In this document: piece after piece, positions 1-36,084 of the stretch | How the letters are laid out: the number at the start of each line of letters is the position of its first letter | Position numbering within the stretch: the stretch's first letter is position 1 | NCBI GenBank assembly: GCA_009377605.1 | Contig: WHTT01000059.1 | Coordinates: 1 to 36,084 of the forward strand | Source of the DNA: Luteitalea sp. | Lineage (GTDB): Bacteria; Acidobacteriota; Vicinamibacteria; Vicinamibacterales; Vicinamibacteraceae | Direction of reading: 5' to 3' | Length of the DNA: 36,084 bases | The notes under the pieces: generated by a model | What the model was told of the DNA's origin: nothing | What the model saw: only the letters and a program-made list of their open reading frames with translations | The model's database searches: none | Translations under genes and position numbers: made by a program

Positions 1-53
1 ACCGACCAGCCGACGATGCGTCGGTCGATGTGTACCACCTTGTCGTCGGTCAT
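1..53 (-). CDS. Start of a gene coupled to nrdJ (partial, cut by window edge)
   Basis: An ATG at 53-51 overlaps the nrdJ stop codon in an ATGA arrangement and opens a frame reading MTDDKVVHIDRRIVGWSV to the window edge. A 4-base overlap with the preceding stop is a strong sign of translational coupling. Class II reductase genes are sometimes followed by a second small reductase-associated polypeptide, but 18 residues are too few to assign this one. That a gene starts here is fairly well supported. Its identity is unknown. Confidence 0.45.
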   Translation of the reverse strand, partial: MTDDKVVHIDRRIVGWS

Positions 54-2128
54 GACAGCTTCCCGTAATACTCTTCCTTCAGGGCGTCGTACAGATTGGC
101 CGCGGTGTACGTGTGGCCTTCGTACGCGACCTTCGCGGGGCCCGGAAGCCGCACGATATGTCCATCGGCAAGCCGGAATTCGTAGATCGTCTCCGCCAGG
201 TCGCGATCGCTGACCAGTACGCCCTGGTGCGCCTCCGGGTTGAAGCGGAACGTCGTGCAGCCTTTCAATCCCTTGTCAATGGCGTACAGGTAGAGGTCCT
301 GGAAGTCGTTGAAGCCGATCTCGGAGGGCACATTGATGGTTTTGGAAATCGACGCATCGATCCAGCGCTGCGCCGCCGCCTGCACGTCGATGTGCTCGCG
401 CGGATCCACGGCCGCGGCGGTCACGTCGAAGGGCGGCGGCAGCGTCTCGGGTGCCGCGTCGGGATCCACCGTGTGCCTGTAGACCAGGAGCTCGAAGGAC
501 TCCATGCGCACCGCACGCTTGGCCTTCTCACCCGGCACGACCATGTTGCGCGTATAGGCGTGCGCGAATGAGGGTTCGATGCCGCTGCTGGCGTTGTTGC
601 CGACCGACGCCGCCATGGTGCCGGTCGGCGCGATTGACGTCGCGTGCGTGTAGCGCGCGCCGAGGGCGGCGAGCGCGTGAACCAGCTCCGGATCGAGCGC
701 GGCGACGGCCTGCATGTAGCGTGAATAGCGTGCGTGCAGCACCCGGCCCGGCCGCGTGTCGCCAGCCTTGACGCCGTCGGACACCAGCTCGGGACCCGCA
801 GCCAGCAGCGCCGGCGTGATCTCGACGTCCTCCGCGAGGATCGGGGCCGGACCCTTCTCGCGCGCGAGCTCCAGCGCCGCGCGCCAGCTCTCGTGCGCCA
901 GCGTCTTGGTGACCTCCTCGGTGAACGCCACCGATTCGGGCGATCCGTAGCGGAGTCCCAGCATCGTCATCGCCGACCCGAGTCCGAAGTAGCCCATGCC
1001 GTGGCGGCGCGTGCGGAGCAGTTCGGCCTGCTGCGGCGCCAGCGGCAGGCCGTTTGCCTCGACCACGTTGTCGAGCATGCGCGAGAAGGCGCGTACGACC
1101 TCGCGAAAGGTCTCGACGTCGAAGCACGCCTCGGCGGTAAACGGCCGGCGCACCAGCGCCGCGAGATTCACCGAACCGAGCAAACAGCTTCCAAAGGACG
1201 GGAGTGGTTGTTCGCCGCACGGATTGCTCGCTCGGATCTCCTCGGCAAACCACAGGTTGTTCAACCGGTTCACTTCGTCAATCAGGATGAAGCCCGGGTC
1301 GGAGTAGTCGTAGGTCGAGCGCATGATGAGCGCCCACAACTCGCGCGCGCGCACCGAACGATAGACCTTGCAGGCGGTCTGGCCATGCTCGTTGACGGTG
1401 TAGCGCGGATCGGCCAGCGGCCAGCGGCGCCACACGATGTCGGCGCCGCTCATCTCGTTCGGGAACGCCGGAAACACCAGCGGCCAGGGCTCGTCGTTCT
1501 TGACGGCGCGCACGAACTCGTCCGTGATCAGGCAGGACAGGTTGAACGCGCCCAAGCGCCCGGCCTCGCGCTTGGCGACGATGAAGGCTTCGATGTCGGG
1601 GTGCGAGACGTCGAGACAGCCCATCTGCGCGCCACGCCGGCCGCCGGCGCTGGATACCGTCTTGCAGGCGGCGTCGAACACGTCCATGAACGGCAGCGGA
1701 CCGCTGGTGGCGGCGCCGGCGCCCTGCACCCAGGCGCCGCGCGGGCGCAGCGTGGTGAAGTCGTACCCGATGCCGCAGCCCGCTTTCAGCGTGAGTGCCG
1801 CCTCGGACAGCGCCTCCATGATCCCGCGCATCGAATCCTCGATGGTGCGCGAGACCGTGCAGTTGATCGTGGAGACGTTGGACTTGAACGCTTCGGCGCC
1901 GGCGTTCGCCATCACGCGGCCACCTGGCAGGGCATAGTGCAGGACCCTGTAGAAAGGCTCCTCCCACCGATCGGGATGGCTCTCCACCTGCGAGAGGGCT
2001 CGCGCCAGACGCCGCCGCATGCCGTCGAGGTCTTCGCCCGGCAGGAAGTACTTGCTACGGGCGATGAACAGCGACGCGTCCTGCAGCGGCAGAGCGGGTA
2101 GACCGTTCAGCACGTCCGCTTCAGCCAT
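50..2128 (-). CDS. nrdJ: Adenosylcobalamin-dependent (class II) ribonucleoside-diphosphate reductase
   Basis: This enzyme reduces ribonucleotides to deoxyribonucleotides in the cytoplasm, using adenosylcobalamin to make the cysteine radical, so it works with or without oxygen. The 692-aa protein shows the family landmarks. NPCGE at about 302-306 holds the thiyl Cys304 and Glu306. Cys90 and Cys315 are placed as the reducible pair, with the same 11-residue spacing from the radical cysteine as in class II enzymes. The PTGTMAASVGNNASSGIEPS loop and a KGCTTFRFNPE segment near the C-terminus also match. The ATG at 2128 follows an AGAGGAA ribosome site; an open frame runs upstream to a TTG at 2179, but the ATG fits better. 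The 3' end overlaps the next gene by four bases. No class I genes are in view, so dependence on B12 is likely but not proven. Confidence 0.95.
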   Translation of the reverse strand: MAEADVLNGLPALPLQDASLFIARSKYFLPGEDLDGMRRRLARALSQVESHPDRWEEPFYRVLHYALPGGRVMANAGAEAFKSNVSTINCTVSRTIEDSMRGIMEALSEAALTLKAGCGIGYDFTTLRPRGAWVQGAGAATSGPLPFMDVFDAACKTVSSAGGRRGAQMGCLDVSHPDIEAFIVAKREAGRLGAFNLSCLITDEFVRAVKNDEPWPLVFPAFPNEMSGADIVWRRWPLADPRYTVNEHGQTACKVYRSVRARELWALIMRSTYDYSDPGFILIDEVNRLNNLWFAEEIRASNPCGEQPLPSFGSCLLGSVNLAALVRRPFTAEACFDVETFREVVRAFSRMLDNVVEANGLPLAPQQAELLRTRRHGMGYFGLGSAMTMLGLRYGSPESVAFTEEVTKTLAHESWRAALELAREKGPAPILAEDVEITPALLAAGPELVSDGVKAGDTRPGRVLHARYSRYMQAVAALDPELVHALAALGARYTHATSIAPTGTMAASVGNNASSGIEPSFAHAYTRNMVVPGEKAKRAVRMESFELLVYRHTVDPDAAPETLPPPFDVTAAAVDPREHIDVQAAAQRWIDASISKTINVPSEIGFNDFQDLYLYAIDKGLKGCTTFRFNPEAHQGVLVSDRDLAETIYEFRLADGHIVRLPGPAKVAYEGHTYTAANLYDALKEEYYGKLS

Positions 2129-2513
2129 CGTTCCTCTCGTCCGTATGTCCAGGATGGATCCCTCCAGGGTCGTCTGCAAGCGGATCTCGCGATGCTCCGT
2201 CGTGGACGTCTCCCGACAGTCACCGCTTCACCGACATGCTCTTGTCCCCTCGCGCTTTCGCGTCCAGGTAAGTCGGTCGATCCAGGAACAATCCTCCAAG
2301 TTCCTCCCAACTGCGTTGGGGATACGAGCGAAGCGCCACACGGCGCACACCGTGCGTGCGGATTTCCCGCACACGGCGTACCAAGGGGCATTCAGAATGC
2401 AGCATTACGCAGCCTCCGGAACTGAATCGTTCCCCGCAGGCGGTGGAGCCCGAGGGCATGGAAGCAGGCGGGCGTCCATTGGGCGGCGCGACCCGGGGCT
2501 CGCGCGAGCGGCG
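2129..2513. other. Intergenic region upstream of nrdJ, no gene recognised
   Basis: These 385 bases separate nrdJ from the radical SAM gene and should hold the nrdJ promoter. Visible on the minus strand are a short hairpin (GTGCGG, loop GAAAT, CCGCAC) near 2355-2371 and a dyad GCATTC-A-GAATGC at 2388-2400. A GTCGGGAGACG segment near 2207-2217 resembles the B12 box of cobalamin riboswitches. The rest of the riboswitch core was not found, so no riboswitch is called. Confidence 0.5.
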
Positions 2514-3593
2514 TCACGCATGCGGTGGCTCGTACGCGCAGAGGGGATCTTGACCGAAGACCGCCCCTGTTGTTGCGTAGGCGCGTGACCGGGATCCGCC
2601 ACACATCTCGCGAAATGGGCACCGGCCGCACTTGCCTTGAAGCGCCTCCGGATCGCGCAGCCGTCTGAATAGATGGTCGTCGCGATACACCCGCGCTAGT
2701 GGCGTGTCGCGCACATTGCCGCAGGCGATGGGAAGAAACCCGCTGGGACAGATCTGACCCACGTGATCGACGAACACAATCCCGTTCCCATCGTTGACGC
2801 TGCGGGGCGCACGGAGCCGTCGATCCGACTCCATCCTCGTGGGAGCCGTGAGCGAGCCTCGTCGCGCCTGCTCCCGCTGCCAGACGACCCGATGGTAGTG
2901 AGGCCCCGCGGTCGTCTTGATGCCAAACGGTGCAGTCACCGATAGGTCATACAAAAAGTTCAAGACGCCTTCGCACTCGACAGCATCGATCTGTTCCAGC
3001 GCCGCGGCGCGCCCGGTCTGCACCAGAAAGAACACCGCCCACAACACGAGGGGATACTCCGCCACGCGCGCCGCCATCCCCCGAAGCAACGGCAGTGTGA
3101 GACGGCTGACGGTGGTGTTGATCTGCAGTGGGAGACCGAGCTCGGAGACGGTCTCAATAATGCGCATGGTCCACTGGTAGGACCCGCGCACACCGCGAAA
3201 GGCGTCGTGCGACGCGGGATCCGGACCATCGAGGCTGACCGCCAGGCGGCTCAGCCCGGCCTCGCGCAGCTCCAGGAGGCGCGTGCGGGTCACGGCCGCC
3301 GTGCCGCTGGGTGTGACGGCGACCGTCAGCCCAGCGCGGGCGGCATGGCCCACCAAATCTAGGAGGTCCGGCCGCCGCATCGGATCGCCACCGGTCAGGA
3401 CGAAGAGCGGGGGCCGGGTGCCGAACGATCGCACCTCGTCGATGAGGCGCAACCCCTCGTCCGTCGTGAGCTCGCGAGGATCGCGCCGCGGGATGGCATC
3501 GGCCCGGCAGTGCAGGCAGGCGAGCGCGCAGGCTCGCGTGACTTCCCAGATCACCAGAAATGGGGCCCGATCGAAATCGAGTGGTTCACGCAT
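2514..3593 (-). CDS. Radical SAM/SPASM domain protein (NirJ/AhbD-like, resembles TIGR04053 family)
   Basis: The N-terminus reads FLVIWEVTRACALACLHCRA: three cysteines in CX3CX2C that bind the SAM-cleaving 4Fe-4S cluster, preceded by the WEVTRAC context of NirJ/AhbD-like and BA_1875-like proteins. LTGGDP follows as the GGE-like SAM site. The C-terminus has a cysteine-rich SPASM-type region (Cys in ICPSGF, IACGN, CGRCPFREMCGG and PLCAYEP) for an auxiliary cluster. NirJ and AhbD act in haem d1 or haem synthesis, but the substrate of this subfamily is not established. The ATG at 3593 lies just before the conserved part; a GTG at 3641 would add 16 residues. It could belong to haem or peptide maturation; neighbours do not decide. 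Confidence 0.8.
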   Translation of the reverse strand: MREPLDFDRAPFLVIWEVTRACALACLHCRADAIPRRDPRELTTDEGLRLIDEVRSFGTRPPLFVLTGGDPMRRPDLLDLVGHAARAGLTVAVTPSGTAAVTRTRLLELREAGLSRLAVSLDGPDPASHDAFRGVRGSYQWTMRIIETVSELGLPLQINTTVSRLTLPLLRGMAARVAEYPLVLWAVFFLVQTGRAAALEQIDAVECEGVLNFLYDLSVTAPFGIKTTAGPHYHRVVWQREQARRGSLTAPTRMESDRRLRAPRSVNDGNGIVFVDHVGQICPSGFLPIACGNVRDTPLARVYRDDHLFRRLRDPEALQGKCGRCPFREMCGGSRSRAYATTGAVFGQDPLCAYEPPHA

Positions 3594-3813
3594 GCTCAGG
3601 AGAAGCAAAGCCCCCTCGTCTAGAAGCAGATTCGGTGCCACGGAATAGTGGCGGCACCTGCGGTGAGCTTCGAGGCCGTTGCCGAGAGAAGCTGCTGAGG
3701 ACTATTTCGCCCGCCTGCTGAATATCACGCATTCTTCGACTTCCCATCCGTCGCAGTCGAAGCCTCCGACGACGCGAAGCGCCGGCACCGTTCCGGGTGA
3801 GCGCCTGTCCAGA

Positions 3814-3903
3814 TCAGGATATCCGAGCAGTCAACGCAGAAACTTCTGTCTTGTCTCCAGGAACGCTCCCATCGACAGGTCCATGGATGTCGTCGATGTG
3901 CAC
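3814..3903 (-). CDS. Possible 29-aa small ORF
   Basis: A GTG at 3903 sits three bases after a strong GGAGGTGA ribosome site and opens a 29-codon frame (MHIDDIHGPVDGSVPGDKTE and on) that ends at 3814. It lies 25 bases after the transporter stop and could share its transcript. No domain or homologue is recognised. The ribosome site is the only positive evidence. The rest of 3594-3928 contains nothing else I can name; it must hold any separate promoter for the radical SAM gene. Confidence 0.2.
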   Translation of the reverse strand: MHIDDIHGPVDGSVPGDKTEVSALTARIS

Positions 3904-3928
3904 GGCTCACCTCCAGTCCGCGAGAGGG

Positions 3929-5026
3929 TCAGGACAGACGACCGCGAAAACGCTCGATCAGCTGCCGCAGCAGCGCTGCGAACGTCAACATCCACGCTGC
4001 CATTGCGATGAACACGAAGACGCGGTGAACGGGATAGAGGAAATCCAGTTGCATGGCTTCCGCCATGCTGAAGGTCGCGACCGCGTAGGCGGCAAGTGGA
4101 AACACGGCGCCCCAGTAGAGCGGATCGTAGGTCAGGGGGAACCGGCGGTAGACATAGCGCCAGACAGCGAGCACGATCAGCATCGGAATCCACCACGTAC
4201 CGGTCGCCCAGTAGAAGATGGTGAACCCCTTGAGGAACGGCAGGAGCGATCGGAGGAACGGCGTGTCTGCGGAATTGAGGATCAGCAGCGAGCCGCCGAG
4301 GGTGGAGATCGCCATCGCGCCCATGTTGATCCAGTAGGGCGGCGCCAGATCGGCGGGAGAAAAGCGGAAGAACGTATAGCGATAGAAGATGAGCGAGATC
4401 ATCCAGATGTAGAGCATGCCGCCCCAGAGCCACATCGACAGCGCCAGGAAGTTGACCTCCAGCCGGTGCCGTTGCCCGATGTGCGCGGCGATGAGCGCTC
4501 CAAGGACGGCGACCGACTGCGTGGCCACCACGGCCAGCAGCCAGGCGCCCGTGATCCCCTCGCCAAGACTGGGTTTCTGCTCTTTGACGATGAGTGCGGT
4601 GAAGATCCCGTATGTCAAGAGTACCCACAGTGCGAGCCCCGCGATCCACAGCGCAAAGGCGATGCGCAGGGTTCCAGCGGTGAGGAGGCTCTGTGATCCG
4701 AGAACGCACGTCGCGGCGACGGCGCTGAAGAATCCCGGGCCGCGCTGGTGGTCCGTCACATCGGCGACAACGCGGTCGCGGTGCCGGAGCGCCCGCACCA
4801 ACGTGAGGAGCCACAGGACGATGTATGCCATCGCGTTTACCCACAGGAGCGCCAGCGCGACCCAGCGCATCCCGGCCTGCAGTGCGGCAACCGACACGAA
4901 CCCAGTGGCCATGACGAGTGCGAAGTACGCCGGAGACAGCGTCTGGAGATCGCTCGATCGCGCTCGTGGCGCCGGCGGCCGCCGCAGGGGGCGGCGGTCG
5001 GCCGCTGCTGCTGCCTTCGTCGTCAT
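3929..5026 (-). CDS. TDT-family membrane transporter (TehA/SLAC1-like)
   Basis: The 365-aa protein is built of about ten hydrophobic helices starting with LSPAYFALVMATGFVSVAALQAG, the usual first helix of the tellurite-resistance/dicarboxylate transporter family (TehA, Mae1, plant SLAC1). Members move C4-dicarboxylates, malate, sulfite or small anions, and tellurite resistance is a side effect of some. A pattern of FY-GTWWIPML late in the sequence also fits. The start at 5026 follows GAGGTGCC and an Ala-rich hydrophilic head; a longer frame upstream lacks family sequence. It is transcribed away from the CMD gene, so the 157 bases at 5027-5183 hold a divergent promoter region. Substrate cannot be told from sequence; sulfite or nitrite efflux is only a guess. 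Confidence 0.8.
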   Translation of the reverse strand: MTTKAAAAADRRPLRRPPAPRARSSDLQTLSPAYFALVMATGFVSVAALQAGMRWVALALLWVNAMAYIVLWLLTLVRALRHRDRVVADVTDHQRGPGFFSAVAATCVLGSQSLLTAGTLRIAFALWIAGLALWVLLTYGIFTALIVKEQKPSLGEGITGAWLLAVVATQSVAVLGALIAAHIGQRHRLEVNFLALSMWLWGGMLYIWMISLIFYRYTFFRFSPADLAPPYWINMGAMAISTLGGSLLILNSADTPFLRSLLPFLKGFTIFYWATGTWWIPMLIVLAVWRYVYRRFPLTYDPLYWGAVFPLAAYAVATFSMAEAMQLDFLYPVHRVFVFIAMAAWMLTFAALLRQLIERFRGRLS

Positions 5027-5183
5027 CGGCACCTCGTCAGGTGTGTGCCTCCCGAGCGCCTGACATGACGCGGCGCGCGTCGACAGATGTGCAAGGATAG
5101 ACACTGGTGACCGCGAGATCCGCGAGCCTCCCGCGACATCGCCTGAGACACTGTGTGACGCCGTCCCGGCAGAAAGGAACGAC

Positions 5184-5528
5184 ATGAAGGAGCCCGAATC
5201 ATCGCAAGCCGTCGAGCCCCCCGCGCCCTTCAAGCGCTTTGCCGAAACGCACCCCGAGGTGGCCAGCGCCTACCAGCGGCTTGGCGAAGCCGTTCGCGCG
5301 GCAGGTCCATTGTCGGCTCGCGAAGTCGCCCTTGTGAAAGTAGCAATCTCCATCGGCGCGCGCCTGGAGGGCTCGACGCACGCCCATGCGCGCAAAGCGC
5401 GAGCGCAGGGGATCGACGCCGCGGCGCTCGACCACGTGGCGATTCTCTCGTGTCCGACCATCGGCTTTCCCGCGATGATGATGGCGCTCGGATGGCTGCA
5501 CGACCGGGAGGGGGAGCCAGCGCCGTGA
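5184..5528 (+). CDS. Carboxymuconolactone decarboxylase-family protein
   Basis: The 114-aa protein has the compact helical CMD fold pattern: GPLSAREVALVKVAISIGAR, then EGSTHAHARKARAQGID, then ILSCPTIGFPAMMMALGWLHD. CMD-family members include true decarboxylases and AhpD-like thiol peroxidase partners. The AhpD CXXC motif is absent here: the EGSTHAH segment keeps Glu and His but has Ser where AhpD has Cys, and a single Cys occurs in LSCPT. A redox role through a CXXC disulfide is therefore unlikely. An AAAGGAA ribosome site precedes the ATG. It stands alone on the plus strand between two minus-strand transcription units. Confidence 0.8.
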   Translation: MKEPESSQAVEPPAPFKRFAETHPEVASAYQRLGEAVRAAGPLSAREVALVKVAISIGARLEGSTHAHARKARAQGIDAAALDHVAILSCPTIGFPAMMMALGWLHDREGEPAP

Positions 5529-5657
5529 GATCACGAAGCACACAGTGAATGCGAGCGTGCTGGGCGCCAGGACGCTGATCGCTCTGGCTAACATGGTTCA
5601 TCGTCCCCTCGGCGACGTGGGTTGCCCTTTGGTGCGGGAACCCGATGTTGCTGCGCC

Positions 5658-7142
5658 TCAGCGCCTGAGGAACGCGCGCTCGACATAGCGCACGACGGCC
5701 CAAATCTCCTCGGTCCGCAGGCCGGGGCCGAACGGCGGCATCGTGGGCGGCACGCCGGCCGCAACACGCAGGTACAGGTCGTCCGGCCGATCCCCGCCGC
5801 TGAACTGTCCTGCGGTAAAGTCTCGCGGGCGAGGCCAGAGTTTCTCCGCCAGCGGACCGTCACCGCGGCCGGATTCGCCGTGGCAGGGTGCGCAATAGGT
5901 CCTGTACAGGTTGGCGCCGGCCGCGATCACGTTCTCCGTCATCGGTGGCGCCGATGGCATGGCGACCCGTGCTGCGGGTTCCACGCGGTTCGCGTTCAGG
6001 CTCGCCAGGACGGCGACGAGCGAGGCGACCTGGTCGCCGCTCAGCGCCTCGAATGCCGGCATCCCGGAGACCGGTACGCCCTGCCGGATCGTTCGCGCCA
6101 GGTCTTCATCCGAGGCCACGCCGTTGGTCGTGGACACGAATTTATACACGCCGCGAGTCAGGTCGCGCGGCGGCACCGAAAACCTGGGGTTGGGTGAGGC
6201 CCGCGTCTCGCCTTCGATCACCGGCGTGCGGCCGCTCATCGAAAACGCCACATACCCGCGTCCGTCAGTCCCGTGGCATCGGGCGCACTGGCTGACATAG
6301 AGTGGCCAGCCGCCCAGCTTGCCCGCCTTGTTGGACATTGCGGGCAGGGGCTGGGCGCCGCTGGCGGACTTCGGGACCGTCGGCGCCGACGCCTGACCCA
6401 GCATGCGGCCGGCCACGACGAACACCAACACGCTGCTCACCAGTCCGTACATCAGCCATGACGTATCGCTCCGCAGCCCGAATTCCCAGCGGCGCTGAAA
6501 GCGATAGCGCACGGTGCGCATGGATTGCCGCGGCCGCACGAAGAAGTTGATTGGATAGGTCCACAGGTGCACGAGCTTCGTGAACGGGAAGTACGCCAAG
6601 AAGGTGAGTGCCAGGAAGATGTGCCACTTGCTGACAAGGGGTGCGGACGCCATCAGCTCCGGCTGTGGGGAGAGGGTCCATAGGCTGGCGACCCATGCCG
6701 ACGCCGTATACGCCACGCCGAAGATCCTGTGGACCAGCACTTGATAGAGCGCTAGGCTGACTATGGCAAGAATGAACAGGTGCACGATGTAATCGTCCGC
6801 CTGGCTCATCGCGCGCACCTCACGAACGAGGATGCGCCGGACCAGGGCGGTGGCTGACCCGAGCAGAATCATCAATCCGCCGGCAAGGGCCGACGTGTAA
6901 AAGAACTGAATCCACCGTTCCGAGCCGAGCAAGCCGCCGAACAGGCCCGCCAAGTGCCCGGCTGCGACGAGCGCCAGTCCCCAGTGGAGCAGGAGCGACG
7001 CCGCGCCCAGTACGCGCCGGCCGAACAACCCGCTCGCTCGTGTGCTCCACGAGAACGGCCGGTACGCCATCCGGACGATCGGTACGCCAAGAAAGAGCAG
7101 CAGGCACAGATACGGGTAGATTCCCCAGAGAAAGTGGTTCAC
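5658..7142 (-). CDS. narI: NarI-type cytochrome b fused to two cytochrome c domains
   Basis: Residues 1-205 are the nitrate reductase gamma subunit: five membrane helices with haem-b histidines His53, His63, His174 and His192, spaced 10 and 18 apart exactly as in E. coli NarI. An additional helix at about 229-247 follows, then two cytochrome c domains with haem sites CARCH (286-290) and CAPCH (417-421) and likely axial Met361 (SGMPAF) and Met468 (TMPPF). The extra helix would put both c domains in the periplasm, while NarGH stays at the cytoplasmic face. At 494 aa it is over twice the usual NarI. The GTG start overlaps the narJ stop by four bases. The c domains offer a route for electrons between the NarI haems and periplasmic carriers. 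Direction of flow is inference. Confidence 0.92.
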   Translation of the reverse strand: MNHFLWGIYPYLCLLLFLGVPIVRMAYRPFSWSTRASGLFGRRVLGAASLLLHWGLALVAAGHLAGLFGGLLGSERWIQFFYTSALAGGLMILLGSATALVRRILVREVRAMSQADDYIVHLFILAIVSLALYQVLVHRIFGVAYTASAWVASLWTLSPQPELMASAPLVSKWHIFLALTFLAYFPFTKLVHLWTYPINFFVRPRQSMRTVRYRFQRRWEFGLRSDTSWLMYGLVSSVLVFVVAGRMLGQASAPTVPKSASGAQPLPAMSNKAGKLGGWPLYVSQCARCHGTDGRGYVAFSMSGRTPVIEGETRASPNPRFSVPPRDLTRGVYKFVSTTNGVASDEDLARTIRQGVPVSGMPAFEALSGDQVASLVAVLASLNANRVEPAARVAMPSAPPMTENVIAAGANLYRTYCAPCHGESGRGDGPLAEKLWPRPRDFTAGQFSGGDRPDDLYLRVAAGVPPTMPPFGPGLRTEEIWAVVRYVERAFLRR

Positions 7143-7828
7143 GAGCGCACCTCGCTCTGAATGGGCGCTGGGCGCCGGAGCGAGCCAGCCGCCGACGGCC
7201 TGACGAAGCGAAGCGGTCGCACCGGCGGTTCGGCGCAATCTGCCGGTGACCAGGCCGGTCGATCGGACAGCCGGACGAGATCGAGCTCGAGGATGCTCTC
7301 GAGCGCGTCGACCAGGAGCGCGTACGGGCTCTCGAGCTTCTCGAGTCCCCCGCGAAGCGGCGCGAGCGCCGGCCGCACGAGCCGCTCGAGCAACCGTCGT
7401 CTGAGACCGATGCCGTCGCGATCGTCGAAGTCCAGGCTTGCGGCGAGGAAGTCGACGATAACCGGCAGATAGTCGGGCAACTCGCGCGCAGCAAGCTGTA
7501 GGCCGAAATGGCGGTAGATGGCCGCAAGCTCCACCATGTAGGCATTGCGAGGCGAACTGCCGACGTTTCGGCAGGTGGTCGGCTCGTCGAACAGATGCGC
7601 GCCGAGATAGAGCGGACACGGCGGGGACAGCTCGAGCGTTCGCACGTACTCGTCGCGCGAGTTGGTCACCGGGTCCACCATGAACCTCTGGATCGGTTCG
7701 CGGATAGGAGAGGGGGCGGCATCCAGCGCGCCCGTGCACTCCGCGACGATACGGGGCTCGCGATCCTCAGGGTGGAGCAGCAGTTCGCTGACGAGGCGGT
7801 ATGCGCTCCGGATCATGCTGTTCGTCAT
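7139..7828 (-). CDS. narJ: Nitrate reductase assembly chaperone NarJ
   Basis: A 229-aa TorD/NarJ-family chaperone that in known systems binds apo-NarG and guides insertion of molybdenum cofactor and the FS0 cluster before membrane attachment. Landmarks are the N-terminal RLVSELLLHPED, the central CPLYLGAHLF segment and the RNAYMVELAAIYRHFGLQLAARELPDYLPVIVDFLA stretch whose ELPDYLP core is typical of NarJ. The Arg/Pro-rich C-terminal 50 residues are poorly conserved. The ATG overlaps the narH stop and its own stop overlaps the narI GTG, both by four bases, so it is made in step with its partners. Confidence 0.93.
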   Translation of the reverse strand: MTNSMIRSAYRLVSELLLHPEDREPRIVAECTGALDAAPSPIREPIQRFMVDPVTNSRDEYVRTLELSPPCPLYLGAHLFDEPTTCRNVGSSPRNAYMVELAAIYRHFGLQLAARELPDYLPVIVDFLAASLDFDDRDGIGLRRRLLERLVRPALAPLRGGLEKLESPYALLVDALESILELDLVRLSDRPAWSPADCAEPPVRPLRFVRPSAAGSLRRPAPIQSEVRS

Positions 7829-9375
7829 GGCCCAGCCTCCACCCCGGGCTTAGCGCCGTGGAAGAAACTGCGTCGGCGCGGCCGGGACCGCGGCGCCATC
7901 TCGCTGAACCCCGCGAACCCGCGCTCGATGTACGGCGAGTTGGCCGTGCGCTCGCGCCTCGTGGTCGGAATCACGAAACGCTCGTGGTGGTGTGCCAACG
8001 CGAGCAGCCGGTGCATCGCCCGGGCCTGCGCCACCGTCAGGCCCACCGCATCGAGCACTGACGTGTCAGGGCGTCCGTCGACCCGTTCCGATCGACGGAA
8101 CGCTCGGACCGCGAGCTGCCGTCGAAGCGCCAGCTTCACCGGCTCGTCGTGGCCGGCCGAGAACAGGCTGGCAAGAAACCGGATGGGAATTCGGAACTGG
8201 TCAAGGTCGGGCAGGACACCGCCGCCATCGACCATATCGAGCGTGCTTCCATTGGGAGCCGCGGTCCGCACGGGGCTCTCCGGTGGAATGTAGAACAGCG
8301 CCGGCAGCGTCCGGAACTCGGGATGGAGCGGCAGCGCGATTTCCCACTCCTTGACCATCCGGTACACGGGAGACCGCCGGCAGGCATCGAGCCACGACTC
8401 GCTGATGCCTGCCGCGCGCGCGGCGGCAATCACGTGCGCATCGTGCGGGTCGAGGATGATGTCGCGCTGTGCGTCGACGAGGCTGGCGTCCGGAACATTG
8501 GCGGCGTACGCCACGCGGTCGAGGTCGTACAGGAGCGGTCCGAGGTATCTGATGCGTCCGGGGCAGGCGCGGAAGCATGCGGGCGCTTCGCCCACCTCGA
8601 GACGCGGGTAGCAGAGGAGGCACTTCTCCATCTTGCCGGTGCGCCAGTTGTAGTACGGCTTCTTGTACGGGCACGCTGAGATGCACATCCGCCAGGCCCG
8701 GCACCGGTTCTGGTCGATGAGGACCACGCCGTCCTCTTCACGCTTGTAGGCGGCGCCGCTCGGGCATGCGGCCACGCAGGCGGGATTCAGGCAGTGATTG
8801 CAGATGCGCGGGAGGTACATCATGAACGCGTCGCGGAACGTGAGCAGCGCCGCGCGTTCGTTCTCAGTCATTGCGCCGAAGTTCGCGTCGAACCCATTCG
8901 TGCTGGAGCTCGCGGCGCCCGCCGCGTTGTCCTCCCAGTTCACCGCGTACTCGATAGGGATGTCCTCTTCGCCGGTAATCTGCGACTTGGGACGGGCGAC
9001 CGGCTGCGATCGCGTCGTCGCCTGCTCGGCATGGAGGTCTTCATACGTGAAGGTAAACGGCCCCTTCCCGTAGTAGTCCTCCATCTGCGGCATGACCGGG
9101 TTGTAGAAGAGGTTCATCATCGTCCAGAACTGCGAGCCCACACGCAGCCGCGGCCCGCCGCCCGTTGGATTGCGTTCCCAGCCACCGCGATACATCCGCT
9201 GATCTTCCCAGCGCTTCGGATAGCCGAGGCCCGGCTTGGTCTCGACGTTGTTCCAGAACATGTATTCCGCGCCCTCACGATTGGTCCACACGTTCTTGCA
9301 CGCCAGCGTGCAGGTGTTGCAGCCCAGACATTTGTCCAGATTGAAGACCATCGCCATCTGCTGCTTGATGTTCAT
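7825..9375 (-). CDS. narH: Respiratory nitrate reductase beta subunit NarH
   Basis: The 516-aa iron-sulfur subunit passes electrons between NarI haems and NarG. Four cysteine groups are visible: CLGCNTCTLAC at the N-terminus, CNHCLNPACVAACP, CRAWRMCISACP and CLLCYPR followed by CFRACPGR. The Trp inside CRAWRMC is the usual replacement that turns one cluster into 3Fe-4S, as in E. coli NarH. The start is fixed by the MNIKQQMAMVFNLDKC head and a one-base TGATG junction with narG. The last 40 residues are Arg-rich and unlike other NarH. The NarH sequence by itself does not separate nitrate reductase from nitrite oxidoreductase, but the operon matches nar. Confidence 0.95.
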   Translation of the reverse strand: MNIKQQMAMVFNLDKCLGCNTCTLACKNVWTNREGAEYMFWNNVETKPGLGYPKRWEDQRMYRGGWERNPTGGGPRLRVGSQFWTMMNLFYNPVMPQMEDYYGKGPFTFTYEDLHAEQATTRSQPVARPKSQITGEEDIPIEYAVNWEDNAAGAASSSTNGFDANFGAMTENERAALLTFRDAFMMYLPRICNHCLNPACVAACPSGAAYKREEDGVVLIDQNRCRAWRMCISACPYKKPYYNWRTGKMEKCLLCYPRLEVGEAPACFRACPGRIRYLGPLLYDLDRVAYAANVPDASLVDAQRDIILDPHDAHVIAAARAAGISESWLDACRRSPVYRMVKEWEIALPLHPEFRTLPALFYIPPESPVRTAAPNGSTLDMVDGGGVLPDLDQFRIPIRFLASLFSAGHDEPVKLALRRQLAVRAFRRSERVDGRPDTSVLDAVGLTVAQARAMHRLLALAHHHERFVIPTTRRERTANSPYIERGFAGFSEMAPRSRPRRRSFFHGAKPGVEAGP

Positions 9376-12300
9376 CACAGCGCTCCGAGATCCTCTTCGC
9401 GGTAGATGACCTTCTTGCGGCCCTGTTCGAGCGGCATCTTGCGGATGAGGACCGCGCAATCGCGCTCGGACGGACTCGTGCCCCAGTAGTTGAGGAAGTA
9501 CGTCCAGTTGGCGTACCCGCCGATCATGGTGGCGGGATTCATCATGATCCGCGTCGGGGCGTTGTTGTTGCCGCCGCGCAGGTCGCTGGCGCCGCGCTCG
9601 CGGGCCAGACGCGAGATGGGCACGTTGATGTGGCGCTCCGAGGAGTGATACATGATGGCTGTGTCGCGCGGCACGGTCATGCTCACGACGGCCCGCACCA
9701 CCGAGATCCCGTTCTGGTTGTAGATCTCGACCCAGTCGTTGTCGCGCACGCCAATGGCGCCTGCGTCCTCGTCGTTGAGCCACACGACCTGACCGCCGCG
9801 GAACAGGTTCAGCATGTGCCAGCTGTCCCAGAACATGCTGTGGATCTGCCACTTGCCGTGAGGCGTAAGGAACCGGAACACCTTCGATCCCGGTGCGGCC
9901 TCCGCCAGCGACACGTCGCCGATCTTCACCATGTCCACCGGCGGCTTGTAGGCGGGCAGCGACTCGCCCAGCTCCCGGTAGCCGCGGTGATCGAAGTAGA
10001 TTTCCTGCCGGCCGCTGAGCGTGTGAAACGGCTTGAGCGTCTCGATGTTGAGCGTCCAGGGACAGTACGTGCGCCCTGGGCTCTCGACCGCCGACCAGTG
10101 GGGCGACGTCAGACTGCGGCGGGGCTGCGACTCCAGGTCGGGGAAGTGATGATGCACATCGCGATCTCCTTCCACGAGGTGCGCCAGCGGCACGCCGCAC
10201 TGGCGCTCCAGCGCCGTGAACAGCTGGTGCGACAGTTCGCCATCGCTTTCCGGGGAGATGCGCAGAATGACCTCCGCCACCTGCCGCGGTGTCTCCAACG
10301 ATGGGCGGCCGAGCTTTTCGCCCACCAGGTAGTTGTCTTTGAGCTGCTCGTAGATGTGAGTCAGATCGGTGGTGATGCCCTTGGCGCCGTAGCCGTTCGG
10401 CCGGCACACGCGAGGCCCGAACGTGGTGTACCGTTCGAGCGTCTTCGTGTAATCCCGCGTGACGACGTGCACGTGCGGGAAGTACTTGCCGGGGACCGGC
10501 TCGACGTCGCCTGCCGACCAGTCCCGGATCTCCCCGAACGGCTGCGCCAGTTCGTCCGGACTGTCCGTGATCATCGGCGTCATCACGACGTCCTCGACCG
10601 GCAAGGGCAGATGGTCCTGGGCGAGCTCGCTGACCTTCGCGGCGACCGCCTTGAATGCGTCCCAGTCGTGTCGCGCCTCCCAGGGCGGATCGTGAGCGGG
10701 CGTGAAGGGATGGAAGAACGAGTGAAGGTCGGTGCAGGTCAGGTCGTACTTCTCGTACCAGTGGGCCGTCGGCAGCACGATGTCCGCGTAGTTGGCGGAC
10801 GAGTCCATCCTGAGGTTGACATTGACGATCAGATCGAGCTTGCCGAGCGGCGCCTGTTCGTGCCACTCGACGTCTTCGACGAGATCGCGGGCACGCTCGT
10901 CCCCGAGCACGTTGTGGTGCGTGCCGAGCAGGTGCTTGAGCGCGTACTCGTGGCCGCGCATGCTGGTGCCGATCAGGTTTCCCCTGTAGATCCAGAGCAC
11001 CTTCGGGTGGTTCTCCGGCGCGTCGACGTCCTCCACAGCGAACCGCTGCGCGCCCCGCTTGAACTGATCTGCCACGTAGGCGGCGATCTCCTCCTCCGTC
11101 TGGGCGCCGGCCGCGCGTGCCTCCCGCGCGATGTCCAGCGGATTCACTTTGTCGACCTGTGGATAGAACGGCAGCCAACCGAGACGGATCGCGAGCAGGT
11201 TCAGATCGGCGGCGTGCCGGCCCTTGGAGGGAAGATCGCGGGCCCAGGGCGCCCAGAGCGGATCCAGCACCATGCCGTCGTACCGCCACTGATCGGTGTG
11301 GAAGTAGAAGTACGACGTGCTGTTCTGATGGCGCGGCGGACCGCTCCAGTCCGCCGCGTTGCCAAGCGTGCCGATTGCGGCGTAGCTGCGGATCTTCTCG
11401 GTGCCGACGTAGTGCGCGAAGCCGCCGCCGTTCCGGCCCATGCAGCCGGTGAGGAGGCCCATCACGGCCTGGGCGCGATAGATGAGCGAGCCGCCGTGGA
11501 ACCAGTGGAGCACGCCGGAGCCGGTGATGAATAGGCATCGTCCCTTCGTACGCTCGGCGTTGTCGGCCCATTCCCTCGCCACGCGGATCGCCAGGTTCCG
11601 GCTCACGCCCGTCTCCTGTTCCTGCCACGCCGGCGTATACGGCACGGACGCATCGTCGTAGCCGTTCGGATAGTCGCCGCCGAGGCCGCGGCTCACGCCG
11701 AGTTGCGCGATCAGAAGATCGAACGCCGTGGTGACGAGGACCTCCGTCCCGTCCCGTTTCGTGAATCGGCGAGCGGGCACGCCGCGGCGGAGCGAGCGGG
11801 CCGGCCGGCCGTTGCCGTCCGTCGCTCCGAGCGTCGTGTCGAACGTTTCTGTGTAATTGGCGAAGAGGACGGACGCCTCCTCCCATCCGGCGGCGTCCGT
11901 CAGCGTCAGCATCGGGTCGATCGCCGCGCCGGTGACGGCGTCCTCGAGCTTGAGATTCCAGCGGCCCGTGTGCTGCGCCTCCCAGCGAAAACCCACTGAT
12001 CCCCCGGGCAGACGCACGTCGTCAGTGGCGCGATCGAGCACGACGAGCTTCCAGTCGGCATGCTCCTCCGCGGCGTACGCGGACGTGTCCGAGGCGCGCA
12101 CGAATCGACCCTGCAGATACGTCCCGTCGGCGTGCGGCTCCAGTTCGACCAGGAACGGCAGGTTTGTGAACTGCTTCACGTACTCGGCGAAGTAGGGCAC
12201 CGGCCGGTCGACGTAGCATTCCTTCAGGATCACGTGAATGCACGCGAGTAGAAACGCCGCGTCCGTGCCCGGGCGCACGGGTACCCAGAGGTCCGCGAAT

Positions 12301-13142
12301 TTCGTCACGTCGGAGTAGTTCGGTGACAGGTTGACGATCTTGCCGCCGTTGTACTTGTGCTCCGAGGCGAAGTGCGCATCGGGCGTGCGTGTCATCGGCA
12401 GGTTCGATCCGATCACCATCCAGTAGGTGCTCTGGTACCAGTCCGCTGACTCATGGACGTCGGTCTGATCGCCCCACATCATCGGCATGATGTGTGGCAG
12501 GTCGTGGTACCACTCGTAGAAGCTCAGCATCGTGCCACCCAGCAGGTTGCACAGCCGGTGGCCCGAGAGAAAGCTCACCATGCTCATCGCCGGGATCGGC
12601 GAGAACGAGGCGAGGCGATCCGGTCCGTACCGCTTGATCGTGTGGATGATTGCTGCCGCCCAGATCTCGGTCGCGAGATCCCAGGTCGCGCGCCGCCAGC
12701 CTGCCTTGCCGCGCGCCCCGCGATACGCCGCCACGCGGGTGGGATCGTGGACAATCGCGGCCCAGGCCGCCACGGGGTCCTTGCCCGCCTGTCGCTCGCG
12801 CTCGTACAGGTCCAGCAGCACGCCACGAATGTACGGGTACTTCGGGCGGACAGGGCTGTACGGATACCAGGACGCGGAGATTCCTCGCTGGCAGCCGCGG
12901 GGTTCGTAGTTCGGTGTGTCGGAATCGATCTGCGGCCAGTCGGTCTTTTGGAGCTCCCAGCAGATCAATCCGTCCTTGACGAACACTTCCCAGGAGCACG
13001 AGCCCGAACAGTTCACGCCGTGGCTGCTGCGCACGGATCGATCGAACGCCCAGCGCTCGCGGTAGAAGTCCTCCCAGTCGCGCGGTTCGTCCGCGATCCG
13101 AAACCATCGCGATCCATGGCGGTCGTTGCTCGTGTGAGTCAT
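9375..13142 (-). CDS. narG: Respiratory nitrate reductase catalytic subunit NarG
   Basis: The 1255-aa molybdenum subunit reduces nitrate to nitrite at a bis-MGD centre. FS0 ligands His41, Cys45, Cys49 and Cys84 lie in HGVNCSGSCSW and EPRGCQRG, each eight residues earlier than in E. coli NarG. Asp214 in FYEWYHDLP matches the Mo-ligand Asp222 with the same offset. There is no twin-arginine signal peptide, so it is predicted to face the cytoplasm, unlike periplasmic nitrite oxidoreductases. Similarity runs to the C-terminal MIGGYANWTYFLNYWGTSPSERD part. It follows an AGGAG site and overlaps the stop of the upstream 194-aa gene by four bases. Cofactor and cluster ligands are all intact, so the enzyme should be active. 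Confidence 0.97.
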   Translation of the reverse strand: MTHTSNDRHGSRWFRIADEPRDWEDFYRERWAFDRSVRSSHGVNCSGSCSWEVFVKDGLICWELQKTDWPQIDSDTPNYEPRGCQRGISASWYPYSPVRPKYPYIRGVLLDLYERERQAGKDPVAAWAAIVHDPTRVAAYRGARGKAGWRRATWDLATEIWAAAIIHTIKRYGPDRLASFSPIPAMSMVSFLSGHRLCNLLGGTMLSFYEWYHDLPHIMPMMWGDQTDVHESADWYQSTYWMVIGSNLPMTRTPDAHFASEHKYNGGKIVNLSPNYSDVTKFADLWVPVRPGTDAAFLLACIHVILKECYVDRPVPYFAEYVKQFTNLPFLVELEPHADGTYLQGRFVRASDTSAYAAEEHADWKLVVLDRATDDVRLPGGSVGFRWEAQHTGRWNLKLEDAVTGAAIDPMLTLTDAAGWEEASVLFANYTETFDTTLGATDGNGRPARSLRRGVPARRFTKRDGTEVLVTTAFDLLIAQLGVSRGLGGDYPNGYDDASVPYTPAWQEQETGVSRNLAIRVAREWADNAERTKGRCLFITGSGVLHWFHGGSLIYRAQAVMGLLTGCMGRNGGGFAHYVGTEKIRSYAAIGTLGNAADWSGPPRHQNSTSYFYFHTDQWRYDGMVLDPLWAPWARDLPSKGRHAADLNLLAIRLGWLPFYPQVDKVNPLDIAREARAAGAQTEEEIAAYVADQFKRGAQRFAVEDVDAPENHPKVLWIYRGNLIGTSMRGHEYALKHLLGTHHNVLGDERARDLVEDVEWHEQAPLGKLDLIVNVNLRMDSSANYADIVLPTAHWYEKYDLTCTDLHSFFHPFTPAHDPPWEARHDWDAFKAVAAKVSELAQDHLPLPVEDVVMTPMITDSPDELAQPFGEIRDWSAGDVEPVPGKYFPHVHVVTRDYTKTLERYTTFGPRVCRPNGYGAKGITTDLTHIYEQLKDNYLVGEKLGRPSLETPRQVAEVILRISPESDGELSHQLFTALERQCGVPLAHLVEGDRDVHHHFPDLESQPRRSLTSPHWSAVESPGRTYCPWTLNIETLKPFHTLSGRQEIYFDHRGYRELGESLPAYKPPVDMVKIGDVSLAEAAPGSKVFRFLTPHGKWQIHSMFWDSWHMLNLFRGGQVVWLNDEDAGAIGVRDNDWVEIYNQNGISVVRAVVSMTVPRDTAIMYHSSERHINVPISRLARERGASDLRGGNNNAPTRIMMNPATMIGGYANWTYFLNYWGTSPSERDCAVLIRKMPLEQGRKKVIYREEDLGAL

Positions 13143-13723
13143 GAACCGTGCTCTCCTGTCGGAGGCTGGAGTCCGAGGCCGGTGCGCAACGCGGAGATGA
13201 ACGGCCGGAAATCACGGGCCGTCCCGTAGACGGCGACGACGGCCTGGCGCTGCTCGTCGTAGACGAGATTCACGACGACATTGCGGCCCATCGGCAACTG
13301 GCGTTCAGCGGCGCCGATCTCGTCGTCGCGGCGCTCGAGTGCCTGAATCGATACGTAGAGGAGACCGGCCGGATGGCGCTGCCACCACACGGCGAAGTCC
13401 CATTCGCCTTCGCTGACGTCGGCCTCGCCTGAAACGAGGTCCGGATTTCCCGGATCGATCTGCCACTGGAACACGGGTGGCCAGGCGTCGTCAGCCTCCG
13501 GGGACCCAGCGTGCTCGGGCCCGGGGAGGTTCGTCGGGCCCGTGTCGCCGTACCCGGTACCTATCGCAAGGTCGTGGCGGGTCAGGGAAGACCCGAGCGC
13601 ATCCGGATCGGGCACCCAGCCGTCCTCCAGGACTTCCGCTTGCAGCGGGGTCATGATGCGTCCCCCGCCGAGCGCCCCGGCCTCGCCCTTGCGAAAGAAG
13701 CGAAGTGGTTGCACCTCAGGCAT
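13139..13723 (-). CDS. Unrecognised 194-aa protein coupled to narG
   Basis: I do not recognise the family. The protein is soluble, with no signal peptide, membrane helix or cysteine. The N-terminal 70 residues are Gly/Pro/Asp-rich (ALGSSLTRHDLAIGTGYGDTGP). The C-terminal half looks like a compact alpha/beta domain: EGEWDFAVWWQRHPAGLLYVSIQALE, then MGRNVVVNLVYDEQRQAVVAVYGTARDFRPFISALRTGLG. Its stop overlaps the narG start by four bases, and its start overlaps the hemerythrin gene by eight, so it is made together with NarGHJI. That placement suggests a role in nitrate respiration, perhaps in assembly or sensing. This role is inference only. Confidence 0.85.
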   Translation of the reverse strand: MPEVQPLRFFRKGEAGALGGGRIMTPLQAEVLEDGWVPDPDALGSSLTRHDLAIGTGYGDTGPTNLPGPEHAGSPEADDAWPPVFQWQIDPGNPDLVSGEADVSEGEWDFAVWWQRHPAGLLYVSIQALERRDDEIGAAERQLPMGRNVVVNLVYDEQRQAVVAVYGTARDFRPFISALRTGLGLQPPTGEHGS

Positions 13724-14168
13724 GTGGTTCCTCTTTCAGGCTCTTCAACAACGGGCCGACGACTTCGTCGACGCGATGGGCGTGCGCGCGCCAAAGTGTC
13801 GCGAGGTCGCGGACTGTCTCGGCAATCTCCACGTCGGAGTCCGGCTCGTCCGACCGGAGGCGCCCGGACCGCACGCGCAGCAGCCCGATGAGCTCGCGCA
13901 GGGTCTCGTGCTCGCGGATGGCAGCGTCCACGGCGTCGTTCTCCGCCGGGAGACGCTCGCGCAGGTGGGGATAGATGCTGCGCTCTTCGATCGCCAGGTG
14001 CGGCTCGATGCGACGGTCGCACGTCTCGACGAAGTCGCCGACCGCCGTCAAGAGCACCTTGGCTCTTTTCGAGCCGTCCACCCTGGCAACGATCCGCTCG
14101 AGCCGAATCAGTTCCTGCTGGACGGCGCGGTGCTCGCGATGAACCCTGGTAATCGGACGGTCATCCAT
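13716..14168 (-). CDS. Hemerythrin HHE domain protein, first gene of the nar operon
   Basis: The 150-aa protein has the HHE four-helix pattern: HREHRAVQQELIRLE, IEPHLAIEERSIYPHLRE, IREHETLRELIGLL and WRAHAHRVDEVVGPLL. These give the histidines and acidic residues for a non-haem di-iron site. Such proteins bind oxygen or nitric oxide or help repair iron centres. It opens the nar operon and overlaps the next gene by eight bases, so protection of NarGHJI or sensing of NO/O2 are reasonable guesses. An upstream in-frame codon would extend it to 14201, but the ATG at 14168 starts directly before the conserved helix. The promoter must lie between here and the divergent regulator. Confidence 0.87.
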   Translation of the reverse strand: MDDRPITRVHREHRAVQQELIRLERIVARVDGSKRAKVLLTAVGDFVETCDRRIEPHLAIEERSIYPHLRERLPAENDAVDAAIREHETLRELIGLLRVRSGRLRSDEPDSDVEIAETVRDLATLWRAHAHRVDEVVGPLLKSLKEEPHA

Positions 14169-14267
14169 GCTGCCAGCATAAGGTGCGCCGCACCGCGCCA
14201 CCTATGACGGGTGTGGGCAGATCAGCGGGGGAATTGGGCCGAAACAGTTGGGCGTATGATGGTGATC
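14169..14267. promoter_or_regulatory. Divergent promoter region between nar operon and Crp/Fnr gene
   Basis: These 99 bases must carry the promoters for both directions. A dyad GGTGC-GCC-GCACC lies at 14182-14194. No copy of the TTGCGC/GCGCAA operator used further right and no good FNR box (TTGAT-N4-ATCAA) was found, so control of nar by the neighbouring regulator is likely only from position. Confidence 0.35.
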
Positions 14268-15002
14268 ATGTCCGATCAGGACACCGGCGGCGCCGCGATG
14301 CCATCGTTTGACGACGCTGTCGCGCGCGTGCCCTTCCTGCGTGCGCTCTCACCAAAGGACCGGGAACGGCTGCGCCCATACGCTGCGGTACGCCGCATCC
14401 CGCAGGGCCGGCCGGTCTGGACGCTCGATGACGCGGCGCAGGAGTTCATCTTTGCGATTGAGGGCCACGTCAAGCTGATACGGCCGTGCGAGAGCGGGCG
14501 CGAGGTGATCATCGACGTCGGCAAGCCTGGCGAGTTGCTCTGCGCGAGCGCCGCCTGCGCATTTGCCCCGTACTGCTGCACGTGCACGGCGCTGGACCGC
14601 GACGTGATCATTCTCGTGCTGCCGCGGCGCGACGTCCTGCACCTGCTCGAGCAGAATCCGACAGCGGCCGCTGCTTTCGTCCGTGAGGCGACGGGCCGCG
14701 AGATGAGACTCGGCCGGAGGATCGTCGAGCTGGCGAGCGGCCACGTGGAGCAGCGGGTCTGCGCACTTCTGCTGCGGCTTGGCGATCAGGGCGGTACCCC
14801 GCTCAGCGGTGGACAGACACGGATCGCGTTGAAGCTGTCGCGGCAAGACCTCGCGGATCTCTGCGGCACGACACTCGAGAGCGCGATCCGGGTCATGACC
14901 AAGCTCTCACGAGAAGGAACGGTGCGCACGACTGCGTCCGGTTTCGTGATCCGGGATCGCGTCAAGCTGGAGGCGCTGGCCCGGGGCCGATCGGAGCGCT
15001 GA
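14268..15002 (+). CDS. Crp/Fnr-family transcription regulator with a cysteine-rich loop
   Basis: The 244-aa protein has an N-terminal cyclic-nucleotide-type beta barrel (about 15-125), a long dimer helix and a winged helix-turn-helix with recognition helix TLESAIRVMTKL (202-213). Glu and Arg match FNR Glu209 and Arg213, while FNR Ser212 is Ile. It lacks the N-terminal cysteine set of FNR. Instead the barrel carries Cys92, Cys97, Cys103, Cys104 and Cys106 in a short segment where relatives have the GEVALFEGRP loop. A cluster, metal or thiol switch sensing oxygen or NO is plausible. The ATG at 14268 directly follows GGTGATC, a good match to the extended anti-SD complement; a GTG at 14211 and an ATG at 14256 are alternatives. 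It is divergent from nar. Confidence 0.88.
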   Translation: MSDQDTGGAAMPSFDDAVARVPFLRALSPKDRERLRPYAAVRRIPQGRPVWTLDDAAQEFIFAIEGHVKLIRPCESGREVIIDVGKPGELLCASAACAFAPYCCTCTALDRDVIILVLPRRDVLHLLEQNPTAAAAFVREATGREMRLGRRIVELASGHVEQRVCALLLRLGDQGGTPLSGGQTRIALKLSRQDLADLCGTTLESAIRVMTKLSREGTVRTTASGFVIRDRVKLEALARGRSER

Positions 15003-15117
15003 CCCGGCGTCGAGTCCCATTTCCAGGGCGGTCCGTTCACGCAGCGCGCCGCAGCACGCTCGCAGGAAATGGCGCACGGCCGTCGAACCTCGCCAGACCG
15101 AGAAGCGTCGACTGGAC

Positions 15118-15160
15118 ATGACAGCCGTCATACCAACGCGGGGCCCCACAATCGTATTCT
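15118..15160 (+). promoter_or_regulatory. Candidate Crp/Fnr-type promoter of the cytochrome b/c gene
   Basis: A perfect dyad ATGAC-AGCC-GTCAT spans 15118-15131, with the arm and spacer lengths of Crp/Fnr operators. A TATTCT hexamer at 15155-15160 lies within one base of the operator-to-minus-10 spacing seen at the promoters further right. The gene start at 15181 follows 20 bases later. The rest of 15003-15117 shows nothing I can name. Confidence 0.4.
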
Positions 15161-15180
15161 CGGCACCGTAAGCGATCGTT

Positions 15181-17259
15181 ATGAGTAAGGACGAGACGCG
15201 CTGGTCCGCGGGATTGTCCCGGATTGCGGGTGCCGCGATCCTCTTCCTGACGTTCACGGGGCTCGCGATCACAGTCGGCCCCTTCCACGCCGTCGTCGAA
15301 TGGGGCCTGCTGTTGCACGCAGGCGTGGGCGTCCTGCTGCTGGCGCCGCTCGTATGGTACGTGCTGCGGCACTGGATCCGTTACCGCTCGTATCAGCTGT
15401 CTGCAGTCGTTCTGCTCGGGTACGTGGCGGGTGCCGCCCTGCTCGTCTGCCTCGCGTCCGGCGTGGTCGTCACCTGGCAGGGCGCTTTCGGCGTCCGCAT
15501 GTCATGGGCGTGGCGGCAGGTGCACCTCGTCTCGACGTTCGTCGCCATTGGCGCCGGGCTGCCGCACGTGATCCTCCCGCTCGTCCGCGTTCTGCGGATC
15601 GTTGCCGCGGCGCCGCGATACGTGCTGCAGGTATTGGGGATGGCTGCTGTGGGCGTTCTTGCGGTGGTGTTCCTGCCGCTGGTCTATTCCGGTCCGACAT
15701 ACGTCGACGAGTTCCCGGACGACTACAGCTACGCGTTCGGGCCTGATCGCCCGTTCGCGCCGAGCCTCGCCAGCACCAGCACGAATGGCGCGTTCGACGC
15801 GCGTACGCTCGCCGGCTCGCAGTCGTGTGGAACCGCCAACTGTCATGCCGAGATTGTGAAGGAGTGGCAGCCGAGCGCGCACCGGTACGCCGCCATGGAC
15901 CCGCTGTTTCAGTTCATCCAAACCACGATGGCAAAGCAGAACGGGTCGGAGTCCACCAGATACTGCGGCGGCTGCCATGATCCGATCTCGCTCTTCTCCG
16001 GCACGAAGAACATCTTCGTTGAGGATCTGACCGGCCTGCACGGCTTCCAGGAAGGGGTGTCCTGCCTCGTGTGCCATTCGATCAAGGACACGGACGTCAA
16101 GGGCAATGCGGCGTACACGATTTCGCAGCCCTCGGCGTATCTGTGGCAGTGGCAGTCGGAGGGCGCCGGCCGCCTTGCGCGCGACTTCCTGATCCGGACC
16201 TATCCCGACGAGCACAACGAGCTCAGCAAACGTCTGTTCAAGGCACCGGAGTACTGCGCGGCTTGCCACAAGCAGTTCATCGATCAGGAAGTGAACCGCG
16301 TGGGATGGGTGCAGCTCCAGAACCAGTACGACAATTGGAAGAACAGCCACTGGAACACCAAGGGCGATCCCACGAAGACAATCGAGTGCCGCGAGTGCCA
16401 CATGCCGCTCGTCAAGTCACGCGATCCGGCCGCAGGGGACACGAGTGACTATAACCGCAGCGCGAAGGACCGGAAGCACCGCAGCCATCGCTTTCTTGCC
16501 GCTAACTCGCTCATGCCGTCGCTGCTGGAGCTCGAAGGCTGGGAGGAGCAGGTCCGGCTGACCGAGGCATGGCTCCAGGGAAAGCGGCGCATCCTGGAGA
16601 TCGAGGAGAAGTGGGCCACGGGACCCATCGTCAACGTCGCGCTCGAGATTGGCGTCCCAACGCAGGAGAGCGTGATTCCCATTCGCGTCGTCCTGACCTC
16701 CAACAAGGTCGGGCACGACTATCCCACAGGGCCGCTCGACATGATTCAGAGCTGGGTCGAGCTGCACGTGGTCGATGAGCACGGGCGCGAGATCTTCTCG
16801 TCAGGCACGCGGGACGCGCGCAATTTCATCGCACCGGGCTCGTTCCTGTTCAAGGCGGAACCCGTCGATGGGCAGGGGAACCTGATCGACCGTCACAACC
16901 TGTGGGAGATGGTGGGGGTCCGCTTCCGCCGGTCGCTGTTCCCGGGCTACTCGGACACCGTCGAGTACAAGGTCGATTGCGGCCGTGTGTTCGCGCCCAT
17001 GGCCAGCCACGGCCAGACTGGCCATCCGCCGCAATTCAACGTGCCGAGGCCTGGGCGCCCTGGCCGGTACACCGTGACCGCGATCCTGCAGTACCGAAAG
17101 GTGGATCAGTTCCTCGTCAACTACTTCCTGGGCGAGAGCTCCGGGATCACGGCGCCGGTCGTCGAGATCAGCCGCGCCACCGCGGTGTTCGAGCTCACGC
17201 CGGCCGCTGGCGGGGCCCGCGGGTCGGCCGCCAGCGTGACCGTGCTGTCGGGTGGCTGA
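15181..17259 (+). CDS. Membrane cytochrome b fused to a five-haem cytochrome c domain
   Basis: The 692-aa protein begins with about five membrane helices (roughly 14-32, 41-62, 76-98, 116-137, 148-170). Their histidines His46 and His64, and His115 and His129, are placed like ligands of a di-haem cytochrome b. A periplasmic part follows with one CX4CH site (Cys216, Cys221, His222) and four CXXCH sites (262-266, 295-299, 359-363, 403-407). The last 250 residues are a beta-rich domain of unknown role. The CX4CH is set in the SCGT...CHAEIVKEWQPSAH context typical of cytochrome c554-like proteins. The whole could move electrons between the quinone pool and periplasmic acceptors or donors. Substrate is unknown. 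A weak ribosome site precedes the ATG. Its stop forms TGATG with the next gene. Confidence 0.85.
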   Translation: MSKDETRWSAGLSRIAGAAILFLTFTGLAITVGPFHAVVEWGLLLHAGVGVLLLAPLVWYVLRHWIRYRSYQLSAVVLLGYVAGAALLVCLASGVVVTWQGAFGVRMSWAWRQVHLVSTFVAIGAGLPHVILPLVRVLRIVAAAPRYVLQVLGMAAVGVLAVVFLPLVYSGPTYVDEFPDDYSYAFGPDRPFAPSLASTSTNGAFDARTLAGSQSCGTANCHAEIVKEWQPSAHRYAAMDPLFQFIQTTMAKQNGSESTRYCGGCHDPISLFSGTKNIFVEDLTGLHGFQEGVSCLVCHSIKDTDVKGNAAYTISQPSAYLWQWQSEGAGRLARDFLIRTYPDEHNELSKRLFKAPEYCAACHKQFIDQEVNRVGWVQLQNQYDNWKNSHWNTKGDPTKTIECRECHMPLVKSRDPAAGDTSDYNRSAKDRKHRSHRFLAANSLMPSLLELEGWEEQVRLTEAWLQGKRRILEIEEKWATGPIVNVALEIGVPTQESVIPIRVVLTSNKVGHDYPTGPLDMIQSWVELHVVDEHGREIFSSGTRDARNFIAPGSFLFKAEPVDGQGNLIDRHNLWEMVGVRFRRSLFPGYSDTVEYKVDCGRVFAPMASHGQTGHPPQFNVPRPGRPGRYTVTAILQYRKVDQFLVNYFLGESSGITAPVVEISRATAVFELTPAAGGARGSAASVTVLSGG

Positions 17260-19787
17260 TGGGCGCGAATGGCAGGCGCCGCTTGAGCCGGCGCCAGAGG
17301 CGTGTGCTGTGGACGGCCGTGCTGCTGACCATCGCGGTCGCCTTCGGTGGGGCGGCGTTGGTCTGGACCTATCGCCAGCAGCAGAGCGCGCCGTATCGCC
17401 CTGGGGAGGCCAACCCCGATGTCACGGCGTCACTCCTCCGCGATCCCCCGCGCGACGCGGCGCGGCCGGTGTTCGCGGATGTGACGCGAGAGGCCGGTCT
17501 CTCCAGCTTCCGTACCTTCGCGGGAGACCGCACGTCGCAGCTGCCTGAGGACATGGGGCCGGGGGCGGCGTGGGGAGACTACGACAACGACGGCGACGAT
17601 GACCTCTTTCTGGTCAGCGCGGGCGGCCCGCTGAATGCCCCTGCCGAGCGGCTTGCGCCGAGCGCGCTGTACGAGAACCTTGGCAACGGGAGGTTCCAGC
17701 GCGTCACCGATTTCCCCGAGCCTCGCATCGTCGGCATGGGGGCCGCGTGGGGCGACTACGATGGCGATGGTTGGCTCGACCTCGTCGTCACGGGGTATAA
17801 CGCGCTGCTGCTGTTTCGCAACGATCGCGGTCGCTTCTTGAACGACCCCAGGTTCAAGAGCCGCAGCGGGTTCTGGGCCGGCGCGGCCTGGGGAGACTAC
17901 GACAACGACGGCCGGCTGGACCTGTACGTCTGCGGTTACGTGAAGTACATCGAGGCGGAACCTGGCCGATCGACGGCGGTCTCTCAGCAGTACGGCAGGT
18001 CGGTTCCCTACACGCTCAACCCCGCCTCGTACGAGCCGGAGCGAAACCTCCTCTTCCGCAACACTGGCGGTGGAACATTGGTGGAAACGGCCGCGCGGTT
18101 GGGGGTGGTCAACCCCGAAGGCCGCAGCCTCAGCGCGCTGTGGCACGACTTCGACGACGACGGATGGCTGGACCTGTACGTGGCGAACGATATTTCCGAC
18201 AATGTGCTGTACCGGAACGTCAAGGGGCGGTTCGGAGACGTCAGCCATGCCGCGTGGGTGGCTGATTACCGCGGCGCGATGGGGCTTACGGCGGGCGACT
18301 GGAACCGCGACGGCGATGACGACCTGTTCATCACGCACTGGGTTGCGCAGGAGAACGCGCTGTACGATTCCTTGTGGACGGATGTGGCGGCGCTGCGGTT
18401 CGCCGACGCGGCGGACATCGCCGGCGTCGGGCAGATTGCGCTGCCGATGGTGGGATGGGGCGCCGAGTTCTTGGATTTCGACAGCGATGGCTGGCTCGAT
18501 CTCGTCGTCGGTAATGGCAGCACGTTCGAGACGGAGCAGGTGCCGAAGCGGCTGGTCGCGCAGCGTCCGTTCCTCTTTTGGAACCGGCAGGGCGAGTACT
18601 TCCACGACGTCGCCCCGTTGTCGCCTGTCCTGGCGCAGCCGCAGGTGGCCCGCGGCGTCGCAGTGGCGGACTACGATAACGACGGTGACCAGGACGTGCT
18701 CGTCGCGCGGAACGGCGGAGGAGTGCAGCTGCTGCGGAATGACACGCGCTCCGGCCAGTGGGTGCAGGTCGTGCTTCGGGCGCGTCCCTCTGCGAGCGCA
18801 CCGGCCCGTGTGGCGCGAGGCGCCGCCGCGACCGCGCAGATCGGGTCCGTGCAGATGCGTCGCGCTGTAACGAGCGCGTCGTATCTGTCACAGAGCACGA
18901 GCGTGCTGCACTTCGGGCTCGGATCCGCGACGGCCATGGACCACCTCAGGATCCGGTGGCGCGCGGGCGCCGTCACGGAGTATGGGCCGCTGGCGGCGGG
19001 CCGTCGCTGGGAGATTACCGAAGGCGAGGCGGTGCCGCGGGGGGTGACGCGCGCGCCGTCAGCGATCTCGTCGCCGGCGAAGCATCGCGAGCGGATCGTG
19101 CGGTTCTGGAATCACCAGCGAGCCGCCATGCACGCGCTCAAGGTGGAGAAGGATGCCGCGAAGGCCGCAGGCCGGTTCAGGGAGGCGCTGGCGCTCGATC
19201 CCGCGCACGAGGACGCCCGATACTATCTCGCCACCTCACTGGCCGAGCAGGGAGACACCGACGGCGCGCTCGCGGAGTATGAGGAGCTGATGCGCCTCAA
19301 CCCGAGGAGCCATAGAGCGCTTGCCGGATGGGCGAGGCTGCGCGCGATGGCCCCCCGCACCGCTCCAGAGCTGATCGCGGCCGAAGAGATGCTCATCAGG
19401 GCGCACACGCTGAACCCTGAGGAGACCGGAACGCTCCTGACGCTGGGCGAAATCGCGCTGATGCGCGGGAAGCACAGCCTGGCAGAAGAGCGCTTCGAGA
19501 CCGCAGTGCGCACGAACACCCGTGCCGCCGGGGGATTGTTCCTGCTCGGCTACGTGCGGTGGAAGGCCGGAGATCTAGACGGAGCACGATATTACCTCCG
19601 CCGCGCGCGGGAGGCGCTCGGGCCCGACTGGAAACCGGCGGGGACCACCGCGGAGGGGGACGTCACATCCGCCCTCAAGCGCGAGCCGACGCCACTGTCG
19701 CGTTTCTGGGACACCTGGAACGGCACTGCGCAGCTGCCCTCTACCTACACAGGCCTGGACGCCTACCTCAGAACCATCCCGCGCTGA
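17259..19787 (+). CDS. FG-GAP/VCBS and ASPIC-UnbV (CRTAC1-like) protein with C-terminal TPRs
   Basis: An 842-aa exported or membrane-anchored protein. An Arg-rich head and a hydrophobic helix (RVLWTAVLLTIAVAFGGAALVW) form a signal anchor. At least seven calcium-binding-type repeats follow (GDYDNDGDDDLFLVS, GDYDGDGWLDLVV, GDYDNDGRLDLYV, HDFDDDGWLDLYV, GDWNRDGDDDLFI, LDFDSDGWLDLVV, ADYDNDGDQDVLV), forming a beta-propeller. An ASPIC/UnbV domain comes next (about residues 510-590; QSTSVLHFGLGSA...IRWRAG), then three or more TPR-like helix pairs. Such proteins are common in Acidobacteriota and Planctomycetota, with unknown substrate. The ATG shares a base with the preceding stop, so it is coupled to the multihaem cytochrome and may help mature or scaffold it. 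Confidence 0.88.
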   Translation: MGANGRRRLSRRQRRVLWTAVLLTIAVAFGGAALVWTYRQQQSAPYRPGEANPDVTASLLRDPPRDAARPVFADVTREAGLSSFRTFAGDRTSQLPEDMGPGAAWGDYDNDGDDDLFLVSAGGPLNAPAERLAPSALYENLGNGRFQRVTDFPEPRIVGMGAAWGDYDGDGWLDLVVTGYNALLLFRNDRGRFLNDPRFKSRSGFWAGAAWGDYDNDGRLDLYVCGYVKYIEAEPGRSTAVSQQYGRSVPYTLNPASYEPERNLLFRNTGGGTLVETAARLGVVNPEGRSLSALWHDFDDDGWLDLYVANDISDNVLYRNVKGRFGDVSHAAWVADYRGAMGLTAGDWNRDGDDDLFITHWVAQENALYDSLWTDVAALRFADAADIAGVGQIALPMVGWGAEFLDFDSDGWLDLVVGNGSTFETEQVPKRLVAQRPFLFWNRQGEYFHDVAPLSPVLAQPQVARGVAVADYDNDGDQDVLVARNGGGVQLLRNDTRSGQWVQVVLRARPSASAPARVARGAAATAQIGSVQMRRAVTSASYLSQSTSVLHFGLGSATAMDHLRIRWRAGAVTEYGPLAAGRRWEITEGEAVPRGVTRAPSAISSPAKHRERIVRFWNHQRAAMHALKVEKDAAKAAGRFREALALDPAHEDARYYLATSLAEQGDTDGALAEYEELMRLNPRSHRALAGWARLRAMAPRTAPELIAAEEMLIRAHTLNPEETGTLLTLGEIALMRGKHSLAEERFETAVRTNTRAAGGLFLLGYVRWKAGDLDGARYYLRRAREALGPDWKPAGTTAEGDVTSALKREPTPLSRFWDTWNGTAQLPSTYTGLDAYLRTIPR

Positions 19788-19788
19788 C

Positions 19789-19902
19789 TCAGCCCAGAAC
19801 ACAACGTGGCCAGATGTCAGTCACAAGCGCCAGGGCCGCCAGAGCCAAGAGCGGAATCCGGCGCCAAGCGGCGGTCGGCTCCGACGTGTGACCGGCTACC
19901 AT
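19789..19902 (-). CDS. Possible 37-aa membrane peptide after the CopD-like gene
   Basis: An ATG at 19902 overlaps the stop of the CopD-like gene and opens 37 codons with one hydrophobic stretch (IPLLALAALALVTDIW). No good ribosome site precedes it, so it would rely on coupling. No homologue is recognised. It lies in the short convergent gap after the FG-GAP gene. Confidence 0.22.
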   Translation of the reverse strand: MVAGHTSEPTAAWRRIPLLALAALALVTDIWPRCVLG

Positions 19903-20408
19903 GGGGTGCCCCGCGCCAGCATCACCGCAAGCGCGACCACTGCGAGCGCAAGCAGCAGGGTGAGCCGGCCGATCCATCGGGCCATCTGTCGCAGATGCCG
20001 AGCTCGATCCGAATCCGGTGCGTCCCGCAGTACTGCGGTGGCGCGCGGCCCGATGACAAAGTCATGCACCCCGCTGAGCGCGAGGACGAATGCGACAAGC
20101 ACGAGCTTGGTCGCGAGCGTGTGCCCAAACGAGGAGCGCCACAGATCAACGCTCGTCAGCTCTGACCATCCGATGCCCCATCGGGTCAGATTCACGATGC
20201 CGGTGCCGATCAACACGACCAGGCATACCCAACCGACGTATCGAAACCGGATGCCGGTCACGTGGATCAACACCGCGGCGTGCTCGCGGAGCTCGGGTTT
20301 GCGCAACACGGGCACGAGCACCACCGCCAAAAACACCATGCCCCCGATCCACACGGCCGCGGCAAGGATATGCAGCCAGACCGAGAGCACCTGGATCGTG
20401 GGCATCAT
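19896..20408 (-). CDS. CopD-like integral membrane protein
   Basis: The 170-aa protein has four helices. The first is WLHILAAAVWIGGMVFLAVVLVPVLR, whose WLHxxAAxxWIGG pattern is the hallmark of the CopD/DUF2269-like group linked to copper uptake and periplasmic metal handling. Others are CLVVLIGTGIVNL, LATKLVLVAFVLALSGVHDF and LLLALAVVALAVMLA. Conserved His in helices 1 and 3 could bind copper or haem. The start overlaps the DUF488 stop by four bases, placing it at the end of the DUF1858-hemerythrin operon. Function in metal or haem handling is inferred from family. Confidence 0.8.
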   Translation of the reverse strand: MMPTIQVLSVWLHILAAAVWIGGMVFLAVVLVPVLRKPELREHAAVLIHVTGIRFRYVGWVCLVVLIGTGIVNLTRWGIGWSELTSVDLWRSSFGHTLATKLVLVAFVLALSGVHDFVIGPRATAVLRDAPDSDRARHLRQMARWIGRLTLLLALAVVALAVMLARGTPW

Positions 20409-20782
20409 CTGCGCGACCCGCTGCGAGGCGCGCGACCCTCGAGGTAGCGCGCGAGGGCGACGGCGTTATTGTGTTCAGCATCGCGTGACGCGTAGAGCAG
20501 CGTGACTCGTCCCTGGTCCGCATATTCCAGAATTGGTTCCAGACATTCGGGATGCTCATCCAGCTCAGCAAAGTAGCGCCGGACGAACTCATCCCAGCGA
20601 GCGGGTTCGTGAGCAAACCACCCCCGCAGCGAGTCGCTGGGAGCAACCTCCTTGAGCCAGCCGTCGAGTGCTGCGGCATCGCGTTTGAGTCCGCGCGGCC
20701 ACAGCCGATCGATTAGGAGCCGCACGCCATCGTCAGCCGCCGGTGACTCGTATACGCGCTTGACGCGGATTTTGAATGCCAT
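20405..20782 (-). CDS. DUF488 family protein (YeaO-like)
   Basis: The 125-aa protein reads KRVYESPAADDGVRLLIDRLWPRGLKRDAAALDGWLKEVAPSDSLRGWFAHEPARWDEF and VTLLYASRDAEHNNAVALARYLE, a full match to the YeaO form of DUF488. The biochemical role is not known; members often sit near hemerythrins and stress genes. It starts four bases after the hemerythrin gene and overlaps the CopD-like gene by four. The start at 20782 is set by the conserved KIRVKRVYE head; the longer upstream frame has no family match. Confidence 0.88.
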   Translation of the reverse strand: MAFKIRVKRVYESPAADDGVRLLIDRLWPRGLKRDAAALDGWLKEVAPSDSLRGWFAHEPARWDEFVRRYFAELDEHPECLEPILEYADQGRVTLLYASRDAEHNNAVALARYLEGRAPRSGSRR

Positions 20783-20786
20783 CCCT

Positions 20787-21281
20787 TCAGCCTGTGTGTC
20801 GTTGCCGCACTTCGCGCGACCACCGCATGAGGTCGAGCCCGGCGTCTGTCGCCCGCGTCCGCGTATCGAGAATGGTGCGCACGACGTCTTCCGGCAAACG
20901 CTCGACCATGATCGAAAGCCCCTCACAATCGCTCACGTGTGGCAAGATGCCGCGGGTCAATTGCTTGCCGCGCTCGACATCATCAGTGGAGAGCTCCGCC
21001 TTGCCCGAGAGCGCCGAGAGCTCGCCGGCTGCGGCGATGACGCCATCATGGGCGGTAAGGAGTTGCTCGACGTACCCGGCCCCGTACACGTCGGTGAGTG
21101 CTGGGTACAGAGCCTCCTCCTCGTACCGGAAGTGGGGGCCGGTGCAGCCGGCAATCTGCTGGAGCAGGCTGCTCGCACGCCCCGTATCCCGCTGGTCGAA
21201 CGCATCGATGAGATCGAATAGGGCGTCCCTCACACAACGGTGCTCCTCGCGGAAGATCTTGGAGAATTCGTTCGCCAGCAT
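20787..21281 (-). CDS. Hemerythrin HHE domain protein (Hr1)
   Basis: The 164-aa protein shows di-iron motifs in helices: IFREEHRCVRDALFDLID, GPHFRYEEEALYPALTDVY, LLTAHDGVIAAAGEL and GILPHVSDCEGLSIMVERL. It probably binds oxygen or NO or protects iron-sulfur proteins. A GAGG site precedes the ATG. It is the third gene of the operon read from the promoter at 22080-22121. A decayed copy of its middle part is found at 32988-33098, joined to a piece of the neighbouring hemerythrin gene. Between it and the next gene upstream are 111 bases with no recognised feature. Confidence 0.88.
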   Translation of the reverse strand: MLANEFSKIFREEHRCVRDALFDLIDAFDQRDTGRASSLLQQIAGCTGPHFRYEEEALYPALTDVYGAGYVEQLLTAHDGVIAAAGELSALSGKAELSTDDVERGKQLTRGILPHVSDCEGLSIMVERLPEDVVRTILDTRTRATDAGLDLMRWSREVRQRHTG

Positions 21282-21392
21282 GGCATCAACCTCTTTCGTT
21301 TTCTCGAGCGGTCCTGAGATGCGGACGCACCAGACCGTCAGCCGCTGTCGCGCCCCTCGATCTGGCTTACCGTGATGTCAGCCATGGCCTTT

Positions 21393-21836
21393 CTACCCCA
21401 CCGCCACCCCTCGGCTGTCCGCCCATCTGTGACCGAGCTGTTCGAGATCCTGCACGGGTATCGATTGCTGGGCCATGTGGAAGAGGATTTGCTCCTCCTT
21501 GGCGAAATGGTCTCTGGCCACCTGCAGCGCATAGCGGAGCCGCTCCAATGCTTCGTCAAAGAATCGAGCGTTCGCGACCTCCTCGATTGCCCGTTCGATC
21601 TCCTCGTGCTCGTGCCGCATGACGGCCAAAGGCCCTGCCGGGCCCAAGTACGTCTCGAGCGGCGGGAAGAGCATCTCGTCCTCGATCTGCGCGTGCGACA
21701 CCAGTGCGGCAGCCAGTACCCTGGTCACGCGCTGCACGTCTTCCAGCGTGGAAGTGGCTGGCAGCTCTCGTTCCACGTGATCAAACAGAGCGTAGATGAC
21801 GCCATGCTCGCCCAGGAGTGCGTCGGTCAGTTTCAT
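21393..21836 (-). CDS. Hemerythrin HHE domain protein (Hr2)
   Basis: The 147-aa protein carries LLGEHGVIYALFDHVE, LVSHAQIEDEMLFPPLETY, VMRHEHEEIERAIEEV and VARDHFAKEEQILFHMAQ, the four helices with His/Glu ligands of the HHE family. The ATG at 21836 precedes the first helix; open frame further upstream has no family similarity. It is a different lineage from its neighbour Hr1. A segment of it recurs at 33100-33240 in decayed form. Likely role: O2 or NO binding within the nitrogen-oxide response operon. Confidence 0.88.
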   Translation of the reverse strand: MKLTDALLGEHGVIYALFDHVERELPATSTLEDVQRVTRVLAAALVSHAQIEDEMLFPPLETYLGPAGPLAVMRHEHEEIERAIEEVANARFFDEALERLRYALQVARDHFAKEEQILFHMAQQSIPVQDLEQLGHRWADSRGVAVG

Positions 21837-21889
21837 GAGTTGCTCGTGTCGATGGCCATGTGAAGTAGATCGAGGAACGCCTCGGGGTC

Positions 21890-22054
21890 TCAGCCCATAG
21901 CTCTGCGCCGCCTGGCAACGGGTTCGAATTCGGCCATATCGCAGCCCACGCAGGCCATGCGCAGCCGGTAGAAGACGAGCATGGCCGCCGACCAGCGCCA
22001 CAACACGTCGGCGACGGTCTGGTGGCTCAGACGGGGAAGAGACAGGCACCGCAT
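21890..22054 (-). CDS. DUF1858-like small redox peptide with CXXC
   Basis: A 54-aa protein reading SHQTVADVLWRWSAAMLVFYRLRMACVGCDMAEFEPVA. This matches the start of the DUF1858 / hybrid-cluster-protein-associated redox disulfide group (TVADVL...VF...MxCVGC), with Cys35 and Cys38. Such peptides accompany hybrid cluster proteins and hemerythrins. The C-terminal helix usual in the family is replaced by a short Arg-rich tail, so it may be shortened. The ATG at 22054 is preceded by GAGAAG and lies well placed after the promoter at 22080-22121. An ATG at 22102 is also open, but it would fall upstream of the predicted transcription start. Confidence 0.6.
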   Translation of the reverse strand: MRCLSLPRLSHQTVADVLWRWSAAMLVFYRLRMACVGCDMAEFEPVARRRRAMG

Positions 22055-22079
22055 GCTCTTCTCGTCATGCGCCGGGACG

Positions 22080-22121
22080 AAGATGCCCACGGACATCATC
22101 ATCGTCTTTGCACCGGCGCAA
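22080..22121 (-). promoter_or_regulatory. Crp/Fnr-type promoter P1 (DUF1858-hemerythrin operon)
   Basis: On the plus strand the operator reads TTGCACCGGCGCAA at 22108-22121. On the minus strand a weak -10 (CATCTT, 22085-22080) lies at the fixed distance found at the other copies. The next 17 bases or so match the copy at 33243-33284 closely. It also overlaps the last codons of the truncated AlkA gene. Confidence 0.65.
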
Positions 22122-23250
22122 ACTGACGGATCGTCTCGGCCTTTCTAAGACTCAGACCGCATGCTCTGATGGCGTCGAGACGCGCCTCGGCAACAACCCG
22201 AGCGGCAGGAAAGGCGTGCCAGCGATGGTTCTCGTGTTCAAGGGACTCGCCAAAGCGCTCGACCAGCCGGCGAACGATCGTCACGCCAGCATCCAGGCTT
22301 ACCTGCTGGAACGGCACCACGTTCGCAAACGCCTCGAAGAGCCCGGCGAACCGCGGCGGTCGCATGCCACGCAGCGCGACCGCGATGGGGCGAAGCCGAC
22401 GATCAGCCTCCACCAGCCGCAGCAAGGGCTCCGGATTCAGATCCAGACCGAGCACCTTCCGCAAAGTCTGTCCGAGCGAAACACGGGTGGCACTGGAACA
22501 GTCGCCGCGAAGCACGTTGCACCGGACGTTTGGATCGTCAATGGTCCCGTGATTCACCACCTCGACCAGTGCAAGACCGTCGGCCGGCGTCAGCGCTCGC
22601 AGGTATCTGCGCTGGTGCCAGACATCGACCAGATTCGTCGGTCGGCGCTGCAGCACACGCACGGTGGCCTCGAGGTGGAACGGCGCCAGAGTAGCAAGCT
22701 GCCCGCCTTCATCACCCGGATAGGTAACGCGCGTGCCATCGACCTGGGCGAACGCTGTCACGTGGTGTCGGGTCGAGCGTTCGGCGCTGGTGATGTGTTC
22801 TACGTGTGCTCCGCGGGCGGTCAACGCGTCGGCTATGAGGGAGCGATGACAACGCCACGGCACGGCCTCCGCGCACATCAGGGCGACCCTGTCGTCGGTC
22901 GTCAGCGCACGCAGCTTCGCCAGTCCGGCCTCGAAGTCCTGAGTCAGCATGTAGTCGGCGAACCCTCGGAAGCGTGCGTTGCGCCACGCGGTGTTGGGTG
23001 AGTCCTCGCATGCCCGACGCAGGCCACCGAGCTGCGGGAGATGTACGTAGCGAAGTCGCCGCGAACGAAGAGCCGATCGAAGCATGTCGCCGTTGAACTG
23101 TGGATTGCGACGCGAGCGAGGAATGGTCCGGATGTCCGCCAGCACCGAGATGCTGAACGCCCGCAGTAGCGCGACCACCTCGTCGAGCGTGCGCGTCGAA
23201 TGGCCCACGGTATAGACGCTAGCGGCTCTCCAGCTTTTCGCTCGACGCAT
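22099..23250 (-). CDS. DUF488 domain fused to a truncated AlkA-type DNA glycosylase
   Basis: Residues 1 to about 165 are a DUF488 domain (YTVGHSTRTLDEVVALLRAF, ADIRTIPRSRRNPQFN, CAEAVPWRCHRSLIADAL). From about residue 188 the sequence matches 3-methyladenine DNA glycosylase II: FHLEATVRVLQRRP, then PPRFAGLFEAFANVVPFQQVSLDAGVTIVRRL and LSLRKAETIRQFA. It then ends within the operator of promoter P1. The helix-hairpin-helix and the catalytic Asp that follow in AlkA are missing, so glycosylase activity is not expected. A GGAGG site precedes the ATG. It lies downstream of promoter P2 and a 17-codon leader. Cutting exactly at the operator points to recombination at the promoter repeat. Confidence 0.82.
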   Translation of the reverse strand: MRRAKSWRAASVYTVGHSTRTLDEVVALLRAFSISVLADIRTIPRSRRNPQFNGDMLRSALRSRRLRYVHLPQLGGLRRACEDSPNTAWRNARFRGFADYMLTQDFEAGLAKLRALTTDDRVALMCAEAVPWRCHRSLIADALTARGAHVEHITSAERSTRHHVTAFAQVDGTRVTYPGDEGGQLATLAPFHLEATVRVLQRRPTNLVDVWHQRRYLRALTPADGLALVEVVNHGTIDDPNVRCNVLRGDCSSATRVSLGQTLRKVLGLDLNPEPLLRLVEADRRLRPIAVALRGMRPPRFAGLFEAFANVVPFQQVSLDAGVTIVRRLVERFGESLEHENHRWHAFPAARVVAEARLDAIRACGLSLRKAETIRQFAPVQRR

Positions 23251-23262
23251 CAGATCCCTCCA

Positions 23263-23316
23263 TCAGACGCGCAGTGGGTCATGCGTTCGCCGTCGGGGTG
23301 GTGGCGTGATCTTCAT
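23263..23316 (-). CDS. 17-codon leader ORF between promoter P2 and DUF488-AlkA
   Basis: The ATG at 23316 follows a strong GGAGGGGATTCATC leader that is also present at 27157-27170. The frame codes MKITPPPRRRTHDPLRV and stops beside the ribosome site of the DUF488-AlkA gene. It is probably the stump of a gene that once followed this promoter, or a leader peptide. No homologue is recognised. Confidence 0.3.
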   Translation of the reverse strand: MKITPPPRRRTHDPLRV

Positions 23317-23375
23317 GATGAATCCCCTCCGGGTGGCGAGCCGTTCGCCAGCTCCATGGCCATCACGGTACCACT
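23317..23375 (-). repeat. Promoter-to-ribosome-site repeat, copy 1
   Basis: From the -10 TACCGT to GGAGGGGATTCATC this stretch is nearly identical to 27157-27209, with two or three differences. The first half is also similar at 27985-28016 upstream of the azurin gene. It transfers a whole 5' untranslated region and ribosome site between unrelated genes. Confidence 0.75.
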
Positions 23376-23406
23376 CATCGCAGACGCCGTCTTTGATCTA
23401 GCGCAA
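23365..23406 (-). promoter_or_regulatory. Crp/Fnr-type promoter P2
   Basis: The operator TTGATCTAGCGCAA (plus-strand reading) lies at 23393-23406. A -10 hexamer TACCGT is found on the minus strand at 23370-23365, at the exact offset used by the other copies. It points at the 17-codon leader and the DUF488-AlkA gene. One operator arm is FNR-like (TTGAT) and the other is CGCAA. Confidence 0.72.
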
Positions 23407-23463
23407 ACTGCAAAAGATCTGCAGGTAGGAGGGCAGGGGTCCGAGACTTGCCCGTGGTCCAAA

Positions 23464-23850
23464 ATGAGAGACACGGATGAGGCATCGCCCGATCTCAGCC
23501 GGTCGCGGATCTTCGACGGCCTCGCCGACGAGGAGATGGCCGCGAGCACATTGTGCGCTTCGGCGGGCCGGGCGAGCCGTTCGGTGGGAGTGTGGCTCTC
23601 GACGGCACCGCGTACCGCTGCCGGCACTCGCGGGCGAACGAACGCGGCTTTGAGCGTGCCACGTGAGGTGCTCGCGCGGCTGCTCCAGCACGTCCCTGTG
23701 GTCCGCACGACCGTCTGCGCGAGATCGCACGGCACATGACCGATGCTCTCACGCGCGTTCGCGAGCTGACGACCGAGCGCCTGGTCGTGCGCTCGCGCCG
23801 CCGCCTCGAGACGCTCTCGCGCACCGCCGACGAATCTCATTCCTCCACCG
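23464..23850 (+). pseudogene. Decayed Crp/Fnr regulator, copy 1
   Basis: The start codes SRSRIFDGLADEEMAA, a typical Crp N-terminus. Shifted frames then give VRFGGPGEPFGGSVALDGTAYR and EVLARLLQHVPVVRTTV, both parts of the Crp barrel and dimer helix. The DNA-binding domain is almost wholly lost; only its end (GCCGCCTCGAGACGCTCTCG region) remains. It shares long stretches with copy 2 at 28113-28800, but with larger deletions. It lies between promoters P2 and P3, which face outward. Confidence 0.75.
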
Positions 23851-23853
23851 ACT

Positions 23854-23895
23854 TTGCGCCAGCACAAAACGCCCGCGCCGGGTGCTCAGTAATGT
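23854..23895 (+). promoter_or_regulatory. Crp/Fnr-type promoter P3
   Basis: Operator TTGCGCCAGCACAA at 23854-23867 and -10 TAATGT at 23890-23895, centre to hexamer exactly +29.5 to +34.5. It faces the iron permease gene. Downstream sequence to the ribosome site near 23940 is highly similar to that of P5 ahead of nirK. Confidence 0.72.
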
Positions 23896-23951
23896 GGTCA
23901 TGAGCGTCCCGGACGACCCCGGGCGCGACGCCGGTCGAGGAGAGACACGTC

Positions 23952-24218
23952 ATGCGCCGAGCGCCACCAGAGCCGCGCCCACTCATGATCATCATCCTGA
24001 CCAGGACGGCCGCATCGACGACTTCTCGCCGGCGCCGACCTCTGGGATGCGCGCATCGCGAAGGACGCAGGGCGTCAGGTGCAGTTCCTTGTCGGTGTCG
24101 ACAATCTGTGTGCTGAGCAACACGTGCGGCATTCCCGTCGCGGGGCCGCCGGGTGCACGCAGGCGCGACCGTCCACTATTCCCGGTTGTCGGATCCCGGC
24201 ACTGCTGGAGGACTGGAC
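23952..24218 (+). other. Remnant between promoter P3 and the iron permease
   Basis: An ATG at 23952 has the same ribosome-site context as nirK (GAGGAGAGACACGTC). The frame MRRAPPEPRPLMIIILTRTA looks like a signal-peptide head, then becomes Arg-rich and stops near 24117. I do not recognise the source gene. It appears to be the stump of a gene that followed P3; the permease begins at its end with its own ribosome site. Confidence 0.35.
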
Positions 24219-24986
24219 ATGTACCAAGGATTTGTCATCACCTTGCGTGAAGGACTCGAAGCGTTTCTCATTGTGGCGATTAGCCTCGCCTACCTGCGCA
24301 AGACCGGACGCCATCATCTCGTGTCGGCGGTCCATTGGGGGATCACTGCCTCCGTCCTCGTGAGCGTGGCTGCCGCGTTCCTGTTTCAACGGGCACCGAA
24401 TCAGGCGCTGTGGGAAGGCGTGCTGGCCGTCGCGGCTGCGATCCTGGTCGCGTCCTTCACGGTACACGTGTGGCGCGCAGGGCGGCGGCTCAAGCGCCAG
24501 ATCGAGATGCGACTGGAAACGTCGGCCGTTCGTGAAGGACGCACGGCATTCGTGGGCGTGTTCCTCTTCACGCTTCTGATGATCACTCGCGAGGGCATCG
24601 AGACGGTCGTCTTGATGGGCGTGCTGCTCTTTCAGGCGCACTCCGTGCCGGTGTTCGCGGGCGCGATGGGGGGCATCGTGGCGGCGGCCGGCGTGGCCTG
24701 GCTGTGGGCCCGTTACGGACACCGAGTGAACTTGGCGCGCTTCTTCCAAGTCACGGCCGTGTTTCTCTTCGTGTTCGTCGTCCAGCTCCTGATCTACGGC
24801 TTTCATGAGTTGACGGAAGCGCGCGTCCTGCCCTACAGCGAATCGTTGCACTGGGCGACCGAACCGTACGGCCCCCACGGTCGCTACGGTCAATTGTTCA
24901 CCTATCTGCTCGTGCTCCTACCGATCGGCTGGCTGGCGGTGACGTCTTGGGTAAACAGGAAGACCGGCCAGGTCGCGCATGGCTGA
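24219..24986 (+). CDS. FTR1-family iron permease (EfeU-like)
   Basis: The 255-aa protein has about seven membrane helices and the two REXXE iron-translocation motifs of the FTR1/EfeU family: REGLE in helix 1 (LREGLEAFLIVAISLAYLRKTG) and REGIE in helix 4 (ITREGIETVVLMGVLLFQ). EfeU-type permeases take up ferrous iron after oxidation. No EfeO or EfeB is adjacent. The ATG follows GGAGG at good spacing, and the MYQGFVITLREGLE head matches relatives. It lies downstream of promoter P3, so it may answer to the same nitrogen-oxide or oxygen signal. Length is close to the usual 270-280. Confidence 0.9.
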   Translation: MYQGFVITLREGLEAFLIVAISLAYLRKTGRHHLVSAVHWGITASVLVSVAAAFLFQRAPNQALWEGVLAVAAAILVASFTVHVWRAGRRLKRQIEMRLETSAVREGRTAFVGVFLFTLLMITREGIETVVLMGVLLFQAHSVPVFAGAMGGIVAAAGVAWLWARYGHRVNLARFFQVTAVFLFVFVVQLLIYGFHELTEARVLPYSESLHWATEPYGPHGRYGQLFTYLLVLLPIGWLAVTSWVNRKTGQVAHG

Positions 24987-25040
24987 TCGCGACTGACCAC
25001 GCGGAGGGCAAGAGAAGAGACCAACGCGACGAAGCCTCGA

Positions 25041-25243
25041 TCAGCGCCGTGTCGCAAACATCGAAATGGATGGTGTTCGAATGTGTTGGTTGCTAATTGC
25101 CATGTAGTTGTGACCCAGGACCAGAACGTTTTTCTGGCGCTTCAGCTCCAGGATCCGGCGGATCTTCTCTTCCTGGGCCAAAACGCTATCTCGTGCTCCG
25201 TCCCTGCCAGCAAGCGCCGGTACTCCTCATAGACCGTGACCAT
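25041..25243 (-). pseudogene. nadA: Quinolinate synthase N-terminal fragment
   Basis: The first frame reads MVTVYEEYRRLLAGTEHEIAF. After a one-base slip in a T-run near 25185 it continues AQEEKIRRILELKRQKNVLV and LGHNYMA, the start of quinolinate synthase NadA with its His-x-Tyr motif. It ends within 15 codons. All three iron-sulfur cysteines and most of the 300-plus residue enzyme are absent. The rest of 24987-25396 shows nothing recognisable. Confidence 0.65.
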
Positions 25244-25396
25244 CGTCTTATAGCTGCTTTCTTCATCGCGACCGCGCCTCGTCGGCGAAGACGCGTCGGC
25301 TGAAGGTATTGCACGCCTCATGAGTGTCCGGCGTGAATGAGGCCCGCCGTCGTGAGATCTCACGTGATTGAATCAAGAGCTGGCGGGCAGCCTCAG

Positions 25397-25882
25397 TTAG
25401 AGGCCCCTCGCCGCGTACATCATCAGTCCGAATATGACAAGCAGCACAACGAGGCCCACCCGGGGAATCACCCGAAGGCGGTGGAGCACGTCGTCGGCTA
25501 CGCTCGCTCCGGGGTTCTTACGGTGTGAGGCGATTGAACGCTCCAGTCTCGATTCCATCACGAAATGAAAGGCTGTCAGCAGAAGCCCCATCGTTCCCCC
25601 TGCGAGAATCGCGCGGCCCCATGCGGTCGTGGTAAAGAGGTCGAGGTGTTCCCCACTGAAGCGAAGGGCCAGTATCAGACCAGTCAGAATGGTTAAGGTG
25701 GAGAGGACTGATGCCAGCCTGAAGATCTTGGGAAAAACCGCATCCACGAAGCGCTCTCGGGAACCGGTGTCCAGGTGACCAAGCACAGGCACCAGCACGA
25801 AGTTGATGACCACTACCTCTCCGAGCCAGGAGGCCGCTGCCAGAACGTGGGCCCAGCGGACAAACGTCAACCAGCTCTCCAT
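25397..25882 (-). CDS. CopD/DUF2269-like membrane protein
   Basis: A 161-aa four-helix membrane protein with FVRWAHVLAAASWLGEVVVINFVLVPVL as first helix, the W(A/L)HVLAAxxWLG pattern also seen in the CopD-like gene at 19896. Other helices are LASVLSTLTILTGLILALRF, AILAGGTMGLLLTAFHFVM and VGLVVLLVIFGLMMYAA. A GGGAGTTG site precedes the ATG, which lies one base after the lplA stop. It is probably involved in metal or haem handling at the membrane. It is the last intact gene of the transcript that begins at promoter P4. Confidence 0.75.
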   Translation of the reverse strand: MESWLTFVRWAHVLAAASWLGEVVVINFVLVPVLGHLDTGSRERFVDAVFPKIFRLASVLSTLTILTGLILALRFSGEHLDLFTTTAWGRAILAGGTMGLLLTAFHFVMESRLERSIASHRKNPGASVADDVLHRLRVIPRVGLVVLLVIFGLMMYAARGL

Positions 25883-25883
25883 T

Positions 25884-27080
25884 TCAACTCCCGATGACAC
25901 GCGTCCCGCAGCCATCGGCCTGCTGCCATGCCGAGTGTTTATTGGCGGCGGAAGCTACGCCGTCCATTTGCCGGTGAGAACTCCCATCACAACCTCTTGC
26001 AGACAGGAGGGCCTTACGTTTCATCGGCAAACCCCCGCTCGTAGACGCTCTCGTGACTTCACTGGTCTTCTCTCGAACGCTCGCTGGGTGGAGAAGCGCC
26101 AGGAACGCATCGGTGGGGAGGCCGGGGAAGCTCGCACGCAAATCGAGTCCACGAAGCGCTTTTTGAAGGACTTCGGGGTCGTACGAAACGCCGCGCAGAG
26201 CCTGCTCTATTCGCCGCACCACCCCCGTTCCCAGAAAGTCGCCGAAGATGTGAATCTGGTCGATACGGCCCTTGCGCACCTCGAGACGCGCGTCGACCTC
26301 GCCGAAGGCGAAACGGCGGACGCGCGCCACGTTGAAGCGTGGCGAGGCGCCAACATTCCAGTCCCACCGCGCATATCGCCGCTCCATGATCCGCCGGACG
26401 CCGGACCAGTCCTGCGCACTCAGCCGCTGCCGCCGGACGCCGCTTCCAGCAAAGATGCCGTTGAGGAGCTGCATCCGGAAGGTGGGCACATCCACTTCCT
26501 TCTCTGAGTAGTCCGCGATGTTCGCCACCCGATTGCGAACGCGCTGGTGCCCTTTCGACTGGATCTTGTCCTGCTGTACGTTGAGGGCGTGCGAGATTTC
26601 TTCCAGGTTGCTGTTGAAAAGCAGTGTGCCGTGGCTGAACATGCGCCGGGTCGTCGAGAATTGGGCATTGCCCGAGATCTTGCGGCCGTCGACCATCAGA
26701 TCGTTGCGCCCCTGGAGTTCGGCGGCCACCCCCATTGACTGCAACACCCGGACCACCGGTTCAGTGAAGAACCGGAAGTTGTGCAGGCGGTCCGGGCGGT
26801 GGTCGGTGATGAAGCTGAAGTTGAGGTTACCCGCGTCATGGTAAACAGCTCCGCCCCCGGAAAGCCGGCGGACGACATGAATGCCCCGGTCCCGGACGTA
26901 GCGAAGGTTGATCTCTTCGAACGTGTTCTGATTGTGGCCGACGATGATCGATGGCTCGTTGACGTAGAAGAGCACGTATGTGTACCGCGGATCCAGATAG
27001 CGCAACGCGTACTCTTCGATGGCGAGGTTGATCCGTGGATCGGTGATGTGTTCGTTGTCGATGTAAGCGAGCTCAGGCAT
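25884..27080 (-). CDS. lplA: Lipoate-protein ligase A family protein
   Basis: The enzyme attaches lipoate to the lysine of lipoyl domains such as PDH E2 and GcvH. The 398-aa protein has RRLSGGGAVYHDAGNLNFSF (the lipoate/AMP-binding loop) and GRKISGNAQ with the conserved Lys, plus the C-terminal accessory domain to about residue 335. The last 60 residues are low in similarity and Ser/Arg-rich, so the end may be a fused tail. No ribosome site of its own is seen: the ATG lies inside the end of a 27-codon leader ORF, giving possible coupling. The frame is also open upstream through PdhA-like and DUF542-like pieces. A PdhA fragment nearby fits an old PDH-lipoylation gene set. Confidence 0.85.
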   Translation of the reverse strand: MPELAYIDNEHITDPRINLAIEEYALRYLDPRYTYVLFYVNEPSIIVGHNQNTFEEINLRYVRDRGIHVVRRLSGGGAVYHDAGNLNFSFITDHRPDRLHNFRFFTEPVVRVLQSMGVAAELQGRNDLMVDGRKISGNAQFSTTRRMFSHGTLLFNSNLEEISHALNVQQDKIQSKGHQRVRNRVANIADYSEKEVDVPTFRMQLLNGIFAGSGVRRQRLSAQDWSGVRRIMERRYARWDWNVGASPRFNVARVRRFAFGEVDARLEVRKGRIDQIHIFGDFLGTGVVRRIEQALRGVSYDPEVLQKALRGLDLRASFPGLPTDAFLALLHPASVREKTSEVTRASTSGGLPMKRKALLSARGCDGSSHRQMDGVASAANKHSAWQQADGCGTRVIGS

Positions 27081-27156
27081 GATGCGGCAGGGGACGGAGC
27101 CCGAAGTCGGTTGAGGCATGCAGAACGCTGTTCTCGAGATGCACATGGACATGCAT
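27073..27156 (-). CDS. 27-codon His-rich leader ORF overlapping lplA start
   Basis: An ATG at 27156 follows the GGAGGGGATTCATC repeat. It codes MHVHVHLENSVLHASTDFGL and seven more residues, ending in TGA inside the first codons of lplA. It may be the stump of a gene first placed after this promoter, now acting as a coupling leader. The six His residues are notable, but 27 codons do not show a family. Confidence 0.35.
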   Translation of the reverse strand: MHVHVHLENSVLHASTDFGLRPLPHHA

Positions 27157-27209
27157 GATGAATCCCCTCCGGTGGCGAGCCTTTCGCCAGCTCTATGGCC
27201 ATCACGGTA
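27157..27209 (-). repeat. Promoter-to-ribosome-site repeat, copy without operator
   Basis: Matches 23317-23375 from the -10 TACCGT (27209-27204) to GGAGGGGATTCATC. The operator that should lie upstream is replaced by PdhA-like coding sequence, so the copy is probably no longer a regulated promoter. Confidence 0.7.
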
Positions 27210-27210
27210 C

Positions 27211-27575
27211 CGAGGCTCCAGCGCCGCCATCAACCCGACAACGGTGGCCTCCTCGCCGAGATTGAGATGGCAGTACCCGCCGATCCTGGCCCGCTGGTAC
27301 ATCTCGCCGGCGCGCAGCTCGAACGCCCTGATGAGTGCCATCTGCCGGTAGTAACCGCGCACCTCCGCCCACTCCTCACCCGGCAGGGCATGATCGGACG
27401 TCCGCTCGACGTCCTCGGGTCGGGTTTCGCCGGCGGCGACGATCGCTGCGCGCAACTCGGCCAAGAGGGTATCCGGATTGATATCGTGACGAACGCACGC
27501 GTCGGCGAGCGAGATGTTCCCTCCGCAACAGCAGTCAATGCGATGCTGCCGAAACACGTTGATGGTGGCCGGCTG
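27211..27575 (-). pseudogene. DUF542 (RIC/ScdA) and PdhA N-terminal pieces joined in one frame
   Basis: On the minus strand the first part reads PATINVFRQHRID then CCCGGNISLADACVRHDINP and LLAELRAAI. This is the DUF542 N-terminal domain of the RIC/ScdA iron-sulfur repair protein, with its conserved CCGG. After a linker it reads YYRQMALIRAFELRAGEMYQ and RARIGGYCHLNLGEEATVVG, the N-terminus of the pyruvate dehydrogenase E1 alpha subunit. It stops at AALEP, where the promoter repeat begins. Neither piece is complete: RIC lacks its hemerythrin domain and PdhA lacks its thiamine-diphosphate site. The frame stays open into lplA. Confidence 0.7.
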
Positions 27576-27960
27576 AGAAGTCGACGGACACCGTCTCACC
27601 ACCTCCAGCCAGCCCCGATGCCACCAGGACCTGGTCCTTGAGCGTGGGCGCAATGTAGTCCGTCGTCCGGGCGATCGCCGACGCGTTGACAAACGCCTCC
27701 ACGTTGGCGCCCGGTTTGAGCATCACGAAGTTGTGCGCCATTGCCACTTTCGGCATCTTGCTCACCGCCTTCAGGGTGATCCGCACGCGCTCGCCGGGCT
27801 TGACCTCGATCGTATCGGGCGAGTACCTCATGTCGTCGGTCCCCGTCAGCGCGATGACTCGCGCTGGCGTCGATTGAGCGCCCGGTCCCGGCGTCGTCGG
27901 TTGCTCGGCGTGCGCTGATCCGGCGACGAGACACGCTCCAAGAATGACCCACATCGTCAT
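27535..27960 (-). pseudogene. Azurin-like cupredoxin cut before its copper loop
   Basis: A signal peptide (MTMWVILGACLVAGSAHA) is followed by the azurin fold: MRYSPDTIEVKPGERVRITL, MPKVAMAHNFVMLKPG and TDYIAPTLKDQVLVASGLAG then GGETVSVDF. His of MAHN matches the first type-1 copper ligand. The sequence then switches to DUF542 DNA read in another frame (GHHQRVSAASH), so the Cys, His and Met of the C-terminal copper loop are gone. Azurins donate electrons to nitrite reductases and peroxidases; this 141-aa product should not bind copper. It starts after promoter P4, opposite nirK. Confidence 0.78.
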
Positions 27961-28010
27961 CTACTTCACCGTTCCGGGTGGCGAGCATGCTCGCCATCTC
28001 CATGGCCGTC

Positions 28011-28052
28011 ACGGTACCACTCGTCGCCCACGCGGTCTTTGATCCAGCGCAA
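28011..28052 (-). promoter_or_regulatory. Crp/Fnr-type promoter P4 (azurin/lplA unit)
   Basis: Operator TTGATCCAGCGCAA (plus reading) at 28039-28052. On the minus strand the -10 TACCGT lies at 28016-28011 at the standard offset. Almost the same as P2. It drives the truncated azurin and, if the transcript runs on, lplA and the CopD-like gene. Confidence 0.75.
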
Positions 28053-28112
28053 ACTGCAGAAAGCCTGCAAGCAAGAGGCATGATTCAGATATCTAACGGA
28101 AGCTTGAGTTGA

Positions 28113-28800
28113 ATGAAAGATACGGATGGAGGTACCGCCCGATCTCAGCCGGTCTCGGATCTTCGACGGCCTCGCCGACGAGACGATGTGGCTGCGTGAG
28201 TCCTGTGCGCGTGAGGTGCGACGCAGACGCAACCATTGCCCGGCAGGTGAGCGAGCACACGCGTCCAGCTGATCGAGACCGGCTTGCTGAAGCTTGTGGA
28301 GCTGATCCGGACGGCCGCGACCTCACTGTGCGCTTCGGCGGGCCGGGGGAGCCGTTCGGTGGGAGTGTGGCCCTCGACGGGACCGCCTACCGGTGACGGC
28401 ACTCGCGGTCGAACGAACGCGGCTTTGGGCGTGGCCATGTGAGGTGCTCACGCGACTGCTCCAGCGCGTCCCTGTGGTCCGCACGACCGTCATGCGCGAG
28501 ATCGCACGGCACATGACCGATGCCCTCGCGCGCGTTCGCCAGCTGACGACCGAGCGCGGCGGCCAGCGACTGGGCCACACCTTGCCGCGGCTGATGTGGT
28601 AGTGCGGCCAGCCCACCCCCGAGGGCGTCCTCATCATCCCTCCCTTGACCCGGCAGCAGGTCGCCGAGCTCACGGGCACGATCCTTTACACGGTGAGCCG
28701 CACCTCGTCGCAATGGGAGGCCGACGGCGTGCTGCGCTCCGGGCGTCGCCGCCTCGAGACGCTCTCGCGCACCGACGACGACGAATCTCATTCCTCGACC
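28113..28800 (+). pseudogene. Decayed Crp/Fnr regulator, copy 2
   Basis: Frames in order give LIETGLLKLVELI, then DGRDLTVRFGGPGEPFGG, then TALAVERTRLWAWPCEVLTR, LLQRVPVVRTTVMREIARHM and TDALARVRQLTTERGGQRLG. After an in-frame TAG at 28600-28602 come LIIPPLTRQQVAELTGT and ILYTVSRTSSQWEADGVLRS, the winged helix-turn-helix. The recognition helix keeps the TVSR pattern of FNR/DNR-like proteins. At least two frameshifts and the stop make it inactive. It lies between outward-facing promoters P4 and P5, the layout of a regulator controlling both neighbours. Confidence 0.85.
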
Positions 28801-28804
28801 GACC

Positions 28805-28846
28805 TTGCGCCAGCGCAAAGCGCCCGCGCCGAGCGTTGTGTACCGT
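28805..28846 (+). promoter_or_regulatory. Crp/Fnr-type promoter P5 (nirK)
   Basis: A perfect operator TTGCG-CCAG-CGCAA at 28805-28818 and -10 TACCGT at 28841-28846. The predicted start near 28853 would be +41.5 from the operator centre, the class II Crp/Fnr position. nirK begins at 28910 after AAGGAGG. Confidence 0.8.
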
Positions 28847-28909
28847 GGTCATGACTGTGCGTGCGCGCAGGATACCCCGGGCGCGACGCCGGTCAAGGAG
28901 GCACACGTC

Positions 28910-30091
28910 ATGCGAGATCCGAGCCTCCGGACCGTCGGGATTCTGGCTGTGATCTTTGGCGCGGCGACGCTCGTCGCCGATGTTCTGCTGCTCAGGACCG
29001 AGACTGCGCCGCGGCAATCACCGGGCGCCAAGGTGTTCGGTATGCCGCCGGCCACCGTGTTTCAGGAGGACTACAACGGTCCACCCGTCACCGGACGCAA
29101 TGTGACGCGTGCACCGGCGCTCGCGCCGCTCCAGGCGGGCAACACCACGCACCACGTGCGGATCGACGTGGTCGCCGCTGAAATCGAGGTCGCGCCGGGC
29201 GTCCGCTACCAGGCGTGGACATTCGGCGGTACGGTGCCCGGTCCCGTCGTGCACGTGCGCGAATGGGATCGTGTGGTCTTCACGATGAAGAATCGAAGCG
29301 ACACGGAGGTGACGGTCACCGAACCATCAGCGGGCGCATCGCCATTCCTTCGTGATCTTGCGCGCGACCAGCTCCAGAAGCGGACGCCGGCTGTGGCACC
29401 GATGCCTCACTCGATGGACTTCCATGCCGGCACCGTCGCGCCCGATGATAAGTGGCGTGCGATCCAGCCCGGCGAGAGCATCCGCTTCGAGTGGGTCGCG
29501 AACTATCCCGGCGTGTATCTGTATCACTGCGGTGTGGAGCCAGTCCTCATGCATCTGGCGATGGGGCAGTACGGTGTGGTCGTGGTCAGCCCGCGTTCGG
29601 GATTCCCGACCGACGACGTCGTGGACCATCGCTACGTGGTCGTGCAGTCGGAGTTTTATCTGAAGCCTGGCGACGGCGAGCTGCACGTGCTCGATTTCGA
29701 CCGCGCGCTCGCGAAACAGCCGTCGCAGGTGGCGTTCAACGGACACACGCAAGCGCTTCGCGAGTCGCCGCTCATCGCGAACGCCGGCGAGCGTGTCCGG
29801 ATCTACTTCCAGAACGTCGGACCAAACGACGGTTCGAGCTTCCACGTCGTCGGTGCCATTTTCGACCGTGTGTTCTACGAGGGCGACCCACGCAACGAGT
29901 GGGCTGGCCTGCAGACCGTGCCGCTTGGCGCGAGCAATGGCGTCGTGGTCGAGCTCATCGCACCGGAGGAAGGCACCTACATCCTCGTCGATCATGAGTT
30001 CGCCGACGCACAACGTGGTGCAATGGGTTATCTCCAGGTGCGCTCGGCTTCGGGTCAGATGACCGAACGCCTGCCGACCATGCCCCACTAA
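28910..30091 (+). CDS. NirK-like two-domain copper oxidase / nitrite reductase
   Basis: A 393-aa exported protein with an N-terminal signal anchor and two cupredoxin domains. Residues matching copper nitrite reductase: His167 and His172 with Asp170 between (PHSMDFHAG), His206-Cys207 (YHC), His215, and in domain 2 His312 (SSFHVVG) and His362 (VDHEF). The type 2 ligands and the catalytic Asp/His pair are therefore present. At the type 1 axial position relatives have Met (GMYG); here the segment is HLAMGQYG, giving Gln220. An AAGGAGG site precedes the ATG. It is read from promoter P5 and followed by an HMA-like gene. Nitrite reduction to NO is the likely role; another oxidase activity is possible. 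Confidence 0.82.
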   Translation: MRDPSLRTVGILAVIFGAATLVADVLLLRTETAPRQSPGAKVFGMPPATVFQEDYNGPPVTGRNVTRAPALAPLQAGNTTHHVRIDVVAAEIEVAPGVRYQAWTFGGTVPGPVVHVREWDRVVFTMKNRSDTEVTVTEPSAGASPFLRDLARDQLQKRTPAVAPMPHSMDFHAGTVAPDDKWRAIQPGESIRFEWVANYPGVYLYHCGVEPVLMHLAMGQYGVVVVSPRSGFPTDDVVDHRYVVVQSEFYLKPGDGELHVLDFDRALAKQPSQVAFNGHTQALRESPLIANAGERVRIYFQNVGPNDGSSFHVVGAIFDRVFYEGDPRNEWAGLQTVPLGASNGVVVELIAPEEGTYILVDHEFADAQRGAMGYLQVRSASGQMTERLPTMPH

Positions 30092-30129
30092 GCGCAGCCT
30101 TCCAGTGCTCAGGTGTAGGGAGTCGTCAC

Positions 30130-30378
30130 ATGAACGCTGGCCTCGCGCAAGAACGTTGGCATGGCGCGGGTCGCTACCGGATGTTGGGCCAGTGTCCCCA
30201 GCTTGAAGGTTGTGCGGAAAAGATCAGCCTGGCACTCAGGGCACTCCCGGGCGTGTGCCAGGTCAAGCCGCAGGTGGCGCAAAAGCACGTCGTGGTGCGC
30301 TACGAACCACACCGTGTGAAGGAGCCTCGACTCACAGAGGCGCTCAAGCGTGCCAGATTTACCGCGATCGAGATATAA
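30130..30378 (+). CDS. Heavy-metal-associated-like small protein
   Basis: The 82-aa protein has the beta-alpha-beta-beta-alpha-beta order of HMA metal-binding domains: YRMLGQCPQLEGCAEKISLA, LRALPGVCQVKPQ, VAQKHVVVRYEPHRV and LTEALKRARFTAIEI. The usual CXXC is replaced by CPQLEGC. A GGGAG site lies before the ATG, 38 bases after nirK. It could carry copper to NirK or buffer it, which fits the MerR gene next door. Metal type is inference. Confidence 0.7.
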   Translation: MNAGLAQERWHGAGRYRMLGQCPQLEGCAEKISLALRALPGVCQVKPQVAQKHVVVRYEPHRVKEPRLTEALKRARFTAIEI

Positions 30379-30463
30379 GGGGGTAAGCGCATAACGGGGT
30401 AACGTCTACGCGGTGGCGCTACGAGCCGGGCGCACCGTGCCACGTTCATGTCGAGGTATAACG

Positions 30464-30961
30464 ATGTCCACAAGCCGCCTCCTGATTGGCGATGTGGCCC
30501 AGCGAACGGGCATCAGTACGCCGACGATTCGGTACTACGAGAGCATCGGGCTCCTGCCGGCTCCTTCGCGTTCGACGACGGACTATCGTCGGTACACGGA
30601 AGCCACCGTTGAAGAGCTCCAGTTCATCAAGAAGGCACAGGCCTTCGGCTTCTCGCTGGAAGAAAGCGGCGCCATTCTGCAGTTGAGTCGAGCAGGCGAG
30701 ACGCCATGCTCGCATGTGCTGGAGCTTGCACGGCGCCACGTTGCGGCGGTCGATGAGCGGATTCATCGGCTCACGCGGTTTCGCGATCAGCTCGCGAGCG
30801 CAATCGCGAAGTGGGACGGCACACGCGAGCCGACGTGCCGGGGCCTGTGTCAGATCATCGTCAATGCTGACGAGCAACCGTCGATCCGCATTCGGCCGGT
30901 GCCTGCCCCGAAGCGCCAGCCAACGCATCCGCGGAAGACTGACCGTGATCGCCGTGGCTGA
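30464..30961 (+). CDS. MerR-family metal-responsive regulator
   Basis: The 165-aa protein starts with LLIGDVAQRTGISTPTIRYYESIGLLPAPSRSTTDYRRYTEATVEELQFIKKAQAFGFSLEE, the MerR winged helix and coupling helices. A dimer coiled coil follows, with metal-site cysteines in TPCSHVLELA and CRGLC. The pattern fits CueR/ZntR/CadR-like sensors of Cu, Zn or related metals. The extended 25-residue basic tail is unusual. The ATG follows GAGGT. It lies 85 bases after the HMA-like gene and may control metal handling around nirK. No clear 19-20 bp MerR spacer promoter was found. Confidence 0.88.
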   Translation: MSTSRLLIGDVAQRTGISTPTIRYYESIGLLPAPSRSTTDYRRYTEATVEELQFIKKAQAFGFSLEESGAILQLSRAGETPCSHVLELARRHVAAVDERIHRLTRFRDQLASAIAKWDGTREPTCRGLCQIIVNADEQPSIRIRPVPAPKRQPTHPRKTDRDRRG

Positions 30962-31038
30962 TCGACACCATAGCAGCGTCACGCGGCGGATCGCCGTCAC
31001 CCCGTCGCTGCGAGTCCCTGGCGCATCCCTTGGACCTG

Positions 31039-32127
31039 TCACCCTGACTGCTGAACCGACGTGAGCGGAATGGCCTTGAAGCTCGCAATGGACACTTGTG
31101 CCGCTGCCCGCTCGGCCGCCCCGAGAAAAGCATGCGTCGCGGGCGACCCCGGCTCGGCCACCACGATCGGCACACCTGTATCCCCGCCCACACGAATGGG
31201 CTCGTAGAGTGGGATCTGGCCGAGGAACGGCACGTCGAGCTCCTCTGACAACCGCTCACCACCGCCCTTGCCGAAGATGTCGCTCTCGCGTCCACACGCG
31301 CTACACACGAAATGGCTCATGTTCTCGATGAGCCCAATCACGGGGATCCGGAGCTTACGATACATGGCCACCGCACGGCGCGTATCAGCCAGCGACACCG
31401 TCTGCGGCGTCGTGACGACAATGGCACCCGCGACCGGAACGGTTTGACTCAGGCTCAGCGCCACGTCTCCGGTGCCGGGAGGCAGATCGACCAGCAAGTA
31501 GTCCAGATTGTCCCAGCGCACCTTGCGGAAGAACTGTTGAATGATGCCGTGCAGCATCGGACCACGCCAAATGATCGGTGAGTCATCACCCGCGAGAAAT
31601 CCCATCGAGACAACCTGGAGATCGTACTTCTCCGCCGGCACGATCTTGTTGCCATCGCTCGCGAGTTGCGTGCGGACGCCGAGCATAATGGGCACATTCG
31701 GACCGTAGATGTCGCCGTCCAGCATGCCCACCCGACCCCCGCATGCCGCGAGCGCGAGCGCCACGTTCACGGCGACGGTCGTCTTTCCGACGCCGCCCTT
31801 GCCCGCGCCCACGGCGACGACGTTCTTGACACCGGGGACCGGCATGCGCCCCGCCTCGGGCGTCACGCTTCGCACGCTTGCCGTCATCGTCACGTCCACC
31901 GTGCTGACGCCAGGCAGCTGCGCCACCACCGCACGCGCCTGTCCACGAAGCTGATCTTTCACGGGGCACGCGGGAGTGGTGAGCTCGATGGCAAAGGACA
32001 CTTGCTCTCCTTGGACCCGCAGCTCTTTCACGAAACCAAGGCTCACGATGTCACGGTGCAGATCTGGATCGTGGACGACTTTCAGCGCCTCGAGCACGGC
32101 GCTTTCAGTGACTGAATGGGATGGCAT
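31039..32127 (-). CDS. Mrp/ApbC-type iron-sulfur cluster carrier ATPase
   Basis: The 362-aa protein has an N-terminal MIP18/DUF59 domain (VLEALKVVHDPDLHRDIVSLGFVKEL) and a ParA/MinD-like ATPase with Walker A GKGGVGKTTVAVN, DGDIYGPNVPIMLG and LLVDLPPGTGDVALS. The CSACG motif (FVCSACGRESDIFG) carries the CXXC that binds the bridging 4Fe-4S cluster. It delivers clusters to target proteins, which fits the many iron-sulfur enzymes in the window. A GGAG site precedes the ATG. It follows the amidotransferase gene by 28 bases, and is convergent with the MerR gene. Confidence 0.94.
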   Translation of the reverse strand: MPSHSVTESAVLEALKVVHDPDLHRDIVSLGFVKELRVQGEQVSFAIELTTPACPVKDQLRGQARAVVAQLPGVSTVDVTMTASVRSVTPEAGRMPVPGVKNVVAVGAGKGGVGKTTVAVNVALALAACGGRVGMLDGDIYGPNVPIMLGVRTQLASDGNKIVPAEKYDLQVVSMGFLAGDDSPIIWRGPMLHGIIQQFFRKVRWDNLDYLLVDLPPGTGDVALSLSQTVPVAGAIVVTTPQTVSLADTRRAVAMYRKLRIPVIGLIENMSHFVCSACGRESDIFGKGGGERLSEELDVPFLGQIPLYEPIRVGGDTGVPIVVAEPGSPATHAFLGAAERAAAQVSIASFKAIPLTSVQQSG

Positions 32128-32155
32128 GAACGCATCTCCAGGTGTGCGGAGCCCA

Positions 32156-32842
32156 CTAGCTCGTCGATGGTTCCACTCGCGCCGCTTGGAAGAAGCGGCT
32201 GATTATCCTTCGCCCAGTTCGCTCGACCTCGACGCGGCGCTCCTCATCGATCAATGTGCCCGGCGGCAAGCGTGTTGCCCACGTGAGCGCAAGCGAGCGA
32301 TCGACCTCCACATGGAACTGCAATGCGTAGGCACACGCTCCGACACGAAAGGCCTGGTTCGCGTACAGGCAACTCCGCGCAAGATGCGTCGCACCCGGAG
32401 GCAACTCGAACGTATCCTCGTGCCAATGAATGACGGGCAGAGTCGCGCCCGCCCCTCCAAGCACCGCGTCCCTCAGTCCTTCGGCGGTCAAGCTCACGTC
32501 GCCCACGCCGATCTCCGCCGCTGGTCCTTTGTCGACGCGAGCGCCGAGAGCGGCCGCCAAGAGCTGTGCCACCAGGCAGACCCCAAGAACCGGCAGGCCG
32601 CGCTCCACGCACGCGCGCAGGAGCTGCTGCTCGGGGGTGAGGTACGGATACAAGACTGTGTCGTGGACTCCCATGGGGCCACCCATGACGATCAGTCCGG
32701 CAACGTCGGCGACTGGGGGAATCGTGCCGCCGCAATCCAGGCGGCGCACCTCAATCGGCAGTCCACGCGCACGAGCCTCTGCGGCAATGAGTCCAGGGCT
32801 CTCCCACGCCACGTGCTGAAGGATGACCCACCTGCGTACCAT
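32156..32842 (-). CDS. Class I glutamine amidotransferase
   Basis: The 228-aa protein is a stand-alone GATase1 (GMP-synthase-like) domain: LIVMGGPMGVHDTVLYPYL, the nucleophile Cys in LPVLGVCLVAQLLAAALGA and the His-Glu pair in ALQFHVEVD, with HWHEDTFELPPGA between. Members hydrolyse gamma-glutamyl bonds or supply ammonia; partner unknown. The usual elbow GxCxGxQ is GVCLVAQ here, with Val for Gly. The ATG follows AAGG closely. It is probably cotranscribed with mrp. Confidence 0.9.
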   Translation of the reverse strand: MVRRWVILQHVAWESPGLIAAEARARGLPIEVRRLDCGGTIPPVADVAGLIVMGGPMGVHDTVLYPYLTPEQQLLRACVERGLPVLGVCLVAQLLAAALGARVDKGPAAEIGVGDVSLTAEGLRDAVLGGAGATLPVIHWHEDTFELPPGATHLARSCLYANQAFRVGACAYALQFHVEVDRSLALTWATRLPPGTLIDEERRVEVERTGRRIISRFFQAARVEPSTS

Positions 32843-32984
32843 GCCTTACGCCACCACGCTCTCGGGATCGGCCAGAACGTCCTCACTCCCGTCTCTCTCG
32901 AAAAGCCGGCCCCATCCGGTCACCATCTGCAGCGCTCGGAGACGGCCCGACCTCGAAGCGGCCAGCGGTACCCAGTCGTGGGAC

Positions 32985-33240
32985 AACTCACGTGCGGCAA
33001 GATGCCGCTGGTCACCGTTGGGCGCACTCGACATTGTCAGTGGACAGGTCCGCCTTCCTGAGGGCGCCAATCGCCCGGCCGCGGCGATTACGCCGTCAGA
33101 GGATTTGCTGGTCCTTGGCGAAATGGTCTCTGGCCACCTACAGCGCATAACGGAGCTGCTCCAATGCTTCCTCAAAGGATCCAGCGTTCGCCACCTCCCC
33201 GTTCGATGTCCTCGTGCTCGTGCCGCATGACGGTCAAGGA
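32985..33240 (-). pseudogene. Mosaic hemerythrin remnant
   Basis: Bases 32988 to about 33098 match the inner part of Hr1 (20933-21050). From about 33100 to 33240 they match Hr2 (21485-21630), so two neighbouring genes were joined with their ends lost. Small deletions shift the frame; after promoter P6 the first reading frame gives MRHEHEDIERGGGERWIL and stops. 32846-32985 keeps an open frame without clear similarity. Confidence 0.72.
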
Positions 33241-33242
33241 CG

Positions 33243-33284
33243 AAGATACCCACGGAGATCACCATTGTCTTTGCGCTGGCGCAA
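33243..33284 (-). promoter_or_regulatory. Crp/Fnr-type promoter P6
   Basis: Operator TTGCGCTGGCGCAA (plus reading) at 33271-33284, with symmetrical arms. On the minus strand -10 TATCTT at 33248-33243 at the standard offset. Its downstream part matches P1 and leads into the mosaic hemerythrin remnant. Confidence 0.72.
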
Positions 33285-33479
33285 AGAGACCAAAGAGGCG
33301 ATGCTCGTTGCCGACCCCGACGCTCAGAAATAGAGGTCGGGCCGTTCGGGTCACCGTCCATCGCTCCGCTGAGGTAGATGAGCGATCTCCACCACCCACA
33401 GCCGCGTGCCCTCGATCGGCTCGTCGAGCTCGAAGACGTTCGCTTCAAGGTGCGGGGCGCGACGGTTCGACGATGATGC

Positions 33480-33688
33480 GCGGGTGGTCGCCGGGGCCGC
33501 GACGCCCACAGCAGCAGCAGCAGCCGCCGGCGCGCGCTGTAAATCCGGAGGTCGCTGCCGAACGACTGCGCCCGTTCCCGCATGACCAGGAGCCCGAAAT
33601 GACCGTTCGCCGTCGAGACTGCGCGGGCGGGGCTCGTATCATCTATACAGATGGTCAGCCACGCAGGTGACGACGGTCTGTTGGGCAT
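33480..33688 (-). pseudogene. C-terminal piece of a sensor histidine kinase
   Basis: The minus strand codes STANGHFGLLVMRERAQSFG and SDLRIYSA, the last part of the ATPase domain of NarX/DegS-type histidine kinases (GHxGLxGMRERA). The kinase core is absent and the frame then runs through a CAG-repeat (33510-33524) into low-complexity sequence. A separate coherent stretch at 33360-33470 (HLEANVFELDEPIEGTRLWV) is not recognised. Confidence 0.55.
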
Positions 33689-34881
33689 GGGGCATAGACG
33701 CGCGCTCCTAGCGGTCCCCGTGCGGGGCGCCGCCGGATGAGTTCGAGGTTAATTCAAAAACGCGGTTTTGGCGCGGCGCAGGGACAATCATAGGGACAGT
33801 CATGGAGATCGTAGTCGCCGCGACGTGAGCCCGTTCGTGCGATCCCCTGCCCGATCAAACCGCGCTCATAAGTCACGCATCGCGCCCCCGTTTTGGTCCT
33901 CCGGTGGGCGCGAGCCTGAGCCGAAGCTTGAGTCGTAGGAGCCGATCGAGCGTGTCCTGCGGTCGGGTTGTGGTGCGACTTGATCGCACGTAGCACGTCG
34001 GATTGGCCGTCCGCACCTTCGCGGCAAATTCTGTCACGCCCATTGCGCGGATGACCTTACCAAGCGGAACCGCACGGGAACGCCTTGTTCAACAGCCCTG
34101 GGGAGAAACTCGCGCGCTAATTTTGGATTCCGCAGATCCTCAACGAGACCGACGTTTCAGTCTTCACTTCGTCTTGCCAAGGGGGTCGCCGTCCTCGCCA
34201 AAGTAGCTTCGATACCTGGCCCAGAACGCCAGACGGGCTTCCCGCACGCCGTGACAATTCGGCTCCGGTTGCGAACATTGGCTGCTGCCATTCCTCGAAC
34301 CGTGCCTTCTAACTCGGCCGAAGACGTTGAGAAGATGCATGCTGCGTGGATCAAATCATGCCTCTTGCAGGTGACGTTGTGGAGTCACCCCTACATCAAG
34401 GACGGAGATTTCTGAGTGAGCCGAGGGACGCCTGGTGGAAGACGAGGAGCTGATGCACCCGAAGCCCTCACGCTCTGGCGCATGATGATGTAAACACGTC
34501 TGGACTACGGATTCGAGCAGGTGCCCGCCCGTTCCAGCAGGTCAATCACGCCTTTGAAGCGTGTCGCCTGATCGCCCGCACCAGCGACGTCGACTGGTGC
34601 ATTTGGCACCCGGCGGCACAGCGAGCCCGTTACCGCTGTTCACGCCCACAGACCTCATCGATTTCGGCGTGCAGTCAAACTGTTGCCGCTGTCCCGCTCG
34701 AGTGACCGGTGATGTGGCGGTCAATCTGTCTGCGCGGAGCGATCGGTGAGGTGGCGGTGCTCGCGATGGCAGGACAGCAGGCAGACTGGCTTGATCTCGC
34801 GGAGGTCTCGCCGGCAAGATTGTGCGGGGCCGATGCGATGCCGGCTGCCAAGGAAGCACACCGTCAATGACCAGGACGGCT
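33689..34881. other. 1.2 kb with no recognisable gene
   Basis: Short open frames on both strands show no family similarity, no tRNA-like fold or inverted terminal repeats were noticed. A tandem pair AGGGACAATCAT / AGGGACAGTCAT lies at about 33778-33801. The base composition is somewhat lower in GC around 33740-34400 than in the flanks. It may be decayed genes. Confidence 0.5.
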
Positions 34882-36084
34882 TCAATAGCGCTCCGTCAAC
34901 ATGGCCATGAGGAACACGACCATGTTCCGCGCATCCCGCGCCAGGCACCAGGTGAAGGTCATCGGGTTGATACGCCACGGTTCGAAGCGACGCAGTTTAG
35001 CCGAGGTCTCGTGCCAGTAACGCGTCAGGGCTCGTCGCGATTCCAGGCTCGGTGCCGCGAAGACGTTCAGCCTCCGCCCGGCAGCGCGGAGCACTCGCGC
35101 CAGCTGGAAATCGGATGTGATGGCCTGCCGTGGCCCGTCGGCGGTTGATGCCGTGTCTTCGAGAGAGGTGCCGCCCGCCGTGGGCGCGCGGGAGCCGGGG
35201 TCGACGTACCCGCCGAGCGCCTCCCAGATGGCGTCCAGGCGCTGCCGCATCGTCGCGCTCAGTAACATCGTCGCGCGTTGGCCGGGATTACCGAGGCACC
35301 GCAGGCGCGAGGCGAGCTCTGCGTGGAGTCGACCCCATCCGAGCTTGATATGGGCGGGCGTCCGGGTTCGCGTGACGAAGTCGCACAACGCCTTCCAGGG
35401 GGCGTAGTCCGCGCGTGTGATCCGCGTCCGGAGCCACAGCTCTTGCATTTCGAGCGCGATCGCCAGATATGCGCGACACTGCGACGCGATCTCCGCGATC
35501 CGGCGGCGCAGGAATTGGACCCGGCCTTCGAGGGGGAGCGCTGGCCGTCGCGCTGTGCGACGCTTGAGCCGGAAGAATCCGGTGATCATCGGATGCGCGC
35601 CTTCCAGCATAGCGGCGCGATACCACACAAAGACCTTGAACAGCCCCCAGTAGGTGTGCGGATTCTGCCGGAGCAGGGCGCGCGCCATGTGCTCGAACGA
35701 ATAGAAGGTCCGCCACGCGTCACGAAACGCCCGCAGCCATTCCTCCTCGGACATTCGCGGATGCGGCTGGGTGACATGGAACGAGTCGAACTTGTTGTAG
35801 TCGCGGTCGAGCGGCGCGCCGGCGGCGACCGCCGCACGATGGTCCTGCGATCCCGGGAGTGGCGTCAGCAAGAAGAAGGACGCTTGATCGACCAGGAGCT
35901 CGTCGCGAAGGGCGCGGATGTCCGCCATGGCGCGCGCGTAGGTGTCGTGAGGGAAGCCGATGATGTAGCCGACGTGACAGACGACTCCCGCCTCGTGCCA
36001 CCGCGCGATGGCGGCACGATAGTCATCGACACGGTTCTGCCGCTTGCCCACGCTGCTCAGATTGTCCGCGCGAATCGATTCCAT
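34882..36084 (-). CDS. Radical SAM protein, C-terminal part (gene continues beyond window)
   Basis: The 400 visible residues begin inside the radical SAM barrel (MESIRADNLSSVGKRQNRVDDYRAAIARWHEAGVVCHVGYIIGFPHDT). They continue into the long helical C-terminus found in B12-binding radical SAM proteins of the bacteriochlorophyll/hopanoid type. The cysteine cluster motif and any cobalamin domain would lie outside the window. FLLTPLPGSQDHR and the conserved NKFDSFHVTQPHPRMS segment support the family. The extension after residue 190 is Arg-rich and helical; the end is Met/Trp-rich. Reaction not known. Confidence 0.8.
   Translation of the reverse strand: MESIRADNLSSVGKRQNRVDDYRAAIARWHEAGVVCHVGYIIGFPHDTYARAMADIRALRDELLVDQASFFLLTPLPGSQDHRAAVAAGAPLDRDYNKFDSFHVTQPHPRMSEEEWLRAFRDAWRTFYSFEHMARALLRQNPHTYWGLFKVFVWYRAAMLEGAHPMITGFFRLKRRTARRPALPLEGRVQFLRRRIAEIASQCRAYLAIALEMQELWLRTRITRADYAPWKALCDFVTRTRTPAHIKLGWGRLHAELASRLRCLGNPGQRATMLLSATMRQRLDAIWEALGGYVDPGSRAPTAGGTSLEDTASTADGPRQAITSDFQLARVLRAAGRRLNVFAAPSLESRRALTRYWHETSAKLRRFEPWRINPMTFTWCLARDARNMVVFLMAMLTERY

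Follow-up and report, generated by a model that had tools for sequence, protein, structure and literature searches.

The window, that is, the whole stretch of 36,084 nucleotides analysed here (bases 1-36084 of contig C59, which has 41,034 bases, in a draft genome of 6.79 Mb, 382 contigs and 97.5% completeness), carries two copies of a module in which a dead Crp/Fnr regulator gene lies between two outward-facing operators. Taken as a whole, the likely account is that a regulator cassette died, was duplicated and decayed further, that its promoters persist, and that an intact orthologue of the regulator on another contig of the draft, C94, most likely activates them in trans.

An earlier note on this DNA had proposed two modules of one origin, each a regulator gene between two operators. 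Aligned with each other, the two modules show 90.7% identity over ungapped columns and nearly their full length, and the long gaps correspond to DNA lost from copy 1. The local alignment scores 672, whereas 200 shuffles reach at most 54.5 and segments from elsewhere in the window at most 63.5, and the similarity is not confined to short motifs. Both modules are thus real, with true bounds that exceed the coordinates first given for them:

23328..23963, unstranded: module copy 1 (left leader, operator P2, dead regulator, operator P3, nirK leader and start codon), from alignment to 27973-28925
27973..28925, unstranded: module copy 2 (left leader, operator P4, dead regulator, operator P5, nirK leader and start), from alignment to copy 1

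The decay of both regulator genes, also noticed at the outset, is evident as frameshifts, a stop codon and large deletions when the copies are compared with the intact C94 orthologue:

23470..23850, + strand: dead Crp/Fnr regulator copy 1, with two internal deletions, frameshifts and the DNA-binding domain gone (frameshift-aware alignment to the C94 protein)
28126..28782, + strand: dead Crp/Fnr regulator copy 2, with five frameshifts and an in-frame TAG at 28600; TVSR helix still readable
23610..23612, + strand: -1 frameshift at regulator codon 92 in copy 1, common to copy 2
28385..28387, + strand: -1 frameshift at regulator codon 92 in copy 2, common to copy 1 and absent from six intact orthologues
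28910..30091, + strand: intact copper nitrite reductase-like gene (nirK) behind P5; TIGR02376 2e-51, below the curated cut-off

In copy 1, residues 19-34 and 39-66 are missing and two frameshifts of its own lie at codons 106 and 128; with the loss of the DNA-binding domain, the TVSR helix attributed to this copy is no longer present. Copy 2 carries lesions at codons 40, 44, 51 and 65 and the TAG at codon 164, none of which is found in copy 1. The number of differences between copy 2 and the C94 regulator at codon positions 1, 2 and 3 is 42, 34 and 72, as against 31, 24 and 110 between the adjoining intact nirK and the C94 nirK; grouped as positions 1 and 2 versus position 3, these counts are 76:72 for the regulator and 55:110 for nirK (Fisher p = 0.0014), and copy 2 appears to be under relaxed constraint. 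Strain mixtures or consensus errors that broke intact genes would be conceivable in a draft of 382 contigs and a region with several mosaic junctions, but such an artefact is very improbable. Indeed, the deletions of copy 1 span tens of codons and remove the whole DNA-binding domain, which is too large for read errors and excludes sequencing error for this copy; the relaxed codon pattern of copy 2 also speaks against it, as does the presence on this contig of long genes that are intact, e.g., a 1255-residue open frame at 9375-13142.

Both dead regulators sit between two operators of type TTTGMKnnnnCGCAAA, and two further operators of the window stand upstream of hemerythrin sequences:

22107..22122, - strand: operator P1, upstream of the hemerythrin gene 21396-21869; -10-like CATCTT at 22080-22085
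23392..23407, - strand: operator P2, TTTGCGCTAGATCAAA read leftward; -10-like TACCGT at 23365-23370
23853..23868, + strand: operator P3, TTTGCGCCAGCACAAA; -10-like TAATGT at 23890-23895
28038..28053, - strand: operator P4, TTTGCGCTGGATCAAA read leftward; -10-like TACCGT at 28011-28016
28804..28819, + strand: operator P5, CTTGCGCCAGCGCAAA; -10-like TACCGT at 28841-28846
33270..33285, - strand: operator P6, TTTGCGCCAGCGCAAA; -10-like TATCTT at 33243-33248; upstream of the fused hemerythrin remnant 32987-33237

Exact matches to TTTGNKNNNNCGCAAA number only four in the whole 6.79-Mb genome and all lie in the window (P2 at 23392, P3 at 23853, P4 at 28038 and the palindrome at 33270), a pattern that was fitted to the sites of the window and for which the independent support comes from relatives, where this operator recurs in the orthologous position. 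P5 (28804) and the site at 22107 are one mismatch away from TTTGNKNNNNCGCAAA; patterns with one mismatch are no commoner in the genome than a reversed control. Isolated operator matches on contigs C9, C12, C13, C15 and C21 were rejected as regulon members, as they occur at the control frequency and the genes around those inspected show no denitrification link. Remnant 32987-33237 is itself a fusion of two neighbouring hemerythrin genes (20932-21048 and 21482-21629), a decayed target with its own retained operator.

Palindromic operators are directionless by themselves, and direction was tested by the spacing to a -10-like hexamer. A TANNNT hexamer starts exactly 21 bp beyond the 16-bp operator leftward of P2 and P4 and rightward of P3 and P5, and never toward the regulator, which bears out the outward orientation proposed in the earlier note. 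The same 21-bp spacing is found before ric on C94 and in five relatives, before nirK on C94 and before a COX1-like gene in the relative G002. Overall, 13 of 20 target directions and 0 of 16 opposite ones have TANNNT at a distance of 21 bp (p = 5e-5), or 8 of 14 versus 0 of 10 when the sites of the window are left out (p = 0.006), p-values that are optimistic, the sites being related by descent and the hexamer rule having been seen in the data before testing. Promoters of class II bound by Crp/Fnr proteins have the site at -41.5. With 30 bp between the operator centre and the first base of each -10-like hexamer, the spacing is as expected for such a site, whereas the hexamers are weak matches to TATAAT and the promoters are predicted from sequence. 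Positive autoregulation of the regulator through these operators is not supported, because no similarly spaced hexamer points toward the regulator gene.

A search of the genome for an intact copy with a TVSR recognition helix, suggested in the earlier note, led to C94:4621-5316 (minus strand), a gene of 232 residues with the helix LTGTTLYTVSR. Its product belongs to the Crp/Fnr superfamily (PF00027 2.9e-18 and PF13545 9.5e-18, both over the cut-off). The gene order on C94 is ric <- operator - regulator - operator -> nirK, followed by a gene for a weakly COX1-like membrane protein; ric, of the scdA/ytfE type (ScdA_N 3.6e-19 and Hemerythrin 1.8e-16), is transcribed away from the regulator. The copy 2 side of the window (28125-30136) matches C94:5311-3267 continuously at 82%, from near the regulator start through nirK, and the nirK product behind P5 matches its C94 counterpart at 345 of 394 aligned positions. 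Among 60 genomes searched, orthologues of the regulator at 58-65% identity were found in seven relatives of the family and order; a genome of the same genus (G001) contains no close orthologue, its best match having 27% identity. In five relatives (G002, G003, G004, G005 and G044), ric and the regulator are neighbours separated by a TTTGCGnnnnCGCAA-type site, and ric is read in the direction away from the regulator. Further operators in relatives precede an azurin-like gene (G003, G004 and, less closely, G002), a COX1-like gene (G002; also upstream of that gene in G059) and a hemerythrin-domain gene (G005).

The window itself keeps three traces of ric, one of them the leader and first codons behind P2 (23287-23412, 67%). 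The other two, and a third copy of the left leader, are the following:

27423..27575, - strand: fragment of the ric (scdA/ytfE) N-terminus behind the azurin-like gene; ScdA_N 8.4e-14, 78% to C94 ric DNA
27106..27157, - strand: fragment of the ric C-terminus, MHVHVHLENSVL, joined to the third leader; DNA 75%, E 2.5e-4; protein 9/12 residues
27154..27211, - strand: a third left leader that lacks an operator and runs from the -10 hexamer on; 95% to 23314-23372

Because relatives share ric, operator and regulator and the window keeps these three traces, the ancestral cassette was most likely ric <- operator - regulator - operator -> nirK, as it now stands on C94. The half operator GCGCTGGAGCC that precedes the leader at 27154-27211 was discarded as a candidate, since the stretch is accounted for as coding DNA of a truncated PDH E1-alpha fragment. 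The left leader (23314-23372, 27154-27211 and 27973-28016) contains a short hairpin, GGCGA...TCGCC, just before the start codon, the loop of which differs among the three copies. A 197-bp stretch is repeated at 88% between the window (34121-34316) and C94 (13672-13868), with a weak partial third match on C56. The GC contents of C94 and the window contig (0.649 and 0.651) are taken as equal; together with the shared repeat, this agrees with both contigs belonging to one organism and is not proof of it, as C94 could come from a co-binned relative in a draft of 382 contigs.

On C94, the gene that follows nirK had been judged by eye to be nnrS-like, an assignment that was abandoned, since Pfam gives a sub-threshold COX1 match and no NnrS match. 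This weakly COX1-like membrane protein gene (L022 1960-3315 and L097 1595-2884) adjoins nirK or the regulator here and in relatives, with the same operator in G002, and may encode an unrecognised haem enzyme of nitrogen-oxide metabolism.

In the earlier note, the original unit was duplicated first and inactivated later. A unit in which two outward promoters flank a regulator is indeed intact on C94, and its left half is conserved in relatives, but the proposed order of events is less likely, since the codon-92 lesion is common to both copies. The same base is missing at codon 92 (TA-CCG) in both dead genes and is retained in C94 and five relatives (6/6 intact orthologues). Because both copies lack this base, the regulator most simply died before the duplication, a reading that the sequences support with moderate confidence. 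Had the regulator been intact at duplication and the copies inactivated separately, the frameshift would have had to arise twice or to spread from one copy to the other by gene conversion, which could also produce a shared lesion. That all lesions other than codon 92 differ between the copies is in keeping with separate inactivation; this sequence of events is nevertheless unlikely, as the position lost is identical in both while six intact orthologues keep the base, and a simple count over the overlap puts the chance of two independent losses within a few bases at roughly 5%.

With both window copies dead, the sites would depend on another protein. Intact full-length Crp/Fnr proteins were found on C94, C59 (two), C14 and C24, and among these only the C94 protein has an L[YFH]TVSR helix, the others reading ESAIR, ETTIR and RSRVNF. 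The C94 regulator therefore stands as the likely, predicted controller of P2-P5 in trans. Binding sites of NnrR read ctTTGcgnnnncgCAAag, and the helix residue at CRP position 181 (Glu) correlates with half-site A (Rodionov and colleagues, PMC1274295). The operator described here equals the consensus ctTTGcgnnnncgCAAag. Most of its half-sites are TTTGCG, with P2, P4 and the left site of C94 each keeping one TTGAT half, and the C94 protein lacks the Glu, which fits the correlation between Glu and A.

The C94 regulator resembles NnrR of alphaproteobacteria (Rhizobium etli p42f, Sinorhizobium meliloti and Bradyrhizobium diazoefficiens) in its Crp/Fnr architecture, in a TVSR helix without the Glu of FNR, in the operator TTTGCGnnnnCGCAAA and in the adjoining nirK, one of the NnrR target set nirK, nor and nnrS. 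The predicted NnrR-type operator TTTGCGnnnnCGCAAA is present before ric, nirK and azurin-like genes. The C94 regulator differs from these proteins by an identity of only about 40%, by the Tyr or Phe that its clade carries before TVSR (L[YF]TVSR, versus LHTVSR in rhizobial NnrR, ETISR in FNR and ETFSR in a DNR-like protein) and by its link to ric; its nearest plasmid relatives are nirK-linked rhizobial regulators. A further difference is that both window copies are dead. In a phylogenetic tree, the C94 clade (99/99) forms a separate branch beside, not inside, the clade with rhizobial NnrR, the fork that joins them being weak (87/70). NnrR of R. etli strongly controls norC and weakly nirK (PMC6514139); the R. 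etli p42f gene compared here is inferred from its position to be that nnrR. On these grounds, the C94 regulator is described as NnrR-like and is not called NnrR; it is probably NO-responsive. It was rejected as an FNR, as it lacks the N-terminal cysteine cluster that holds [4Fe-4S] (no cysteine occurs in the first 32 residues of the C94 protein, P0001), and as a DNR, its LYTVSR helix being without glutamate and its site not being TTGAT-N4-ATCAA. FNR/DNR boxes (TTGATnnnnATCAA) occur only twice in the genome, on contigs C4 and C11, distant and not relevant here.

A search of genome contigs with the C94 protein matched only two Pseudomonas loci. The nirK-SUMF1-NnrR-like-ric cluster of Pseudomonas sp. 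PDM18 likewise has an HTVSR-helix regulator directly adjoining ric and near nirK, in a different gene order and followed by a DNR-like gene. A recent duplication offers another parallel: A. ferrooxidans carries two close dnr paralogues, genes with predicted targets (PMC1274295). There too, a DNR-type Crp/Fnr regulator was recently duplicated beside its predicted targets, but the paralogues are described as genes, whereas both copies in the window are dead.

The genes that now lie behind P2, P3 and P4 are the following:

22099..23250, - strand: DUF488 and AlkA-like gene behind P2; Pfam DUF488 1.2e-30, AlkA_N 2.1e-6
24219..24986, + strand: FTR1/EfeU-like iron permease, first intact gene behind P3; Pfam FTR1 4.6e-32
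27535..27960, - strand: azurin-like cupredoxin gene behind P4; Pfam Copper-bind 2.7e-5, TIGR02695 azurin 5.5e-12, below cut-off

Because azurin-like genes are operator-linked in relatives, the azurin-like gene is a plausible old target; the placement of DUF488/AlkA and FTR1 behind P2 and P3 looks accidental. By eye, the degenerate sequence at 23963-24218, between P3 and FTR1, resembles the end of a decayed TonB-dependent receptor.

The operators had been thought to be kept while the regulators were lost, and they are present in both modules. On the one hand, they match between the copies at 15/16 and 14/16 bases (29/32, 91%, against 90.7% overall), and because this divergence equals the background rate, their persistence since the duplication is not evidence of selection. 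Together with a changed base in a P3 half-site (CACAA for CGCAA) and the degenerate sequence that separates P3 from FTR1, this rate would agree with the dead modules being neutral debris, in which P2, P3 and P4 are inert leftovers no longer used by any regulator. On the other hand, all of the operators retain the exact 21-bp spacing to the -10 hexamer, an intact nirK stands behind P5, and the 21 bases TTGATCCAGCGCAAACTGCAG at P4 are identical to those at the intact C94 locus although the intergenic region around them has otherwise diverged, a sign that constraint may have acted at some point after the two loci separated; inertness is thus possible, though somewhat doubtful. A search of the literature for such cases, in which the regulator is dead and its sites are retained, gave no result.

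In the favoured account of a cassette that died, was duplicated and decayed while its promoters persisted, the ancestral unit would have been an NnrR-type Crp/Fnr regulator between two class II promoters, with operators at -41.5, pointing outward to ric and nirK. The regulator gene would first have lost one base at codon 92; the cassette would then have been duplicated, both copies continuing to decay and ric being broken into fragments. Copy 1 would have lost nirK and gained new neighbours (DUF488/AlkA on the left, the FTR1 permease on the right), and copy 2 would have kept nirK, with the azurin-like gene adjoining. The promoters would have persisted, and the C94 orthologue most likely activates them in trans in addition to its own ric and nirK.

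This case is a concrete one of a regulator gene uncoupled from its operators: after the death of the gene, its outward promoters persist and come to stand, as copies, before further genes, under the possible control of an intact orthologue. An NnrR-like target set (ric, nirK, azurin-like and hemerythrin genes) is outlined as well, whose class II promoter geometry is fixed; in the papers searched, no regulon of this kind was found described for the lineage. The most interesting question is the regulation of the newly adjoining genes which, if they respond to NO or nitrite, would give a direct view of regulon expansion. Speculatively, and with low confidence, dead cassettes might work as portable promoter pairs, divergent and controlled in trans: a dead NnrR-type duplicate would have put FTR1 and DUF488/AlkA under the surviving regulator, and the regulon would have grown through pseudogene-borne promoters.

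Two other features of the contig are of note. Within the single open frame 25884-27692, a ric fragment, a truncated PDH E1-alpha fragment, the third ric leader, the C-terminal end of ric and a complete lipoate-protein ligase are pieced together as a mosaic. A radical-SAM-like gene (family assigned by eye) occurs in two copies, at 2525-3583 of the window and at C59:37124-38182 (L024), which are 81% identical and have long open frames.
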